A DNA stretch of 64,000 nt, from the NCBI RefSeq assembly GCF_000969445.1, contig NZ_JZEY01000061.1, forward strand, positions 186,001 to 250,000, in the 5' to 3' direction. The notes below the pieces were generated by a model that saw only the letters and a program-made list of their open reading frames with translations, was not told where the DNA came from and ran no database searches. Of the stretch, positions 1 to 64,000 are shown piece by piece (positions within the stretch are counted from its first letter, which is position 1; the number at the start of each line of letters is the position of its first letter). This DNA is from Devosia chinhatensis. GTDB lineage: Bacteria; Pseudomonadota; Alphaproteobacteria; Rhizobiales; Devosiaceae. The position numbers and the translations under genes are program-made.

Positions 1-370
1 GGATGATCGTGAATACGACTATCTCTATTCCGATGGCGAAGGCCACCATTTCATGGAACCGGCCACCTATGAGCAGATCACCGTCGGCGACGACGTGATC
101 GGCGACCAGAAGGCTTATCTTGCCGATGGCATGAAGGTGCATCTGATGACCCATGAAGGCATCGCGCTTTCGATGGAGCTGCCCCAGCGCATGACTTTCG
201 AAATCGTCGAGACCGAGCCTGTGGTGAAGGGTCAGACGGCCTCGTCGTCCTACAAGCCTGCCGTGCTGAATAACGGCCTGCGCGTCATGGTGCCCCCGCA
301 TATCGATGCCGGCACCCGGATCGTCATCCTGACCGATGACAATTCCTACGTCGAGCGCGCCAAGGACTGA
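1..370 (+). CDS. efp: Elongation factor P (C-terminal part, 5' end outside window)
   Basis: EF-P binds stalled ribosomes between the P and E sites and relieves arrest at polyproline stretches. The visible reading frame starts at base 2 and gives 122 residues. These include the [14 protein letters not shown] segment and the C-terminal OB-fold ending in a [15 protein letters not shown] stretch, which is typical of EF-P. The N-terminal domain with the modified lysine lies before the window. A strong hairpin terminator follows 24 bases after the stop. Identification is by family resemblance and is firm; only the start is missing. Confidence 0.93.
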
Positions 371-393
371 CCGAGCCTTTCGTTTAGTGAAAA

Positions 394-419
394 ACGGGCC
401 CGCGAGGGCCCGTTTTTTC
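394..419 (+). terminator. Rho-independent terminator after efp
   Basis: Eight-base perfect GC-rich stem (ACGGGCCC / GGGCCCGT) with a GCGA loop, followed by six T. The preceding A run means it may also act on the opposite strand, where the DUF2934 gene ends at 418. Confidence 0.85.
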
Positions 420-633
420 ATTCCAGGTCTTGTTCCGCCTGAATCCAGTGCAGATTGGACCGGTCGGCCGGCGCGCCATCGGCCAACCAACTGTCATAGG
501 CGATCTGGCGCTGATGCATTTCCTTTGCGCGTAGCCAATATTCCATGGCCTTGCCCTCAGGGTGACCATCCTGTTCCGAAAGGAAATAGGCAGTTTCCCT
601 AATGCGTTCCGCGACGGCCGAGTTCTTGAGCAT
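418..633 (-). CDS. DUF2934 domain small protein
   Basis: 71-residue protein of unknown function. Its core, with IRETAYFLSEQDGHPEG followed by A-EYW-RA-E, matches the DUF2934 pattern common in Rhizobiales and other soil bacteria. There is no signal peptide or membrane segment and it is probably cytosolic. It ends inside the efp terminator and lies 22 bases downstream of the DUF892 gene on the same strand, so the two could be cotranscribed. The family has no established biochemical role. The sequence is charged and ends in an acidic tail (QAEQDLE). Confidence 0.75.
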   Translation of the reverse strand: MLKNSAVAERIRETAYFLSEQDGHPEGKAMEYWLRAKEMHQRQIAYDSWLADGAPADRSNLHWIQAEQDLE

Positions 634-655
634 GAGCTGGCAGCCCTAAAGCCGA

Positions 656-1144
656 TCAGGCGGCCTTGAGATTGACGGACGACTTGGCGAGGCCAGAGAG
701 CTTTTCGTCGGTCGCCTGTTCTTCCTTAAGCGTCTCGAGGAAAAGGTTCATGGCGTCCTTGTGCCCAAGCTGCTTGGCCCACGTTGCAAGGGTGCCATAA
801 CGGGCCATTTCGTAGTGCTCTACGGCCTGCGCTGCGGAAACGAGGCCTGCATCGAGGGCGGACGTTCCCTTGAACTCGTCCATGATCTCCTTGCCTTCCT
901 CGATGATGCCGAGGATGGCGTCACAAGTCTTTCCGCGCGGGGCTTTGCCGAGCATCTCGAACACCTGCTCAAGGCGCTCGACATGGACTTCGGTTTCGGC
1001 GCGATGCTGCTCGAAGCCGGCTTTCAGTTCTTCCGACTGTGCCGCCTTGGCCATTTTCGGCAGGGCTTTGAGGATCTGGCGCTCGGCGTAATAGATGTCC
1101 TTGAGCGTATCGAGGAAAAGATCGTCCAGTTGCTTGTCAGCCAT
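656..1144 (-). CDS. DUF892 / YciF-type ferritin-like protein
   Basis: 162-residue all-helical protein of the YciE/YciF (DUF892) ferritin-like family, often stress-induced. It starts LDDLFLDTLKDIYYAERQILKALPKM, the family's signature first helix. Glu and His residues recur along later helices (EQHRAETEVHVERLEQVF, EHYEMARYG), consistent with a di-metal site. I placed the start at the ATG at 1144 because a GGAG lies eight bases upstream; an in-frame extension to 1222 is open but carries no family sequence. No function is proven for the family beyond association with osmotic, oxidative and general stress. It is probably cytosolic. Confidence 0.85.
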   Translation of the reverse strand: MADKQLDDLFLDTLKDIYYAERQILKALPKMAKAAQSEELKAGFEQHRAETEVHVERLEQVFEMLGKAPRGKTCDAILGIIEEGKEIMDEFKGTSALDAGLVSAAQAVEHYEMARYGTLATWAKQLGHKDAMNLFLETLKEEQATDEKLSGLAKSSVNLKAA

Positions 1145-1238
1145 TGTCTCAGCTCCGGTATCGGAATGGGTTGATGACGCTGGCCGGGAAACGGTGAAGT
1201 TGGTGCGAGGTTCCGCCCGCACCGATCACATGCATAGG

Positions 1239-2207
1239 TTAAGAAAAGCGCGCCGACAGCCAGCGCATCTGCTCTTGCTCCTGAAAGGGCCCGCCCCCTT
1301 CGTGGTTGTTGAACTCATATTCCACCATGCTCTTCTCCTGGCCAGCGAAAGCCTTGAATGCACCCATAACGGTAGAAGGCGGGCAGATGTCGTCCATCAG
1401 CGCGACAGAGAACAGCGCCGCGGCCTTGGAGAGGCGAGCAAAGTTGACGCCATCGAAATAGCGCAGGGTCTCAAAGACCGTTTCGGACTTCTCCCTGTGC
1501 TGGGCCAGGAAGCGGACGATCTCGAGATAGGGGTCGCGCCCCGCAACGCGGACGGCGCGCGGGAAGTCGCACAGGAACGGCACGTCGGGCATAACGGCTT
1601 TTACCCGATTGTCGATGCCGGCCACGGCAAGGGCGATACCGCCGCCCTGGCTGCCGCCGCAAACGGCGATCCTGTCGGCATCGACGGCGTCGAGGTCGAC
1701 GAGGGCATCGATGGCGCGCACGCCATCGGTAAACACCCGGCGGTAATAGTAGTCATGACGGTCGAGAATTCCCTTGGTCATCACACCGGGGATCTGGCTG
1801 GCTGACCCCACAGGGTCGGGTGTCGCCCCGGTGCTCCAGCCCGAACCCTGCCCACGGGTATCCATGCGGAAATAGGCAAATCCCGATGCCGCCCAATGCA
1901 GACCCTCATGCGGAAAGCCCCGGCCACCCCCATAGCCTACATACTGCACTACCAAGGGCAAGGCCGCCGCATGGTCGCGAGGCAGGACCAGCCAGCCCTT
2001 GACAGGATGTCCGCCAAAACCGGGGAAGGTCACGTCAAAGACCTCCACCAGCCGCAGTGTCGTATCGGCCGGAACCAGGCTGACTTCTGTGGAAAAGGTA
2101 CGTGCTTCTGCAAGGGTGGACGCCCAGAAGGCGGAAAAATCCTCGGGCAGAGTCACCGAGCTTTCATAAGCATCAAGAAGGGGATGAACAAGATCGGGAA
2201 AAGGCAA
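1239..2207 (-). CDS. Acetylxylan esterase / cephalosporin-C deacetylase family hydrolase
   Basis: Alpha/beta hydrolase of the AXE1 family (CE7-type), which removes acetyl groups from xylo-oligosaccharides and similar compounds. Visible motifs are the nucleophile elbow GGSQGGG, the acid region ALMDDICPPS and the catalytic histidine in NNHEGGG, plus the family DTRGQGSGW stretch. A TTG start at 2207 gives 322 residues, the usual family length, with MPFPDLVHPLL as N-terminus. A longer frame from another TTG at 2297 overlaps the GntR stop but lacks a good ribosome site. No signal peptide is seen, so it would act on imported oligosaccharides. Its place at the end of the furanose transporter operon suggests intracellular deacetylation of the imported sugar. 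Confidence 0.82.
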   Translation of the reverse strand: MPFPDLVHPLLDAYESSVTLPEDFSAFWASTLAEARTFSTEVSLVPADTTLRLVEVFDVTFPGFGGHPVKGWLVLPRDHAAALPLVVQYVGYGGGRGFPHEGLHWAASGFAYFRMDTRGQGSGWSTGATPDPVGSASQIPGVMTKGILDRHDYYYRRVFTDGVRAIDALVDLDAVDADRIAVCGGSQGGGIALAVAGIDNRVKAVMPDVPFLCDFPRAVRVAGRDPYLEIVRFLAQHREKSETVFETLRYFDGVNFARLSKAAALFSVALMDDICPPSTVMGAFKAFAGQEKSMVEYEFNNHEGGGPFQEQEQMRWLSARFS

Positions 2208-2293
2208 GGGATCGTTCCATGTCAGAAGTGACGGACCATTCCAGCACGAGCCCGGCTCTCTTTCCAGCCGTGCGGAAAAATTACCCCGTTGGC

Positions 2294-3040
2294 TCAACCG
2301 TTTTTGGTATCCAGACAGACCTGGAGGCGATCCAGCTCACGGCACTGCGTGAAAACGTCTGCCGCCTCGGCAACCTTGCCGGCTTCGATCAGGGTAATGA
2401 GCTCGACGAAAAGCGCAGTCGAGCGCGTGCGATAGGTCGGCCCTGCCATGGCGACATCTTTCGTCAGCGCCAGGGCCAGGGTCAATTCGACCACCCCGAT
2501 CACCGAGCGCAGCAGCATGTCCTGTGCGCTGTCGGCAAGGATGCCGTGCACTTCGAGACAGGCCAAGCCGAACTGCTCGATGGATTCACCGGCCGTCTCC
2601 ATCTGGTGGCACCAATATTTCAGCAGGCGCACATGCTCGGCCGTCCGGTGCCGAGCCGCCCGTTCGATCATGGGCGCTTCGAGCACGGCCCGTGCGCGAA
2701 ACAGGCTCTCCAGGAATTCGGCATCGACAGGAGCGTCAAAATGCCAGGCCAGCACCTGGGGGTCGAAGAAATTCCATCGCCCACGCGGTGACACTCTGGT
2801 TCCCACTTTTGGCCGGGCTTCGACGAGGCCCTTTGCTTCGAGAGTCTTTAACGCCTCGCGCAGCACCGTACGGGAAACGCCGTATTGCTCCATCATCACC
2901 GCATCGCTGGCGAGCACCGACCCAATTGGAAACCGGCCAGCGACGATGGACTGGCCGATCTCGTTGATGACGAAGGTGTGGAAATTCCGCGCAGCACGCC
3001 GCCCGGACAAGGACCGGATAAGGCTGCCTGTTTCGATCAT
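2294..3040 (-). CDS. GntR family (FadR/FCD type) transcriptional regulator
   Basis: 248-residue regulator. An N-terminal winged helix (roughly residues 15-85, with LASDAVMMEQYGVSRTVLREALKTLEAKGLVEARPKVGTRV split across helix-turn-helix and wing) is followed by an all-helical FCD ligand domain. The ATG at 3040 sits one base after the yjfF stop and was preferred over a longer upstream frame lying inside yjfF. Being the fifth cistron of the transporter operon, it is probably its local regulator. A plausible operator is the AT-rich imperfect palindrome at 7715-7735 ahead of ytfQ. The effector is unknown; a sugar acid or the transported furanose is a reasonable guess. Confidence 0.88.
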   Translation of the reverse strand: MIETGSLIRSLSGRRAARNFHTFVINEIGQSIVAGRFPIGSVLASDAVMMEQYGVSRTVLREALKTLEAKGLVEARPKVGTRVSPRGRWNFFDPQVLAWHFDAPVDAEFLESLFRARAVLEAPMIERAARHRTAEHVRLLKYWCHQMETAGESIEQFGLACLEVHGILADSAQDMLLRSVIGVVELTLALALTKDVAMAGPTYRTRSTALFVELITLIEAGKVAEAADVFTQCRELDRLQVCLDTKNG

Positions 3041-3041
3041 C

Positions 3042-4019
3042 CTAGCCCTTCTCGGCCACCTTTTCTCCGGGCGCCGACGCTGCAAAGATCAGGCGCTGCA
3101 ACACGATGAACAGGAACAGCAGGATGCCGATGACGATCTTGGTCCACCAGCTCGACAAGGTCCCGTCGAATATTATGTACGTCTGGACCAGACCCAACAG
3201 CATCACGCCGATGAACGTACCCAGCACGAAGCCATAGCCGCCCGTCAGCAATGTACCCCCGATGACTACGGCGCTGATGGCATCGAGCTCGACACCTACG
3301 GCCGCCAGCGGATATCCGGCGGAAGTATAAAGCGAAAAGACGATTCCCGCCAACGCGGCCAGAACGCTGGAGAGCACATAGACGCCTACCGTTGTTCGGG
3401 CAACCGGTACGCCCATGAGCGAAGCCGAGACAGGGTTGCCGCCCAGCGCATAGACATAGGAGCCAAACTTGGTGCGGTGGGCAACAAAGGCGCCAATGAT
3501 GAATATAGCCACCATGGTGAGGCCGATGAAGCTCAACCGCCCGCCCCCGGGAAGGCGAATGATGAGGCTCGAAATCCAGCCATAGAAATCGTGGCTGATC
3601 GGCACCGAATCCTGGGTGATGACGGATGCGCCGCCTCGCGCCAGGAACATGCCGGCCAGGGTGACGATAAAGGCTGGCACCTGGAGGTAATGGATGGCCA
3701 ACCCCATGACACCGCCAAAGATAGCCGCGACCAGCAGGGCGATCGCAAAGGCCGCTAGCGGATGAAAACCCGCCCAGGAGATCAGCACTGCTACCAACAC
3801 GCCGGTGAAGCCGATCACTGCTCCGACGGAAAGATCGATACCTCCCGAGAGGATCACAAAAGTCATGCCGACGGCCGCAATTCCCAAAAAGGCATTGTCG
3901 GTGAGGAAGTTTCCGAGCACGCGTGTCGAGAACATTCCGGGGAACTGCAACACCGCCAGGGAATAGGCGATGACGAAAATGATGGCGGTCGCCACAAGCG
4001 GACGGAGCGAGCGGCTCAT
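3042..4019 (-). CDS. yjfF: Furanose ABC transporter permease YjfF
   Basis: 325-residue inner-membrane permease closely resembling E. coli YjfF. Shared segments include QFPGMFSTRVLGNFLTDNAFLG, AVGMTFVILSGGIDLSVG, LSSWWTKIVIGILLFLFIVL and the GVELDAISAVVIGGT loop characteristic of ribose/galactofuranose permeases. Eight to ten hydrophobic helices are visible. The ATG overlaps the ytfT stop in an ATGA arrangement, indicating translational coupling. It forms the membrane channel together with YtfT, powered by YtfR and fed by YtfQ. In E. coli the complex imports galactofuranose; related complexes also take arabinofuranose. Confidence 0.92.
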   Translation of the reverse strand: MSRSLRPLVATAIIFVIAYSLAVLQFPGMFSTRVLGNFLTDNAFLGIAAVGMTFVILSGGIDLSVGAVIGFTGVLVAVLISWAGFHPLAAFAIALLVAAIFGGVMGLAIHYLQVPAFIVTLAGMFLARGGASVITQDSVPISHDFYGWISSLIIRLPGGGRLSFIGLTMVAIFIIGAFVAHRTKFGSYVYALGGNPVSASLMGVPVARTTVGVYVLSSVLAALAGIVFSLYTSAGYPLAAVGVELDAISAVVIGGTLLTGGYGFVLGTFIGVMLLGLVQTYIIFDGTLSSWWTKIVIGILLFLFIVLQRLIFAASAPGEKVAEKG

Positions 4020-5020
4020 TTGCGGGCCTCCTGCGCCACAGGGCGGAGACGAGTGGGGAACAATCTGCCCGCCAGCGGCGACTGGATGATGAGCACAAGG
4101 AAGATCAGCGCCGCCTTGACGATGAGATTGAACTCGGGAGGAAACCCCGAAACCAGGATGCCGGTATTCATGGCCTGGATAATGATCGCGCCGATCACCG
4201 CAAGGGGAACGGAAAACCGCCCGCCAAGCAGCGAGGTGCCGCCGATGACCACGGCGAGGATGGCGTCGAGCTCGAGCCAGAGCCCGGCATTATTGGCGTC
4301 GGCCCCCCGAATGTCGCCCGCCACGATGATGCCGGCCACCGCAGCGCAGAACCCGGAGAGCCCATAGACCATGATCAGCAGCATGCGGCTGCGGATGCCG
4401 GCCAGGCTCGCCGCGGCGCGATTGACGCCCACAGCCTCGATGAACAGGCCCAAAGCCGTGCGGCGCACCAGGAGCGTCACCAGGATCAGCAGCACGATGG
4501 CGATGACTGCGGCCATGGGCAGGCCAAGGAAGGAACCGGTGCCGATAAAGATCAGCAAGGGATCGTTGAAAGTGACAATGAAGCCTTGGGTGATGAGCTG
4601 GGCGATGCCGCGCCCGGCCACCATCAGCACCAGCGTGGCTACAATGGGCTGAATGTCGAGCACCGCCACAAGGAAGCCGTTCCACAAGCCGCAGAGCAGC
4701 CCGACGGCAAGGGCGGCCGCGACGGCGATCGGCGCCGGATAGCCGGCAACGACAAGAGTCGCGGCCACGGCGCCGGCCATGGCCATGACGGCGCCGACGG
4801 AAAGATCGACACCCTTTGTGGCAATGACACCCACCATGCCGATGGCGAGGATCGCCACGGGCGCGCCCCTGTTGAGCACGTCGATCAGGCTGCCGAAAAG
4901 GCGGCCATCCTGCCAGGTAATGCGAAAGAAGTTCGGAAAAAGCAGCCAGTTGATCAGCAGGATGCCGGCTAGGGCCAGGACCTGAGGATTGGCCATGCGG
5001 GCCAGAACACGCCGCGTCAT
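4016..5020 (-). CDS. ytfT: Furanose ABC transporter permease YtfT
   Basis: 334-residue permease, second membrane subunit of the YtfQRT-YjfF importer. It contains AILAIGMVGVIATKGVDLSVGAVMA and the GLWLELDAILAVVIGGTSLLGG loop shared with ribose-type permeases. About nine hydrophobic segments are visible. Two starts are possible: GTG at 5023, whose stop-start overlap is GTGA, and ATG at 5020, which shares one base with the ytfR stop. A GAGG lies 7 or 10 bases upstream respectively, so I chose the ATG. It is tightly coupled to ytfR before it and yjfF after it. Confidence 0.91.
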   Translation of the reverse strand: MTRRVLARMANPQVLALAGILLINWLLFPNFFRITWQDGRLFGSLIDVLNRGAPVAILAIGMVGVIATKGVDLSVGAVMAMAGAVAATLVVAGYPAPIAVAAALAVGLLCGLWNGFLVAVLDIQPIVATLVLMVAGRGIAQLITQGFIVTFNDPLLIFIGTGSFLGLPMAAVIAIVLLILVTLLVRRTALGLFIEAVGVNRAAASLAGIRSRMLLIMVYGLSGFCAAVAGIIVAGDIRGADANNAGLWLELDAILAVVIGGTSLLGGRFSVPLAVIGAIIIQAMNTGILVSGFPPEFNLIVKAALIFLVLIIQSPLAGRLFPTRLRPVAQEARK

Positions 5021-6534
5021 CACGCTGTGCCCTCTTTGTGGTTGGCGATCGCCTGCACGATGACGCCGGGATTGATGTCCTTGCCGGAAAGCTCGGCCAC
5101 GAGTTCCCGCTCGCGCATCACGACGATACGCGTGGAATAGGCCACGACCTCGTCGAGTTCGGACGAGATCACCACAAGCGCCAGTCCTTCGTCACGCAGG
5201 CGATTGATGGTCCTGACGATTTCGGCGTGCGCGCCCACGTCTATCCCCCGCGTCGGTTCATCGAGAATGAGAAAGGCGGGGTCGGTGGCCAACCATCGGG
5301 ACAGGATGACCTTCTGCTGGTTTCCGCCCGAGAGAAGCTTGATGGGCATGTCGAGTGAGGCAGCGCGAATATCCATCGCCTCACCGAACTTGCCGGCAAT
5401 TTCCATCTGCTCGTCGCGATTGAGGGCGCTGAACCAGCCCAGTTTGCCCTGGAGGGCGATGATGATGTTTTCGCGCACCGAAAGATCGCCAAAAATGCCC
5501 TCGGCCTTGCGATCCTCGGGGCAGAAGCCGAAGCCCCTGGCGATGGCGTCGGTAGGACTGGTGATGCTGATCGGCTTGCCAGCGAAGGTCACCTCGCCCT
5601 CATCGGCGACATCGGCTCCGAACATGATGCGGGCCATTTCCGTTCGCCCCGAGCCCAGCAGGCCCGCCACGCCGATCACTTCGCCCTTGTGGATGGTGAG
5701 GTTGAACGGCTGCACGCCGCGCTTGCGACCATAATTTTTGAAATCCAGCAGGACCTCGCCCAACGGCCGGGCGTCCTGCACGCCGGTGGCGCCGGAAAAT
5801 GCCACATCCTTGCCCAGCATCAGCCTGACCACATCCGTACGGGTGACATTGTCCAGCGCGCGGGTCTCGATCAGCCTGCCATTGCGCAGGATGGTGACCC
5901 GGTCGGCCAACGCGAAGACCTGGTCCAGGAAATGGGTAATGAAGACGATGGCCAGACCTTTCGCCCGAAGGCCGCGGATGATCTCGAAGAGGCGCTCGAC
6001 TTCCTTGCGATCGAGGCTGGCCGTGGGTTCATCGAGGATCAGCACCTTGCCTGAAAGCTCCACGGCCCTCGCTATCGCGACGATCTGCTGCACTGCGACG
6101 GAATAGGCGCCCAGCTCGCTGGCTGGGTCGATATCGAGCCCATAGCGCTCGAGAATGACACGGGACTCCCGCTGCATCCGACGCCGATCGACCAGACCGA
6201 ACCGCGTCGGCTGATGACCCAGAAAGAGGTTTTCCGCCACCGACCTGTTGGGCAGCAGGTTGACCTCCTGATAGACCGTCCCGATGCCGTATTTCTGGGC
6301 GTCCTGAGGATTGTCGAATGTCACCGGGATGCCATCGACCAGAACCTGGCCGGTCGTCGGCTGGTAGGCGCCGGTCAGGATCTTGATCAGCGTCGACTTG
6401 CCTGCGCCATTCTCACCAAGAAGAGCATGGACCTCGCCGGCTCGCAGGCCGAAATCGACGGAGTCGAGCGCGACATGATTGCCGAAGACCTTGATGATCC
6501 CGCGGGCTTCGAGTGCATAATCGTCGTCAGGCAT
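5020..6534 (-). CDS. ytfR: Furanose ABC transporter ATPase YtfR (two nucleotide-binding domains)
   Basis: 504-residue tandem ATPase of the sugar CUT2 type, which drives import. The first domain has Walker A GENGAGKST and Walker B LILDEPTASLD. The second has the degenerate Walker A GLLGSGRTE usual for this class, the signature LSGGNQQKV and Walker B LILDEPTRGIDVG. The start is the ATG at 6534, preceded by GGGAGGGG at good spacing; a frame running up to 6627 lacks a ribosome site. It lies 152 bases after ytfQ, with a hairpin between, so the ATPase may be made at a lower level than the binding protein. Confidence 0.93.
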   Translation of the reverse strand: MPDDDYALEARGIIKVFGNHVALDSVDFGLRAGEVHALLGENGAGKSTLIKILTGAYQPTTGQVLVDGIPVTFDNPQDAQKYGIGTVYQEVNLLPNRSVAENLFLGHQPTRFGLVDRRRMQRESRVILERYGLDIDPASELGAYSVAVQQIVAIARAVELSGKVLILDEPTASLDRKEVERLFEIIRGLRAKGLAIVFITHFLDQVFALADRVTILRNGRLIETRALDNVTRTDVVRLMLGKDVAFSGATGVQDARPLGEVLLDFKNYGRKRGVQPFNLTIHKGEVIGVAGLLGSGRTEMARIMFGADVADEGEVTFAGKPISITSPTDAIARGFGFCPEDRKAEGIFGDLSVRENIIIALQGKLGWFSALNRDEQMEIAGKFGEAMDIRAASLDMPIKLLSGGNQQKVILSRWLATDPAFLILDEPTRGIDVGAHAEIVRTINRLRDEGLALVVISSELDEVVAYSTRIVVMRERELVAELSGKDINPGVIVQAIANHKEGTA

Positions 6535-6622
6535 GTGCCCCTCCCTGCCTGTGAGCAGTCTGCACCAGTCTTTAGGCGTCGTCATTGCCTGGTTTTCACG
6601 GCAATCCAACTTGCGAAGGTGG

Positions 6623-6645
6623 ACCACCCGGACAGGCCGGGTGGT
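6623..6645 (-). repeat. Intercistronic hairpin between ytfQ and ytfR
   Basis: Nine-base perfect stem (ACCACCCGG / CCGGGTGGT) with a five-base loop, no T run. Such hairpins after a binding-protein gene often protect the upstream message from 3' decay; that role here is inference. Confidence 0.6.
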
Positions 6646-6686
6646 GACGTTGTTGCGGATCCGGCGTTCAGCCGGACGGGGCGGTC

Positions 6687-7658
6687 TTAGTACCCCAGGT
6701 CCTTGCGGCGCTCGTATTCACCGGCCGGATCGTCGGCAGAGGTATAGAGCTTGGACTCGGTGATGATGAACTTTTCCGGCTCGGTGCCATCGGCCCAGTA
6801 GGCGGCCAGGACATCGAATGCCGGACCGGCCATGTTGGGGGTCAGTTCGACCGTGGCATTGGCTTCGCCAGCGGCAATGGCGGTGAAGATATCGGGCACG
6901 GCGTCGATCGAGACCACGAGGATATCCGTACCGGGCTTGAGGCCGGCATCCTTGATTGCCTGGATGGCGCCAACGGCCATGTCGTCATTATGGGCATAGA
7001 CCGCGCAGATATCTGCGCCACCATTCTCCGCCTTGATGAAGCCTTCCATCACTTCCTTGCCCTTGGAGCGGGTGAAATCGCCGGTCTGGCTGCGGGCAAT
7101 GGTAATATTACTGGCGCCGGCAATGGCCTCCTCGAAGCCCTGCTTGCGGTTGATCGCCGGGGTCGAACCCACGGTGCCCTGCAATTCGACCACCTTGCAG
7201 TCGGCGCCGGCAACATTGTCCACCAGCCACTGGCCGGCCACGCGACCCTCTTCCACCTGGTCCGAAGCGACGGAGGCGAGGTAAAGTTCTTCCGGCGCAT
7301 CGACACCGCGGTCGAGCAGCACGACGGGAATTTCAGCTTCCTTGGCCTCTGTCAGCACGTCATCCCAGCCCGTGGCCACCACCGGAGCCACGAGGATGGC
7401 ATCGACGCCCTGAGCAATGAAGCCGCGGATCGCCTTGATCTGGTTTTCCTGCTTTTGCTGCGCGTCGGCGAATTTGAGATCGACGCCGCGCTCCTCTGCC
7501 TGCTGGCGGGTCACGGACGTTTCAGCGGCACGCCAGCCCGATTCGGAACCGATCTGCGAAAAGCCGACAACCTTGCCGGAAATGTCCTGCGCCAAGGCAA
7601 CAGAAGACAAGGCGGTAGCGAGGCTCGCCGCGATGGCGAGCTTGGTAATGATGCTCAC
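6687..7658 (-). CDS. ytfQ: Furanose-binding periplasmic protein YtfQ
   Basis: 323-residue periplasmic binding protein very like E. coli YtfQ (galactofuranose binding). Shared stretches are VGFSQIGSESGWRAAET, QQKQENQIKAIRGFIAQGVDAI, APVVATGW, SQTGDFTRSKGKEVMEGF and VYAHNDDMAVGAIQAIKDAG. An N-terminal signal peptide ends around ALA-QD. The start is the GTG at 7658: GGAGG lies seven bases upstream. A TTG at 7671-7673 is in frame but falls inside that ribosome site. This is the first gene of the operon, with a promoter and a possible GntR operator just upstream. Confidence 0.93.
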   Translation of the reverse strand: MSIITKLAIAASLATALSSVALAQDISGKVVGFSQIGSESGWRAAETSVTRQQAEERGVDLKFADAQQKQENQIKAIRGFIAQGVDAILVAPVVATGWDDVLTEAKEAEIPVVLLDRGVDAPEELYLASVASDQVEEGRVAGQWLVDNVAGADCKVVELQGTVGSTPAINRKQGFEEAIAGASNITIARSQTGDFTRSKGKEVMEGFIKAENGGADICAVYAHNDDMAVGAIQAIKDAGLKPGTDILVVSIDAVPDIFTAIAAGEANATVELTPNMAGPAFDVLAAYWADGTEPEKFIITESKLYTSADDPAGEYERRKDLGY

Positions 7659-7714
7659 GATGAATCCTCCCAAAAGCCGCCCGGCGTTTGCGCTTCAGGC
7701 GGTAAAGGGACGCT

Positions 7715-7735
7715 ACATAAAGTACTATTATATGT
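7715..7735 (-). promoter_or_regulatory. Promoter -10 and candidate operator for the ytfQ operon
   Basis: Imperfect 21-base palindrome with outer arms ACATA and TATGT (16 of 20 paired positions match). Inside it, on the minus strand at 7727-7732, is a perfect TATAAT. No good -35 box lies at standard distance, which fits a regulated promoter. It lies 57 bases upstream of the ytfQ start. Binding by the operon's GntR protein is inferred only from position and symmetry. Confidence 0.55.
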
Positions 7736-7755
7736 AAAGTAGGATTGTTTAGGCG

Positions 7756-7791
7756 TAAAATGGGGCATTCCGAAGGTCCTCGAAATGCCCC
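7756..7791 (-). terminator. Terminator after the nucleoside hydrolase gene
   Basis: Eight-base perfect outer stem (GGGGCATT / AATGCCCC) that continues inward imperfectly, followed on the minus strand by ATTTT. It lies 28 bases past the nucleoside hydrolase stop and separates that gene from the ytfQ promoter. Confidence 0.7.
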
Positions 7792-7818
7792 TAGCGTCTG
7801 TAAGAGCGAAGGTTTTGC

Positions 7819-8772
7819 TCAGCCGCGAGTCACAGCAGAATGGTAGTGCTCCAGCACTTTCGCCCCATCCACGCCGACACAGATCGTGTGATGCGGACGG
7901 CCCTCCCAGGCTGAATGCACGCCTCCGCGCTCGGCGGGCCAGAGCGCTGTCTGCCCTACGGCCAGACCCTCCCGCACCACCGCGATGGCGCCACGACGGA
8001 CCTCGAACCATTCTGGGTGGAGCGCGTAGGTCACCGCCAGAAGATCATGACCGACCACGCCGGAGAGACCCATAACGTTCATATAGAACTTGGCGTAGTG
8101 ACCACACATCTGGCGCAGCAGTTCGGCATTTTCGCCGGCCTCGTCCGCCAGGCGCGCGAGATAATCACTGTCGAGGATGATATCGTGCGTGACGTCGAGC
8201 CCCACCACGGTCACCGGCCACTCGGCCATGAAAATCTCATCGGCGCCCACTGGGTCGCCATGAATATTGGCTTCTGCCAGCGGGGTGATGTTGCCGCTGC
8301 GCCCCTGATAGCCGAAGGCGCCACCCATGATGATGACCTGCTTGGTCAGCGTCGCCACGTCCGGTGCCTGGCGAAGGGCAAGAGCCAGATTGGTCATGCG
8401 ACCCACTGCGATGATCGTGACCTCGCCTGGATGCGCCCTGACCGTATCGATGATGAACTGGCTGGCCGTGCCGGCATGCAGACCAGCTTCGTCGACTGGA
8501 GGAATATCGATGTCGCCTAGGCCGTTGTGACCATGGACGGCAGCGGGTTCCTCCTTGACCACCTCATCGAGGGTAAATTCCGCACCCCTGACCACCGGCG
8601 CCACAAGGCCGAATTTCTGTCGCAGGAACAGGGCATTGCGCGTAGTGTCCGCAATGCTCGCATTGCCCACGACGGTGGTGATGCCGAGAAGCTCGATTTC
8701 AGGGAGCTTGCTCAGGTAGAGCAAAGCCATGGCATCATCGATGCCGGGGTCGGTATCAAAAATAACTTTCAT
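7819..8772 (-). CDS. Inosine-uridine preferring nucleoside hydrolase family protein
   Basis: 317-residue enzyme that cleaves the N-glycosidic bond of ribonucleosides to free base and ribose. The N-terminal calcium-binding signature DTDPGIDDA is intact at residues 6-14. VVGNASIADTTRNA, the TNLALAL segment and the C-terminal GHDLLAV stretch (active-site side) are also present. It has no signal peptide and is cytosolic. It is divergent from the fgd gene and upstream of, but separated by a terminator from, the furanose transporter. Exact nucleoside specificity cannot be read from the sequence. Ribofuranose released here is chemically related to the transporter's likely substrates. Confidence 0.9.
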   Translation of the reverse strand: MKVIFDTDPGIDDAMALLYLSKLPEIELLGITTVVGNASIADTTRNALFLRQKFGLVAPVVRGAEFTLDEVVKEEPAAVHGHNGLGDIDIPPVDEAGLHAGTASQFIIDTVRAHPGEVTIIAVGRMTNLALALRQAPDVATLTKQVIIMGGAFGYQGRSGNITPLAEANIHGDPVGADEIFMAEWPVTVVGLDVTHDIILDSDYLARLADEAGENAELLRQMCGHYAKFYMNVMGLSGVVGHDLLAVTYALHPEWFEVRRGAIAVVREGLAVGQTALWPAERGGVHSAWEGRPHHTICVGVDGAKVLEHYHSAVTRG

Positions 8773-8853
8773 TCACATCGCCGTCTTTGGTCGGGAATAG
8801 GCTTTATCCCGGTCTCGTCTTATTGTCTGTTTGCTCTTCTAGCATCAAGCCGC

Positions 8854-8889
8854 TTGACTATCGACGTTTTTTGACCAAACGATCAAAAA
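8854..8889 (+). promoter_or_regulatory. fgd promoter region with inverted-repeat operator
   Basis: A TTGACT at 8854-8859 could be a -35 box, with a weak -10 about 18 bases on (AACGAT). Covering that -10 is the inverted repeat TTTGACCAAACGATCAAA at 8870-8887, extended by TT/AA on both sides. The same 18-base pattern, TTTGAYC-N4-GRTCAAA, recurs before the second F420-type oxidoreductase gene at 13922-13939, which argues for a shared regulator. Confidence 0.65.
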
Positions 8890-8917
8890 TAGATCGTCGG
8901 CATTCGGGAGGGAAACC

Positions 8918-9919
8918 ATGCGCTTCGGATACAAGGCATCGGCGGAGCAGTTTGCCCCCAACGACCTCCTGCGGTTCGCCGTCGAGGCCGAAGAGGCCGG
9001 CTTCGACTCGGTCTTCGTGTCCGACCATTTCCAGCCTTGGAAACATACTGACGGCCACGCGCCTTTCGCCCCGGGCTGGATGTCTGCGGTCCTCGCCCGT
9101 ACCGAAAAGATCATTCTTGGCACCTCGGTTCTCACCCCTACCTTCCGCCTTCATCCTACGGTGGTCGCCCATGCCTTCGGCACCATGGGCGCGATGTTTC
9201 CCGGTCGTGTCATCCTCGGCGTCGGCACGGGCGAAGGTCTCAATGAAGTCCCGGCCACCGGTATGGATTGGCCTGAGCTCAAGGAGAGATCGGCGCGCCT
9301 TCGCGAAGCGGTTAAACTCATTCGCCAGCTCTGGACAGAGGACCGCGTTTCCTTCGAGGGGCAATATTACAAGACGGTCAACGCCACCATCTACGACAAG
9401 CCCGTCGAGCCCGTGCCGATCTACATTGCCGCCGGTGGTCCCCTGAACGCAAAATATGCCGGCCGCGCCGGTGACGGCTTCATCTGCACGTCCGGCAAGG
9501 GCGCAGAGCTTTATGTGGATCAGCTCCTGCCCAATGTCGAAACCGGCCGGGCCGAAAGCGACCTCAGGGACAAGCCCTTCGAGCGCATGATCGAGGTCAA
9601 GGTATCCTTTGACACCGACCCGGAGCGAGCGCTGAACGACACGCGCAATTGGGCGGCGCTTTCCCTTTCTGCAGAAGAAAAGCACTCTGTTCAGGATGCC
9701 GAGGAAATGGAACGCCTGGCCGACGCCTTGCCGATTGAGCGCGTGGCCAAACGCTGGATCGTGTCCTCCGATCCCGATGAGCACGTTGCGGCAATCAAGA
9801 CCTATATCGACTACGGCTTCGACCATCTGGTCTTCCATGCACCAGGGACGGACCAGAGCCGGTTCTTGGGCCTCTATGCCCAGGAAATTCTGCCCCGGCT
9901 TCGGAAGCTGGTGGGATAG
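8918..9919 (+). CDS. fgd: F420-dependent glucose-6-phosphate dehydrogenase
   Basis: 333-residue LLM-fold enzyme that oxidises glucose-6-phosphate to 6-phosphogluconolactone while reducing F420. It resembles Mycobacterium tuberculosis Fgd1 along its whole length: [11 protein letters not shown] at the N-terminus, SDHFQPW (Asp36, His37, Trp41), [20 protein letters not shown] (Glu106), [18 protein letters not shown] (Thr191, Lys194), LSAEEKHS and [12 protein letters not shown]. These match the known cofactor, catalytic (His40, Glu109) and phosphate-binding (Lys198, Lys259, Arg283) residues of Fgd1. ATG start with GGGAGGGAAACC upstream. First gene of the F420 cassette. True Fgd is best known in Actinobacteria, so its presence in an alphaproteobacterium suggests transfer. 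Confidence 0.92.
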
Positions 9920-9954
9920 ATGACGACGCCCCGAATTTGCCAATACCGCGACCC

Positions 9955-9978
9955 ATTCCCCCCTTGGCAGGGGGGGGA
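9955..9978. repeat. Extragenic palindrome between fgd and cofE
   Basis: Stem of C and G runs (TCCCCCC / GGGGGGG) around a TTGGCA loop, followed by GATAGCTGGGGGTG. It resembles the short extragenic palindromes scattered in rhizobial-type genomes. It ends at the cofE start and supplies the purine-rich bases in front of it. Confidence 0.55.
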
Positions 9979-9987
9979 TAGCTGGGG

Positions 9988-10815
9988 GTGCAGGCCGTGA
10001 CCCCTCGCATCTCCGTATGGGGCATTACGGGGCTTCCAGAAATCGCTCCCCGTGATGACCTTGTTGCCATAATTGCTGGCGCGGTTACTACCCAGGCCGC
10101 CACCGACCCCGATCTGGCCCTGCAATCGGGCGACATCCTCGTCGTTACCTCGAAAATCGTCTCCAAATCCGAAGGCATGCAGGTGCCGGCCGCCGAGCGC
10201 GAGCAGGCAATAGCCGCTGATACTGTCCGCGTCGTAGCCGAGCGCGTCCATCCTGGTGGCAACTTCAAGATCGTGGAAACCCGCCAGGGCCTCGTCATGG
10301 CGGCCGCCGGCATCGATATGTCGAATGTTCCCGAAGGCGTGGCCCTGCGCCTTCCAGCCGACCCCGATGCCTCGGCCCGAGCCCTGTGCGCCGGCCTTCG
10401 GCAAAGGCTTGGCATGAATATCGGCGTCATCATTACCGATACGATCGGTCGCGCCTGGCGCGTGGGGCAGACGGACATGGCGATTGGCGCGGCCGGGTTG
10501 CAATTGACCGACGACCTGCGCGGCGCCAATGACGCCAATGGCCGCCCCCTGCACGTAACCCAGGCCGTGATTGCCGACGAGATTGCCGGGGCCGCTGATC
10601 TGGTCAAGGGCAAGACCACCGGCATTCCGGTGGCGGTCGTACGCGGCATGGGGCGCTTTGTTCGCGACCTGGACGCGCCCGGCGCCCGCAGCCTCACCCG
10701 CACCGGCGATGATGACATGTTCCGTTTCGGCAGTGCCGAAGCCTACCGCCTCGGCTATGAGGCGGCGATGGCCGAGATCAAGGCCAAGAGCGTCAAACAG
10801 GATGAGATGCCATGA
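9988..10815 (+). CDS. cofE: F420-0:gamma-glutamyl ligase
   Basis: 275-residue enzyme that adds L-glutamate to F420-0 using GTP, making the polyglutamate tail that retains F420 in the cell. Family marks are [14 protein letters not shown] near the start, [15 protein letters not shown], the [21 protein letters not shown] stretch split over two strands, and [10 protein letters not shown]. Only the CofE domain is present; the nitroreductase-like C-terminal domain of mycobacterial FbiB is absent. The start is GTG at 9988 or GTG at 9997; the second gives a more usual N-terminus. The stop overlaps the ATG of the next gene (ATGA), so ligase and transporter are translationally coupled. Confidence 0.92.
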
Positions 10816-11753
10816 GATACGCGGCTTTTATTCCCCTTGTGCTGGCTTTGACAGCCTCGCCCACCCATGCGGCTACACCCTATCCGCTGGTTTTGGACAA
10901 TTGCGGGACAGTTGTCGAATTCGACGGTCCACCGCAACGGGTCGTCACCCTCAAGTCTACGGCAACCGAATTGCTTCTAGCCCTCGGGCTCGCCAATCGC
11001 ATCGTCGGCATCGGCTTTCAGGACGGCCCCCTCCCCGAGAGTTTGGCCTCTGCCGGTGAAGGCCTGAAAATTCTATCCGACAAGCTTCCGAGCCAGGAAG
11101 TGGTTCTCGAAAGCGAACCGGACTTCATCTATGGCGGTTGGGAAAGCAATTTTGCCGCCGACGGAGCAGGCGAACGCCCGATCCTGGCCGAACTGGGCGT
11201 CGACACATACGTCGCGCCGGCCGCCTGTCGCTCCATTGCCCCCCCGAAGCTCACATTTGACGGCCTCTTTGCGCAGATCGCAGAGATGGGCGCCATCTTC
11301 GACATCGAGGACACGGCCAACGCGCTGATCGCCGAACAGCAGGCGCTGCTCGACGGTGTGACACGAGACCCGCGAGGGCTCACCGCTCTCTGGTATTCTT
11401 CGGGCACCAAGACGCCTTACGTCGGGGCGGGCACGAATGCGCCCGATATGATCATGTCGGCGCTGGGACTGGAAAACATCTATGGCGCGGTGGGCGAGGG
11501 GTGGACTTCGGCCAGCTGGGAGGCAATCGTCGATGAAAATCCCGACGTGATCGTGTTGGTCGACGCCGCTTGGAACCCGGCAGAACAAAAGAAGACTCTG
11601 CTCGCTGAAAACCCGATCACCAACAAGCTCGATGCCGTCGTCAACGAGCGCTACCTCATCATACCCTTCCCGGCATCGGAAGCAGGCATTCGCAATGTCC
11701 CGGCAGTGCTCGACATGGCCGCGCAACTGGCCAAGCTGTCCTTTGAGCGCTGA
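10812..11753 (+). CDS. ABC transporter binding protein, likely F420-0 binding
   Basis: 313-residue periplasmic protein of the BtuF/FecB class with a signal peptide ending near THA-ATP. It has the family's [38 protein letters not shown] opening (read in parts), the [10 protein letters not shown] hinge region and a C-terminal [10 protein letters not shown] strand. By fold alone it could bind siderophore or cobalamin. Context decides: it is coupled to cofE, next to fgd, and followed by its own permease and ATPase. That is the arrangement for which NCBI/TIGRFAM models of a proposed F420-0 importer were built from Actinobacteria (recalled as TIGR03868, TIGR03869, TIGR03873). The substrate remains inference. 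Confidence 0.8.
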
Positions 11754-11828
11754 GCCTCGAGTTAAACTAGTTAAATGTCCCATTGGCCCGGATCGTGTCT
11801 TATGGCCGCCGATTCGGAAGGATGGGGC

Positions 11829-12050
11829 ATGGGTTTGCAATTCGAGGTGGTCGATCTTCGGACCGACCTTATCTGCGCGTCTGAAATGGTCGAGGGCGCA
11901 GCATCTCCAGAGGAGGCAGCCCGCAGGGTCCTGGGTATCGATGTGTTTCGCAGCGGCAAGCGTCAGGATCTGGTCGCTCGCGTCTATTGGCAAAGGCGGG
12001 GCGAACCAAAAAACATGGTTCGACTCTATTCAAGACCGTATTTTCAATAG
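11829..12050 (+). CDS. Small conserved-looking protein inside the F420 cassette
   Basis: 73 residues starting MGLQFEVVDLRTDLICASEM and ending in ARVYWQRRGEPKNMVRLY plus eight more. The ATG at 11829 has AGGA ten bases upstream in AAGGATGGGGC. An alternative ATG at 11775 would add 18 residues of poor character. It has no signal peptide, membrane segment or cysteine pair. From memory it resembles short uncharacterised alphaproteobacterial proteins with an EVVDLRTG-like start and an RVYWQ-like end. It sits between the binding protein and permease genes. I cannot assign a function. Confidence 0.55.
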   Translation: MGLQFEVVDLRTDLICASEMVEGAASPEEAARRVLGIDVFRSGKRQDLVARVYWQRRGEPKNMVRLYSRPYFQ

Positions 12051-12107
12051 GGGCCGGAACGGGCAGATAATCGCGCCGAGACGCATGCCAATCGGCACCG
12101 CTCAATC

Positions 12108-13109
12108 GTGAAGCATCTCGTCCTGCCCGGGCTTGGTGTCCTGCTGCTGCTCAGCGCCGTCGCTGCGGTGACGATGGGCCCGGCAAGCCTTACCCCGCAG
12201 GAAGTGGGCATGGTTATCCTGCATCATCTGGGCTTGCTTGCTGAGAGCCCGGTGTCGCGGCTGCGCGATGCCATCGTCTGGGAACTGCGCCTTCCTCGGG
12301 TGCTGACGGCAATGGCCGTGGGCGCAGGACTTGGACTATCGGGCACGGTGATGCAGGCATTGACCCGCAATCCCCTGGCCGACCCCTACCTCCTCGGTCT
12401 GTCATCGGGAGCCGCTCTCGGCGCCGTGCTGTTCCTGCTGGCGGGCTTTACACTCTTCATGCCGTTTGGCGCCTTTCTGGGCAGCTTGGTGGCATTGGGC
12501 CTGGCGCTTCTGGTTGCAGGCCTACTTGGCGGCGCAACTCCGTCCCGGGCTATCTTGGCCGGCATCTGCATTTCGGCGCTCGCTTCTGCGGCGACCTCAT
12601 TTCTGATCTTCTGGTCGGCGACGGGCGACAGCTACCGCGAAATTCTCTCCTGGCTGCTGGGATCGCTATCCGGGTCGCTTTGGGGAGACGCAGCACTGGT
12701 TGGTGCAGCGCTCCTGGTTTGCGCGCCGATCATCCTTGTGTGCGGCAGGGCGCTTGACGCCTTCGCTTTCGGTGACAGGGCCGCGGCAGCTCTGGGCATT
12801 GACGTGCCTCGGCTGCGCTGGACGCTGCTGGGCATCACCGCTTTGCTGACCGGACTTATGGTCGCGATCGGCGGGGCAATCGGCTTCGTCGGACTGGTCG
12901 TTCCGCACGCCGTGCGGCTGGCGATCGGGTCACAGCACCGGCGCCTGCTACCGCATGTCATGTTGGTCGGAGCAATATTCATGCTGTGGGCCGATACAGC
13001 CGCCCGCACCCTGTTCGACCCACGCGAATTGCCGGTCGGCATCATCACGGCTCTTGTGGGGGCTCCGGTTTTCCTCCTGGTTCTGCTGCGCTACCGGAGG
13101 GTAACATGA
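12108..13109 (+). CDS. FecCD-type ABC permease, likely F420-0 importer
   Basis: 333-residue inner-membrane permease of the iron-siderophore/B12 (FecCD, BtuC) family with about ten hydrophobic helices. Family marks are LRLPRVLTAMAVGAGLGLSGTVMQALTRNPLADPYLLGLSSGAALGAV (read in pieces), the ILSWLLGSLSG segment and the coupling helix with IGFVGLVVPHAVRLAIG. The start is GTG at 12108; there is no strong ribosome site, so the exact start is uncertain. The stop overlaps the ATPase start (ATGA). It works with the binding protein at 10812 and the ATPase at 13106. Confidence 0.86.
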   Translation: MKHLVLPGLGVLLLLSAVAAVTMGPASLTPQEVGMVILHHLGLLAESPVSRLRDAIVWELRLPRVLTAMAVGAGLGLSGTVMQALTRNPLADPYLLGLSSGAALGAVLFLLAGFTLFMPFGAFLGSLVALGLALLVAGLLGGATPSRAILAGICISALASAATSFLIFWSATGDSYREILSWLLGSLSGSLWGDAALVGAALLVCAPIILVCGRALDAFAFGDRAAAALGIDVPRLRWTLLGITALLTGLMVAIGGAIGFVGLVVPHAVRLAIGSQHRRLLPHVMLVGAIFMLWADTAARTLFDPRELPVGIITALVGAPVFLLVLLRYRRVT

Positions 13110-13897
13110 GCGTGGAAGTGGAAGGGCTCGAGATAACCCGCAGCGGGAGGGCCATCCTTTCAAGAGCCACCTTTTCAGCTCCATCGGCAGCGATCACCGG
13201 GCTGATCGGGCCTAACGGCGCGGGCAAGTCCACCTTGCTGGGTGCTCTGCTTGGGTTGCTTCCTGCCAGTGGGTCGGTTCGGTTCGATGGGCAGGACCTG
13301 CTCGCGATGCCCAGGCGCGACCGGGCCCGCCTCGCGGCCCTGGTCGAGCAATCCTCCTTCACAGAAGAGCGCCTCAGCGTACGGGACGTGGTGGGATTGG
13401 GGCGCATCCCCCATCAATCGGCCCTCTCTCTGCTGGAGGATGGCGAGGGCGCCGCGATCATCGATGACGCCCTCGCCCAAACTGACCTCTTGTCATTCTC
13501 GTCAAGGCGGTTCGACATGCTTTCCGGAGGCGAACAGCAGCGCGTTCATCTGGCACGGGCCCTTGCGCAGCAGCCGCGCCTGCTGATGCTCGATGAACCA
13601 ACTAGCCACCTCGACATCAGTGCCCAGCTCCAGCTTTTCGCCCTGCTGCAACGGAAGGCGCGAAGCGGGATGACGGTGATTATTGCACTCCATGATCTCA
13701 ACCTGGCATTGCGCTTCTGCGACCATCTTGTCCTTGTGTCCGGTGGCACAATCGCGGCCTCCGGATCTTCCCAAGAGATCCTGACGCCGCATTGGCTGGA
13801 ATCGGCGTATAATGTCCGCGCCCGGACGGTCGCAGACCCGATCACCGGCCGGCCGATCCTCGTCTATGACGAGGCTGCGGCTGCGAAACCGGATTGA
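13106..13897 (+). CDS. ABC transporter ATPase, likely F420-0 importer
   Basis: 263-residue ATPase of the FecE/BtuD class. Walker A is GPNGAGKST, the Q-loop lies in VEQSS, the signature is LSGGEQQRVHLARAL, Walker B is LLMLDEPTSHLD, and the switch histidine is in ALHDLNLAL. The ATG at 13106 overlaps the permease stop and follows CGGAGGGTAAC, a good ribosome site. A longer upstream frame inside the permease gene was rejected. It is the last gene of the importer unit. The -35 box of the next gene lies across its stop codon. Confidence 0.88.
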   Translation: MSVEVEGLEITRSGRAILSRATFSAPSAAITGLIGPNGAGKSTLLGALLGLLPASGSVRFDGQDLLAMPRRDRARLAALVEQSSFTEERLSVRDVVGLGRIPHQSALSLLEDGEGAAIIDDALAQTDLLSFSSRRFDMLSGGEQQRVHLARALAQQPRLLMLDEPTSHLDISAQLQLFALLQRKARSGMTVIIALHDLNLALRFCDHLVLVSGGTIAASGSSQEILTPHWLESAYNVRARTVADPITGRPILVYDEAAAAKPD

Positions 13898-13942
13898 CAA
13901 TCTTCACCACGCCCCTAAAAATTTGATCAGCTGGTCAAATTT
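13894..13942 (+). promoter_or_regulatory. Promoter and operator of the second F420-type oxidoreductase
   Basis: TTGACA at 13894-13899, a 17-base spacer and AAAAAT at 13917-13922 form a good promoter. The -10 box runs into the inverted repeat TTTGATCAGCTGGTCAAA at 13922-13939, extended to a 24-base palindrome by AAA/TTT. It has the same 18-base pattern as the repeat before fgd and the same placement, consistent with repression by one regulator of both promoters. Confidence 0.7.
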
Positions 13943-13970
13943 ATTGGCCGTCAAGGGAGCGCGGGAACAC

Positions 13971-14972
13971 ATGGAATTCGGTATCACCTTCAAGGGTTTC
14001 ATCGAGCACGAACGGGCGCGCTATCTGGTGCGGGCCGCCGAATTTGCCGGCTTCTCCTATTGCTGGTTCTATGACAGCCATATTCTCTGGCGCGACTGCT
14101 ATTCCGCCATTGCCATGTGCATGGAACACACCACCGACATGCGGTTCGGACCGCTCGTGACCAATCCCGACGTGCGCGACTGGTCCGTCGCGGCCTCCAT
14201 TTTCGGCTCGCTGTCCAAGCAATCGGGCGGGCGCTTTGATCTTGCCGTCGGTCGTGGCGACAGTTCGATGCGCGTCATGGGCAAGAAGCCAGCGACGTTG
14301 AAGCGCGTCGCCGAATTTATCGACAAGACCAAAGCCATGGTGCGCGGCGAAGAAGTGACCTATGGCGAAATTCCTGCCGCCGTGCAGTTCCCCTGGGCCG
14401 TGGGCCATGACATGCCCAGCTGGATTGCCGCCTATGGGCCGCTTGCTCTCAAGACGGCGGGCGAAAGTGCGGACGGCGTTGTTCTCCAGATCGCCGATCC
14501 GGGTCTATGCAAATGGTTCACCGACCAATGTATTGAAGCCGGCACGGCCGCTGGCAGGGACATGTCCGCTTATCGCTCAATGGCTGCAGCGCCCGCCTAT
14601 TTCGGTGACAAGAAACGCGCCATCGAAAAGGTGAAATGGTTTCCCGCCATGGTCGGCAACCACGTTGCCGATATCGTCGAGAAGTATGGCTCTGACAGTG
14701 ATAAGGTTCCCGCAAGCCTGACGTCCTATATCGAGAAGCGCCGCGGCTACGATTATTCCAAACACGGCCAGGCCGATAACCCCTATCTCGACTTCATCAC
14801 CGACGATGTCGTGGAGAGCTTTTGCGTCCTGGGAGAGCCGGAAGACCACATCACCAAGGTGCGCCAGCTCAAAGCTGCGGGCGTTACCCAGTTCAACATC
14901 TATCTCGACAGTGGTGACGAAGAAGAAATCATCGCCAATTACGGGCGCCACGTCATCCCGGCCTTCCGCTGA
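13971..14972 (+). CDS. LLM-class F420-dependent oxidoreductase (CPS_4043-like family)
   Basis: 333-residue TIM-barrel oxidoreductase of the bacterial luciferase-like superfamily. Its N-terminus MEFGITFKGFIEHERARYLV, the FYDSHILWRDCYSAIAMCMEHT stretch (read in parts), GPLVTNPDVRDWSVAAS, GGRFDLAVGRGDSSMRVMG and the C-terminal GVTQFNIYLDSGDEEEII match a family modelled as a putative F420-dependent oxidoreductase (recalled as TIGR03842). The substrate is unknown. Cofactor could be F420 or FMN, since the family also occurs in organisms not known for F420. The ATG at 13971 was chosen because family similarity begins there. The shared operator ties it to the fgd promoter. Confidence 0.85.
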   Translation: MEFGITFKGFIEHERARYLVRAAEFAGFSYCWFYDSHILWRDCYSAIAMCMEHTTDMRFGPLVTNPDVRDWSVAASIFGSLSKQSGGRFDLAVGRGDSSMRVMGKKPATLKRVAEFIDKTKAMVRGEEVTYGEIPAAVQFPWAVGHDMPSWIAAYGPLALKTAGESADGVVLQIADPGLCKWFTDQCIEAGTAAGRDMSAYRSMAAAPAYFGDKKRAIEKVKWFPAMVGNHVADIVEKYGSDSDKVPASLTSYIEKRRGYDYSKHGQADNPYLDFITDDVVESFCVLGEPEDHITKVRQLKAAGVTQFNIYLDSGDEEEIIANYGRHVIPAFR

Positions 14973-15157
14973 CTGCGGTCGGAAGAGGCCCGGGTCGTCG
15001 CGGCATCAACTGAGCCACTTTGTGATCAGTGCTAAACCGTATCTTGTACAAAAATTAGCCTTTGGTTTACTTTCGTTACCCAAGGTTAAAACGTGCAAAT
15101 CAGCAGGCAGAACGCCGTTGTTGCAGCAGTTTAATGCAGTAACCGGATCCTCGTCAC

Positions 15158-16087
15158 ATGCACGGCAGGACTTTATCGGCGGCATCGGCCCAACGGCTGG
15201 GAAAGGGCCTTGCATTGGCCCTCGCCTTTGCATGCCTCCTTTCCGGCTGCGCCTCGACGCGTGATTTGCCGACGCGTGAGGCCAGCATCATCAACCCGGC
15301 CGCCGCCGTGATCATTCCCCCACCGGGCGGACCAGGCATTGCCAAGGTCGTGTCGACCACCTTCCCCAATGCCATCCGGCAGGACATCTCGCTCGTGACC
15401 CAGGCCCGCACGGCCGGGGAGAACAAGATTTCGGTCATCCTGTTCCAGGACCGCGGCGGCGACGGCAGCGACGCGCGCCTGCGCGATATCCCCTTCACCA
15501 ATGTGAACCTGACCCAGGAAGCGCTGACCGCCTGGCCCGATACCGGGATGGCCGTTTCGCCCTACTACGTCCAGAATGCCTATGGTCCCTTCGGTTACGC
15601 CATCGGCAAGCCGGCCAATGGTGATACCTGCATTTATGCCTGGCAGCGGATCGAGCCGACCTTACGCCCCTCCGGCGCCACCGAGCGCGGCACTATCGTT
15701 ATCCGTTTGCAATTGTGCCGCCAGAATTCCAGCGAGCGGCAATTGCTCGAAATCATGTACCAGCTACGCCTCGACGTCAGTGTCTTCCCGCCCGGCCGGG
15801 GCGCCGCACGGGTCGGGGCGCTGACCGCGCCGATCGTGCCGGTGGGCGTGCTTGGTTTCGAGGAAGTCATTCCCAGCGCCAGGCCAGTCGTCCGCAATCA
15901 GACCCCGGCTCGCCCAGCGCCGCAGGTGAGTACACCCGCGCCTGCGCCCGTCATCGCGGCACCACCGCCGGGCGCGCCGATCGTCCCGTCACCCACTGCA
16001 TCGGGCTCAGCAGGCAGCGGAACTCAGGTTCCCGCCCCGTCGTCCGGCTCCGTCATCGTCCCTTCGCCCCCGGGTGGATCAAACTAG
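15158..16087 (+). CDS. bcsN: Cellulose biosynthesis lipoprotein BcsN
   Basis: 309-residue protein of the BcsN family found with Rhizobiales cellulose synthase operons. An N-terminal signal ends in a lipobox (LLSGC, cysteine near residue 31), so it is a predicted lipoprotein. A beta-rich domain follows, and the last ~85 residues are Pro/Ala/Ser rich, as in a flexible periplasmic linker. Its role is not established; the family is diagnostic of type III bcs loci. It overlaps bcsA by 14 bases. The 185 bases before it hold the operon promoter region; an imperfect repeat TTGGTTTAC-TTTC-GTTACCCAA is visible there. Confidence 0.87.
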   Translation: MHGRTLSAASAQRLGKGLALALAFACLLSGCASTRDLPTREASIINPAAAVIIPPPGGPGIAKVVSTTFPNAIRQDISLVTQARTAGENKISVILFQDRGGDGSDARLRDIPFTNVNLTQEALTAWPDTGMAVSPYYVQNAYGPFGYAIGKPANGDTCIYAWQRIEPTLRPSGATERGTIVIRLQLCRQNSSERQLLEIMYQLRLDVSVFPPGRGAARVGALTAPIVPVGVLGFEEVIPSARPVVRNQTPARPAPQVSTPAPAPVIAAPPPGAPIVPSPTASGSAGSGTQVPAPSSGSVIVPSPPGGSN

Positions 16088-18284
16088 GCTGCTCGCGCCG
16101 CGGAAGTTCAAGTTGACCAAAGCATTTTCCATTCTGATCTGGCTCCTGGTGTCGGCAACGACCTTTGTGCTGCTGACCATCCCGGTCAGCCTGCAGGTGC
16201 ACCTGGTGATGGCGGCGCTGCTGATCCTGCTCATGGCGGTGATCAAGCTACTGCGCCTCGAAGGCAATTGGCGCCTGCTGCTGCTCGCGCTGGGCACCAT
16301 TATCGTGCTGCGCTATGCCTATTGGCGCACCACGAGCACCCTGCCCCCGGTCACCCAGCTGGCTGACTTCATTCCCGGTCTGATCCTCTACCTCGCCGAG
16401 ATGTACTGCATCCTGATGTTGTTCCTCAGCCTCTTCGTCGTGATCAAACCCATTCCTCCGCGCCCCTCCATGAGACTCGCTCCGGATGAAGCGGTCCCCC
16501 ATGTTGACGTCTTCATCCCGACCTATAACGAGGATTACGCTTTGCTGGCCGGCACATTAGCCGCCGCAAAGGCCATGGATTATCCCGCCGATCGCTTCAC
16601 CGTTTGGCTGCTCGATGATGGGGGCACCGAGGCCAAGCGCAACGATCCGGATCCGGACAACGCAGCCGAGGCCCTCGATCGCTATAACCAGCTGCGGCAA
16701 TTGTGCGACGAACTAGGCTGTCGGTACCTCACTCGCGCTGAGAACAAGCACGCCAAAGCGGGCAATCTCAACAACGGACTTGCCCATTCAAGCGGCGAAT
16801 TCATCGCCGTCTTCGACGCCGACCACGCTCCGGCCCGCGACTTTCTTCAGGAAACCGTCCCCTATTTCGGCCGCGACGCACGGCTGTTCCTGGTGCAGAC
16901 GCCGCACTTCTTCCTCAATCCAGATCCGCTGGAACGCAATCTGCGCACATTCGAGGTGATGCCCTCGGAAAACGAGATGTTCTATGGCGTTATCCAGCGT
17001 GGCCTCGACCGCTGGAACGCCGCATTCTTCTGCGGGTCGGCAGCGCTGTTACGCCGCGAGGCGCTCGAGGTCACCCAGGGCTTTGCTGGCCGGTCCATCA
17101 CCGAGGACTGCGAGACCGCCATCGAACTGCATAGCCGCGGCTGGAACTCGATCTATGTCGATAAACCGCTGGTGGCCGGATTGCAGCCGGCGACCTTTGC
17201 CAGCTTTATCGGCCAGCGGACCCGCTGGGCCCAGGGCATGATGCAGATCATGCTGTTCAGCTTCCCTCTGTTCAAGCCTGGGCTCAAACTGGTGCAGCGG
17301 CTGAGTTACATGTCCAGCACCATGTTCTGGCTGTTTCCGCTGCCGCGGATGATCTTCCTCTTCGCCCCCTTCTGCTACCTCTTCCTTGACCTGCAGATCT
17401 TCACCGCTTCGGGTGGCGAGTTCGCCGCCTATACGCTCACCTATGTGCTCGTGAACCTGGTGTTGCAGAATTCGTTGTTCGGGCGCTGGCGTTGGCCGTG
17501 GATCTCGGAGCTCTACGAATATATCCAGTCCGTGCACCTCTTGGGCGCGTTGCTCTCGGTGCTGCGCAATCCCAGCAAGCCGACCTTCAAGGTGACGGCC
17601 AAGGATGAAAGCGTTGACAAGTCACGCCTGTCCGAACTGGCCCGGCCATTCTACCTGATCTTTCTCCTTTTGCTGCTCGCCGTGGCCATGACGATCTACA
17701 AGATCGGGGCCGAGCCGTACCGGGCTGAAGTGACCATGGTGGTCGGGGGCTGGAACATCTTCAACCTGATCCTGGCCGGTTGCGCCCTGGGTGTTGTGTC
17801 CGAACGGCGCGAAATCCGCGCCAGCCGCCGTGTGAATATCGAGCGGCGCTGCGAGGTGCGCGGAGCGGACGGCGCTTGGGTCCGTGGCACGATCACCAAT
17901 GTGTCGAGCGGGGGACTGGGCGTTCGGCTGGCCGCCGGCTCGGCCGGGTTGGCGCGCGGTGCACCCACCACGCTGCGCTTCAATCCCCTTTCCGATACGG
18001 GTGCCAACGAACTGGCCATCTTCATCCGCTCGGTTTCCCCCGAAACCAAAGGTGCGGTCCTGGGCTGCCGCTATATGCCCGAGCGCGGACAGGATTACCG
18101 CCTCATCGCGGATCTGCTCTACGCCAACTCGGCGACATGGCAACAGCGCCAGCGCAGTCGCCAGATCAATATCGGCATTATCCGCGGCACAGTGCGTTTC
18201 CTGGCTATAGCCTCCTACCAGACGGCCCGCGGGCTGAGCTACCTACTGCGCTTTGGTCGCGGAAAGGCTGTCGAACATGAATAA
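16074..18284 (+). CDS. bcsA: Cellulose synthase catalytic subunit (UDP-forming), PilZ domain
   Basis: 736-residue processive glycosyltransferase that polymerises UDP-glucose into beta-1,4-glucan and extrudes it across the inner membrane. Several N-terminal membrane helices are followed by a GT2 domain with DDGG, FDADHAP (DxD), TED in SITEDCE and QRTRW (QxxRW), all intact. More helices and a C-terminal PilZ domain follow: RRVNIERRCEV (RxxxR-type) and NVSSGG (D/NxSxxG). PilZ indicates activation by cyclic di-GMP. The GTG at 16074 overlaps bcsN; a TTG at 16113 preceded by GGAAG fits the start of Agrobacterium CelA better, so the start is uncertain. Confidence 0.95.
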   Translation: MDQTRLLAPRKFKLTKAFSILIWLLVSATTFVLLTIPVSLQVHLVMAALLILLMAVIKLLRLEGNWRLLLLALGTIIVLRYAYWRTTSTLPPVTQLADFIPGLILYLAEMYCILMLFLSLFVVIKPIPPRPSMRLAPDEAVPHVDVFIPTYNEDYALLAGTLAAAKAMDYPADRFTVWLLDDGGTEAKRNDPDPDNAAEALDRYNQLRQLCDELGCRYLTRAENKHAKAGNLNNGLAHSSGEFIAVFDADHAPARDFLQETVPYFGRDARLFLVQTPHFFLNPDPLERNLRTFEVMPSENEMFYGVIQRGLDRWNAAFFCGSAALLRREALEVTQGFAGRSITEDCETAIELHSRGWNSIYVDKPLVAGLQPATFASFIGQRTRWAQGMMQIMLFSFPLFKPGLKLVQRLSYMSSTMFWLFPLPRMIFLFAPFCYLFLDLQIFTASGGEFAAYTLTYVLVNLVLQNSLFGRWRWPWISELYEYIQSVHLLGALLSVLRNPSKPTFKVTAKDESVDKSRLSELARPFYLIFLLLLLAVAMTIYKIGAEPYRAEVTMVVGGWNIFNLILAGCALGVVSERREIRASRRVNIERRCEVRGADGAWVRGTITNVSSGGLGVRLAAGSAGLARGAPTTLRFNPLSDTGANELAIFIRSVSPETKGAVLGCRYMPERGQDYRLIADLLYANSATWQQRQRSRQINIGIIRGTVRFLAIASYQTARGLSYLLRFGRGKAVEHE

Positions 18285-20514
18285 GCGCGCCAGCCTGTCG
18301 CTGCTTTTCCTGGCCGGACTCATGGCTTCGGCCCATGCCCAGCCGGCCCCCTTCGACATGACGCCGGAAAGCGACCTGCGTATCCCGACGCCCGAGCCTG
18401 CGCCGGCGCCCAGTCCGGTTCCCACCCCGGCCATTGTCGCAGCGCCGTCCCAGCCGTTTTCGCGCTACATCAACGACAGTTCCGCCATTCGCCTCGAGGG
18501 AGAGGAGAGCCGGGAATCGGTGATCGTCTATCTGACCGAGGCCCAGGCTGCCGCCCCTGCGCGTTTCGAATTCAGCTTTCTCAACTCCTTGGTTGTGGCG
18601 CCGGAATATTCTAGTTTGCGCGTGCGCTTCAACAATACCGAGATTTCAAGTTCGCCGCTCGCCGCCTCCTCCGAACCGGCCAGTCGGTCCATCCAGGTGC
18701 CTGCCGGCATTCTCAAAGCCGGGCCGAATGTCATCGAGTTCCGCGCGACCGAGCGGCACCGCACCGATTGCTCGATCGACTCCACATATGAATTGTGGAC
18801 CCAGATCGAAAGCAACGCTGTGCGCCTGCTTTTCGAAGGCGACAACCTCTCCCGCCTCTCCCGCCTGTCCGATTTGCCGGCCATCGGCGTCGATGCCGAT
18901 GGCGAGACCCATATCCGGCTGATCAGCGCGCCTCTGACCAATCCGGAAACAGCGGAAGCCGCCGTCAAGCTGGCGCAATATCTGGCGCTGGCCATGCGGG
19001 TACCCGAACTGGTGCTCGAAGAAGCCGAGACGCTGTCCGAAGGCTTTCAGAGCGGCACGCTCGATGTGATCCTGCTGCCGGCCGACGACCTGCCGGCTGG
19101 GTTGGATGCCATGCGCGGCCAAGCCTCGGCCGGCCCGATCGCTGTGCTGACGACCCTGGCAAGCGGCGCCAGTACGCTGGTCATCAGCGGCCCGGACTGG
19201 GCCTCGATCACCCGCGCCAGCGAAGCCCTGCATCCGGGCGAGACGGCACTGGCCTCGGTGCCACGCATAGATCTCGTCTATCCCCATCCCGTCATGCTCG
19301 GCAGCCAGACGGTTTCCCTCGCAGCCCTTGGCACCGAGACCGCCGAATTCAACGGGCGCCGGCTCACCGCTGATTTCCAGTTCGAATTGCCGGCAGACTT
19401 CTACGCCAATCGCTATGGTGCGCTCGATCTGGTGCTGGACGCCGCCTATTCGTCCGACATCCTGCCCAACAGCGAGATCGACATCTACACCAATGGCCAG
19501 ATCGCTTCGGCAACGCCCTTGCTGCGGACCGATGGCGGGCAATTGCGGGACACGGTCATCCGCATCCCCATGACCAGCCTGCGCCCCGGACGCAACGAAG
19601 GGGTTATCGCGATCAATCTGCAATCGGCCTCGGACGCGGTCTGCAGCCCCGGCTGGACCGGCCAGGCGCCGGTGCGCTTCGTATTGTCCAACAGTTCCCA
19701 GCTGCGCTTCCCCGACTATGCGCGGGTGGCCCAGGTGCCGGACCTTCAGGTCCTTGCAGGCTCGGGCTGGCCTTATGCCGATGCCCAATCCGTGCCGCTC
19801 GTCGTTGGTGGCAGCGCTGATTCAGTGCTTTCAGCCATGATGTTCGTCGCCCGTATTACCGCTGCCTCGGGCCGGATTCTGCCGCTCGATATCGTGCCCG
19901 CTACTGAACTCACGCCGGACCGAGATGGCCTTGTGATCATGCCACTGGGCGAGATGCCCCCGCCGATCAGCACCCGCACCGGCATCGCCACGGCGATGAC
20001 CGCGAGCGATACCAGCGCTCTCGACCGCTTCAGCGGCGAGCGTCAGGACGTGCCGTTTGCCGAACAGGTCGACGCGGTGCTGGGTTACTTTGGCCTGCAA
20101 CGCTCAGACCTGCGCCTGTTTGCTGGCCCCGAACCGCTGTTCGAGGTGTCCGCCAATACGACCGTGCTATCGCAAATGCGCCAGGGCGAAGGCGGCATCT
20201 GGACCATTCTGACCGCCAACGATGCGCGCAGCCTGCGCAGCGGCACCGAGCAATTGATCATCACCCAGCGCTGGCGAGAAATCGGCGGGCGGATCAGCGC
20301 GATCTCAAGCGGCGGCGATGCGCTCACCGTCGTGCCCGCTTCGCAGGTGATGCTGGCCGAAACTCAGCCTTTTTCCTTTGCCAATGCGCGCCTGATTGCA
20401 GCCAATTGGTTCTCGGGCAATATTGTCTACTTCACGTTGGCCATCATCGCAGCAGCTGTCCTTTTGACATTGGCTTCCTCCGCGGTGCTTTCACAATTGG
20501 GGCGACGCCAATGA
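18277..20514 (+). CDS. bcsB: Cellulose synthase periplasmic subunit BcsB
   Basis: 745-residue partner of BcsA. It begins with a signal peptide (MNKRASLSLLFLAGLMASAHA), continues as a large periplasmic region with alternating carbohydrate-binding and flavodoxin-like domains, and ends with one transmembrane helix (VYFTLAIIAAAVLLTLASSAVL) that anchors it to BcsA. The ATERHRTDCSIDSTYELWTQI stretch is typical of the family. The ATG at 18277 overlaps the bcsA stop by eight bases, indicating coupled translation. BcsB guides the emerging glucan and is required for BcsA activity in characterised systems. Confidence 0.93.
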   Translation: MNKRASLSLLFLAGLMASAHAQPAPFDMTPESDLRIPTPEPAPAPSPVPTPAIVAAPSQPFSRYINDSSAIRLEGEESRESVIVYLTEAQAAAPARFEFSFLNSLVVAPEYSSLRVRFNNTEISSSPLAASSEPASRSIQVPAGILKAGPNVIEFRATERHRTDCSIDSTYELWTQIESNAVRLLFEGDNLSRLSRLSDLPAIGVDADGETHIRLISAPLTNPETAEAAVKLAQYLALAMRVPELVLEEAETLSEGFQSGTLDVILLPADDLPAGLDAMRGQASAGPIAVLTTLASGASTLVISGPDWASITRASEALHPGETALASVPRIDLVYPHPVMLGSQTVSLAALGTETAEFNGRRLTADFQFELPADFYANRYGALDLVLDAAYSSDILPNSEIDIYTNGQIASATPLLRTDGGQLRDTVIRIPMTSLRPGRNEGVIAINLQSASDAVCSPGWTGQAPVRFVLSNSSQLRFPDYARVAQVPDLQVLAGSGWPYADAQSVPLVVGGSADSVLSAMMFVARITAASGRILPLDIVPATELTPDRDGLVIMPLGEMPPPISTRTGIATAMTASDTSALDRFSGERQDVPFAEQVDAVLGYFGLQRSDLRLFAGPEPLFEVSANTTVLSQMRQGEGGIWTILTANDARSLRSGTEQLIITQRWREIGGRISAISSGGDALTVVPASQVMLAETQPFSFANARLIAANWFSGNIVYFTLAIIAAAVLLTLASSAVLSQLGRRQ

Positions 20515-21560
20515 AGCCGCTCAAGGCCGCACTTGTTTTCATCGGGCTGCTGGGGGCCATGCCGGCAATGGCGCAATCCGTCATCACGCCCGAAGAATGG
20601 CGGAGCTATGTCGAGGCCTATGTGTCCGCAGAAGGCAGGGTAATCGATACCGGCAACGGTGATATCAGTCATAGCGAAGGCCAAGGTTATGGCCTGATGC
20701 TCGCTGCCCTCGCGGGTGACCGCCCCACCTTTGAACGCATCTGGAGCTTTACCGCCACCGAAATGCTGGTGCGTGCCGATGGCCTGTCGGCCTGGCGCTG
20801 GGAGCCGGACAAGCGGCCCCGCGTCACCGACAGCAACAATGCCACCGATGGTGACATGCTCATCGCCTATGGCCTGCTGCTGGGCGCACGGGCATGGAAT
20901 GACGGCCACTATTCTGACCTGGCGCTGCCCATTATCCGCACCATTGGGCGCACCATGCTGATCGAAGCGGAGGGCATGCCCGCCATCCTGCCGGGTGCCG
21001 AAGGTTTCGTGCGCGACGCTGATGCAGGCGGGCCGGTGCTCAACCCGTCCTATTGGATTTTCGAGACCTTTCCCGTCTTCGCAGAAATCGATCCGGTGAT
21101 CGATTGGATGGCGGTCAGCGATACCGGGCTCGATATCCTCCGGCGGGCCCAGAATTCTGCCGCCGGCATTCCTGCCGACTGGATCCAGCTCGACGGCGCA
21201 GATAGCGAAGGCCCCGCAGAAGGTTTTCCGCCAGAATTCGGCTATAACGGTATTCGGGTGCCGGTCTATTTGATGCGGGCCGACCTGGCGCTCGAACTGC
21301 TCGAACCGTTTCGGCGCCATGCTGGGCCGGAGGGCCTTGCCAAGATCGACGTGACGACGAACGAAGCCATAGAGCCAATCACCGAGCCCGGCTACCGCCT
21401 GATCGCGGCGACCATGGATTGCGTGATCGACGGGACTGAAATTCCCGAGGACCTGAGGGTGATGGCGGCGACCAGCTATTACTCGGCCACGCTGCACCTG
21501 CTGCTGCTCGACCACCTGCGTCGGCACGAGCCCGCATGCCTGGGAGTTGAGGAGCCATGA
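20511..21560 (+). CDS. bcsZ: Endo-beta-1,4-glucanase BcsZ (GH8)
   Basis: 349-residue glycoside hydrolase family 8 cellulase with a signal peptide ending at MAQ. The catalytic acid region is SHSEGQGYGLMLA (Glu about 46 residues in), with the TDSNNATDGDMLIAYGLLL stretch and the downstream aspartate typical of GH8. It trims or edits nascent cellulose in the periplasm, and deletion of such enzymes alters cellulose yield in other bacteria. It overlaps bcsB by four bases (ATGA) and the following TPR gene by four bases, so the operon is tightly coupled. Confidence 0.93.
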   Translation: MKPLKAALVFIGLLGAMPAMAQSVITPEEWRSYVEAYVSAEGRVIDTGNGDISHSEGQGYGLMLAALAGDRPTFERIWSFTATEMLVRADGLSAWRWEPDKRPRVTDSNNATDGDMLIAYGLLLGARAWNDGHYSDLALPIIRTIGRTMLIEAEGMPAILPGAEGFVRDADAGGPVLNPSYWIFETFPVFAEIDPVIDWMAVSDTGLDILRRAQNSAAGIPADWIQLDGADSEGPAEGFPPEFGYNGIRVPVYLMRADLALELLEPFRRHAGPEGLAKIDVTTNEAIEPITEPGYRLIAATMDCVIDGTEIPEDLRVMAATSYYSATLHLLLLDHLRRHEPACLGVEEP

Positions 21561-23686
21561 GCCGGATTGCGTTTCTTATCGCCCTGGCTGGCATCGGCGG
21601 TTTTCTCTACGTTTTCGTGGCCGGCTCGTCCCATACCGCTCGGATCGAGGCCACCGAGCGGTCCTCGCCGCTGGTCGCCCAGGCGCCTATGCCCATCCAG
21701 ACAACGATCGATACGCCTGCCGAGCAACAACCCGCGGCACCAGCCAACACATCGACCGCCACTCCCGCGCCACAAGCGGCACAGGCCAATGCGGTTGACG
21801 AAACAGCCTTGCGCTATTTTGCTCGCCAAGGCGATACAGAGCGCCTGCAGCGCGAGATCGAGCGCCTGCAGGCCCTCCATCCGGGTTGGCAACCTCCTGC
21901 CGATCCGCTGGCGGACGATTATGCGCCCGACGAGGACATCATCCGCTTGTGGGAACTCTACAGCGCCGGCGACTTTGCCGGTGCCCGGGCACTGATTGCC
22001 GAACGCCAGCAGCGCGATCCCGGCTTTGTGCCCTCCCCGGATCTTCTCCAGAGCCTGGCTTTGGGAGAGGCAGCTGCCCGCATGCGCAACGCCGCCTCCG
22101 TCGGTGAACATGCCACTGTCATCTCAATTGCGGCCAACAACCCGCAATTGCTGGTTTGCGCGAGCATCGATAATCTCTGGACCTTGGCCGAAGCCTTCGC
22201 TCGCACCGACGCCAAGGCGCGGGCTATAGACGCCTACACCTATATTCTGACCAATTGCACCGATCAGGCCGAGCGCTTTGCCACGCTGCAAAAGGCCATC
22301 GAACTTCTCGATCGTGCCGATCTTGAGCCTCTTCTGGCGCTGGAGCGGACCGACGCGGCAGGTGTGCATGAATTCGCCGACTTGCGCGTCGACCTGGCCC
22401 GACGGGCCATCGCCGCTTCTCTCGAGGAAAATGGCGCACAGCCGCTTCCCGCCGACGTGACGCTGCTGAGCCAGGATGCCACCAGCAGCGGCAATGCAGA
22501 GGATTTGCGGCTGCTTGGCTATTACGAGCTGGCCCGCAACCGGCCCAACGAAGCCCGACGCCTGTTCCAGAGCGCGCTGGATTCGGACCGTTCGGCGCAG
22601 TCCGCGGAGGCCCTTGGTGTCGCCTTACTGCAATTGCGCGATCCTGTGGCTGCCGAGGCGGCCATTGCCGACTATCGCAGCGAGAACGACACGATCGGCG
22701 AACTCTATTTGGCCGTTGCCGCCGCCATGCTATCGCAGGAGCCCCGCATTGACATCGGACAGGCGCCTCTGGGGCGGATCGTCGATGCAACCATGGCCGC
22801 GCGCAGTGCCAATGTGGCCCAGGAATTGGGCTGGTACGCCTACGCCTTCCAGCAGGTGCAGACCGCCTCGGAGTGGTTCGCGCTGGCGCTGACCTGGCAG
22901 GCCGACCTGGAACCGGCTGCCTATGGCCGAATGGTCGCCGCCAACGCTCTGGGCGACACCGCAACCGTCGAGACGATCCGAACGCAATGGAGCGGGCGAT
23001 CAGCGCGCATCGCCGAATTTGGTCGCGCGACAACGTCGACTGCGCCGCCTGTGGCCATGCCCACTCCGGCGGAGGCAAGGCCCGTGCAGGCCGCGAGCCG
23101 GCCCGCCACAGCGCCGCAAACCGAAACGGTAGCCGCTGCTCAGGCGCCCCGGACATCCTCCGGGGCGCGGTCCTGTCAGAACTATGTTCCCGCCGCGAGC
23201 CTGTCGCCCGGTGCTGCCCTCAACCACGCCTGGTGCCTCATGGGCCTCAACCGCCCTGCCCAAGCCGTCGATCACTTTGCACGCGCGCTGCAATCGGGCT
23301 CCGAAAACACCCGCTCGGATGCCGCCTATGGCCAATCCCTTGCCTTTATCCGCCTCGGCCTGGGCAATGAGGCAGCGGTGGCTGCCGCAGCGGCACCGAT
23401 CAGCCAGCAACGTGCTGCCGAACTCGAAATTGCCATTCTGACGCAGAAGGCCACAAGCGCCTACGGCATCGGCGACTACGCCCGCGCCATCGACCTGCTC
23501 GATGCCAGAGCCCGCTTCGCCGCCGAGCGCAACGACCTGCTGACGCTTCGAGCCTGGAGCTATTATCATCTGAGGCGCTTCGCAGAAGCCGAGCGGATTT
23601 TCTCCGCCGTCGCGGCGACAGGCTATGGCGACGCCGTCGGCGGACTGGAAGCAGCACGCAGCGCCCTGCGGATGCGAGCACCCTAG
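21557..23686 (+). CDS. Cellulose operon TPR protein (BcsK-like)
   Basis: 709-residue protein with an N-terminal membrane helix (about residues 4-22), a Pro/Ala/Thr-rich linker, and two blocks of degenerate tetratricopeptide repeats (about 90-490 and 560-700) separated by another Pro/Ala-rich linker. Position as last gene of the bcs operon points to a periplasmic scaffold like the TPR half of BcsC or the BcsK protein of type III loci. No beta-barrel domain is attached, so it cannot itself be the outer-membrane export channel. The start overlaps bcsZ. No terminator is obvious before the AT-rich stretch that follows. Confidence 0.75.
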
Positions 23687-23709
23687 CTCTGGCGCTTATT
23701 ATTCTCCAT

Positions 23710-23738
23710 TTGACGGAAAATTTAGAAGGAAGTACCCT
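23710..23738 (+). promoter_or_regulatory. Candidate promoter for the cysteine desulfhydrase gene
   Basis: TTGACG at 23710-23715, a 17-base spacer and TACCCT at 23733-23738, within a short AT-rich stretch (about 23695-23765) that stands out from the GC-rich surroundings. The -10 is only a fair match. Confidence 0.45.
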
Positions 23739-23762
23739 AGTGTAAAAGATTTAGGGTATGAG

Positions 23763-24884
23763 ATGCTCATTGAAGGGACTATTTTAGGACAGGCAGCCTC
23801 ATGGCACTGCCGCGCGATAAAGGCCATGGAGGCTGACGCGCATCGCTCCGGGGATTCCCACCTCTTTCCTCTGCCGCTGCCTGCATTCACCGATGTAGAC
23901 CTCTATTTCAAGGATGAATCGAGCCACCCCACTGGCAGCCTCAAGCATCGTCTGGCGCGTTCGCTCATTCTCTACGGGATCTGCAACGGCCTGATCGGTC
24001 CAGAGACCGCCCTGGTCGAGGCCTCGTCCGGCTCGACTGCCGTAAGCGAGGCCTATTATGCCCGCCTGCTTGGTCTCAGGTTCTATGCCGTGCTGCCGTC
24101 CTCGACCACGCGCAGCAAGATCGATGCCATCGAGCAGCAAGGCGGAACCTGCCATTTCGTCGATGCGCCCGGTGCGATCTACGCAGAGGCCCAGCGTCTC
24201 GCCAAAAGCCTGGGCGGGCATTACCTCGACCAGTTCACCTATGCCGAACGTGCCACCGACTGGCGCGGCAATAACAATATTGCCGAATCTATCTTTCAGC
24301 AGATGACACTCGAGCGGCACCCGGTGCCCGCATGGGTGATAATGAGCCCCGGCACGGGTGGGACTTCTGCCACCATCGGTCGCTATATCCTTTATCGAGG
24401 TCTCGACACCAGCCTGTGCGTTCCCGATCCGGAATTCTCGGCCTTCTATGAGGGTTGGATCGGTAATGATCCAGACGCCACCTGTGACCGCGGCAGCGGC
24501 ATAGAGGGGATCGGCAGGCCCCGCATGGAGGCTTCCTTCATGCCTCACGTCGTTGACGCCATGCTCAAAGTGCCCGACACCGCATCCATTGCCGCTAGCC
24601 GCGTGCTGTCGCGCCTGCTCGGACGGCGGGTCGGCGCCTCCACCGGTACGAACTTCATCGGGGTGCTCTGGGCAGCCTGCCAGATGCGTCGACAGGGACA
24701 GGCCGGCTCGGTGGTGACGCTGATCTGCGACAGTGGCGAACGTTATGTCCGAACCTATTACGATGATGCCTGGCTGGCCCGGCAGCAGATCGACATCGCG
24801 CCTGCCCAGGCACGCATCGAGGCCATTCTGCACACCGGTGAGTTCGACGATGCACTTCTGCTCGGGTGCAGCCAGCACGACTAG
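23763..24884 (+). CDS. PLP-dependent cysteine synthase-family enzyme, Cds1-like L-cysteine desulfhydrase
   Basis: 373-residue fold-type II PLP enzyme. The PLP lysine lies in [14 protein letters not shown], the phosphate-binding loop is [20 protein letters not shown], and a glycine-rich loop is [12 protein letters not shown]. The segments [16 protein letters not shown] and [19 protein letters not shown] closely resemble M. tuberculosis Cds1 (Rv3684), which degrades L-cysteine to pyruvate, ammonia and sulfide. Ordinary CysK lacks the ~40-residue N-terminal extension and the long C-terminus seen here. The ATG at 23763 follows GGGTATGAG; the open frame upstream runs into the TPR gene. Function by analogy, not proven. 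Confidence 0.82.
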
Positions 24885-24900
24885 TTCCGGCGCGGCGGCC

Positions 24901-25302
24901 TTATGCGGAGGACGCCACCTTGTGCTCCTCGGCGACGTAGTTCTCGTTCCCCGTCTCCAGTGCACGGCGGACAGCACGCACGAGCGCTTCTGGCAGGCTG
25001 GGCTTATCGCAGAAGGCTGCGTTTGGATAGCGTGACGACAGACTATGCCGGCCTGCATGACCGGAGTGGAAGATGATCGGAACGCCCGCTTCGACCAGAA
25101 CATCCGCCGCTGGAAAGACTTCGCCGTCATCAAGGCGAACATCGAGCACGGCACAGGCCGGCCGGTTCTGTTCCAGATAGGACAAAGTCGAGCGGACACT
25201 GGTGAAGGGCCCGTCTACGTCCCAGCCCGCTTCTCGAAGGCTGTCCTCGACGTCCATTGCGGTCAGAAGTTCATCTTCGACCAGCAGAATGTGTTTATCC
25301 AT
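24901..25302 (-). CDS. Single-domain response regulator
   Basis: 133-residue receiver with no output domain. The acidic pair is in VEDE, the phospho-acceptor aspartate is in AVLDVRLDDG, a serine/histidine switch region is in IIFHSGH, and the conserved lysine is in FCDKPS. The ATG at 25302 lies inside the last codons of the kinase gene (eight-base overlap); an in-frame TTG at 25311 is an alternative. Single receivers next to HWE kinases often act as phosphate sinks or relay to a phosphotransfer protein. It is the likely direct partner of the kinase at 25295-28732. Confidence 0.9.
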   Translation of the reverse strand: MDKHILLVEDELLTAMDVEDSLREAGWDVDGPFTSVRSTLSYLEQNRPACAVLDVRLDDGEVFPAADVLVEAGVPIIFHSGHAGRHSLSSRYPNAAFCDKPSLPEALVRAVRRALETGNENYVAEEHKVASSA

Positions 25303-28300
25303 TGAATTCAATAACCGCTAGCGGGACGGACAATTCGTGGTGAAGCCGATTGCCGTCGACATGTGTGTGCAGATCCCCAGCGAGTTGCCGCGCAGATGTC
25401 CTGACCAGAATGGTCCCAAACCCGGCATTCTCGACATTTGGTACAGGCGTCGCGCGATGTTCCGTCCACACGATCACCAGTCGATTGCCCATAACCTCCC
25501 ATCGCACGGAAAGGTTCCCCGCTTCAGGCCCTAGGACGCCATATTTCACCGAATTGGTCGCCCATTCATGCACAATCAAAGCGAAAGACGAGATGCAGGC
25601 TGCGCGCAGGAGGATCTTGGATCCTGAAACTTCCACATGGGCATGTCCGTCATAGGGGGCCAAGGTGGCTTCGATCAGTTCCTGGAGGCCGGACGCGTGT
25701 TCGCCTTGGGCTGATGTGGACAGGGAATGGGCGCGTCCCAGAGCAGCGATGCGCGAACCAATATCCTGGGCCATCGAGTCGACGGTGTCGTAATTTCGGG
25801 CGGCGATGCGCACCATGCCCGCGATCAGCGCGAAGAGGTTCTTCACCCTATGGTTCATTTCACGCAACATCACGTCGCGTGTTTCGGCCAATTGGTATTC
25901 AGGGGTAACGTCGATCGAGACACCCACCATGCGGCTGGTGCCCGCTTCCTCCACCAGCCGACCAAAGCCTCGGATCCAGCGATAGGCGCCGTCACCGGCC
26001 TTGAGCCGGAACGTCGCCTCGAAGTCCGATCTTCCTTCGGCAGCAATCTCGAGCTTGCCGATGACCATAGGCCGATCCTCAGGCACGATACGGGCCATGA
26101 GGTCGTCGAGCTCTGCATCGGCTTCAGCAGTTCCGAAAATGGCTTGTTCGCCACTGTCGAGAAAGGCACGGCCAGAAGCCGGACTATATTCCCATACCCC
26201 GATCCCGGCCGTACGCACAGCCATGTCCAACCGTTCGCGGCCCCTTTCGAGTTCGCGCTCCATCGACAGCAGGTCGCTGATCTCTGTCAGCACCAGGATC
26301 GCGCCATCGTTCTCGGTTGCCGTCAGTCGATAGGGATGGATGCGCAACGCAAAGGTGCGGGAGCGATCCTGGGTGTAAACACGGCGCTGAACCGGTTTGC
26401 CCGTTTTGGCCACCTCCTGCGCATCGGTAAGATACTGCGATGAAGACAGCCGGCTCGCGACTTCGGCAAAGGCACGCCCCTTATCGCCGTCCTTGAGTGG
26501 AAAGATGCTCGTTGCCGCATTGGTGAAGCTGCGAACGTTGAGATCGCGATCAAGCACCACCACCGCCAGATCGGTGGAATCGAAGAAATTCCGCAGGTCG
26601 GCATTTGCGACCGAGACCTGATCCACCTTCGTCTTGAGTTCGTCGTTGACCGTGGACAGTTCCTCGTTGGTGGACTGGAGCTCCTCGTTCATCGACATCA
26701 TTTCTTCGTTGGAACTTTTCAGTTCCTCATTGGCGGTCTCGAGCTCTTCCACCGCGGCGCGCAGGCGATGCCGCGTCTGGCGCAACTCGCTTTCCATGGC
26801 CTCGAGCTGCTCGTCCCCGGCGCTGGCCTGCATGGCCTCGTCGTCGCTGAACGTGGCAAAGGGCGCCGATTCCTGAAACACGAAAAGAAAAGTTCTGTCG
26901 GGCAGCGGATCACACACCACCTCGGCGGTGACGATGCCGAAATCGGCCTGAATCTTGACATCGCGCGAGACCACGCGCCGCCGCGTCTCCTTCGCCTGTC
27001 GCAAAAGCGGCGTAATGACCTGACGCAGCCCGGGTCGGGCCAGCGACATGGCGCTGACGCTGTCCATGGGGCTGACGGGAAAGTCGAAAAACCGCCCAAG
27101 TCGGCCATAAGCCGAAAGGATCAACCCCTCTCCGTCCACCACCAGGCTCGCCGGGAGGTAGCGCTCCATAAGCCGTTGTCGCCCGGCCGATTCTTGTCTC
27201 TCCGCACGACGTCCGGGCTCCGTCTCGCGTGCCGAGCGACGCATTGTGGCATCGCTGCGCCCTCCGGGAAGCTCCATCGGATAGCTGGGAGAGGTACTGG
27301 ACCGATGGAAGATGCGCGCTGGAGCATTGATGGCGTTGAAGAGATGATCGAACCGCCCGACGCTTTCGGACGGCCCGAGCACGAGGACCCCACCCGGCTT
27401 CAGCGCATAATGCAGAAGCGGCAGCACCGATTGCTGCAGCTTGTCGTTGAAGTAGATCAACAGGTTGCGGCAGGAGATCAGGTCGATCTTGGAGAAAGGC
27501 GGATCCTTGACCACGCTGTGATTGGAAAAGCGGATGCGGTCGCGAATCTGGGGGGCGATCGTGAAATGATCATTGTGCGGGATCGTATATTTCTCCCGCA
27601 TGGCAAGGGGAATGTCGGCCATGGCCGAAATGGGATAGGCCCCATTTCGCGCGATCTGGAGCATCTGCTCATCGATATCGGTTGCAAAAATCTGCAATGA
27701 CAGCGGGCGGCGGAGCCGCTCGGCCGCGTTGGCAAACAGCATGGCGTAGGAATAGGCCTCTTCGCCGGATGAACAGCCCGGAATCCAGACGCGAATGCCA
27801 TCCTCATCGCTGTCTTCTTCCACGAGAGGACCGATGACCCGCTCGGCGACTTCCTTGAAGATAGCCTCGTCACGAAAGAAACGCGTGACGTTGATGAGCA
27901 GGTCGCGGAACAACGCCTCGCACTCTGTTCTGTCGGCCCGCGCGCGCTCAAGATAATCCCGGCCACTGGTCAGGCCGAGTACATGCATGCGCCGTTCCAC
28001 CCGACGCACCAGGGTAGAGCGCTTATATCCCGAAAAATCGTGCCCGACCGCGGCGCGCAACACCTGGCACAGATCATCGACATGATCGGCGACCACCGAG
28101 GCTTCCTGTCGCTCGGCTCCCGAATAACGGTTGAAGAAAGCATGAAGACGATCGATGATCTCGCCGGGGGGCGCAACGAAATCCACGAGGCCCGTGCCGA
28201 CCGCGGATACCGGCATTCCGTCGTATTTGGCTGTGGACGGGTCCTGCACCACGCTGATGCCGCCATGCTCCTTGATGGCGCGCAGGCCAGTCGTGCCGTC

Positions 28301-28732
28301 GGCACCGGTCCCCGAGAGAATGACGCAGGCCGCATTGGCCAATTGATCGTTGGCCAGCGAGATGAAGAAGTCGTCGATTGGCCGACGCAACCCGCGCGGC
28401 TGCTCGAAATCGGTGAGAATAAGACGGCCCTGCTCGATAGCGAGGCCATGGCCGGGAGGAATGATATAGACCGTGTCGGCCTCAACCTTCTCCCCACCCT
28501 CGCATTGCTTGACGACCAGATCCGTATGCCGGTCGATGAGCTGCGCCATCATGCTTTCGTGGTTGGGGTCGAGATGCTGAACCACCACGAAGCAAATCCC
28601 TGTCGTGGCCCCGGCCGCCGCAAACATGTCGCGTAGCGCCTCGAGCCCGCCGGCCGATGCGCCGATGCCGACCACCGGCACCCGTGCCCGACTCGGGAAC
28701 GTTGCCTCAGGCTCCTTCGGGGCGGTGTTCAA
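25295..28732 (-). CDS. CheB-CheR-PAS-HWE/HisKA_2 hybrid sensor kinase
   Basis: 1145-residue multidomain protein. A CheB methylesterase domain (about 15-195) has the serine in GIGASAGG, histidine in VVQHLDP and aspartate in GTGADGTTG. A CheR methyltransferase (about 215-480) has TRFFRD and the SAM loop WIPGCSSGEEAYSYAM. A coiled coil rich in EELKSSNEEM-like heptads (about 640-720) is followed by two PAS domains and a C-terminal kinase with REMNHRVKNLFALI and HEWATNSVKYG, plus an RWE motif of the HWE type. No CheB receiver domain is present. The start is a TTG whose TTGA overlaps the stop of the LOV gene. Both chemotaxis-like domains look catalytically complete. Confidence 0.92.
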   Translation of the reverse strand: MNTAPKEPEATFPSRARVPVVGIGASAGGLEALRDMFAAAGATTGICFVVVQHLDPNHESMMAQLIDRHTDLVVKQCEGGEKVEADTVYIIPPGHGLAIEQGRLILTDFEQPRGLRRPIDDFFISLANDQLANAACVILSGTGADGTTGLRAIKEHGGISVVQDPSTAKYDGMPVSAVGTGLVDFVAPPGEIIDRLHAFFNRYSGAERQEASVVADHVDDLCQVLRAAVGHDFSGYKRSTLVRRVERRMHVLGLTSGRDYLERARADRTECEALFRDLLINVTRFFRDEAIFKEVAERVIGPLVEEDSDEDGIRVWIPGCSSGEEAYSYAMLFANAAERLRRPLSLQIFATDIDEQMLQIARNGAYPISAMADIPLAMREKYTIPHNDHFTIAPQIRDRIRFSNHSVVKDPPFSKIDLISCRNLLIYFNDKLQQSVLPLLHYALKPGGVLVLGPSESVGRFDHLFNAINAPARIFHRSSTSPSYPMELPGGRSDATMRRSARETEPGRRAERQESAGRQRLMERYLPASLVVDGEGLILSAYGRLGRFFDFPVSPMDSVSAMSLARPGLRQVITPLLRQAKETRRRVVSRDVKIQADFGIVTAEVVCDPLPDRTFLFVFQESAPFATFSDDEAMQASAGDEQLEAMESELRQTRHRLRAAVEELETANEELKSSNEEMMSMNEELQSTNEELSTVNDELKTKVDQVSVANADLRNFFDSTDLAVVVLDRDLNVRSFTNAATSIFPLKDGDKGRAFAEVASRLSSSQYLTDAQEVAKTGKPVQRRVYTQDRSRTFALRIHPYRLTATENDGAILVLTEISDLLSMERELERGRERLDMAVRTAGIGVWEYSPASGRAFLDSGEQAIFGTAEADAELDDLMARIVPEDRPMVIGKLEIAAEGRSDFEATFRLKAGDGAYRWIRGFGRLVEEAGTSRMVGVSIDVTPEYQLAETRDVMLREMNHRVKNLFALIAGMVRIAARNYDTVDSMAQDIGSRIAALGRAHSLSTSAQGEHASGLQELIEATLAPYDGHAHVEVSGSKILLRAACISSFALIVHEWATNSVKYGVLGPEAGNLSVRWEVMGNRLVIVWTEHRATPVPNVENAGFGTILVRTSARQLAGDLHTHVDGNRLHHELSVPLAVIEFNG

Positions 28733-29301
28733 GATCGCACATCCTCGAACTGGGCAAGGATCATTTTGGCTTGGGCGATGATGGCCGCAGAATTGCTCAG
28801 CGTTGCCAGGGATCCCTCGATCACAAGGCCGCTTTCCTGCAACACGGGAGAAAGGCCCGCAAGAGCGCCCGATAGCCCGTCGTCATACTGAGCGAGTAAC
28901 GCCGGATGCGAACGGCTCACGTCAAACTGGGAGGCGAATATGAAGCACTGGTCGCCTTTGTGGTCACGCAGGCGCGACATGAACAGCAAATTGACGAACG
29001 GCTTGTCTTCCTTGGTGAAATTGACGATCGGCGTCCGCACCGACTGCTGATTGCGATTGTCTAGAAACTGGCGCAGATCGTTGCGCGCCTCACGGTTGTC
29101 CACGCGCCCATATCGGGGGGAAACCTGGAGAAAACGGCAATTCTGACCGGCAATTTCATCAAGGCCATAACCGGTCAATGTGCAAAAGGCGTCGTTGACC
29201 AAAAGCAGCTTGTTGTCCTCACTCACATCGGCCAGCGCTAGTGCGACACGCGCACCCTCGATGTAGTGTGTTAGTTCGCTCGATACGGAACGGTCAGCCA
29301 C
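28729..29301 (-). CDS. LOV-domain blue-light photoreceptor protein
   Basis: 190 residues: a LOV-type PAS domain (about 10-130) and a helical C-terminal extension without an output domain. The flavin-adduct motif GQNCRFLQ is intact with Cys55. The flavin-contacting residues expected downstream are present in VNFTKEDKPFVNLLFMSRL and FASQFDVS (glutamine). The start is GTG at 29301, preceded by GGAG at six bases; a longer frame to 29361 has no ribosome site. It is the first gene of a three-gene unit with the PAS/HWE kinase and the single receiver, suggesting light input to that pathway. The chromophore is predicted, not shown. Confidence 0.88.
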   Translation of the reverse strand: MADRSVSSELTHYIEGARVALALADVSEDNKLLLVNDAFCTLTGYGLDEIAGQNCRFLQVSPRYGRVDNREARNDLRQFLDNRNQQSVRTPIVNFTKEDKPFVNLLFMSRLRDHKGDQCFIFASQFDVSRSHPALLAQYDDGLSGALAGLSPVLQESGLVIEGSLATLSNSAAIIAQAKMILAQFEDVRS

Positions 29302-29471
29302 GCATGTCTCCAAGGCAAAGTGCGGACCTGCACATCCGCACCGCCCCTCATAACGCATCATCGCTGAAGATGTTCAACATTCGCAAGCACTGACCACTGC
29401 GTCGGGCTGTCTCGGCCTCAAGCCGCAATGACAAACAGCGGGTCGCGTTTTTTAAGGTCAAAAAAGGGAAA

Positions 29472-29548
29472 TGGCGCGCCCGAAGAGATTCGAACTCCTG
29501 ACCCCCAGATTCGTAGTCTGGTGCTCTATCCAGCTGAGCTACGGGCGC
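29472..29548 (-). tRNA. tRNA-Arg (anticodon ACG)
   Basis: Cloverleaf read on the minus strand: acceptor stem GCGCCCG / CGGGCGC with discriminator G and encoded CCA, D-arm GCTC..GAGC, anticodon loop CTACGAA (ACG, wobble A34), stem CCAGA/TCTGG, and a T-loop TTCGAAT. All stems pair. ACG decodes CGN arginine codons after A34 is changed to inosine. Confidence 0.96.
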
Positions 29549-29670
29549 GCATGCCGACTGTGCGGCGGGCGTTTCGGGTGGCGTGAGACCGTCATCTCCG
29601 AAAGCGCGGCAACCCATACATGGGTGCTTGGGTCATTGCAAGCGGGGGCCGAACGTTTTTCGGAGAAAGC

Positions 29671-31098
29671 TCATGCACCAGGCTGACCAAGCGGCAGCAC
29701 CACGTCGAAGCGCGTGCCTTTTTCCACAGTGGCGAGGGCGATACGGCCGCCATGCGCCTCGGCAATCTCGCGGGCAATGGCGAGCCCCAGGCCCGTACCG
29801 CCCGAGCGCACCGACCCCTCAAAGGCGACAAAGAGGTTTTCGCGCGCGCGCGGCGGCAATCCCGGTCCGTTGTCGATGACCGAGATCATGGCCTCCCCGC
29901 CTTTCGCCTCGGCCTGCACGGTAATGCGACGGTCCGGTGCATCGCCATTGAGGCCTTCAAGCGCTTCCCGACCGTTCTTGAGCAGATTTACCAAAAGCCG
30001 CCCGATCTGCCCGGCATCAGCATAGATCTGGAAATCCTCGGCAACATTATTGTCAAAGACAAGCGAGGGATTGTCCGTGACCCTCGCCTCGAAGGCAGCA
30101 TCGGTGACCAATGCCCGCAGCGGGACGGGTGTCATCTGCGGCGGCAACACCGATTCGCGCCCGTAATCCAGCACCGACTGGGCAAAGCCGATGGCCTTGT
30201 CCAGGGTCAGAACCAATCTCGGCGCCAGACGCTGGACCTTGGGATCGTCCAGCGTGGCCACCTGGTCCGACAGCAATTGCGCTGCCGTGAGCGTATTGCG
30301 CAGGTCGTGGTTGATCTTGGCGACGGCCAGCCCGAGGTCGGCCAGGTGGCGCCGCTGACGCAGCAAGGCAAAGAGCTCGCTCTCCATGGCGGCCAGTTCG
30401 CGCTCGAGGATGCCGATTTCGTCCCGGCGTGTCGATGGGTTGAGAATCAGGGCACCATTTTCCGGCGCCTTGCGAAAGGCCAGCATGTTGGCCGTCAGTC
30501 GCAGCACGGGATCGATGAATAAGGTGCTGACCAGCATGTAGAGCGCAAAGGCAGTGACCGCTGCGATGCCCAGAGACACCAGAACGATGCTGCGGGAATA
30601 GTCGAGCATGTCCCGACGGAGCGGATCTTCGGGCATAAGCAGCTCGACAAGGCTTTCGTTCGAGTCGCCCTCCCCCACAATACGCAAGGTGCGTCCCGGG
30701 CCGGCAAACAAGGTGTCGAGGGCGCCCGCAATCTGGCTGGGCAGATCGCGCTGGCGAAGATCTGCGGTTACGGCACGCTCGGGGGTTACTGGCTCGGTCA
30801 GCTCGATCAACTGGCTCTGCCCATCGCGACGATAGACGATCGCATCGGCACCCGCCGAGAGCAGGAGGCGATCGGTCAGATCGCGCGGCAGCGCCATGAC
30901 ATCGGGGACGGCATCGAGCACGCGCGCCGCCACGATACCCACGCGCAACCGGTCCTCGAGCCAAGTGGTGCGAAAACTGGCAAGGGACGGGAGATAGATG
31001 ATGATTTCCACGAGCATGATGACTGCGATGATGGTCGCGATCAACTTGCTGGACAGCCCGGAAAACCGGGTATTGATGTCGGGGGACGGAAGGTTCAT
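29671..31098 (-). CDS. Membrane sensor histidine kinase
   Basis: 475-residue sensor kinase with two membrane helices (about 17-38 and 170-195) enclosing a periplasmic sensing domain, then a HAMP-like linker and a dimerisation/phosphoacceptor region with KINHDLRNTLTAAQLL (His in NHDLRN). The ATPase domain has N-box NLLKNGREAL, G1 DNGPGLP and G2 GGTGLGLAI. The ATG at 31098 follows GAGGCGAG; the longer frame upstream was rejected. No cognate response regulator is adjacent. The kinase lies between tRNA-Arg and a flavoprotein gene on the same strand, 125 bases downstream of the latter. Confidence 0.9.
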   Translation of the reverse strand: MNLPSPDINTRFSGLSSKLIATIIAVIMLVEIIIYLPSLASFRTTWLEDRLRVGIVAARVLDAVPDVMALPRDLTDRLLLSAGADAIVYRRDGQSQLIELTEPVTPERAVTADLRQRDLPSQIAGALDTLFAGPGRTLRIVGEGDSNESLVELLMPEDPLRRDMLDYSRSIVLVSLGIAAVTAFALYMLVSTLFIDPVLRLTANMLAFRKAPENGALILNPSTRRDEIGILERELAAMESELFALLRQRRHLADLGLAVAKINHDLRNTLTAAQLLSDQVATLDDPKVQRLAPRLVLTLDKAIGFAQSVLDYGRESVLPPQMTPVPLRALVTDAAFEARVTDNPSLVFDNNVAEDFQIYADAGQIGRLLVNLLKNGREALEGLNGDAPDRRITVQAEAKGGEAMISVIDNGPGLPPRARENLFVAFEGSVRSGGTGLGLAIAREIAEAHGGRIALATVEKGTRFDVVLPLGQPGA

Positions 31099-31223
31099 CT
31101 CGCCTCGATCATAATCAGGCGGGCCCGATGCACCAGCCCCTGACTGGATAAACCGCGCAGAAACATACGGTTGCACAAATCCAGTTCGCCTATGAAAGAG
31201 ATACGCGGCCGGGCGCCGTCAGA

Positions 31224-32660
31224 TCACCGTCTGGTGAACGAAAGCTTGCGGGCGAGATGGGCAAATCTCTGTGTCCAGCGGGGGACCGTCTCGTCGTCCG
31301 CTGCCTCGTCGGCGAGCTGGACAAGACTAGCCAGAAGGCTGGGGCGAACCACGGTCAGCCGCGACAGCGCGGCCAAAGGAATGTCTCTCTCCATGGCAAA
31401 GGCCATGACCGATGCCAGGTCGGAGGCTCCCGAGCCGATGAAGGCTGCCGACAGGACCTGCCCGGCGGGGGCAAGAGCAACCTTGGCCAGACCAGGCACC
31501 GCGCCTTGGGCTCGAACCTGCTCGTTTTCGGCCATGCTGGCGCGCAAAAGCCGCTGCCCGCGCGCCTTGGCTCGCGCGGGCAGAAGATTGCGACCGATCT
31601 GGGCGATAGGAGGGTCGGTCATCACCACAAGCGGGCTGAACTGCAACGATTGCCGCGTGCGGCCGGCCAGAAGCAACTCTACGACGGCGCGACCATGCAG
31701 GAGCGCCGTGTGGAATGGCGCGACCCCTGCAGCGGCACCGACGACCCGAATCCGCCTGTTGCCCGTTTCTCCGTGCGGGCCGACCGCATAATGACCGTCC
31801 GGGCCGCGCCGCAATCGCGCTGCCTGTGGCGAAAGGGTGTCCAGATTGACATGCCGGCCATTGGCGATCAGCACGTGCGAGACATCGAGATTGTGCGGTG
31901 CGCCATTATTGGCCTCGACCACCACGCCTGTGCCCTGCGTCCGCGGCTGAAACTGTGAGACATTGGCACCTTCCTCCACCACTACGCCCTCCTGGCGCAG
32001 GATGGACAGGAGGATGGCGACCGCCTCAGGGTCGTGTTCTGGGAGAATCGGACCTTGCGGCACCAGCGTAACCTGTGACCCAAGCCGGGCAAAGGCCTGC
32101 GCCAGGCAGAGAGCATCGCTGTCACCACCGACCACCAGAAGATGAGTCAGTTTTCGGCTATTGCCCAGAATTGTCTCAGGCGTGAAATAGTCGATCTGGT
32201 CGAGACCGGGGACAGGCGGAACTTTGCAATCGGCGCCAGTCGCGATCACCACGGCGCGGGGCCGGATCTGTCGGTCGCCGACGATCAGCGTTTGCGGGTC
32301 TGCAAAGCGCGCAGCTCCGCTGACCACCTCGATGCCGGACGCCGCCAGATGCTCGGCCGACGCCAACGGCGCCAGCTCATCGGCCAATATCGCGGCGCGC
32401 TCCTGAACGTTCTTCATGCTGACCTTGGGATCAAGGCCGGCCATGCCGAACTGAACGGCCTGGCGCACCGCATGAGCCCGCGACGCGCTGGCCTGTAGCG
32501 CTGCCATGCGCATGGCATGCTGGGGACCGTCTCCGGCTTCAGGCGGTCCACGATCGACCAGAACGACGCGTGCTCCCAGGCGTCTGGCGTGCTGCGCCAA
32601 AGCGATTCCCAGCGCGCCGGCGCCGATGATGCACAAATCGGTTCGAGATTGCTCAGCCAT
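31224..32660 (-). CDS. FAD-dependent pyridine nucleotide oxidoreductase lacking the redox disulfide
   Basis: 478-residue flavoprotein with the lipoamide dehydrogenase / mercuric reductase architecture: FAD-binding CIIGAGALGIALA at residues 10-22, VVIATGAD, a second nucleotide fold LLVVGGDSDALCLAQA, and a C-terminal dimerisation domain (VVMTDPPIAQIG onward). The CxxxxC active-site motif expected about 35-50 residues in is absent: that stretch reads GPQHAMRMAALQASASRAHA. The C-terminal His-Glu pair is also not apparent. It is therefore unlikely to be a dihydrolipoamide dehydrogenase and may be an NAD(P)H quinone or electron-transfer reductase. The start is ATG at 32660, divergent from rpmH. Confidence 0.8.
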   Translation of the reverse strand: MAEQSRTDLCIIGAGALGIALAQHARRLGARVVLVDRGPPEAGDGPQHAMRMAALQASASRAHAVRQAVQFGMAGLDPKVSMKNVQERAAILADELAPLASAEHLAASGIEVVSGAARFADPQTLIVGDRQIRPRAVVIATGADCKVPPVPGLDQIDYFTPETILGNSRKLTHLLVVGGDSDALCLAQAFARLGSQVTLVPQGPILPEHDPEAVAILLSILRQEGVVVEEGANVSQFQPRTQGTGVVVEANNGAPHNLDVSHVLIANGRHVNLDTLSPQAARLRRGPDGHYAVGPHGETGNRRIRVVGAAAGVAPFHTALLHGRAVVELLLAGRTRQSLQFSPLVVMTDPPIAQIGRNLLPARAKARGQRLLRASMAENEQVRAQGAVPGLAKVALAPAGQVLSAAFIGSGASDLASVMAFAMERDIPLAALSRLTVVRPSLLASLVQLADEAADDETVPRWTQRFAHLARKLSFTRR

Positions 32661-32753
32661 GTTCGCCTGGGCCGGGAGAAGTTGAGCACTTATGCTGGGG
32701 AACGCGGTTCTTGACAACCTTTGTGCACCGGCAGGTTCAGGCGCCATGGCGCG

Positions 32754-32782
32754 TTGACTTGGACCGCGCTTTTCCCTATAGA
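32754..32782 (+). promoter_or_regulatory. rpmH promoter
   Basis: TTGACT at 32754-32759, exactly 17 bases, then TATAGA at 32777-32782. This is the best sigma-70-type promoter seen in the window and it lies about 100 bases before rpmH, as expected for the ribosomal protein L34 / RNase P operon. Confidence 0.8.
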
Positions 32783-32883
32783 CGCCCCAACCCGAAGGCG
32801 GCACGACTTTGTGCGCCTCAACAATCATTTCCTGCGTAAGCAGTATCAAAAAGAGGAACCGTGCTGAAGCGCGGTCTGATGTT

Positions 32884-33018
32884 ATGAAGCGTACATACCA
32901 GCCCTCCAAGCTCGTGCGTGCCCGTCGTCACGGTTTCCGCGCTCGCATGGCCACCAAGGACGGCCGCGCGATCCTGAACCGTCGCCGCGCCCTGGGCCGC
33001 AAGAAGCTGTCGGCCTAA
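32884..33018 (+). CDS. rpmH: 50S ribosomal protein L34
   Basis: 44-residue, very basic protein [22 protein letters not shown] continuing to LGRKKLSA, the full-length L34 sequence. L34 binds 23S rRNA in the large subunit. It is first in the conserved rpmH-rnpA-yidC-engB order. The promoter lies 102 bases upstream. The gap to rnpA is 14 bases, so the two are surely cotranscribed. Confidence 0.97.
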
Positions 33019-33032
33019 GGATTGCGGGCCGG

Positions 33033-33440
33033 ATGACGGCCGATCCTTCCAAGCCTCAAGCGACATTGCGCCGCCTCAAGCGGCGCTCGCAATTTTTGAG
33101 AGCCGCCCGGGGCAATCGCGCCGGGCGCTCTGCGTTTGGGCTGCAGGCTGCTCCCTCCGCGGAACCCGAGCCCGGAATCGGCTTCACCGTCACCAAGAAA
33201 GTCGGCAACTCGCCCGAGCGCAATCGCATGAAACGGCGTCTTCGGGCGGCTGCGGCAGCTTGTGCGCGTGACTTTCAGCCCGGACATGACTATGTCCTTC
33301 TGGCGCGACGGGAGGCCCTGAGCCAGCCCTTCGCCAGAATGGTCGCAGATCTCGGCGGCCTCATCGCCCGCGTGCACGACCAGAACGCGCAAGACAAACG
33401 CAAAAGTCCCGGCCACGGCCAACGGAACTCAAGACCATGA
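33033..33440 (+). CDS. rnpA: Ribonuclease P protein component
   Basis: 135-residue basic protein that assists the catalytic RNA in maturing tRNA 5' ends. The family signature is present: FTVTKKVGNSPERNRMKRRLR (RNR box), with the preceding RLKRRSQFLRAARGNRAGR typical of alphaproteobacteria. A 25-residue C-terminal tail of charged residues is not conserved in the family. It overlaps yidC by four bases (ATGA). Position between rpmH and yidC is universal in related genomes. Confidence 0.95.
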   Translation: MTADPSKPQATLRRLKRRSQFLRAARGNRAGRSAFGLQAAPSAEPEPGIGFTVTKKVGNSPERNRMKRRLRAAAAACARDFQPGHDYVLLARREALSQPFARMVADLGGLIARVHDQNAQDKRKSPGHGQRNSRP

Positions 33441-35272
33441 ATTCTGACAATCGCAATGTGATCCTGGCCGTCGTGCTCAGCATGCTCGTGCTGTTTGGCT
33501 GGCAGTTTTTCGTTGCCGGCCCGCAGCTCGAACAGGCCCAGCGACAGGCCGAGTTGCGCGCGGCCCAGCAGGCCGAAACCGAGCAGTTGGCCGTGCCGCA
33601 GGCCGGAACGGAGGACGGGGCCGCCGCCCCTGCCACAACCGGCCCGCAGACTTTTGCCGACCGCGAGACGGCAATTGCCGCCAGTGACCGCGTCGAGATT
33701 TCGACGCTCGACCTGGAAGGCTCGATCAACCTGACCGGCGCGCGGATCGACGATCTCGAACTCAAGCAATATCGCGAGACCGTAGAGCCTGACTCGCCCA
33801 TTATTGCCCTGCTTAAGCCTGCAGGACTTCCTGATGCCTATTTCATCGAACAGGGCTGGGTGGCCGCCGCTGGCTCCACAGTCGCCCTGCCCGACAGCAA
33901 TACGGTCTGGACGCTCGAGGGTGACGCCGGCACTCTGACGGCCGATACGCCCGTGACACTGCGCTATGACAATGGTCAGGGCCTTGTTTTCCGCCGCACC
34001 TTTGCGGTCGATGACTTCTATATGTTCACCGTCACTCAGACCGTGGAAAACAGCGGCTCCGGCGATATCGCGCTGTTCCCCTATGCGCGTGTCGTGCGTC
34101 ACGGCGATCCGCGGGTACAGAATTTCTTCATCCAGCACGAGGGTCCGATTGGCGTCCTCGGCTCAAACAATTACGTCGCCCGCAAATATCATGACCTCCA
34201 GAACGAACGGCAGGTCGATTTCGCCTCGACCACCGGCTGGCTTGGTATGGCCGACAAATACTGGGCAACCGCTGTTCTGCCCAAGGCCGGCACGGCCATC
34301 AATGCGCGCTTCGGCTACAGCGCTCCTGCGGGCACTCACGTCTATCAGTCCAATTACGTCGAAACCCAGCCGGTCATCGTCCCGGCCGGCGGTTCGGTCA
34401 GCCATGAAGCCTATGTTTTTGCAGGCGCCAAGGAAGACCGCGTCATCAGCGCCTATCAGGAACAATATGGTTTCGATCGGCTCGAACTGCTGATTGACTG
34501 GGGCTGGTTCCATTTCCTGACCAAGCCCATGCACTGGCTGCTGGTCACGCTCTACGGCATCCTGGGCAATTTCGGCCTGGCCGTTTTGGCGGTGACCGTC
34601 ATCGTCAAGGCGATTTTCTTCCCCCTGGCCAATCGATCCTATGCCTCCATGGCCGCGATGCGTCGCGTACAGCCGGAAATGAAGGCAATTCAGGAGCGGC
34701 TCAAGGACGACCGTCCGGCCCAGCAGCAGGCCATGATGGAGCTCTACCGCAAGGAGAAGATCAACCCGCTCTCCGGTTGCTGGCCCATCCTTATCCAGAT
34801 CCCGGTGTTCTTCGCACTCTACACCGTCATCTTCATCTCCCTCGAAATGCGCCATGCGCCCTTCTTCGGATGGATCCAGGATCTGGCCGCGCCCGATCCG
34901 ACCAATATCTTCACCCTGTTCGGCCTGATCCCATGGAACCCGATGGCGGTTCCGATCATCGGTTCGTTCCTGCATCTGGGCATTTGGCCGGTCATCATGG
35001 GCATCACGATGTGGGTCCAGATGCGTCTCAACCCGCCGCCGCCGGATCCGACCCAGGCGATGATCTTCAACTGGATGCCGGTGATCTTCACCTTCATGCT
35101 GGGCACTTTCCCGGCGGGTCTGGTGATCTACTGGGCATGGAACAACACGCTCTCGATCGCCCAGCAATGGTTCATCATGAAGCGCCATGGCGTCGAGGTG
35201 AACCTGTTCGGCAACATCGTCAGCAGCTTCCGCCGCAAGCCCAAGCCAGCGGGCGACGCCAGCAAGAGCTGA
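33437..35272 (+). CDS. yidC: Membrane protein insertase YidC
   Basis: 611-residue Gram-negative YidC. An N-terminal membrane anchor (ILAVVLSMLVLFGWQFFVAG) is followed by a large periplasmic beta-sandwich domain (about 60-340) and the conserved five-helix insertase core. The core starts with FLTKPMHWLL and the arginine-bearing helix and hairpin (AIFFPLANRSYASMAAMR, then KEKINPLSGCWP). It inserts and folds inner-membrane proteins, alone or with SecYEG. Coupled to rnpA. A GC hairpin without T run follows at 35293-35317 before engB. Confidence 0.96.
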   Translation: MNSDNRNVILAVVLSMLVLFGWQFFVAGPQLEQAQRQAELRAAQQAETEQLAVPQAGTEDGAAAPATTGPQTFADRETAIAASDRVEISTLDLEGSINLTGARIDDLELKQYRETVEPDSPIIALLKPAGLPDAYFIEQGWVAAAGSTVALPDSNTVWTLEGDAGTLTADTPVTLRYDNGQGLVFRRTFAVDDFYMFTVTQTVENSGSGDIALFPYARVVRHGDPRVQNFFIQHEGPIGVLGSNNYVARKYHDLQNERQVDFASTTGWLGMADKYWATAVLPKAGTAINARFGYSAPAGTHVYQSNYVETQPVIVPAGGSVSHEAYVFAGAKEDRVISAYQEQYGFDRLELLIDWGWFHFLTKPMHWLLVTLYGILGNFGLAVLAVTVIVKAIFFPLANRSYASMAAMRRVQPEMKAIQERLKDDRPAQQQAMMELYRKEKINPLSGCWPILIQIPVFFALYTVIFISLEMRHAPFFGWIQDLAAPDPTNIFTLFGLIPWNPMAVPIIGSFLHLGIWPVIMGITMWVQMRLNPPPPDPTQAMIFNWMPVIFTFMLGTFPAGLVIYWAWNNTLSIAQQWFIMKRHGVEVNLFGNIVSSFRRKPKPAGDASKS

Positions 35273-35292
35273 GCCGGATACGCGAAATTCAG

Positions 35293-35317
35293 GGCCCGCC
35301 GCTCACCCCGGCGGGCC
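35293..35317 (+). repeat. Hairpin between yidC and engB
   Basis: Eight-base perfect stem GGCCCGCC / GGCGGGCC with a nine-base loop in the 65-base gap. No T run follows, so it is more likely an mRNA stability element or partial terminator than a full stop. Confidence 0.5.
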
Positions 35318-35337
35318 TCAACTTTATGGGGTAGGAC

Positions 35338-35982
35338 ATGAGCCAGCCGGATTATTCACCCGACATCATCGAACGCGGCCGCTTGCTCTTTGCGCGGCCC
35401 TTCGTTTTCGTGAAGGGCTGCGTGCGCATTGCGGACCTGCCCCCCATGGACCGGATCGAGATCGCCTTTGCAGGGCGGTCCAATGTCGGCAAATCCAGCC
35501 TGATCAACGCCCTGTGCGGTACGTCGGGCCTGGCGCGGACGTCAAACACGCCGGGACGCACCCAGGAACTCAATATCTTTGAAAGCCAGAGCGAGAGCCT
35601 GCGCATCGTCGACATGCCCGGCTACGGCTACGCCAAGGCACCCGAGCCGAAGGTGAAGGCCTGGACGCACCTCATCCATCAATATCTGACCGGCCGCTCC
35701 ACCTTGCGCCGCGTCTATGTACTGGTGGATAGCCGCCATGGTCCCAAGGACAATGACATCAGCGTCATGAACGAGCTGGACCGCGCTGCGGTCAGTTATC
35801 AGGTTGTCCTGACCAAGGTGGACAAGCCATCCGCCAAGGATCTCGAGACCAATATCGCTCGCACCATAGCCACCATTGCCAAGCGCCCGGCTGCCCATCC
35901 CGACGTCATTCAGACCTCGAGTGAGAAAGGGACTGGCCTAACGCAATTGCGTACGGAGATCGCGCTTCTGCTCGAGAGCTGA
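35338..35982 (+). CDS. engB: Ribosome biogenesis GTP-binding protein EngB (YihA/YsxC)
   Basis: 214-residue TRAFAC-class GTPase needed for late 50S subunit assembly. G1 is GRSNVGKSS, the G2 threonine is in [10 protein letters not shown]3 is DMPGYG, G4 is TKVDK, and the G5-like SSEKGTG follows. Length and N-terminus ([17 protein letters not shown]) match alphaproteobacterial homologues. It follows yidC by 65 bases. The next gene is convergent, with only six bases between stop codons. Confidence 0.96.
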
Positions 35983-35988
35983 ACCGTC

Positions 35989-36693
35989 TCAGCCGGCGAA
36001 GAACCGCCTTATATAGGAATTGACGAGGGCGCTGTCGGATTTGGTGTCGAAGGAGGACAACGCCTTTTCCACTACGTCATCGGCGGCAATACCGCGCCGC
36101 AGCTCTGCCAAGGCCAGGCTGTAAGCATCGGCAAATTCCGGATGCGGCTGGAAGCTGAGCGCACGCCCGGATTTATAGGCAAGGCCGGCATTGGGCGTGA
36201 AGTCAGACGCGAGAATCACCTCCGCCTCGGCAGGCGGCTCGATCACCTGATCCTGATGCGAGCACGCGATGGACAATGTCTGGGGTGCATCCACCATGAA
36301 ATCGGGGCGCTCGACGACACGATAGGTATGTCGCCCGAGGCCCCAACCCTTTTCCGATTTGCGCACCTGCCCGCCCAGCGCGTCGGCCATGATTTGATGA
36401 CCAAAGCAAATGCCGAGCATAGGGACACGCGCCGCGTAAGCTTCGCGAATGAACGTGCGCAGAGGCTCGAGCCACCCGTGATCCTCATAGACGCCTGCGG
36501 ATGAGCCGGTGATCACAATACCTTCCAGGGTCGTCGGATCGGGTAATTGCTGCCCACTGACAACGCTCACGACGTCGTGGGTGAAGCTATGGCCATCCCC
36601 CTCGAAAATCAGCGGAAACATATCGCTGTAGGGGACGAACCGGTCGCGTAGGGCGTCAGGAACGCGGCCTACTTCGATGATGGTGATCTTCAT
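35989..36693 (-). CDS. Class I glutamine amidotransferase
   Basis: 234-residue stand-alone glutaminase domain of the GMP-synthase type. The nucleophile cysteine is in MLGICFGHQI and the His/Glu of the triad are in FQPHPEF. It transfers or releases ammonia from glutamine or acts as a gamma-glutamyl hydrolase; the acceptor cannot be read from the sequence. Related proteins sit in polyamine catabolism (PuuD-like) or remain unassigned. It is convergent with engB and shows no functional link to neighbours. The start ATG is at 36693. Confidence 0.85.
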   Translation of the reverse strand: MKITIIEVGRVPDALRDRFVPYSDMFPLIFEGDGHSFTHDVVSVVSGQQLPDPTTLEGIVITGSSAGVYEDHGWLEPLRTFIREAYAARVPMLGICFGHQIMADALGGQVRKSEKGWGLGRHTYRVVERPDFMVDAPQTLSIACSHQDQVIEPPAEAEVILASDFTPNAGLAYKSGRALSFQPHPEFADAYSLALAELRRGIAADDVVEKALSSFDTKSDSALVNSYIRRFFAG

Positions 36694-36781
36694 GGGCGAT
36701 TACCTCCGCATAGCTTCTAGCGGAGGACATTAGACGCAGGCAACCGCCTGCCAATGCATGCCTGCCTGTCGACGAACCGGC

Positions 36782-37261
36782 CTAGGCAGCCGGAGCGAAA
36801 CGAAGAGCGACACCATTGATGCAGTAGCGCAGACCGGTCGGCTGCGGGCCGTCTTCGAATACGTGCCCCTGATGGCCCCCACAATTGGCGCAATGCACTT
36901 CGATGCGCGTCATGAACAGCGCAGTATCGACCTTGGTGCCGATCGCCCCGGGGACAAAATCCCAGAAACTCGGCCACCCCGTTCCGCTGTCATATTTGGT
37001 GGCGGCATCGAACAGGGCAACTTCGCACCCTGCACAATGAAACATGCCGGGGCGCTTTTCGTCATTGAGGGGAGAGGTAAAGGGGCGTTCCGTGTCCTCA
37101 TGACGCAGCACCTGGTAAGCCGCTGGCTCCAGCCGCGCCTGCCATTCAGCATCTGTGAGGGTAAAAGGAAAATCGCCTTCTGTCGCCTGTGGGCGATTAA
37201 AGCCAAGGGCTGCCATAAGGCCAGCTGCGGCGGCGGAGAACATGAGGGTGCGACGGTACAT
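36782..37261 (-). CDS. msrB: Peptide-methionine (R)-S-oxide reductase, exported
   Basis: 159-residue MsrB. Zinc ligands are the CAGC and CANC pairs, and the catalytic cysteine is in GLRYCINGVALRF. A first ~25 residues with MYRRTLMFSAAAAGLMAALGF form an export signal with two arginines, possibly Tat type, so it probably repairs oxidised methionine in the periplasm. GTGWPSFWDFVPGAIG is family-typical. The upstream fasciclin gene is on the same strand, 172 bases away, with a long hairpin between. Confidence 0.93.
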   Translation of the reverse strand: MYRRTLMFSAAAAGLMAALGFNRPQATEGDFPFTLTDAEWQARLEPAAYQVLRHEDTERPFTSPLNDEKRPGMFHCAGCEVALFDAATKYDSGTGWPSFWDFVPGAIGTKVDTALFMTRIEVHCANCGGHQGHVFEDGPQPTGLRYCINGVALRFAPAA

Positions 37262-37295
37262 GATGGTGGGACCTTATCCTTTGGACGAGGACCCG

Positions 37296-37327
37296 GCGCC
37301 GTCCGGGGAGGGAGAACCGGACGGCGC
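37296..37327 (-). repeat. Eleven-base-pair hairpin between the fasciclin gene and msrB
   Basis: Perfect inverted repeat GCGCCGTCCGG / CCGGACGGCGC with a ten-base purine-rich loop. No T run follows on either strand. It may end or stabilise the fasciclin message. Confidence 0.6.
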
Positions 37328-37433
37328 TGGGGAAGGCGACGTGACCACAAGTGCAAGGGACCGTCTATGGGGTCACGTCGTAGTGAGGATCGCTCGGTGC
37401 AACGATAAGCTGCGACCCTCGGAAAAGTGCTGC

Positions 37434-38000
37434 TTACGAAGAGGGCAGCAGGACCTTGTCGATGACGTGGATGACGCCGTTGGACTGGTCGACGTCAGCG
37501 ATCGTCACGGTGGCAACGCCGCCGGTAGCGTCGGTGATCTTGACTGCATCGCCGTCGAGGCTGAAGGTCAGCTCGCCGCCCTGGACGGTCGCGGCCTTGT
37601 ACTCGCCGCCATTGTCGTTGATCATCTGAACCAGATCGGCCGAGTGAATGTCACCAGCAATCACGTGATATGTCAGGACGCCAGTGAGCTGGTCCTTGTT
37701 TTCGGGCAGCAGCAGCGTGTCGACAGTACCGGCCGGAAGCGCGTCAAAGGCAGCGTTGACGGGCGCGAAGACGGTGAAGGGGCCCGGGCCGGACAGGGTC
37801 TCGACCAGGTCAGCGGCCTGAACGGCAGCGACCAGCGTAGTGTGGTCGGCAGAGTTCACGGCATTTTCGATGATGTTGTTGGTTGCGGGCATGGCAGCGC
37901 CGCCCACCATGGGAGCATCCTGAGCGATGACGGCAGCGCCGGACATCGAACCAAAGGCGAGCACAGCGGCGACGGAAAGTGCGCGAAGAGAAATAGTCAT
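37434..38000 (-). CDS. Secreted fasciclin (FAS1) domain protein
   Basis: 188-residue protein with a signal peptide (about 1-26, ending VIAQ) and one FAS1 domain. Visible marks are NIIENAVNSADHTTLVAAVQAADL, GPFTVFAPVNAAFDALP (H1 box), LTYHVIAG, and the C-terminal NGVIHVIDKVLLPS (H2 box). FAS1 domains mediate adhesion or matrix interactions; the bacterial role is rarely known. The ribosome site AGGAAGGAA precedes the ATG. The upstream region is AT-rich. Confidence 0.9.
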   Translation of the reverse strand: MTISLRALSVAAVLAFGSMSGAAVIAQDAPMVGGAAMPATNNIIENAVNSADHTTLVAAVQAADLVETLSGPGPFTVFAPVNAAFDALPAGTVDTLLLPENKDQLTGVLTYHVIAGDIHSADLVQMINDNGGEYKAATVQGGELTFSLDGDAVKITDATGGVATVTIADVDQSNGVIHVIDKVLLPSS

Positions 38001-38332
38001 TGGAATTTCCTTCCTGTTGAATTCTCGTCCCGTTCAGAGCGGGATACAGCAATTACGCGCTGGATCGAAAACTGGTTTGGTTGGCCTTTTTTCGGATCAC
38101 CAAGACGAAAAAGAGATCAAAAAAAATATTTTAACAATATATACCAATGACTTAACCCGCGCGAGACCTCTGCGAACACCGATTGTGGCGACAAAAAGAT
38201 GCAGTGATCCGATCTGGAAACCAGGACGTAAGAAGTCGCTTTCGAGAAGGGAGTTCCACGTCAGCGAAGCAGTTCCTGAAAAAAAACACCCCGGACGAGG
38301 CCGGGGTGAAGGAAAGCATCTGTCAGATGAAA
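38001..38332. other. Intergenic region between tolB and the fasciclin gene
   Basis: 332 bases. The part next to the fasciclin start (38001-38160) carries its leader and presumably promoter, and includes a strongly AT-rich block at about 38100-38155. The part next to tolB ends in the tolB terminator. Between about 38160 and 38275 I see no gene, RNA or clear site. Confidence 0.5.
38279..38308 (-). terminator. Rho-independent terminator of the tol operon
   Basis: Perfect stem CACCCCGG / CCGGGGTG with a six-base loop, followed on the minus strand by eight T. It lies 24 bases after the tolB stop and closes the tolQRAB unit, so no pal gene is cotranscribed here. Confidence 0.9.
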
Positions 38333-39643
38333 TCAGGTCCGCAGACCCGACCATGACGGATCGGATGCATAGGTCTCGGTGCCGATCGTCTGCACGCTGC
38401 GTCCCCAGATGTCCACGCTCATCAAACGCGGGCCGTCATTGCCACCCGGATCTTGGAAGAACATGATCACGCGGCCATTTGGCGCCCAGCTCGGGCCCTC
38501 TGCATGATAGCCCGAGTACAGCAGTCGTTCGCCTGATCCATCCGGGTTCATGATGCCGATATGAAACTGGCCGCCGGACTGGCGGGTGAATGCGATCAGG
38601 TCCCCTGTGGGCGACCAGACAGGCGTAGAATAGCTGCCCTGGCCATAGCTGATCCGCTGGGCGTTCCCGCCGCCGGCACCCATCATATAGATCTGCGGAG
38701 ACCCACCCCGATCGCTTTCGAACACGATCCGGCTGCCATCGGAGGAATAGGATGGCCCGGTGTCGATCGCAGCGCCCGATGTCAGCTGCATGGGCTGACC
38801 GCCATTGGTCGATACGGCATAGATATTGGTCGCCCCGCCCTGCTCGACCGAGAAAGCGACAGTGCCGCCATCGGGAGAGAAACGCGGGGCGAAGGTCATG
38901 GCGCCAACCGCTGCCAGGCGCTGCTGACGACCAGTAGAAAGCTGCAGCAGATAGACCTGAGGATTGCCGTCGGCAAAATTCATATAGGTGACGAGGTCGC
39001 CACCCGGAGAAAAGCGGGGAGTCAGCGCCATATTGGCGCCATCCGTCAGGTAGCGCGCATTGGCACCGTCCTGATCCATGATTGCCAGTCGCCGTGTCCG
39101 GTTCGCCTTGGGGCCGCTTTCGGCCACATAGATAACCTGGGTGTCGAAATAGCCCGAGCCGCCGGAAAGCTGCGAATAAATGGCGTCCGACACCATGTGC
39201 GCAATCCGGCGGGCCGAACTGGGATCGGTCGCGTAGCTATTGCCGACCACTTGCGCGGCCTGTTGGGTGTCCCAGACGCGCACCGAAGCGGAAATCTGCC
39301 CACCGCGCTCGACCGAGCCCATGACAACGCCATCGACATTGGCCGTACGCCACACATTGAAGTCCGGCGTGGCGTTCACATCGCCGACGCGCACCGGAAG
39401 CGATGCCGGATCAAGTGGCAGGAACAGCCCAGAGCGCCGCAGATTGTTGCGCACGATATCGGCAATTTCCCGCCCAAAAGTGGGATCGGACGAGGCGAAG
39501 TCGGGAATGGCGATGGGCAGAGGCTGGAAATTGGCGCCCTCCACCACGATCCGCAATTGCGCCAGGGTCATGGGAGCGGTTGCCAGCAGCGCACTGCCGG
39601 CCAGTCCCAGTTTCAACGCAGTGCGCCGGTTCACAAGAGTCAT
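38333..39643 (-). CDS. tolB: Tol-Pal system beta-propeller protein TolB
   Basis: 436-residue periplasmic protein: N-terminal anticodon-binding-like domain then a six-bladed propeller with repeated FSPDG / WSPTG blades. It links TolA at the inner membrane to Pal and the outer membrane during constriction. The signal peptide has NRRTALKLGLAGSALLATA, a twin-arginine-like pattern. The ATG at 39643 was chosen because this signal begins there. It is last gene of the tol operon, 65 bases after tolA, with a strong terminator behind. No pal follows. Confidence 0.94.
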   Translation of the reverse strand: MTLVNRRTALKLGLAGSALLATAPMTLAQLRIVVEGANFQPLPIAIPDFASSDPTFGREIADIVRNNLRRSGLFLPLDPASLPVRVGDVNATPDFNVWRTANVDGVVMGSVERGGQISASVRVWDTQQAAQVVGNSYATDPSSARRIAHMVSDAIYSQLSGGSGYFDTQVIYVAESGPKANRTRRLAIMDQDGANARYLTDGANMALTPRFSPGGDLVTYMNFADGNPQVYLLQLSTGRQQRLAAVGAMTFAPRFSPDGGTVAFSVEQGGATNIYAVSTNGGQPMQLTSGAAIDTGPSYSSDGSRIVFESDRGGSPQIYMMGAGGGNAQRISYGQGSYSTPVWSPTGDLIAFTRQSGGQFHIGIMNPDGSGERLLYSGYHAEGPSWAPNGRVIMFFQDPGGNDGPRLMSVDIWGRSVQTIGTETYASDPSWSGLRT

Positions 39644-39708
39644 CTCGGTTCGGTCTCCAGTTTCGCCGTTCGGGCCGTTTCTTGGCCACCAAACAGGCAA
39701 ATTCAAGG

Positions 39709-40872
39709 TCAGGGTCTAAGTTCCACTTCGATCTGGCGCCATTGGTCATAGGCGTCAGCGGAAAGCATCGAATAAGGGCCGCACTGCATCACCGCGCGCT
39801 GGGCGGCACGGGCAATGCCCTGTCCCGCGGGCGAGGAATCGGCGGAAACAACCTGCGGCGTGCCGTTGACGCTGCCATCGGGGTTCATCGATACGCGCAG
39901 GGTCACGTTGAGGCCGCTGTTGAAATCGCTGGGCAAGAGGTTCCAGCAATTCTTGATCCGCGCCACCAATCCATCGATCGCGGTCTGGCTGAGGCGCGCC
40001 GACGTGCCGGTAGTGTCGCCCAGGGTGGTCGATCCCCCCTGCCCCGTCGTGCCCCCGGTCGTGGGTGCATTGTTGATGATATTGTTGATCTGATCGGCAG
40101 CCGTATCGCTTGGCGCGGTCGACGGCGGCGTCGGCCGCGTCTGTTGCGCAGCAGCCGCCGCCTGACGCTGGCGTTCGGCTTCCTCTCGACGACGCCTTTC
40201 GGCGGCCAAAGCCTGCTCGCGAACCTGAGCGAGGTCGGTTGGACGCGCTGTCGGCAGAGCGACATTGACCTGCGGCGCCGCCGCCGGCTCGGGGGTCGGG
40301 GCCGGTGTGGGCTCGGGGGTCGGCTCGGGTGTCGGCTCCGGTTCCGGGGCCGGCGCAGGTTCCGGTTCTGGCGCAGGGGCGGGTGTCGGCACGAGATCGG
40401 CCGGCCGGGTCTGGGGCAGGGTCGGAGCGATCGGTGTCGGCGTGGGGGCCGGCGTAGGCTCGGGCTCCGGCGCCGGCTCGGGTTCCGGTGCGGGGGCGGG
40501 TTCAGGCTCTGGTTCCGGGGTCGGCTCGGGCTCAGGCTCGGGTTGCTGTTCGGGGGCCGGTGCCGTTTGCGTCACCGGGGCCGGTGTGGGGACATCCGCA
40601 GGCGACGGGGTGACCTGGTTCTCTTGCGTATTGCCCGTAGGCTGGGCCAGTTCCGCAGGCGTATCCGTGTCGACCACCGAGGGCGTATTGGTCTCGACGA
40701 CATCGCTGTCGAGCTGGCCCATGCGGATATTGGAATATTCCTCGATGGGCACGAGGTCGACAGAAATGGATTGCACGCTCGTCTGCAGCGGCTCGGTCGA
40801 TCCAAGATTGATCAGACCCAGAACCAGCAGCAGAACGTGTGCGGAGATCGAAACCGTCAGGCCCGTACGCAT
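39709..40872 (-). CDS. tolA: TolA-like energy-transducing protein
   Basis: 387 residues: one N-terminal inner-membrane helix (about 6-24), a very long Pro/Glu/Ala-rich region (about 75-200, many PEPEP and PAPEP repeats), an Arg/Glu/Ala-rich helical stretch ([19 protein letters not shown]) and a C-terminal TonB/TolA domain (about 290-387) with the conserved NCWNL and [11 protein letters not shown]. It carries proton-motive energy from TolQR to TolB and Pal across the periplasm. It starts nine bases after tolR. The proline-rich spacer replaces much of the long alpha-helix of E. coli TolA. Confidence 0.88.
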
Positions 40873-40881
40873 CAGCCCGGC

Positions 40882-41325
40882 CTATCTCTCGCGCTCGGTG
40901 ACGAGCCCGATCTTGGAATACCCGGCGGCGGAAAGCATGCCCATGACGCGCATGACCGTACCGTAATTGGCGGTGGTGTCGCCGCGCAGGAAAATACGAT
41001 CCTCGGGGGTCGCCAGTTCGGACACGCTGGTCAGCAGCTGGGCTTCCGACACCGGATTCTCGTCCACGAAAATCGCGCCTTCGGGCGTGACGGCAACGGT
41101 GATCGGCCGCGTCTGGCTTGGCATTTCGCCCGCCGCCGTGCGCGGCAGGTCGACACTGACCCCGGCCGTCATCATCGGCGCTGCCACCATCATGATGATG
41201 AGCAGAACCAGCATGACGTCCACCATGGGCGTGATGTTGATTTCGCTTATGACGCCCGATTTTTTGCGTCGACGGCCGCGACGACCGCCACCGCCTCCTC
41301 CGCCCGCTGCACCACCCATGCCCAT
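40882..41325 (-). CDS. tolR: Tol-Pal protein TolR (ExbD family)
   Basis: 147-residue ExbD/TolR protein. A glycine- and arginine-rich N-terminus (GGGGGGGRRGRRRKK) precedes the single membrane helix with the key aspartate in NITPMVDVMLVLLIIMMV, then a periplasmic domain (VDLPRTAAGEMP and ITVAVTPEGAIFVDE). With TolQ it forms the proton channel that energises TolA. It starts one base after the tolQ stop, so translation is coupled. Confidence 0.94.
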   Translation of the reverse strand: MGMGGAAGGGGGGGRRGRRRKKSGVISEINITPMVDVMLVLLIIMMVAAPMMTAGVSVDLPRTAAGEMPSQTRPITVAVTPEGAIFVDENPVSEAQLLTSVSELATPEDRIFLRGDTTANYGTVMRVMGMLSAAGYSKIGLVTERER

Positions 41326-41326
41326 G

Positions 41327-42037
41327 TCAGCGGCTCCGCGCTTCGAGCTGACGAGACAGGATGGTGGAGAATTCGTCCGCGAAGCCTTCGAGCCGGCCGA
41401 TCATCTTGCTCGCGTCGGAAGAGAGCTTGTTGTAGGCGATAACCGCTGGAATAGCGGCCACGAGGCCGATGGCGGTCGCGAACAGGGCTTCGGCGATCGG
41501 CCCGGCGACCACGGCAAGATTGGTGTCGGAGGACGCCGCTATGTTGGTGAAGGCATTCATGATGCCCCAGACCGTGCCGAAAAGCCCGATAAACGGACCT
41601 GCCGAGCCCACCGTGGCAAGGAAGCCCAGGCGCTTTTCGAGGAACTCGCTTTCCCGGGCGATGGCGACGTCGAGCACCTTGTCGAGGCGTTGCTGCATGC
41701 CCACAAAGCTCGCGGCGTTCTGCTCGTGGCTCCGCTTCCATTCCTTCATGGCGGCCACGAAGACCGATCCCAGGCCGCCCGATGGCTTTTCCGATTGTTG
41801 CTGATAAAGCTCTTCCAGCGACTGGCCGGACCAGAACGTGCGCTCGAAGCGGTTCATCTCCGCCTTCATGCGGCGATAGCTGATCGTCTTGTCGATGATG
41901 ATCGCCCAGCACCAGACCGATGCGACGAGCAGCCCGATCATCACCGACTTAACGACGATGTCGGCCATCATAAACAGGCCCCAGATGGACAGATCGGTAT
42001 GGGGAGCGGCGGCTCCTACTGCATCCATGGCTTCCAT
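41327..42037 (-). CDS. tolQ: Tol-Pal protein TolQ (ExbB/MotA family)
   Basis: 236-residue inner-membrane protein with three membrane helices: about 22-42, then LATVGSAGPFIGLFGTVWGIMNAF, then AEALFATAIGLVAAIPAVIAYN. These match the TolQ/ExbB pattern, including the conserved threonines lining the proton path. The ATG follows AGAAGGAATTTTC. A TTGACA lies at 42102-42107 on the minus strand, but the matching -10 is poor. It is the first tol gene, 188 bases after ybgC. Confidence 0.95.
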   Translation of the reverse strand: MEAMDAVGAAAPHTDLSIWGLFMMADIVVKSVMIGLLVASVWCWAIIIDKTISYRRMKAEMNRFERTFWSGQSLEELYQQQSEKPSGGLGSVFVAAMKEWKRSHEQNAASFVGMQQRLDKVLDVAIARESEFLEKRLGFLATVGSAGPFIGLFGTVWGIMNAFTNIAASSDTNLAVVAGPIAEALFATAIGLVAAIPAVIAYNKLSSDASKMIGRLEGFADEFSTILSRQLEARSR

Positions 42038-42225
42038 GAAAATTCCTTCTCGGCCCGGCTTACATGCGTGGCCCCAGCGTCGGTGCGATGGGGACCAAAT
42101 CTGTCAAAATTAAGAGAAATGCCCCGTATTCCGGGCCGTTGACCGGCCGGCACGATGCAAATCTCCCTTTGTGCCCTTTATGGTCACCAAAGAGTTAACA
42201 AACCGAATCCGAAACGGGGACTTCG

Positions 42226-42636
42226 CTAGCAGACTGTTAGCGTTGAGTGTCGCACCAGATCCCTTATGGCCAAGGGAAGGCGAGCCGGGCCGCCGCTGGT
42301 CTTGATGGAAACCACGACCAGCTCAGCCTTGGTCAGCAGAACCTCCTCACGCAGAATTGTCTGCCGCAAGGTGAGGCGGGCGCCGCTGGCATCGAGCGGC
42401 TCGGTGAGGACGGTCAGCATATCGTCGATATGGGCCGGGGCGACGAAGTCGATATTCATCGATCGGACCGCAAAAGCGATGCCGTCCCTGGCAAGTTCGG
42501 AATGATGGATGCCGGCGTCGCGCAGGAATTCGGTGCGGGCCCGTTCGAAGAACTTGAGATAGGCCGCGTGATAGACATTGCCGGAAAAATCGGTGTCTTC
42601 GTAATAGATCCGGACGGGGAAACGATGGGCGCTCAT
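42226..42636 (-). CDS. ybgC: Acyl-CoA thioesterase YbgC, Tol-associated
   Basis: 136-residue hot-dog-fold thioesterase. The active-site stretch is YYEDTDFSGNVYHAAYLKFFERARTE (aspartate in YEDTD), typical of YbgC. It hydrolyses short to medium acyl-CoA thioesters and is the usual first gene of tol-pal clusters, though its link to Tol function is unclear. The start overlaps the Nudix gene stop by four bases, making it part of the ruvCAB-Nudix-ybgC string. Confidence 0.92.
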   Translation of the reverse strand: MSAHRFPVRIYYEDTDFSGNVYHAAYLKFFERARTEFLRDAGIHHSELARDGIAFAVRSMNIDFVAPAHIDDMLTVLTEPLDASGARLTLRQTILREEVLLTKAELVVVSIKTSGGPARLPLAIRDLVRHSTLTVC

Positions 42637-43121
42637 CTGGTGTCGCCGACGATGTGGGTGGGCGCGTCGGGGATGTTGCGCAGGAAATCCGGCAGCCAGG
42701 CCGGGAGCAGGTTGACATCCTCGAGCGCCGACCCGGCCAGCGGCACCCAGTGGAAGGAGAGATCATGTCCCTCGTCCTGCCGGACGAGCCACGGCGACTG
42801 CCCGTTGGGCCCCTGCCCGACAAGTTCGACCGTGTAGAAAAAGCCCAGCTCGTGGAAGTCCTGATCCTCGCGCCGGTAGAAACTTTCGGACGTGGCGATC
42901 AGGCGACCCACGCTGGCGGGCATGGCCAGTTCCTCCTCGATTTCCCGCGCCAGGCTCAGACGGCTCCGCTCGCCCAGCTCGACCCGGCCGCCGGGCAGCA
43001 TGGTATAGTTGTCGTCATCCTCGCGGCAGACCAGCACATGATCGTCGACAATGACGATACCGGCCACGCGGTAGTTGAAGCGCTGCCCCTCGATGGGAAA
43101 GCTGATGACGTGGCGGCTCAT
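42633..43121 (-). CDS. Nudix hydrolase
   Basis: 162-residue Nudix enzyme. The Nudix box is [24 protein letters not shown], matching GX5EX7REUXEE with a methionine where glycine is usual, so the pyrophosphatase site is close to complete. The substrate is unknown. The N-terminal [17 protein letters not shown] is family-typical. It overlaps ruvB and ybgC by four bases each. In many related genomes ruvB is followed directly by ybgC or tolQ, so this gene is an insertion into that order. Confidence 0.86.
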
Positions 43122-44155
43122 TCTTCGCCCTCTTCGAACAGGCTCGACTGAATGCCGACAAAGCCCTGCGGCACGCTTTTGCCCATATGCTGGAAGGCGA
43201 TGGCGGTGAGCATGCGACCACGCGGCGTGCGCTGGATGAAGCCCTGCTGCAAGAGATAGGGCTCGACGATTTCCTCGATCGCGTCCCGCGGCTCGCTGAG
43301 GGCAGCGGCGATGGTCTCGATGCCCACCGGACCGCCATTGTAGAAATCGGCGATGGTGGTGAGATAGCGCCGGTCGAGCTGGTCGAGCCCGCGCGCATCG
43401 ACATCGAGCCGGATCAGCGCCTTGTCGGCCACGGCGCGATTGACCTCGGAGGCACCATCGACCATGGCGAAGTCGATGACCCGGCGCAAAAGCCGGCCAG
43501 CAATGCGCGGCGTGCCACGCGACCGCCGGGCGATTTCCATGGCGCCATCGGGCGCCATCGGCATGCCCAGGAGCCTTGCACCGCGCGTCACGATCTGCAC
43601 CAGTTCCTCGGGCGTGTAGAAATTGAGCCGCACCGGAATGCCAAAGCGGTCGCGCAGCGGCGTAGTCAGAAGGCCCGCACGGGTCGTGGCGCCCACAAGA
43701 GTGAACTTGGCCAGATCGATGCGCACGGAGCGGGCCGCGGGCCCCTCGCCGATGATCAGATCAAGCTGAAAATCCTCCATTGCCGGATAGAGCACTTCCT
43801 CGATGGCCGGGTTGAGGCGGTGGATTTCATCGATGAAGAGCACGTCGCGCTCTTCGAGATTGGTGAGCAGCGCCGCAAGATCACCCGCCTTGGCAATGAC
43901 CGGGCCGGACGTGGCACGAAAGCCGACGCCCAGTTCCTTGGCGATGATCTGGGCCAGGGTGGTCTTGCCCAGGCCGGGCGGGCCGACGAACAGCACATGG
44001 TCCAGCGCCGAGCCGCGCTGTCGGGCTGCCTGGATGAAGACCTCCAGATTGGCCCGCGCTGCAGCCTGGCCCACGAAGTCCGAAAAGCCGGATGGACGCA
44101 GCGACACATCGAGATTGTCGTCACGGCCGGCGGAAGCGGAAGTCAGGTCGGTCAA
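43118..44155 (-). CDS. ruvB: Holliday junction branch migration helicase RuvB
   Basis: 345-residue AAA+ motor. Walker A is GPPGLGKTT, Walker [10 protein letters not shown], sensor 1 lies in [10 protein letters not shown], the arginine finger region is LRDRFG, and the C-terminal winged helix ends [13 protein letters not shown]. Two RuvB hexamers pump DNA through RuvA-bound Holliday junctions. It overlaps ruvA by four bases. The order ruvC-ruvA-ruvB is conserved. Confidence 0.97.
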
Positions 44156-44769
44156 GCGCTCAATTCCCTCAGGCCCAGGCGGATGAGTTTTTCAGTGGCC
44201 GTATCGTCGCCTTCGCGCGCCACGACCCGCGCCACCGCGGCCGAGGCCTGAGCGCTGGAATAGCCCAGATTAGTGAGTGCGGAAACCGCATCGGCCACAT
44301 TGCCGGCCGCGACACCGTCGCCCAGCGCGGCCTGGAGGCCGAGCGTGCCCGCATCGACCGCGCCGATCGCCGGCACCTTGCCCTTGAGCTCGGTCACAAC
44401 CCTCAGCGCCAGTTTCGGCCCGACGCCATTGGCCCGGCCGATCATCGCCTTATCCTGAAGCGCCACTGCGCTCGACAATTCAGCCGGCGACATGACCGAG
44501 AGAATGGCCAGCGCCACGCGCGAACCGACGCCCTGCACGCTGGTCAGAAGAGTGAACCAGCTCTTTTCCGCTTCGCCGGAAAAGCCATAAAGGCGGATCA
44601 GGTCTTCGCGCACGATGGTTTCGATGAACACCACGGCGGCTTCCCCGACGCGAGGCAGGCTTTGCAACGTGCGCGAGGAACAGAACACCTGGTAGCAGAC
44701 GCCGCCGCAATCGATCAGAACCCAGTCATCCCCAAAGGAATCCACGAGGCCCTTGAGCTTGCCGATCAT
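44152..44769 (-). CDS. ruvA: Holliday junction branch migration protein RuvA
   Basis: 205-residue junction-binding protein. An OB-fold ([29 protein letters not shown] in parts) is followed by the helix-hairpin-helix region [22 protein letters not shown] and [19 protein letters not shown], and a C-terminal RuvB-binding domain ([13 protein letters not shown]). It tetramerises on four-way junctions and recruits RuvB. It overlaps both ruvC and ruvB by four bases. Confidence 0.97.
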
Positions 44770-45272
44770 GCCGGAACTCCCATACGACGGGCGGAAATGC
44801 GATGGTGGGCATGGCAGATGGCGATGGCCAGCGCGTCAGCCGCATCGGCGCCCTTGACCTGCGCACCCGGCAAGAGCGTGCGAACCATCAAACCCACCTG
44901 GTCCTTGGCTGCGTGGCCGGTGCCCACCACAGATTTCTTGACCAGATTGGCCGCATATTCGGCCACCGGCAGGCCGCGCAGGGCCGGGGTGACCAGCACC
45001 ACCCCCCGGGCCTGGCCCAGGATCAGTGCCGACCGAACCCCGGCATTGACGAAGGTTTCTTCGACGGCGGCCTCATCCGGGCGATGGGCATCGAGCACCC
45101 CATTGAGCCCCTCGGCCAAGGCCGCCAGACGATCGGACAAGGGCCCGTCCACGGGCGGGGTCAGCGTGCCTCCGGCCACAAAGCGCAGCCGGTTGTCCAG
45201 GGCTTCGATAATGCCCCAGCCGCAGCGCCGCAGCCCCGGATCGATCCCGATGATTCGTACCGCCTGTGTCAT
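44766..45272 (-). CDS. ruvC: Holliday junction resolvase RuvC
   Basis: 168-residue endonuclease that cuts Holliday junctions. Catalytic acids: Asp in IIGIDPGLRRCGWG, Glu in AVEETFVNAG, and Asp pair in GADAADALAIAICHAH. The ATG at 45272 was chosen because the conserved RIIGIDPG begins seven residues in; an in-frame extension to 45383 reads as a non-conserved hydrophobic segment. It heads the ruv string and is divergent from the diguanylate cyclase gene. The 153-base gap between them should hold both promoters. Confidence 0.96.
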   Translation of the reverse strand: MTQAVRIIGIDPGLRRCGWGIIEALDNRLRFVAGGTLTPPVDGPLSDRLAALAEGLNGVLDAHRPDEAAVEETFVNAGVRSALILGQARGVVLVTPALRGLPVAEYAANLVKKSVVGTGHAAKDQVGLMVRTLLPGAQVKGADAADALAIAICHAHHRISARRMGVPA

Positions 45273-45425
45273 GGCCCTACCTCTATCCGTCCCGCCGCAA
45301 CCTACCAAGGCCAAAGTGAACAAAGCAGAAACAACGCTCAGTATCCCAAAATTTACCCAATTGCGGAACGCTCTATTCATCACGCGCCTCTAGGCTTGCT
45401 CCTGGACGCGGGGGAATTATCGAGA

Positions 45426-46169
45426 ATGCATGGAGCGCGCACGACGCTCGGCCGACGGGCATGGATGCGGGTCTACCGCATCACGAGCCTGCTCACCGCC
45501 ATTGCCGTCATCATGTCGATCATCGTCACCAATGTGATCATGGAGACGTTTTCACAAGGCATCAATATCCAGGGCCTGATGGTCTCGATCGTAATGCCGA
45601 TCCTTTTGGGCGGCCCCTCCATTGCCCTCTTCACCTTCCGCAACGAGCAATTGCGCGTGGCCAATGAGCAATTGCAGACGCTGGCCACCTATGACTGGAT
45701 GACCTCCTGCCTCAATCGCGGCGCCTTTACCCACAAGGTCACCAGGATCCTCGAAACCACGACGTTGAGCGCCGCCCTGCTGGTCGTGGACGTCGACCAT
45801 TTCAAATCCATCAACGATAATCATGGCCATGACCGGGGCGACGATGCGCTGCGATTGATCGCGGGGACCCTGCGGGAGACGATGGGCGATCGCGCGCTGG
45901 TGGGGCGGCTGGGTGGCGAGGAATTCGGCATTTTCCTTACCTCCATAAGCCCGGCGGACCTTGCCCGCATTGCCGAGCGCTTGCGGGCGGCCGTAGCGCG
46001 CCTGGCCTTCGTTACCGACGGGGTGGGCTGCCCGCTCTCGATCAGCATCGGTGGCACCATCGTTCGCGGCAAAAGCGATTTTCGCGCGCTTTATCGGCTT
46101 GCCGATATGCAGCTCTATGAGGCCAAGGCTGCCGGCCGGGACCGCGTCAGCCTCATCGAGGCGGCCTAG
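45426..46169 (+). CDS. Membrane diguanylate cyclase (GGDEF)
   Basis: 247 residues: two membrane helices (about 20-42 and 50-70) joined by a short loop, a short coiled coil (NEQLRVANEQLQTLA), and one GGDEF domain with the motif GGEEF, the preceding DVDHFKSINDNHGHDRGDDAL and the YDWMTSCLNRGAF entry. The active-site residues look complete, so it should make cyclic di-GMP from two GTP. No RxxD inhibitory site precedes GGEEF (GDRALVGRLGGEEF), so product inhibition is unlikely. The BcsA PilZ domain is a possible target. Confidence 0.9.
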   Translation: MHGARTTLGRRAWMRVYRITSLLTAIAVIMSIIVTNVIMETFSQGINIQGLMVSIVMPILLGGPSIALFTFRNEQLRVANEQLQTLATYDWMTSCLNRGAFTHKVTRILETTTLSAALLVVDVDHFKSINDNHGHDRGDDALRLIAGTLRETMGDRALVGRLGGEEFGIFLTSISPADLARIAERLRAAVARLAFVTDGVGCPLSISIGGTIVRGKSDFRALYRLADMQLYEAKAAGRDRVSLIEAA

Positions 46170-46234
46170 ACCACACCCTGGCCGGAGACCCCGGCTGTGC
46201 GGGTGAGCCGCGCTCTCCAAACCGTCGCGGATAC

Positions 46235-46263
46235 AAAAAAGGCGGCCCGTTGGGACCGCCTTG
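46235..46263 (-). terminator. Terminator of yebC
   Basis: Stem GGCGG-CC / GG-CCGCC with a short loop, followed on the minus strand by six T, 29 bases after the yebC stop. It may also serve the convergent diguanylate cyclase gene. Confidence 0.8.
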
Positions 46264-46291
46264 CGTCGTTTTTTCCGGCAGAAGGCCGCGA

Positions 46292-47035
46292 TCAGGCCAG
46301 CTTGGCCGCGTCTTCATCGCTCATGTCGAAGTTCGAATAGACATTCTGGACGTCGTCGTCTTCTTCGAGCGTGTTGATCAGCTTCATCAGCGTCGCGCCT
46401 TTTTCGGCGTCGATGGGAGTCGAGTTCTGCGGCTTCCAGATCGCCTTGACCGATTCCGCTTCGCCCAGCACCGCTTCGAGCGCGGAGGCGACTTCGGCCA
46501 TGCTCTCGAAAGAGGTATAGATGTAATGGCCGTCTTCGTCGCTTTCGACGTCGTCGGCGCCCGCTTCGATGGCCGCTTCCATCACCTTGTCCTCGGTACC
46601 GGCGCTGGCCGGATAGGTGATTTCGCCGACGCGGTCGAACATGAAGCCGACCGAACCGGTTTCACCCAGGGCGCCGCCATTCTTGGAGAAATAGGAGCGC
46701 ACATTGGAGGCGGTGCGGTTGCGGTTGTCGGTCAGAGCCTCGACGATGACCGCCACGCCACCGGGGCCATAGCCCTCGTAGCGGATCTCGTCATAGTTCT
46801 CTGCATCGCCGCCCGAGGCCTTCTTCACGGCCCGCTCGATATTGTCCTTGGGCATGGACTGGGAGCGCGCATTGGTGATGGCGAGGCGCAAACGCGGATT
46901 GAAGGCGGGATCGGGCTGGCCCATCTTGGCCGCCACGGTGATTTCGCGGGCGAGCTTGGAGAAGATCTTCGAACGGATCGCGTCCGACTTGCCCTTGCGG
47001 TGCATGATGTTCTTGGCGTGTGAATGGCCGGCCAT
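46292..47035 (-). CDS. yebC: YebC/PmpR family protein (TACO1-like)
   Basis: 247-residue YebC, starting [19 protein letters not shown] and containing [23 protein letters not shown] and [11 protein letters not shown], all invariant family features. Members have been described as transcription regulators and, more recently, as factors that help ribosomes through proline stretches. It is next to the ruv region as in most bacteria, but here the diguanylate cyclase gene lies between. A good promoter is 42-70 bases upstream. Confidence 0.95.
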
Positions 47036-47076
47036 TCGCGCACTCCGATATTAGTGAATTCTGGATATGGTGGGGC

Positions 47077-47105
47077 CTTATAGGGGGAGAAGGGCAGCTT
47101 GTGAA
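47077..47105 (-). promoter_or_regulatory. yebC promoter
   Basis: On the minus strand TTCACA (47100-47105), a 17-base spacer and TATAAG (47077-47082): five of six matches in each box. The -35 lies in a small CAGCTT/AAGCTG inverted repeat. Confidence 0.72.
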
Positions 47106-47173
47106 GCTGTGGCGGCCTCCCCCGCCCGCCGGGGCGGGGTACGGGAGCAAGGCTCGCCCCGTGCCCCAAGCGA

Positions 47174-48592
47174 TCAACCCGGATCGTGCCTGTTCCAGAT
47201 CGACTGGTCGATCTTGCCGGAAAGTTCGGGATAGTCGGCGGCATGGAACAGCGGTTCCTTGCCCGCCTTGCGCTGGGCCCGGTAGTCGCGCGTCAGCTTC
47301 ACCACCGTGCCCGAAAGCAGCACGATGGCGATCAGGTTGACGCTGGCCATCAGGCCCATGGAGGCGTCGGCCGCGTTGAAGACGGTCGCCACGCTCTCGA
47401 ACGCGCCCCAGACCACCATGGCCAGGACCCCCACGCGCAGCACCGCCAGGCCGGTGCGATTGCCCAGGCGCAGGAAGACCATGGCGTTCTCGGCGTACGA
47501 GTAATTGCCGATGATCGAGGTGAAGGCGAAGAACAGGATCGCGATGGCGATGAAATACTGGCCGGCGCCCCCGATATGGACGCTCATCGCCGCCTGCGTC
47601 AGCGGGGTTCCGGTCAATTCGCTGCCCGGCACCATGACCCCGGACAGAAGGATCATCAACGCGGTGGCGGTGCAGATCAGGATGGTGTCGATGAAGACGC
47701 CCAGGGCCTGAACGAAGCCCTGCGAAGAGGGATGGTGCGGATCGGGGGTCGCGACCGCGGCGATATTGGGGGCGGAGCCCATGCCGGCTTCGTTGGAAAA
47801 CAGACCGCGCTTGACCCCGTTCAGCAGCGCACCGGCAATGCCGCCGCCCGCCGCATCGAGCCCGAAGGCGCTCTGCACGATATGGCCAAGCATGCCCGGC
47901 ACCTCGCCGATATTGATGACGACGACATAGAGCGCGACAAGCAGATAGACCACCGCCATGAAGGGCACGATGATCTCGGCCACCCGGGCGATCTGGCGAA
48001 TGCCCCCGAAGATGACGATGCCCGTGAGTGCAGCCAGCGCGAGCCCGACCCAGAGCTTGTCGACGCCGAACGCGCCCTGAAAGGCATCGGCGATGGAATT
48101 GGCCTGCACCGCGTTGAAGACGAGGCCGAAGGCCAGGATCAGGCAGACGGAAAACACCGCGCCGGCCCAGGGCGCACCCAGTCCACGCGCGATATAGAAG
48201 GCCGGCCCGCCGCGATATTCACCGTTCTCGTTGCGCGTCTTGTAGAGCTGGGCAAGGGTCGATTCCGAATAGGCCGTGGCCATGCCGACCAGAGCAACCA
48301 TCCACATCCAGAAGATGGCGCCGGGCCCGCCCAGATAGAGCGCGACGGCCACCCCTGCCAGATTGCCGGTGCCCACGCGCGAGGCCAGCGAGGTGCACAG
48401 CGCCTGGAACGGGGTGATGCCGGCGCTGTCGTTTTTCTTGGAGCCGATGACGGCGCGGAACATCTCGCCGAACTGCACGAACTGGATGAATCCCAGCCGG
48501 ATGGTGAAGAACAGGCCGACGGCCAGAAGGCCATAGATGAGCACATAGCCCCAGAAGATCTCGTTGAGAAAATTGATGATCGGATCGAGCAT
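47174..48592 (-). CDS. Alanine/glycine:cation symporter (AGCS family)
   Basis: 472-residue inner-membrane symporter, sodium- or proton-coupled uptake of alanine or glycine. Family marks are SLASRVGTGNLAGVAVALYLGGPGA (read in parts), TRNENGEYRGGPAFYI, GLFSNEAGMGSAPNIAA and ENAMVFLR. About ten hydrophobic helices. The ATG at 48592 gives the normal N-terminus MLDPIINFLNEIFWG; an upstream frame lacks family sequence. Single gene between yebC and ymdB, with 117 and 138 base gaps. A GC-rich inverted repeat lies past its stop at about 47116-47139. Confidence 0.93.
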   Translation of the reverse strand: MLDPIINFLNEIFWGYVLIYGLLAVGLFFTIRLGFIQFVQFGEMFRAVIGSKKNDSAGITPFQALCTSLASRVGTGNLAGVAVALYLGGPGAIFWMWMVALVGMATAYSESTLAQLYKTRNENGEYRGGPAFYIARGLGAPWAGAVFSVCLILAFGLVFNAVQANSIADAFQGAFGVDKLWVGLALAALTGIVIFGGIRQIARVAEIIVPFMAVVYLLVALYVVVINIGEVPGMLGHIVQSAFGLDAAGGGIAGALLNGVKRGLFSNEAGMGSAPNIAAVATPDPHHPSSQGFVQALGVFIDTILICTATALMILLSGVMVPGSELTGTPLTQAAMSVHIGGAGQYFIAIAILFFAFTSIIGNYSYAENAMVFLRLGNRTGLAVLRVGVLAMVVWGAFESVATVFNAADASMGLMASVNLIAIVLLSGTVVKLTRDYRAQRKAGKEPLFHAADYPELSGKIDQSIWNRHDPG

Positions 48593-48709
48593 GGGGCCCT
48601 CTCGCCTCGGCGATTGATGAACGGATCGGGTTGGCACGAAGCGGTCACGAGGGCCGCCGATGCCGCATCGCGATCGGACCCCAGATCGGTCAGGCCAGCA
48701 AGCGGAAAA

Positions 48710-49534
48710 TCAGCGCGTCGGAAAATCCGGCATGGCCTGGGCCAGGACCCCGCCGAGGCGCAGCGGGGCCACGTAGAGGGCAAGGCCGGTGCGCGGATCG
48801 GTCTCGACGGCCACCCCGCACAAGGTCGCCTCGCCCTCGGCGGGGCTGAAGCGGCCATTGGGAATGCCGGTGAGGAAGCGATTGAGCGGCTCGTCGGTAT
48901 CGGTGCCGATGATACTGTCGAAATCCCCGCACATGCCGGCATCGGCCATGAAGGCGGTACCGCCTTTGAGCACGCGATGATCGGCGGTGGGCAAATGGGT
49001 ATGGGTGCCCACGACCAGGCTCGCCCGGCCGTCGAGGAAATGGCCCATGGCCTGGATTTCCGACGTCGCCTCGGTGTGGAAATCGACGATGACGGCATCG
49101 GCCACCTCGCCGAGCGGTGCATCGGCGATGGCCGCTTCCACCGCCCGGAACGGATCGTCGATCGGCGGCATGAATACCCGGCCCAGCGCATTGACGACGA
49201 GGACGCGATGCCCGTTGCGTCCCTCTACCATCATGGCGCCGCGCCCGGGCGTGCCGGGGGGATAATTGATCGGGCGGATGAGGGTAGGCTCGCGCTCGAT
49301 ATAGGTCAGCGCCTCGCGCTGGTCGAAGGCATGGTCGCCAAGCGTCACGATATCGGCGCCGGCATCGCGCAATGCCTGGAAGTGGCTCTCGATCAGCCCC
49401 TTGCCATGGCTGGCATTTTCGCCGTTGACCACCACGAAGTCGAACCGATGCTGGGCGATCAGGCCCGGCAGGCGCTCGGTCACGCCATCGCGGCCGGAGC
49501 GGCCCATCACGTCGCCCAGAAACAGCAATCTCAT
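48710..49534 (-). CDS. YmdB-type metallophosphoesterase (TIGR00282 family)
   Basis: 274-residue calcineurin-like phosphoesterase resembling Bacillus YmdB: MRLLFLGDVMGRSGRDGV, VVVNGENASHGKG, VTLGDHAFDQRE, and VDFHTEATSE followed by VGTHTHLPTADHRVL carry the metal-binding Asp, Asn, Glu and His residues. YmdB hydrolyses 2',3'-cyclic nucleotides and affects colony development in Bacillus; the role in alphaproteobacteria is not settled. It overlaps ygfA by four bases, a coupling common in this order. Confidence 0.92.
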   Translation of the reverse strand: MRLLFLGDVMGRSGRDGVTERLPGLIAQHRFDFVVVNGENASHGKGLIESHFQALRDAGADIVTLGDHAFDQREALTYIEREPTLIRPINYPPGTPGRGAMMVEGRNGHRVLVVNALGRVFMPPIDDPFRAVEAAIADAPLGEVADAVIVDFHTEATSEIQAMGHFLDGRASLVVGTHTHLPTADHRVLKGGTAFMADAGMCGDFDSIIGTDTDEPLNRFLTGIPNGRFSPAEGEATLCGVAVETDPRTGLALYVAPLRLGGVLAQAMPDFPTR

Positions 49535-50118
49535 TGAGATGTCCCGAAAAAGCGCACGCCTTGCTCGGTGATCACTGCATCGAGGGGCATGTCATGGGGC
49601 GCGCGCGGGACCTGCTCCAGTTCCTGGGCGGCAAAGGCCAGCCCGACCAGAAGCGGCTTGCGCGCGAGCGTGGCCAGGGTGCGGTCGTAATAACCGCCGC
49701 CATAGCCGAGGCGGGTACCAGCGCTGTCAAAGCCCAGAAGCGGCACGAGCACGAGATCGGGCTCTGCCCGGGGTGCGAGATCGGAGGGCGCCAGCGTGCC
49801 GAAACCGGCTTCGTAGAGGGGCTGGTCTGCTTCCCAGACCCGCAGGTCGAGCGGGGCATCCTCCCCCTGCACCACCGGCAGCAGCACGGTCTGGCCGCCA
49901 TCCATCAGCCGGATCAGGATAGGCTGGCAATCGAGCTCGTCCCGGATGCGCCAATAGCCGGCAATCACATCCTCGGGGGCAAAGGCGATGTTCTCGAAGA
50001 AGGCTGCGGCGACGGCCTCTGCGGCGTCCTCGCGCTCGCTTTGCGTCAGCGCCGCGCGCGCCGCATGGGCCTGCCTGCGCAAACCGGCCTTGGCGTCTTC
50101 GATGGAAAGGTCCGCCAT
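49531..50118 (-). CDS. 5-formyltetrahydrofolate cyclo-ligase
   Basis: 195-residue enzyme that converts 5-formyl-THF to 5,10-methenyl-THF with ATP (YgfA/FAU1 family). Marks are KAGLRRQAHAARAAL, GYWRIRDELD, and the nucleotide loop DLVLVPLLGFDSAGTRLGYGGGYYDRTL (in parts). The ATG at 50118 follows GAGGGCGC. The gene lies directly behind a likely 6S RNA, the arrangement seen from E. coli to Rhizobiales. It overlaps the phosphoesterase gene. Confidence 0.93.
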   Translation of the reverse strand: MADLSIEDAKAGLRRQAHAARAALTQSEREDAAEAVAAAFFENIAFAPEDVIAGYWRIRDELDCQPILIRLMDGGQTVLLPVVQGEDAPLDLRVWEADQPLYEAGFGTLAPSDLAPRAEPDLVLVPLLGFDSAGTRLGYGGGYYDRTLATLARKPLLVGLAFAAQELEQVPRAPHDMPLDAVITEQGVRFFGTSQ

Positions 50119-50124
50119 GCGCCC

Positions 50125-50290
50125 TCGTGCCAAACAGAATTCAGGTGCCGCCCTGGCCGTGGGACATGCGATCCCGGGAACCTACTCACGTAGGTGGGCG
50201 CCGTATGTCCGAGCCCACGGGCCCGGTCAGGGACAGCTCCCTTAGGATCGATTAAGGCCCCGGGGATATGTGAAGTCCTCACGCGCCGGG
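50125..50290 (-). ncRNA. ssrS: 6S RNA candidate
   Basis: Placed by synteny and structure. It lies immediately upstream of ygfA on the same strand, downstream of zapA in the ancestral order. The minus-strand sequence folds into a long irregular hairpin: CCGTG..GGACAT pairs with ATGTCC..CACGG, CCCTG pairs with CAGGG, and the apical stem is ACCTA-CGTGAG-TAGGT. A possible promoter is TTTGCA - 18 bases - TATATC with TATATC at 50301-50306. 6S RNA binds sigma-70 RNA polymerase in stationary phase. Ends are approximate, and I could not fit the closing stem with certainty. Confidence 0.68.
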
Positions 50291-50402
50291 CAGCCCGCCA
50301 GATATAGGCACTTCCCTCTTGCCATGCAAAGAGCCCGGCGCAACTTATGAGCGGATTGCACAACCCTTTGACCCACAGGGTCGCCTTGTCGAGTAGATCG
50401 CC

Positions 50403-52010
50403 ATGTTCGCCTATGTCCTGATCGTGGTGACACTTGCCCTGGTGCTGAGCGCCCTGGCCGAGCGGCGAGCCTTCCAGCCCGCGCTTGTCGTTGTCATGGT
50501 GGGTCTTGCAGCTTCCTACATTCCGGGCATTCCGCTGCTCGAGCTCGACCCGCACTTCCTCCTCACCATCGTATTGCCGCCTATGCTGTTCTCGGCGGCG
50601 CGGGACTTTTCCTTTGCCGATTTCCGCCGGCGCATGGGCTCGATCGTCAACCTGGGCGTGTTTCTGGTCTTTGCCACCACCCTCGTGGTGGGCGGCGCGA
50701 CGCTGGGCGTCCTGCCCGACCTGTTGCCCATCGCCGCCCTGATCCTGGGGGTGGTGGTCGCCCCGCCCGATGCGGTGGCCGCTATCTCCATCGGCCGCCG
50801 CGCCGGTCTGCCGGTGGGGCTGATGACTGTGCTCAAGGGCGAAAGCCTCATCAACGACGCCGCCGCCCTCACCATCTTCGCGGTGCTCGTGGCCATCGCC
50901 TCGGGCACGCATGCCTTTATCGACAACATCCCGCTCTATTTCCTTTATGCCGCCGGGCTGGGCATCGCCATCGGCCTGCTGATCGGCAATCTGGCCCAGG
51001 CGGCGCGGCACCTGCTGTCCAGCCCTTCGCTGACCACGGCGCTTTCGGTGATCATCCCGTTCGCGGCCTATCTCAGCGCGGAGGAATTGCATGCCTCGGG
51101 AGTCCTCGCGGTCGTGGCGGCAGGTTTCGCCATGGGTCATCACGGCGTGCAGGCCGGCTACAAGGAGCGCATGCAGGAAACCAGTTTCTGGCGCACTGTC
51201 GATACGCTGCTCGAAACCTTTGTCTTTGCCTATATCGGCCTGCAATTGCGCTTCGTGATCGCCGACGCCAACGAAGCCGGCTTCGATGCCGGCGAACTGG
51301 CGCTGGCGACCGCTGCGATCTTTGCTGCCATGGTCGCAACGCGCTATGCCTGGATTTTCGGTTCGGCACTCCTGGCGCGCTGGCGCCATCGCCGCCTCAC
51401 GCAGTCGGGGCGAGGCGTGGCGGGGCAAAGACGCATCCAGCCGCCGCTGAGCTGGAAGGAAAATATCGTCCTCGGCTGGACCGGCATGCGCGGCGTGGTC
51501 ACGCTGGCGGCGGCAGCGGGCACGCCGCTGATCATTGCGGGAGGCGCCGGTTTTCCCGGACGCGAGGCCATCGTCTCCATCGCCTTTCTCGTCACCATTA
51601 CCAGCCTTCTCGTGCAGGGACTGACCCTGCCATTGCTGATTGGCTGGCTGAAGCTCGACGACCCCGACCACGACCATTTCGTCAGAGCACAGCGCGCTCA
51701 CGCCGAGGAACTGACGCGGATCGCCACCGACGAGGCCCTTGCCGCCTATGCGAAGAGCCATCCCGGCCCGGAATCGGCGCGGCTGGTGACCATCATGCGC
51801 CAGCGCTTCCGCGCCGAGCAGAAGATGGAAAAGCCCGCCGGCGTGGCGACGAACGAAGCCTTGGCGATCGGAAAGCTGCTGCTCGAAACCCGCCGCACCC
51901 GCCTCGTCACGGCACGCGACAATTTCGAACTCGACGACACCATCGTGCGCGACATGCTCGAAAAGCTCGATCTCGAACAGGCATTCATGGATAGCGTCGC
52001 CGAAGGTTGA
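50403..52010 (+). CDS. CPA1-family Na+/H+ antiporter
   Basis: 535-residue NhaP/NHE-type antiporter with about 12 membrane helices and a ~110-residue C-terminal cytosolic tail. The core motif VVVAPPDAVAAISIGRRAGLP (conserved PPD with Asp) and KGESLINDAAALTIFAVL (ND in the ion site) are intact, with GWTGMRGVVTLAAA near the end of the membrane domain. It exchanges sodium or potassium for protons, giving pH and salt homeostasis. It lies on the plus strand between zapA and the 6S RNA, breaking an otherwise conserved minus-strand order. Confidence 0.92.
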   Translation: MFAYVLIVVTLALVLSALAERRAFQPALVVVMVGLAASYIPGIPLLELDPHFLLTIVLPPMLFSAARDFSFADFRRRMGSIVNLGVFLVFATTLVVGGATLGVLPDLLPIAALILGVVVAPPDAVAAISIGRRAGLPVGLMTVLKGESLINDAAALTIFAVLVAIASGTHAFIDNIPLYFLYAAGLGIAIGLLIGNLAQAARHLLSSPSLTTALSVIIPFAAYLSAEELHASGVLAVVAAGFAMGHHGVQAGYKERMQETSFWRTVDTLLETFVFAYIGLQLRFVIADANEAGFDAGELALATAAIFAAMVATRYAWIFGSALLARWRHRRLTQSGRGVAGQRRIQPPLSWKENIVLGWTGMRGVVTLAAAAGTPLIIAGGAGFPGREAIVSIAFLVTITSLLVQGLTLPLLIGWLKLDDPDHDHFVRAQRAHAEELTRIATDEALAAYAKSHPGPESARLVTIMRQRFRAEQKMEKPAGVATNEALAIGKLLLETRRTRLVTARDNFELDDTIVRDMLEKLDLEQAFMDSVAEG

Positions 52011-52048
52011 TGCGACTCATGGCATCCGATGAGGCGCGGCGTGGCTCC

Positions 52049-52420
52049 TCAGGGCAAGGGAGCGGTATCGTCCAGATTGTCGGCCACGCTGTCCAGCGCC
52101 TTGGCTGCGGCCGTCAGCCGGCGGGCAAACTGCGACTCGGTCTGTTCGAGCTCGTCGGCAATTTCCTGGCCGGCCTGAGTGAGCGTTGCGACTTCCTGTT
52201 CGAGGGCAGCGATGCGGCGCTCGGCCTCGCTCAGTTCGTCCAGTACGGCGATGCCGGCCATGACGGTGAGGCGATTGTCGCCGATCTCGCCGACGGCGCC
52301 CTTGAGCGCTTCGACCTGGCCATTGAACCGATCGGCCAGCCCGATCAGGTGCCGCTGTTGGCCCTCTTCGCAGGCCATGCGATATTTGCGGCCATTGATC
52401 TCGACATTGACTTCCGGCAC
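52049..52420 (-). CDS. zapA: Cell division protein ZapA
   Basis: 123-residue ZapA, which crosslinks FtsZ filaments at the division ring. The N-terminal VNVEINGRKYRMACEEGQQRHLIGLADRFN (read in parts) and the GDNRLTVMAGIAVLDEL segment are diagnostic; a C-terminal coiled coil follows. The start is a GTG at 52420 with GGAG seven bases upstream; a longer open frame extends to 52708 but merely overlaps the DUF4164 gene out of frame. It is four bases after DUF4164, so coupled. Confidence 0.9.
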   Translation of the reverse strand: MPEVNVEINGRKYRMACEEGQQRHLIGLADRFNGQVEALKGAVGEIGDNRLTVMAGIAVLDELSEAERRIAALEQEVATLTQAGQEIADELEQTESQFARRLTAAAKALDSVADNLDDTAPLP

Positions 52421-52424
52421 TTCG

Positions 52425-52712
52425 TTACTCCGCCTTCTGCAGGACCGAACGGACGGTCTCCATGGCCTCGACCAGGCGTCGCGACACTTCGTGGGCGCTA
52501 TCGTCGAGCCTTTTGGCCCGCGCCGAGGTCTTGTCGAGCTCGGTGGCCAGGCGAGCCCGCTCATGCACGAGGCGCTGGGTATCCACTTCGATGCGCTGCA
52601 GGCGCGACAGGCGGCCCGACAATTCGCGGGTGCTGGTCTCGAGCCGCGCCAGGGCGCGGTCGAAGCGGGCAGAGGCAGCAACCAGCCCCTCTTCAAGTTC
52701 CGTCTCACTCAT
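52425..52712 (-). CDS. DUF4164 coiled-coil protein
   Basis: 95-residue, almost wholly helical protein (MSETELEEGLVAASARFDRAL onward, heptads of leucine and arginine) of the DUF4164 family, found just ahead of zapA in Rhizobiales. The ATG at 52712 was chosen as the first sensible start. Its constant pairing with zapA suggests a division role, but none is established. Four-base gap to zapA. Confidence 0.82.
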   Translation of the reverse strand: MSETELEEGLVAASARFDRALARLETSTRELSGRLSRLQRIEVDTQRLVHERARLATELDKTSARAKRLDDSAHEVSRRLVEAMETVRSVLQKAE

Positions 52713-52846
52713 GACCGCTATCGTCCTCAAGACGCATCGATTCCAGCTGCGACAGCCTGCCCCAGCCTGCGCCCCAATGCAACCATGTCCGCTCGCAAAC
52801 CCCCGGAAATCCTGCATCGGACCGAACGCCAAACCGGTGGGGTGAC

Positions 52847-52874
52847 ATTGACAGGAAAGCCGAACCTGTTATGC
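52847..52874 (+). promoter_or_regulatory. Candidate tkt promoter
   Basis: Perfect TTGACA at 52847-52852, 16-base spacer, TATGCC at 52869-52874 (three of six). About 75 bases before the tkt start, divergent from DUF4164-zapA. Confidence 0.5.
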
Positions 52875-52951
52875 CTCGAAACCGCCTTTGGGAGGAGGCC
52901 ACGCGGCGCTGCTCCCCCTGAAATCCCAGCCTTTCCGAAAGAGCGGTCTCC

Positions 52952-54925
52952 ATGACGAATACAGCCCAGCAGAACGAATTGGCCAATGCGATCCGGTCCC
53001 TGTCAATGGACGCGGTGGAAAAAGCCAATTCCGGCCATCCGGGCCTGCCCATGGGCTGCGCCGACATCGCCACCGTGCTCTTCACCAAGGTAATGAAGTT
53101 CGATCCCGCCAATCCCCATTGGGCCGATCGCGACCGCTTCATCCTTTCGGCCGGCCACGGCTCGATGCTGCTCTATTCCTCGCTCTATTTGCTGGGCTAC
53201 GAGGACATGACCATCGACCAGGTCAAGAATTTCCGCCAGATCGGCTCCAAGACCGCCGGCCACCCCGAATACGGCCATGCCACCGGCATCGAGACCACGA
53301 CCGGTCCGCTGGGTGCAGGCCTGGGCAATTCGGTGGGCTTTGCCGTTGCCGAAGCCAAGCTGGCCGCCGAATTCGGCGCTGACCTCGTCGATCACTACAC
53401 CTATGTGCTGGCCGGCGACGGATGCCTGATGGAAGGCATTTCCCAGGAGGCCATTTCCCTGGCCGGTCACCTCAAGCTCAACAAGCTGATCGTCATCTGG
53501 GACAACAACAACATCACCATCGACGGCAAGGTCTCCAATGCCGACTCGACCGACCAGATCGCCCGCTTCAAGGCGGTCGGCTGGAACACGATCGAGATCG
53601 ACGGCCATGACCAGGACGCCATCGAAAAGGCCCTCAACGACGCCAAGAAGTCGACCGACAAGCCGACCCTGATCGCCGCCAAGACGACGATCGGCTTCGG
53701 CGCGCCCAAGAAATCCGGTACCGAAAAGGTCCATGGCGCTCCGCTGGGGGCCGAGGAACTGGCCGGCGCCAAGCAGGCCCTTGGCATCGACTATCCGGCC
53801 TTTGAAATCCCCGCGCATATCCTTGAAAGCTGGCGCGCTGCCGGCACGCGCAGCCAGAATGTACGCGGCGAATGGGAAGCCCGCCTCGCCAAGTCCGACA
53901 AACGCGACGAATTCACCCGCCGCATGTCGGGCAAGCTGCCGGCCGATTTCGCCAAGGCCATGGCCGAGTACAAGCAGAAGCTCGCCGAGGACAAGCCCAA
54001 GGTCGCGAGCCGCAAGGCAAGCCAGATGGCGCTCGAAGTGATCAACAAGGCCGTGCCCGAAACCCTCGCCGGGTCGGCTGACCTGACCCATTCGAACCTC
54101 ACCAACACGCCCGAAACCGTGCCCTTCCAGGCCGATAATCGCCTGGGCCGCTACATGATGTACGGCATTCGCGAGCATGAGATGGGCGCGGCGATGAACG
54201 GCGTGGCGCTGCATGGGGGCCTCATTCCCTATGGCGGCACCTTCATGGTGTTTACCGACTATGCCCGCCCGGCCATCCGCCTCGCCGCCCTGATGGAAGT
54301 GCGCTCGATCTTCGTGATGACCCACGATTCCATCGGTCTGGGCGAAGACGGGCCGACCCACCAGCCTGTCGAGCATCTGACCGCGCTGCGCGCCATTCCC
54401 AACCTTCTGGTCTTCCGCCCGGCCGACGCCATGGAAACCGCCGAATGCTGGGAATTGGCCATGGAAGCCAAGCACCCCTCGATCCTGGCGCTTTCCCGCC
54501 AGAACCTGCCGGCCGTCCGCACCGACTATTCGGCAGAGAACAGATCCGCCAAGGGCGCCTATACCCTGGTCGGCCCTGCCGATGCCGATGCGGTGATCTT
54601 CGCCACCGGTTCGGAAGTGGCCATTGCCGTCGAGGCGCACAAGGAATTGACGGAGAAGGGCATTTCAGCCCGCGTCGTCTCGGTGCCGTCCATGGAACTC
54701 TTCGCCAAGCAGTCCGACGCCTACAAGGCCGAGATCATCGGCTCGGCCAAGGCCCGCGTTGCGGTCGAAGCCGGCATCGAAATGAGCTGGAACAAGCTTC
54801 TGGGCGACAAGGGGCGTTTCGTGGGCATGCATTCCTTCGGCGCGTCGGGCCCGATCGACGCGCTCTATGCCCACTTTGGCATTACGCCCAAGGCCGTTGT
54901 TGAAGCCGTCACCACTCAGTTGTAA
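52952..54925 (+). CDS. tkt: Transketolase
   Basis: 657-residue thiamine-diphosphate enzyme exchanging two-carbon units in the pentose phosphate pathway. Marks: [26 protein letters not shown], the ThDP/Mg motif [15 protein letters not shown] ... [10 protein letters not shown], and the second-half [16 protein letters not shown] and [20 protein letters not shown]. Full length. First gene of the central carbon group tkt-gap; gap follows after 48 bases. Produces and consumes glyceraldehyde-3-phosphate used by gap. Confidence 0.97.
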
Positions 54926-54973
54926 GAGAGCCGCGCCTCCCTTTACGTAACTCCCCTCCTAGGAGCGTCTAAC

Positions 54974-55981
54974 ATGGCAGTTCGCGTCGCCATCAATGGC
55001 TTCGGCCGCATCGGTCGCAATATCCTGCGCGCCATCATCGAATCCGGCCGCACCGATATCGAGGTCGTGGCCATCAACGATCTCGGCCCGGTCGAAACCA
55101 ATGCGCACCTGTTGCGCTTCGACAGCGTGCATGGCCGTTTTCCGCACAATGTGACGGTCGATGGCGACACCATCGATGTGGGCCGCGGCCCCATCAAGGT
55201 GACCGCCGAGCGCGACCCGGCCAACCTGCCGCATGCCGCCATGAACATCGACATCGCGCTCGAATGCACGGGCATCTTCACGTCCAAGGAAAAGGCCTCG
55301 GCCCACCTCAAGGCCGGCGCCAAGAAGGTGATCATCTCGGCCCCTGGCGATGGCGCGGACAAGACCATCGTCTTCGGCATCAATCACCAGAGCCTGACCA
55401 AGGACGACGTGGTGATCTCGAACGCTTCGTGCACCACCAATTGCCTGGCGCCGCTCGCCTATGTGCTGCACAAGGAATTCGGCATCGAAAAGGGAATGAT
55501 GACCACCATCCATTCCTATACCGGTGACCAGCCGACGCTCGACACCATGCACAAGGATCTCTATCGCGGCCGCGCGGCTGCGCTCAGCCAGATCCCGACC
55601 TCGACCGGCGCTGCCAAGGCCATCGGCCTGGTGCTCCCCGAGCTCAAGGGCAAGCTGGATGGCGTCTCGATCCGCGTGCCGACCCCCAACGTCTCCTGCG
55701 TCGATTTCAAGTTCATCGCCAAGCGCGACGTGACGGCCGAAGAGATCAACGCCGCCGTTCGCAAATATGCCGATGGCGAGCTCAAGGGCGTGCTGGGCTA
55801 CACGACCCAGCCCAACGTCTCGATCGACTTCAACCATGATCCGCATTCCTCCACCATGGCGCTCGACCAGACCAAGGTGATGGACGGCAATTTCGTCTCG
55901 GTCCTGTCCTGGTACGACAATGAATGGGGCTTTTCCAACCGCATGGCGGACACCGCCGTGGCCCTGGCCAAGACGCTCTAG
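54974..55981 (+). CDS. gap: Glyceraldehyde-3-phosphate dehydrogenase, type I
   Basis: 335-residue NAD(P)-dependent enzyme. NGFGRIGRN opens the Rossmann fold, the catalytic cysteine lies in [17 protein letters not shown], and [12 protein letters not shown] closes the domain. The AGGAG before the ATG is strong. A terminator follows 20 bases after the stop, so tkt-gap form one unit while pgk has its own promoter region further on. Confidence 0.97.
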
Positions 55982-56001
55982 ACGCGATCAATGTCTTTTG
56001 G

Positions 56002-56030
56002 AAAAGGGCGTCCCGCGGGGCGCCCTTTTT
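56002..56030 (+). terminator. Terminator after gap
   Basis: Stem AAAGGGCG / CGCCCTTT that continues inside as CCC-GC-GGG, followed by TT. Flanking A and T runs make it potentially bidirectional. Confidence 0.85.
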
Positions 56031-56174
56031 GTTCGGTTGACGGCTTTCTCCAGGGCGTCGGCGGCGTGTAGACGCCCCCCTGTTCCGCGCCCGGGGATCG
56101 GGATAAATTGGCAGGCCTGCTTTCGCGGGAAGGACCCGGGTTGTCGTGGCAGGTCTGGGAGCGCAGTCGTGATC

Positions 56175-56699
56175 ATGAACCGATCCATCCGCTGGCAGGG
56201 CCTCGAGCTTGCCACCATCGAGCACTGCCACGTCATCGCCAATGGCCGCGACACCCGCATTCGCGGCGCTGTGGTCGGGCCCGATTTCGGGCTTTTCTAC
56301 CGGCTCAAGCTCGACGAGAACGGCCATACGCGCACAGTCAGGATCGAACGGACGGATGGCAAGGTGCTGGAACTGTTTTCCGATGGCGCGGGCGGCTGGT
56401 CCGATGATCGTGCCGAGCCCATCGCGGCGCTGCGCGGCTGCGTGGACGTCGATATCTGGCCCACGCCGATGACCAATTCCCTGCCCATCTGGCGCGCAGA
56501 ATGGACCGACCAGCCTATCCGCTTCGCCATGGCCTGGATCGACGCCACCGACTTGAGCCTCAGGCGGTCCGAACAGGTCTATACACGGCTCGATGAGAAC
56601 CAGTACCGCTTCCAGTCCGCCGATTTCGAACGGGTCATCAGCGTCGATGCCGAGGGTCTGGTGACCGATTATCCGGGGCTTTTCGCCCGCATCGCCTAG
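56175..56699 (+). CDS. Putative glycolipid-binding protein (DUF1089)
   Basis: 174-residue protein matching the DUF1089 / putative glycolipid-binding family: RWQGLELATIEHCHVIANG at the start, LELFSDGAGGWSDD in the middle, PTPMTNSLPIWRAEW, and the C-terminal FQSADFERVISVDAEGLVTDYPGLFARI. No signal peptide. The binding function was inferred from structure in one member and is not proven. The ATG at 56175 is preceded by an in-frame GTG at 56169; either may be used. The stop overlaps the convergent MerR gene stop by four bases. Confidence 0.78.
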   Translation: MNRSIRWQGLELATIEHCHVIANGRDTRIRGAVVGPDFGLFYRLKLDENGHTRTVRIERTDGKVLELFSDGAGGWSDDRAEPIAALRGCVDVDIWPTPMTNSLPIWRAEWTDQPIRFAMAWIDATDLSLRRSEQVYTRLDENQYRFQSADFERVISVDAEGLVTDYPGLFARIA

Positions 56700-57694
56700 C
56701 CCATCACCACAGCCATGCCGGCGCTGCGGGCGCGAACGTCGGGCGCGCCGAGGCACGTGGCGACGGCCTCGTATCCGGCCGCGCCGGGCACCGGCAGGAC
56801 CTGAAGAGGCGGCGCGTGATTGGCCGGGCAGTAGAGGATGAGTTCGCGACCGGTCGCCAGGTCCGGATCGAACACGGCGCTGGAACGCGTCATGGCGATC
56901 ACCGGCCGCGCGGCATTGTCGTAACGCCGCAGCCAGGCCCCCAGGGCCGCCTGGCTGGCCGCATCCAGCCCATCCTCGACATAGTCAACCACGATGGCTG
57001 TCGGCTGGGGATCGCTGAGAGCAATGACGAGGGCGCGCAGGGCGGCGCAATCGCGCGCACCGTCGGACACAAGCCAGTCCAGCGCATCCCGGCCCGGTCC
57101 TGAAAGGGGCTGGGTTTCTGTCGCGCCCGCGTCCAGCCGATCGAGACCGCAGAAGCGGGCGCCGGGAATATGGGCGGCCAGCGCCCGCGCCAACCGGGTC
57201 TTGCCGCTCCCCAGGGGGCCGGTCAGAAATATGAGCGCGGGCAGCGCCGGGATGATGAACCGTTCTCCTGCCCAGGGCCAGGGCAGATCGAGCGAAACGG
57301 AGAGGCTCTGGTCCTGAAGCGGGCTGTAATCGAGATCGTTCGGCTCCCGACCGCTGACGAGATGCGCGCGCCAGTGCCGGAGCGCGGCGAGCTGGGCCCG
57401 CGCGGTCACGATCTGCGCCTCGAGGCGGTTCTGGTGGGCGGCAAATATCGGATCGAGCGGCAACGCATCGCCGGCAAGAACCCGACCGATATCGCCGAGG
57501 CTGAGGCCCAGCCCCCGCAGGTCGACGATCCGCCGGGCTCGCTCCATTTCCGCAGCACCGTAGAACCGCCATCCGGCCTGGTTGCGGACCGGGCAGATCA
57601 GATCGTGGTCTTCGTAAAGGCGCAGGGCCTTGGCGGAAACACCAAGCGCCTGGGCCGCGCGGCTGGGATTGAGCAGAAGTTCGGAGCGGGTCAC
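56696..57694 (-). CDS. MerR-family regulator fused to a P-loop ATPase/kinase domain
   Basis: 332 residues. The N-terminal ~110 residues are a MerR DNA-binding and dimerisation region (PSRAAQALGVSAKALRLYEDHDLICPVRNQAGWRFY in parts). The C-terminal ~190 residues begin with a Walker A GPLGSGKTRLARAL, followed by a possible Walker B AIVVDYVEDG. This replaces the usual small effector domain. The start is GTG at 57694 with GAGG upstream; no ATG is near. The effector and target are unknown; the convergent DUF1089 gene and divergent-side FKBP gene are not obvious targets. Confidence 0.8.
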   Translation of the reverse strand: MTRSELLLNPSRAAQALGVSAKALRLYEDHDLICPVRNQAGWRFYGAAEMERARRIVDLRGLGLSLGDIGRVLAGDALPLDPIFAAHQNRLEAQIVTARAQLAALRHWRAHLVSGREPNDLDYSPLQDQSLSVSLDLPWPWAGERFIIPALPALIFLTGPLGSGKTRLARALAAHIPGARFCGLDRLDAGATETQPLSGPGRDALDWLVSDGARDCAALRALVIALSDPQPTAIVVDYVEDGLDAASQAALGAWLRRYDNAARPVIAMTRSSAVFDPDLATGRELILYCPANHAPPLQVLPVPGAAGYEAVATCLGAPDVRARSAGMAVVMG

Positions 57695-57793
57695 GACTCA
57701 CCTCATGATTGCGTGTCGCTCTCCTATGCGGGCCTGTCCCGGGGGCCGGGTCAAGCCCTCGCTTGCAGGGTCGGCCGCTATCGGCCGCCCGGG

Positions 57794-58231
57794 TCAGGCG
57801 GCCTTGACGATCTCGAGGACCTCGACCTCGAAAACCAGATCGCGCCCAGCCAGCGGATGGTTGGCATCCACCGTCACCCGCGCCTCGTCGAGATCGATCA
57901 CCGTGATGGGGATCATGCCGCCATCGCTGGTGCGCGCCTGCAATTGCGTGCCGACCTTGACGTCGACGCCTGAGGGCAGCTTGGCGCGGTCCAGTTGCTG
58001 GATAGCTTCGGGACGATGCTGGCCATAGGCCTCATCGGCGGGAATGGTCACCGTGCTCTTGGTGCCCTGCTCGATGCCGATGAGGTGCTTTTCGAGCCCG
58101 GTAATGACCTGGCCGGCGCCCAAGGTGACCTCGAGCGGTGCGCGGCCTTCGGAACTGTCGAACTGCGTGCCGTCAGTGAGGCGGCCGGAATAATTGATAC
58201 GAACGATGTCGCCGGTTTGGGCAATAGCCAT
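57794..58231 (-). CDS. FKBP-type peptidyl-prolyl isomerase (SlyD-like)
   Basis: 145-residue FKBP with an inserted flap. VRINYSGRLTDGTQFDSSEGRAPLEVTLGAGQVI (in parts) and GIEQGTKSTVTIPADEAYG are family core, and NHPLAGRDLVFEVEVLEI closes it. It lacks the histidine-rich metal-binding tail of E. coli SlyD. Cytosolic. The start ATG at 58231 was preferred over an extended frame upstream that reads as non-conserved. It is divergent from pgk. Confidence 0.92.
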   Translation of the reverse strand: MAIAQTGDIVRINYSGRLTDGTQFDSSEGRAPLEVTLGAGQVITGLEKHLIGIEQGTKSTVTIPADEAYGQHRPEAIQQLDRAKLPSGVDVKVGTQLQARTSDGGMIPITVIDLDEARVTVDANHPLAGRDLVFEVEVLEIVKAA

Positions 58232-58593
58232 TTGGGCAGACCTTTCAGGGATTTTGGTTTCGCCCGCTATCGCAAGACAGCAGGCAACATCAGCCGCGCC
58301 TGGAGCCGCAGGACGGCATCGGGATGGGCGCGCGACGGCGAGAACCCAGTCTAGGCGCCTCGGCCCCAATGTAAACCGCCACCGCCCTAAGCCCCTTCAG
58401 TCGGGCGGCTCGGGCATGGTCGACCCCCTCCAGGGCATGCGGACGGCCACATTTTCGCCATGGCAAAGGCGCGGGCCTCCCCAATCGACTTTGCCCGGTC
58501 CGCGGCGGCAAAGAGATTTTTTGCTCCCCCGCTTCCGCCCGTCGTGGCACTCTGCTACCCCACGGCCACAAGGACACGCCCGGAGGCAGCACC
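58232..58593. other. Divergent intergenic region between FKBP and pgk
   Basis: 362 bases. It should hold the promoters of both genes, but I find no confident -35/-10 pair. The only firm site is the pgk ribosome site CGGAGGCAGCACC just before 58594. A T-rich GATTTTTTGCTC is at about 58514. No small gene or RNA is convincing. Confidence 0.45.
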
Positions 58594-59796
58594 ATGAGCG
58601 ACGGCTTCAAGACCCTCGACCAACTCGACCTGACCAATAAGCGCGTGCTGCTGCGCGCCGACCTCAATGTGCCTGTCGCCGACGGCAAGGTGACGGACGC
58701 GACCCGCATCGAACGCCTGGTGCCCACCATCCGCGAGATCGTCAAGAAGGACGGCAAGGCCATCCTTCTCAGCCATTTCGGCCGGCCCAAGGGCAAGGTC
58801 GATCCCGAATTTTCGCTCGAGCAGGTCTGCGAGGCCGTGGCCAACGAAACCGGCCACCCGGTCGGCTTCGTCGCCACGGACTGGGTCGATGTTTCCGATG
58901 CGCAGAAGGCCATCGACGCCGCGCCTGCCGGCTCGGTTCTGGTGCTGGAAAACACCCGTTTCCATCCCGGCGAGGAAGAGAACGACATCGAACTGGCCAA
59001 GCGCATGGCAAGCCTGGGCGATTGTTATGTGAATGACGCCTTTTCGGCCGCCCACCGCGCCCATGCCTCGACCGAGGCGCTGGCGCGCCTGCTGCCCGCC
59101 GCGGCCGGCCTGGCCATGGAAGCCGAGCTCAAGGCGCTCGAGGCCGGCCTCGGCAAGCCCAAAAAGCCGGTGGTGGCCATTGTCGGCGGCGCCAAGGTCT
59201 CCTCCAAGATCGACCTGTTGGAAAATCTTGTCACCAAGGTGGATGGCCTCGTCATCGGCGGAGGCATGGCCAATACGTTCCTGTTCGCGCAAGGTCACGG
59301 CGTCGGCAAGTCGCTGTGCGAAAAGGACCTGGCCGACACTGCTCGCCGCATCATGGACAAGGCCGAAAAGGCCAATTGCGCCATCATCCTGCCGATCGAC
59401 GCGGTGGTTTCCTGGCACTTCAAGGCCAATTCGCCCACGCGGCTCTATGGCGTGGATGCCGTGGACCCCGACGGCATGATCCTCGACATGGGTCCGTCTT
59501 CGATCGAGCGCGTCAACGCCGCCATCGACGATGCCCATACCCTGGTCTGGAACGGCCCGGTCGGCGCCTTTGAAATGGAGCCCTTCGATGCGGGCACCGT
59601 CGCCATCGCCAAGCATGTGGCCAAGCGCACCCATGACGGCCATCTGGTGTCGGTGGCCGGCGGTGGCGACACGGTGAGCGCCCTCGCCCATGCCGGGGTC
59701 AAGGACCAGCTCACCTATGTTTCCACCGCCGGCGGCGCCTTCCTCGAATGGATGGAAGGCAAGCCGCTGCCGGGTGTCGAGGCCCTCAAGAACTAA
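58594..59796 (+). CDS. pgk: Phosphoglycerate kinase
   Basis: 400-residue glycolytic kinase. N-terminal [42 protein letters not shown], the hinge/nucleotide region [16 protein letters not shown], and [11 protein letters not shown] are all present and full length. It converts 1,3-bisphosphoglycerate plus ADP to 3-phosphoglycerate plus ATP, the step after gap. A strong ribosome site (GGAGG) precedes the start and a strong terminator follows four bases after the stop. Confidence 0.97.
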
Positions 59797-59800
59797 AGGA

Positions 59801-59825
59801 AAGGCCGGGGCGACCCGGCCTTTTT
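59801..59825 (+). terminator. Terminator after pgk
   Basis: Nine-base stem AAGGCCGGG / CCCGGCCTT with a GCGA loop, then three further T. Confidence 0.88.
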
Positions 59826-59968
59826 CTGTCCGCATCCGCCAGATGGGTAAGGTTCCCGCCTGAAAGGCGATCCGGGCACCCGTCTTTGGTCGCATAAACG
59901 CACGTCTAATCGAAATGGGGCTGACGAAAGTCTAGTCTGGGCGCAATTCATTTCCGAAGGCCAGACCA

Positions 59969-60997
59969 ATGCCCAAGTCGCTCAATGCAATTGCCCAGAA
60001 GCTGATGACGCCCGGCCAGGGCATCCTTGCCGCCGATGAGTCGGAAGGCACGATCGGCAAGCGCTTCGACAAGATCAACCTGCCCAATACCCTCGAATTG
60101 CGCCGCGATTACCGCGAAATGCTGTTCGGCGCGACCCAGGCCATGCAGAAATACATTTCCGGCGTGATCCTGACCGAGGAAACGCTCAAGCAGGAAGCGG
60201 CCAGCGGCACCCCGTTCCGCGCCATCCTCGCCGATGCGGACGTCATCCCCGGCATCAAGGTCGATCGCGGCGCCTTCCCCATGCCGGGGGAAGCCGGCGA
60301 AAAGATCACCGAAGGGCTCGACGGGCTGCGCCAGCGCCTCGCTTCTTATGCAGAACTCGGCGCTGGCTTTGCCAAGTGGCGGGCCGTCATCACCATCAAC
60401 GACATCGCCCCTACCCGCAACAATATCCGCGCCAATGCCCATTCCCTGGCGCGCTATGCCATGCTCTGCCAGGAAGCCGGCATCGTACCCATCGTCGAGC
60501 CGGAAGTGGTCGGTGACGGCGAGCCGGGCAACCATTCGATGGAACGCTGCGCCCAAGTAACCGGGGACGTGCTCGAAAACGTCTTCAAGGAATTGCGCCT
60601 GGCCGGCGTCGATCTTGCCGGCATGCTGCTCAAGCCTAACATGGTTCTGCCCGGCCTCAACTCGCGCGAGCGGCCCAGCGTCGACGAAGTCGCCCGCCGC
60701 ACCGTCGCCGTGCTCAAGGAGCACGTGCCGGCAGCCGTGCCCGGCATCGCCTTCCTCTCCGGCGGGCAGACCGACGAAGAGGCGACGGCGCACCTGTCGG
60801 CGATGAACCAGATTTCCGGCAAGCCCTGGCCGCTCACCTTCTCCTATGGCCGGGCGCTGCAGAACGTGGCGTTGCGCGCCTGGGCCGGGCGGCGCGAGAA
60901 CTTCTCGATCGCCCGCGAGGCCTTCGCGCATCGCGCCCACATGAATTCCCTGGCGGCGCTGGGGGAATGGTCCAATGGAGTGGACCGGGCCGCCTGA
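59969..60997 (+). CDS. Fructose-bisphosphate aldolase, class I
   Basis: 342-residue Schiff-base aldolase. GQGILAADESEGTIGKRF near the start, VDRGAFPMPGEAGEKITEGLDGL, EPEVVGDGEPG, the Schiff-base lysine in GMLLKPNMVLPG, and AFLSGGQTDEEATAHLSAMN are the class I signature. It cleaves fructose-1,6-bisphosphate to triose phosphates and needs no divalent metal. It has its own upstream gap (172 bases) after the pgk terminator. No class II enzyme is in the window. Confidence 0.95.
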   Translation: MPKSLNAIAQKLMTPGQGILAADESEGTIGKRFDKINLPNTLELRRDYREMLFGATQAMQKYISGVILTEETLKQEAASGTPFRAILADADVIPGIKVDRGAFPMPGEAGEKITEGLDGLRQRLASYAELGAGFAKWRAVITINDIAPTRNNIRANAHSLARYAMLCQEAGIVPIVEPEVVGDGEPGNHSMERCAQVTGDVLENVFKELRLAGVDLAGMLLKPNMVLPGLNSRERPSVDEVARRTVAVLKEHVPAAVPGIAFLSGGQTDEEATAHLSAMNQISGKPWPLTFSYGRALQNVALRAWAGRRENFSIAREAFAHRAHMNSLAALGEWSNGVDRAA

Positions 60998-61169
60998 GAG
61001 GGTCGCTTTAGCTCATCCGACATCCAACCGGGCGCGCATCTGTTCGCAGAGGCCGCCCGTTTCGGTGATATGTCACCATTGCGTCGCCCGGACGCAGGCC
61101 CTATTTGGGTCTGTCCCTTTGTTGCCAAAATGGTCGCCTAGGGAGCATGGCCTTCAATCCGGGACCGAC

Positions 61170-61775
61170 ATGGCACCGCTTCTCTATCTCATTACTCCTG
61201 CCGATCCTGATCCGGCGCAATTTCCGCGCCAGCTCATGGCCGTGCTCAGCGGGCCGGAAATCTCGGCCCTGCTGGTGCGGCGGGGCACCATGGACGAGGC
61301 CAGCTATGCCAGCCTTGCCGAGCGCGTCGTCCAGATCGGCCAGGCCGCCGGCGCCGCCGTTCTCATCGAGGACGATGTCGCGCTGGCCCAGCGGCTTTCG
61401 GCCGATGGCGTGCATGTCACCCAGGGCGGTACTAAAGCGATCCGCGCCGCCGTGGCTGCGCTCAAGCCCGACGGGATCGTCGGGGTGGGCAATATCCGCT
61501 CCCGCCACGACGCCATGAGCTTTGGCGAACTGGACGTCGACTACGTGCTGTTCGGGCCCCTCGGTGGCAAGGCCGATGCTGACGCGGCGGACCTCGCCCT
61601 GTGGTGGGCCGAAACCTTCGAAGTCCCAGCCGTTCATTCCGTGCCCGAAGCCGATCCGGGCCTGATGACCACCAGCGTCGCCGAATTCCTGGCGCTGTCG
61701 GACGGCATCTGGTCGCGCCCCGACCCTGCCGAGGCCCTGCGGGCATTCGGCGGCGCCCAACGGGAGACCTCATGA
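61170..61775 (+). CDS. Thiamine-phosphate synthase-like protein
   Basis: 201-residue TIM-barrel protein of the ThiE/TenI type: MAPLLYLITPADPDP at the start, AAGAAVLIEDDVALAQRLSADGVHV, GVGNIRSRHDAMSFGELDVDYVLFGPLGGK. The PxxxTxTK pyrophosphate-binding motif of true ThiE is missing, and the GxSxH motif reads GVGNIRSRHD, so catalytic ThiE activity is doubtful. It may be a TenI-like or repurposed family member. It overlaps the Sel1 gene by four bases. Confidence 0.72.
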   Translation: MAPLLYLITPADPDPAQFPRQLMAVLSGPEISALLVRRGTMDEASYASLAERVVQIGQAAGAAVLIEDDVALAQRLSADGVHVTQGGTKAIRAAVAALKPDGIVGVGNIRSRHDAMSFGELDVDYVLFGPLGGKADADAADLALWWAETFEVPAVHSVPEADPGLMTTSVAEFLALSDGIWSRPDPAEALRAFGGAQRETS

Positions 61776-62884
61776 TCCGCAAGGGATATTGGCTCGCCGC
61801 CCTGCTGCTGTGCGTGGCGCCAACACAGGCACAGGACGCCCCGGTCAATCCGGCGACACCCGCCGACCAGGTGAGCGCCGATATTTTCGGGCCGCGCAAT
61901 CCGGTCGACTATGCCTATGGCGCCTTCCAGATGGGCTATTACCTGACGGCGCTGGAACTGGCCCTGCCCCGCGCCGAGCAGGGTGACGCCGCCGCGCAGA
62001 CCCTGATCGCCGAGATTTATGCCAAGGGCCTGGGCGTCGGGCAGAATGCCGAGCGCGCTGCCGGCTGGTACCAGCTGGCCTCGCGCAACGGGGATCGCCT
62101 CGCCACGTTCGAACTGGGCATGCTCTACCAGAACGGGCTGGGCGTCACCAAAAGCCGGGAGCGGGCGGCCGAACTGTTCCGCAGCGCCGCCGATGCCGGA
62201 TATGCCCCGGCCAAGTACAACATGGCCCTGCTCCATGTCGAAGGCATCTATGCCGAGCCCAGCCTGACCCGCGCCGCCGACCTGATGCGCGAGGCGGCCG
62301 AGGCGGAGCTGCCCGAGGCGCAATACGATTACGGCGTCATGCTGCTCGAAGGCGCCGGTGTCTCCCCCGACCCGGCGGCAGGGGCACGCTACATAGCACT
62401 GGCCGCCGACCAGGGGCTGGTCGATGCCCAGATCGACTACGCCACTCTTTTCTATCTGGGACAGGGCGTGACCCGTGACCTGAGCGCGGCAGTCGAATGG
62501 TATCGTCGCGCCGCCGAAGCGGGCAATGCCGTGGCGCAGAACCGCTATGCCAAACTGCTCGCCGTGGGCGAGGGCGTGACGCTCAACCTCGAAGACGCAG
62601 CCATGTGGCGGGCGCTGGCGCGGCGGCAGGGCATGAGCGATGCCGCGCTCGATCGCCTGCTGGTGTCCATACCGGCCGATGCGCTGGCCCGCGCCGAGGA
62701 ACGCGCCCGCTTCTGGCCATCGGCGCCGCCGAGCACGGTGGCTGCAGCACCGGCGGACGAGGCCGCTCCGACCGCAGGCGCAGACATCCTGCCCAGCCCG
62801 GTGAGTGCCGAAAATGCCCCGTCTGCTCCCGATGAGGAGCCTGAGCCATCCGCCCAGACCGACGCATCGAGCGAGGCGCCGTGA
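61772..62884 (+). CDS. Secreted Sel1-repeat protein
   Basis: 370 residues: a signal peptide (about 1-20, ending TQAQ), about six Sel1-like repeats (residues 50-300; repeats of the form AQTLIAEIYAKGLGVGQNAERAAGWYQLA), and a Pro/Ala/Glu/Ser-rich C-terminal tail. Sel1 repeats form helical scaffolds for protein contacts; the partner is unknown. Translation is coupled to the ThiE-like gene by an ATGA overlap, though no functional link is evident. Confidence 0.85.
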   Translation: MIRKGYWLAALLLCVAPTQAQDAPVNPATPADQVSADIFGPRNPVDYAYGAFQMGYYLTALELALPRAEQGDAAAQTLIAEIYAKGLGVGQNAERAAGWYQLASRNGDRLATFELGMLYQNGLGVTKSRERAAELFRSAADAGYAPAKYNMALLHVEGIYAEPSLTRAADLMREAAEAELPEAQYDYGVMLLEGAGVSPDPAAGARYIALAADQGLVDAQIDYATLFYLGQGVTRDLSAAVEWYRRAAEAGNAVAQNRYAKLLAVGEGVTLNLEDAAMWRALARRQGMSDAALDRLLVSIPADALARAEERARFWPSAPPSTVAAAPADEAAPTAGADILPSPVSAENAPSAPDEEPEPSAQTDASSEAP

Positions 62885-63024
62885 AGCGAACCCCTTGAAC
62901 CGGGGGCCTTTCTGGGGCAATAAGCCCGCCACAATTGAAACTAGCGGCAAGCCCTCGGGCTTTTCGGCGGCGGCCTTCGGGTTCCGGCGCCGAGCGGGCC
63001 GCATGATCCAGCGAGCACTTCCCA

Positions 63025-63819
63025 ATGGCGCGTTCCGCCCTTCTCAACGTCATGGTCAATGCCGCCATCAAGGCCGGCAAGTCGCTGAGCCGCGATTTCA
63101 ACGAGGTCGAGAACCTGCAGGTGTCGCGCAAGGGGCCGGCCGATTTCGTTTCCAAGGCCGACCTGCGCGCCGAGCAGATCGTCTATGACGAATTGCGCAA
63201 GGCCCGCCCGACCTATGCCTTCCTGATGGAAGAGGGCGGCGAAGTCGCCGGCACGGACGGCCAGCACACCTGGATCGTCGACCCGCTCGATGGCACCACC
63301 AATTTCCTCCATTCCATTCCGCTCTTTGCCGTGGCCATCGCGCTGCAGCGCGGCGACGAAATCGTGGCCTCGGTGATCTACAATCCGATCATGGATGAGC
63401 TCTACACCGCCGAAAAGGGCGGCGGCACCTGGCTGGCCGATCGCAAGCGCCTGCGCGTCGCCAATCGCCGCCACCTGTCCGAGGCCGTCATCTGCACCGG
63501 TATCAAGACGCAGGGCACGTCCAACGACGCCCTGCAATTGCGCCAGCTTGCGGCCGTGACGCCCGCCGTGGCCGGCATCCGCCGCTCCGGCTCGATCTGC
63601 CTCGACATGGCCTGGCTCGCCGCTGGCCGCTATGACGGCCTTTGGGAAGCGGGCCTCAAGCCCTGGGACGTGGCACCGGGCTTCCTGATGGTCAAAGAAG
63701 CAGGCGGTCTCGTCTCCGACTATGCCGGCCAGCCAGGCTCGATCTGGAACGGGCAGATCGTTGCCGGCAACGAAGCCCTGCACGGCGCCCTGCTCAAGAC
63801 GCTCAAGCCGATCCAGTAG
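63025..63819 (+). CDS. Inositol monophosphatase family protein (SuhB-like)
   Basis: 264-residue magnesium-dependent phosphatase. FVSKADLRAEQ, LMEEGG (metal-binding Glu pair), IVDPLDGTTNFLHSIPLFAVAIAL and the C-terminal GLWEAGLKPWDVAPG are the IMPase signature, all intact. Substrates in the family include inositol monophosphates, and some members act in rRNA antitermination (SuhB). Start ATG at 63025 is the first with the family N-terminus. It lies 140 bases after the Sel1 gene. Confidence 0.92.
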   Translation: MARSALLNVMVNAAIKAGKSLSRDFNEVENLQVSRKGPADFVSKADLRAEQIVYDELRKARPTYAFLMEEGGEVAGTDGQHTWIVDPLDGTTNFLHSIPLFAVAIALQRGDEIVASVIYNPIMDELYTAEKGGGTWLADRKRLRVANRRHLSEAVICTGIKTQGTSNDALQLRQLAAVTPAVAGIRRSGSICLDMAWLAAGRYDGLWEAGLKPWDVAPGFLMVKEAGGLVSDYAGQPGSIWNGQIVAGNEALHGALLKTLKPIQ

Positions 63820-63976
63820 GGGACGCGGCAACGCAAGCCTTGGGGGCGGACCGCTCGGTCCGCCATCGCCGCATTCACGTCACAGCCATGCGTTAACCTT
63901 TTCCATTGTCACGCCTTGGTGCCGCCTCTAGACTCCGCGCGGTTGATTTGTGGCAAAGGGGCAAGGTTCGGCAAAG

Positions 63977-64000
63977 ATGACGCAAGGCTACGATCCCTAT
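63977..64000 (+). CDS. Start of an unidentified gene (cut by window end)
   Basis: Only eight codons are visible: MTQGYDPY. The 157 bases upstream contain no other gene. Too short to assign. Confidence 0.4.

Follow-up and report, generated by a model that had tools for sequence, protein, structure and literature searches.

A predicted F420-0 salvage cassette with a candidate operator of its own in Devosia chinhatensis and other Devosiaceae

Most discussions of F420 take its users to be its makers. The described system closest to the locus reported here is a predicted importer of the tail-less form F420-0, represented in NCBIfam by the hypothetical equivalogs TIGR03868 (binding protein), TIGR03869 (permease) and TIGR03873 (ATPase). 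With these, the cassette found in the window (the whole 64,000-nucleotide stretch of the Devosia chinhatensis genome analysed) has in common the three transporter genes, the cofE and LLM-class genes alongside and a genome without CofD and CofH. It differs from the actinobacterial TIGR03868-family importers in that it comes from a Gram-negative family and in that its binding protein has a Sec-type signal peptide, as judged by eye, whereas the three actinobacterial binding proteins inspected are apparent lipoproteins. Furthermore, its genes lie on one strand with fgd first, whereas the actinobacterial cofE is on the opposite strand in all 29 loci that have cofE in the fetched flank, and it has a shared candidate operator, of which none was found in the 0.92 Mb of actinobacterial loci scanned. 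Loci of Cellulomonas and relatives that resemble Fo salvage systems share the transporter family and the absence of CofH with Devosia, but they keep CofC and CofD and could start from Fo, whereas the Devosiaceae would start one step later. The cobalamin importer BtuFCD shares the fold and likewise consists of a binding protein, a permease and an ATPase; however, the window cassette is without a cobalamin riboswitch, occupies a separate branch and is linked to cofE and fgd. Lastly, the window Fgd matches the solved Fgd1 structure 5lxe with 473 bits over 330 residues and conserves the SDHFQPW and GVGTGE stretches, which we take to be those with the catalytic residues. In Mycobacterium and Rhodococcus, Fgd1 belongs to a genome that makes the cofactor, whereas the window fgd heads a row with a cofactor importer. 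The features of the locus are as follows, with profile scores in bits.

8870..8887, no strand: candidate palindromic operator TTTGACCAAACGATCAAA, upstream of fgd, covering the -10 region as judged by eye
8918..9919, plus strand: fgd, F420-dependent glucose-6-phosphate dehydrogenase, 333 aa (TIGR03554, 505.5; cut-off, 420)
9988..10815, plus strand: cofE, F420-0:gamma-glutamyl ligase, 275 aa, GTG start (TIGR01916, 218.6; cut-off, 180.65)
10812..11753, plus strand: predicted F420-0 importer binding protein (SBP), periplasmic, 313 aa (TIGR03868, 396.8; cut-off, 392.4)
11775..12050, plus strand: small open reading frame (ORF) between the SBP and permease genes, 91 aa, of unsure coding status
12108..13109, plus strand: FecCD-type permease, 333 aa, GTG start (TIGR03869, 430.0; cut-off, 437.35)
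13106..13897, plus strand: ABC ATPase, 263 aa (TIGR03873, 301.9; cut-off, 372.4)
13922..13939, no strand: second copy of the candidate operator TTTGATCAGCTGGTCAAA, upstream of the LLM gene, abutting a -10-like TAAAAA as judged by eye
13971..14972, plus strand: LLM-class oxidoreductase, TIGR03842 family, 333 aa, ATG at 13971 (TIGR03842, 484.8 when scored from 13974; cut-off, 295.45)

All six genes named in an earlier note on this DNA are present between 8918 and 14972 in the order and on the strand that it gave, and the coupling of cofE to the binding-protein gene that it described is seen as an ATGA overlap of stop and start at 10812-10815. The permease and ATPase genes overlap in the same way (13106-13109). 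The row is contiguous in order but not strictly so, since 354 bases with the small ORF part the SBP gene from the permease gene; this ORF matches no family, and a search of the other loci returned its own locus only. Likewise, the LLM gene adjoins the cassette but is not a plain member of the first operon, having a promoter-like stretch (TTGACA at 13894-13899, by eye) and an operator copy of its own. The promoter assigned by eye to fgd has its -35 element, TTGACT, at 8854-8859. Residues 7 to 222 of the window CofE align to the solved CofE structures 7uld, 2phn and 2g9i (E of about 1e-29), and the LLM enzyme aligns to the solved Mer structure 8qq8 (E of 1.4e-30); this TIGR03842-family enzyme is presumed to be a Mer-like user of F420.

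Against cobalamin and siderophore models, each of the three transporter proteins scores far lower than against its importer model. Formal placement in the importer family, which the earlier note had proposed to settle by scoring, holds for the SBP, with 122 bits for the next-best model; the permease misses its cut-off narrowly, by 7 bits, and the ATPase clearly, by 70 bits. For the permease, the next-best match is BtuC (228.4 bits), and the permeases of three relatives score 436.8, 439.5 and 483.2 against TIGR03869. TIGR03873 is still the best match for the ATPase, the runner-up being a haem-type ATPase model (237.4 bits); the ATPases of three Devosiaceae relatives (304 to 331 bits) and one of the two actinobacterial members scored (L086, 367.8 bits) are also below the TIGR03873 cut-off. 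As the ATPase model is missed, the link to the family rests on the SBP, synteny and co-occurrence, and we claim more firmly that the cassette works like a TIGR03868/TIGR03869/TIGR03873 importer than that it formally belongs to all three models.

The arrangement is carried by named Devosia strains and is not due to chance, since it recurs across the 31 non-actinobacterial loci fetched by homology. In 21 of these, the order is that of the window, from the fgd slot through cofE, SBP, permease and ATPase genes to the LLM gene; the slot holds a match of >600 bits to the window Fgd in 19 of the 21, whereas in L101 and L113 the match is <200 bits and the gene probably encodes another LLM enzyme. In six further loci the LLM gene stands before fgd, and in three this second order is interrupted by a contig end. 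The gene order is thus retained in 30 of 31 loci, counting the two whose fgd slot holds a different LLM gene; the remaining locus, L071, has the SBP, permease and ATPase genes with a different cofE nearby. The candidate operator, with the consensus TTGAYC-N4-GRTCAA, is new in this analysis. It occurs twice in the window, against 0.02 sites expected from shuffles. The count across the fetched loci covers matches of at least 600 bits to the window Fgd or LLM enzyme for which >200 bases upstream were available; of the 60 distinct sites in it, 59 precede fgd or the LLM gene. No site beyond the two in the window was found in the 396 kb (about 11%) of the window's genome scanned.

A survey of 136 Devosiaceae genomes revealed a main-clade SBP (329 bits or more) in 69, 66 of them over the TIGR03868 cut-off, and CofE over its cut-off in exactly the same 69 (Fisher, 1.7e-40, a value that overstates the association since the genomes are not phylogenetically independent). 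CofD (TIGR01819) was found in none of the 136, the window's genome included, and CofH/FbiC (TIGR03551) was over its cut-off in none, with seven weak matches of 19 to 28 bits. In the window's genome, a search with the curated models returned CofE but no match to TIGR01819 or TIGR03551, the models of two proteins whose genes the earlier note had suggested looking for, and a complete F420 biosynthesis set elsewhere in the genome is therefore rejected as regards CofD and CofH. Hence, D. chinhatensis seems unable to make F420.

The proposal of the earlier note, import of F420-0 followed by trapping through glutamylation, remains the best reading in light of CofE, the absent CofD and CofH and the SBP family, with uptake as a prediction. 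We give a probability of roughly three in four (0.74) to the view that the cassette serves an F420 auxotroph as a salvage regulon for the cofactor. It is the absence of CofD together with the presence of CofE, and not the family name, that points to F420-0 as the substrate in Devosia. The following course is inferred as to what is transported and which way, how it passes the outer membrane, how it is trapped and whether the genes are repressed. Extracellular F420-0, the deazaflavin with a phospholactate arm and no glutamate tail, would pass the outer membrane and be captured by the periplasmic SBP, and the permease and ATPase would bring it into the cell. CofE would then add glutamates, and the resulting more anionic molecule would be retained there. 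With glucose-6-phosphate as hydride donor, Fgd would reduce it, and F420H2 would be used on some substrate by the enzyme of the TIGR03842 family. A repressor at the candidate operators of both promoters may keep the set off until needed. As the earlier note had held, no experimental proof of F420 uptake by this gene set was found among the literature matches listed, nor were biochemical data for any member of the importer family; free F420-0 in soil was not documented in the literature consulted.

It is conceivable, though unlikely, that Devosia imports Fo or deazaflavins generally and that CofE acts only on the fraction arriving as F420-0. An excerpt of PMC11917521 gives Fo as the deazaflavin typical of producers' supernatants, and the same transporter accompanies cofD without CofH in many Actinobacteria. 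Among 297 genomes of the Cellulomonas order (Actinomycetales), 79 carry the transporter, and CofH is present in 3 of these compared to 52 of the 218 noncarriers, so that the two are nearly mutually exclusive. The other 76 carriers are without FO synthase (no TIGR03551 match at an E of 1e-20), and 39 of them have CofD; hence, one cannot conclude from the family name that the substrate is F420-0. A second set, which overlaps the first by at least nine genomes, gave cofD without CofH in 24 of 48 carriers. In 23 of 42 cofD-bearing carriers, no more than 6 kb separates cofD from the SBP gene (G138, whose cofD match is a 38-bit fragment, was placed among those lacking cofD), and CofC was over its cut-off in all seven frames tested, each from a cofD-bearing locus; a CofC motif scan gave hits solely in such loci, though it also missed many of them. 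CofE was found in 78 of the 79 carriers (76 over the cut-off) and was missing from one. About half of the actinobacterial carriers therefore combine the transporter with cofD, and with cofC where examined, which suggests Fo import there, although the 21 of 297 genomes with CofD but neither CofH nor the transporter weaken this reading. The cofD-bearing carriers appear to scavenge Fo and not F420-0, which is new here, and the idea that the family serves F420-0 users with cofE alone would hold for Devosia but not for Actinobacteria generally. In the Devosiaceae, however, Fo import is opposed by the absence of CofD from all 136 genomes: there would be no route from Fo to F420-0 and nothing for CofE to act on, an enzyme that all carriers in the family have and whose gene in the window overlaps that of the SBP. 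The SBPs also mostly differ from those linked to cofD at positions 140 (window numbering; R in 36 of 36 Devosiaceae, K in 14 of 14 cofD-linked proteins) and 228 (D or E in 33 of 36, with G in the window itself, versus H in 13 of 14). Positions 98, 143 and 235 separate cofD-linked from cofD-less members as well, but all five are leads only, since they may follow phylogeny alone.

A wider reading, which we regard as evenly balanced, is that the TIGR03868 family is made up of deazaflavin importers that serve F420 auxotrophs of two grades, the substrate having changed along the SBP tree. Fo scavengers would be those keeping CofC, CofD and CofE, among them many Cellulomonas-like Actinobacteria, whereas F420-0 scavengers would have CofE alone and include other Actinobacteria and all sampled transporter-bearing Devosiaceae, whose late-precursor grade would form a regulon of its own. 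A quick tree required five changes for the cofD-linked SBPs, yet a single clade, the candidate that this tree spoke against, was not rejected by the AU test (p of 0.066), and repeated switching is accordingly not established.

Import of tailed F420, or of 3PG-F420-0 or dehydro-F420-0, with CofE re-extending or remodelling the tail, appears quite improbable. CofE can act on tailed F420 in known systems, and the substrate class is unreadable from sequence. However, the cassette encodes no outer-membrane receptor, and long-tailed F420 would exceed the mass limit of general porins, an argument that does not extend to the untailed variants.

That a BtuFCD/FhuD-type importer of the ordinary sort, for cobalamin, haem or a siderophore, lies beside cofE and fgd by chance is scarcely credible, given an SBP over the TIGR03868 cut-off and its 69-of-69 co-occurrence with cofE, even though the fold family is common to both (Pfam Peripla_BP_2 and FecCD) and the permease and ATPase are below the importer cut-offs. 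The two B12-type SBPs of the window's genome stand apart from the window SBP in a tree (bootstrap, 100; SH-aLRT, 96). A tree that includes actinobacterial homologues, as the earlier note had suggested, places 34 of the 36 non-actinobacterial SBP rows in one clade. The SBP tree used 30 fetched loci of the 79 actinomycetal carriers; L176, L184 and L185 were dropped as duplicates of L110, L072 and L073, and L130 was dropped as another stretch of the L124 record. Both B12-type loci (L066 and L067) have one cobalamin riboswitch each, and cobalamin riboswitches were also found at the two second-clade loci scanned (L054 and L056). No Rfam match was found at 7600-15300 of the window or in the 16 actinobacterial cassettes scanned. 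The single riboswitch among eight Devosiaceae cassettes (L138) is on the other strand, next to a B12-type cassette distinct from the F420 one. The third FecCD-type locus of the genome (L070) is likewise without a riboswitch, so this absence alone would still fit a siderophore or haem substrate. The window proteins also miss the BtuC (228 versus 461 and 223 versus 334) and BtuD (146 versus 281) cut-offs, and cobalamin import is rejected by profile models, SBP tree and riboswitches together.

On the preferred reading, F420-0 salvage, the cassette is a proteobacterial member of the predicted importer kind, which the reading with two grades would widen. If true, 69 of the 136 species sampled in the family, about half, would live on the deazaflavins of others, a quarter of those sampled in the Cellulomonas order (79 of 297) would depend on them, and F420 precursors would be exchanged in soil much like B12. 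With a late-precursor regulon under its own operator in the Devosiaceae, the tail-less cofactor would be a public good of the soil community. These organisms would escape any tally of F420 use that relies on biosynthesis genes, and a transporter of this kind might help in supplying production strains with F420.

Two further candidates were rejected: a hairpin between fgd and cofE, which folds no better than shuffles (z of 0.26), and a recent plasmid origin, all matches of the plasmid search being <60% identical (1284 of 1284 records). It is of note that the SBP-family profile matches the solved chain 4mlz_A with 392 bits, and thus a structure of a family member exists under the annotation "Periplasmic binding protein" alone.

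Devosia chinhatensis is without a known route to F420, as judged by models for CofD (TIGR01819) and CofH/FbiC (TIGR03551), neither of which had a match in its genome; the earlier note's proposal that the tail-less cofactor is taken up rather than made passes this check. Both models placed three archaeal F420 makers, used as controls, over their cut-offs. Among 136 Devosiaceae genomes, CofD was found in none and CofH/FbiC exceeded its cut-off in none, the seven weak matches (19 to 28 bits) all lying outside D. chinhatensis. CofE was over cut-off in 69 of the 136, and exactly those 69 encode a periplasmic binding protein (SBP) of the main clade (≥329 bits). Six more family genomes have a second-clade SBP alone (242 to 262 bits), without CofE. 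In one 2.0-Mb relative, G081, cofE survives as a remnant broken by a stop (L053:6816-7037) and the SBP has no match, so that salvage has apparently been lost.

The window spans bases 186001 to 250000 of a 1.31-Mb contig (genome, 3.50 Mb in 98 contigs; 99.94% complete) and contains the following cassette.

8918-9919, plus strand: fgd, passes the curated Fgd model cut-off
9988-10815, plus strand: cofE, passes the curated CofE model cut-off
10812-11753, plus strand: SBP gene, passes the curated SBP model cut-off
11775-12050, plus strand: small open reading frame between the SBP and permease genes, present in no other locus searched
12108-13109, plus strand: FecCD permease, best-matching model, 7 bits below cut-off
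13106-13897, plus strand: ATPase, best-matching model, 70 bits below cut-off
13971-14972, plus strand: LLM oxidoreductase, passes the curated LLM model cut-off

These coordinates and matches bear out the six-gene order described earlier, and the suggested coupling of cofE to the SBP gene is seen as a shared ATGA, an overlap that also joins the permease and ATPase genes. The assignment to the curated 'putative F420-0 ABC transporter' models held fully for the SBP; for the permease and ATPase it held as best match, not as score. With the same models, the permeases of three Devosia- or Pelagibacterium-type relatives scored 436.8, 439.5, and 483.2 and their ATPases 304 to 331, and one of two actinobacterial ATPases tested fell below cut-off. 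As far as sequence can tell, the interpretation of the cassette as an F420-0 salvage system is right. One structure of the SBP family, 4mlz_A (392 bits), has been solved, although its title gives no function, and the binding question should therefore be quick to settle.

A role in cobalamin import is disfavored; cobalamin riboswitches occur at this genome's B12-type loci, and none lies at the F420 stretch. The two B12-type ABC loci of this genome (L066 and L067) are each led by such a riboswitch, and the two loci scanned (L054 and L056) of five fetched for the second SBP clade of the Devosiaceae also contain one; a third FecCD-type locus of the genome, L070, is without one. No Rfam match was obtained in the F420 stretch of the window or in 16 actinobacterial loci. 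Among eight Devosiaceae-type loci, the one riboswitch is on the opposite strand of L138 and adjoins a separate B12-type cassette. There, in Devosia sp. CJK-A8-3, the F420 cassette and the riboswitch-led B12-type ABC set (L138:2070-5269) are arranged back to back.

A scan of 84,980 genomes gave 360 pattern matches and 318 relatives, the best 80 of which were used: 49 actinobacterial loci from 48 genomes and 31 loci from Devosia, Pelagibacterium, and other alphaproteobacteria. The order fgd slot-cofE-SBP-permease-ATPase-LLM is found in 21 of these 31, and the LLM gene precedes fgd-cofE-SBP-permease-ATPase in 6; a contig end interrupts 3, and 1 deviates (L071, a second copy in its own genome). 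In two of the 21, L101 (Pelagibacterium) and L113, the fgd-slot gene scores below 200 bits against the window's Fgd; in L057, from the genus group of an identical-SBP relative of L101, it encodes a TIGR03557-family LLM protein. A quick SBP tree placed 34 of 36 non-actinobacterial rows in one clade (SH-aLRT 95), the remaining two being the second copy, L052/L071. The SBP was present in 13 of 377 sampled genomes of the order, 12 of them from this family. Because the system is spread widely in actinobacteria and nearly confined to one family in the sampled order, the simplest history is a single old transfer into the Devosiaceae, with the direction inferred and the order of the deep clades not resolved. 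The second copy, in a Hyphomicrobiales metagenome-assembled genome (G092), is a divergent F420 module of CofE, a Mer-like LLM gene, and an importer. Its neighbors, genes for a CaiB-type CoA-transferase, an enoyl-CoA hydratase, and thiolase-like proteins, suggest a catabolic use of F420. In another genome, G073, a second cofE-SBP-permease-ATPase set (L051), with a cofE different from that of the main cassette, adjoins a peptide/nickel-type ABC transporter.

A predicted palindromic operator, TTTGAYC-N4-GRTCAAA, has two copies in the window (0.02 expected), one ahead of fgd (8870-8887) and the other ahead of the LLM gene (13922-13939); the 396 kb of the genome examined, window included, contain no further copy. 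With duplicates removed, 33 of 34 Devosia-type loci have its core upstream of the LLM gene, and 26 of 35 have it upstream of fgd. Eight of the 10 exceptions are fgd genes that follow the LLM gene, and the other 2 have a site with one mismatch. Flanking sequences diverge among the nine loci compared, and no core was found in 0.92 Mb of actinobacterial loci. On visual inspection, the sites lie over or next to the −10 region, a placement compatible with a repressor. All fetched loci together contain 60 distinct sites (33 before LLM genes, 26 before fgd, and 1 other), the odd one being a third copy in Devosia sediminis (L077:3359). In the stretch L077:3359-5762, it precedes a gene for a 759-amino-acid fusion of LLM, FAD_binding_4, and berberine-bridge (BBE) domains, possibly a further F420 user.

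The actinobacterial carriers may fall into two grades. CofD was over cut-off in 26 of the 48 carriers among the best 80 of 318 relatives, and CofH was over cut-off in one and partial in another, both CofD bearing. A sample of 297 genomes of the Cellulomonas order, overlapping that set by at least nine genomes, included 79 with the transporter, 113 with CofD, and 55 with CofH at an E value of 1e-20 (30 over cut-off). CofH occurred in 3 of 79 carriers versus 52 of 218 noncarriers and, among CofD-bearing genomes, in 3 of 42 carriers versus 50 of 71 others; 39 carriers had CofD without CofH, 37 had neither, and 3 had both. CofE was found in 78 of the 79 (76 over cut-off). The cofD start lay within 6 kb of the SBP gene in 23 of the 42 CofD-bearing carriers and was distant or on a different contig in 15, and all seven frames tested from cofD-bearing loci exceeded the CofC cut-off. 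Carriers with CofD and without CofH could convert Fo, the bare chromophore, to F420 and seem unable to make Fo, and the plain reading would be Fo import in CofD-bearing carriers and F420-0 import where CofE alone remains. Against this split count 21 of the 297 genomes, which have CofD with neither a CofH match nor the transporter, and the fact that a single clade of cofD-linked SBPs was not rejected (AU P = 0.066).

In Devosia, F420-0, which at ~515 Da is of porin-permeable size, would reach the periplasm without a receptor gene in the cassette and would then be imported, glutamylated by CofE, and reduced by Fgd for use by the TIGR03842 enzyme. Such an importer was reportedly proposed earlier for Actinobacteria lacking F420 synthesis, and salvage as such is not a new idea. 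What is new, on the evidence of these searches, is its extension to a whole proteobacterial family, together with the predicted operator common to fgd and the LLM gene and the proposed Fo/F420-0 split. None of the literature matches listed had a title dealing with uptake of F420 or F420-0. In the parts consulted, a 2021 review (PMC8498797) mentions neither salvage, uptake, nor Devosia, its sole transporter being a putative exporter of Paraburkholderia rhizoxinica, and PMC8571402 does not cover F420 uptake. Two other papers report Fo in supernatants: those of producers, typically (PMC11917521), and that of Mycetohabitans (PMC11104420).

Divergent from fgd lie genes for a GntR/FCD regulator, a galactofuranose-type YtfQ transporter, and a nucleoside hydrolase (2294-8772, minus strand), the last retained in several Devosia loci. 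Downstream of the cassette (15158-20514) are BcsN, cellulose-synthase-like (by eye), and BcsB genes, the first two also retained as neighbors in L093. Farther on, 25295-28732 (minus strand) encodes a large CheB-CheR-PAS-HWE-kinase fusion protein.
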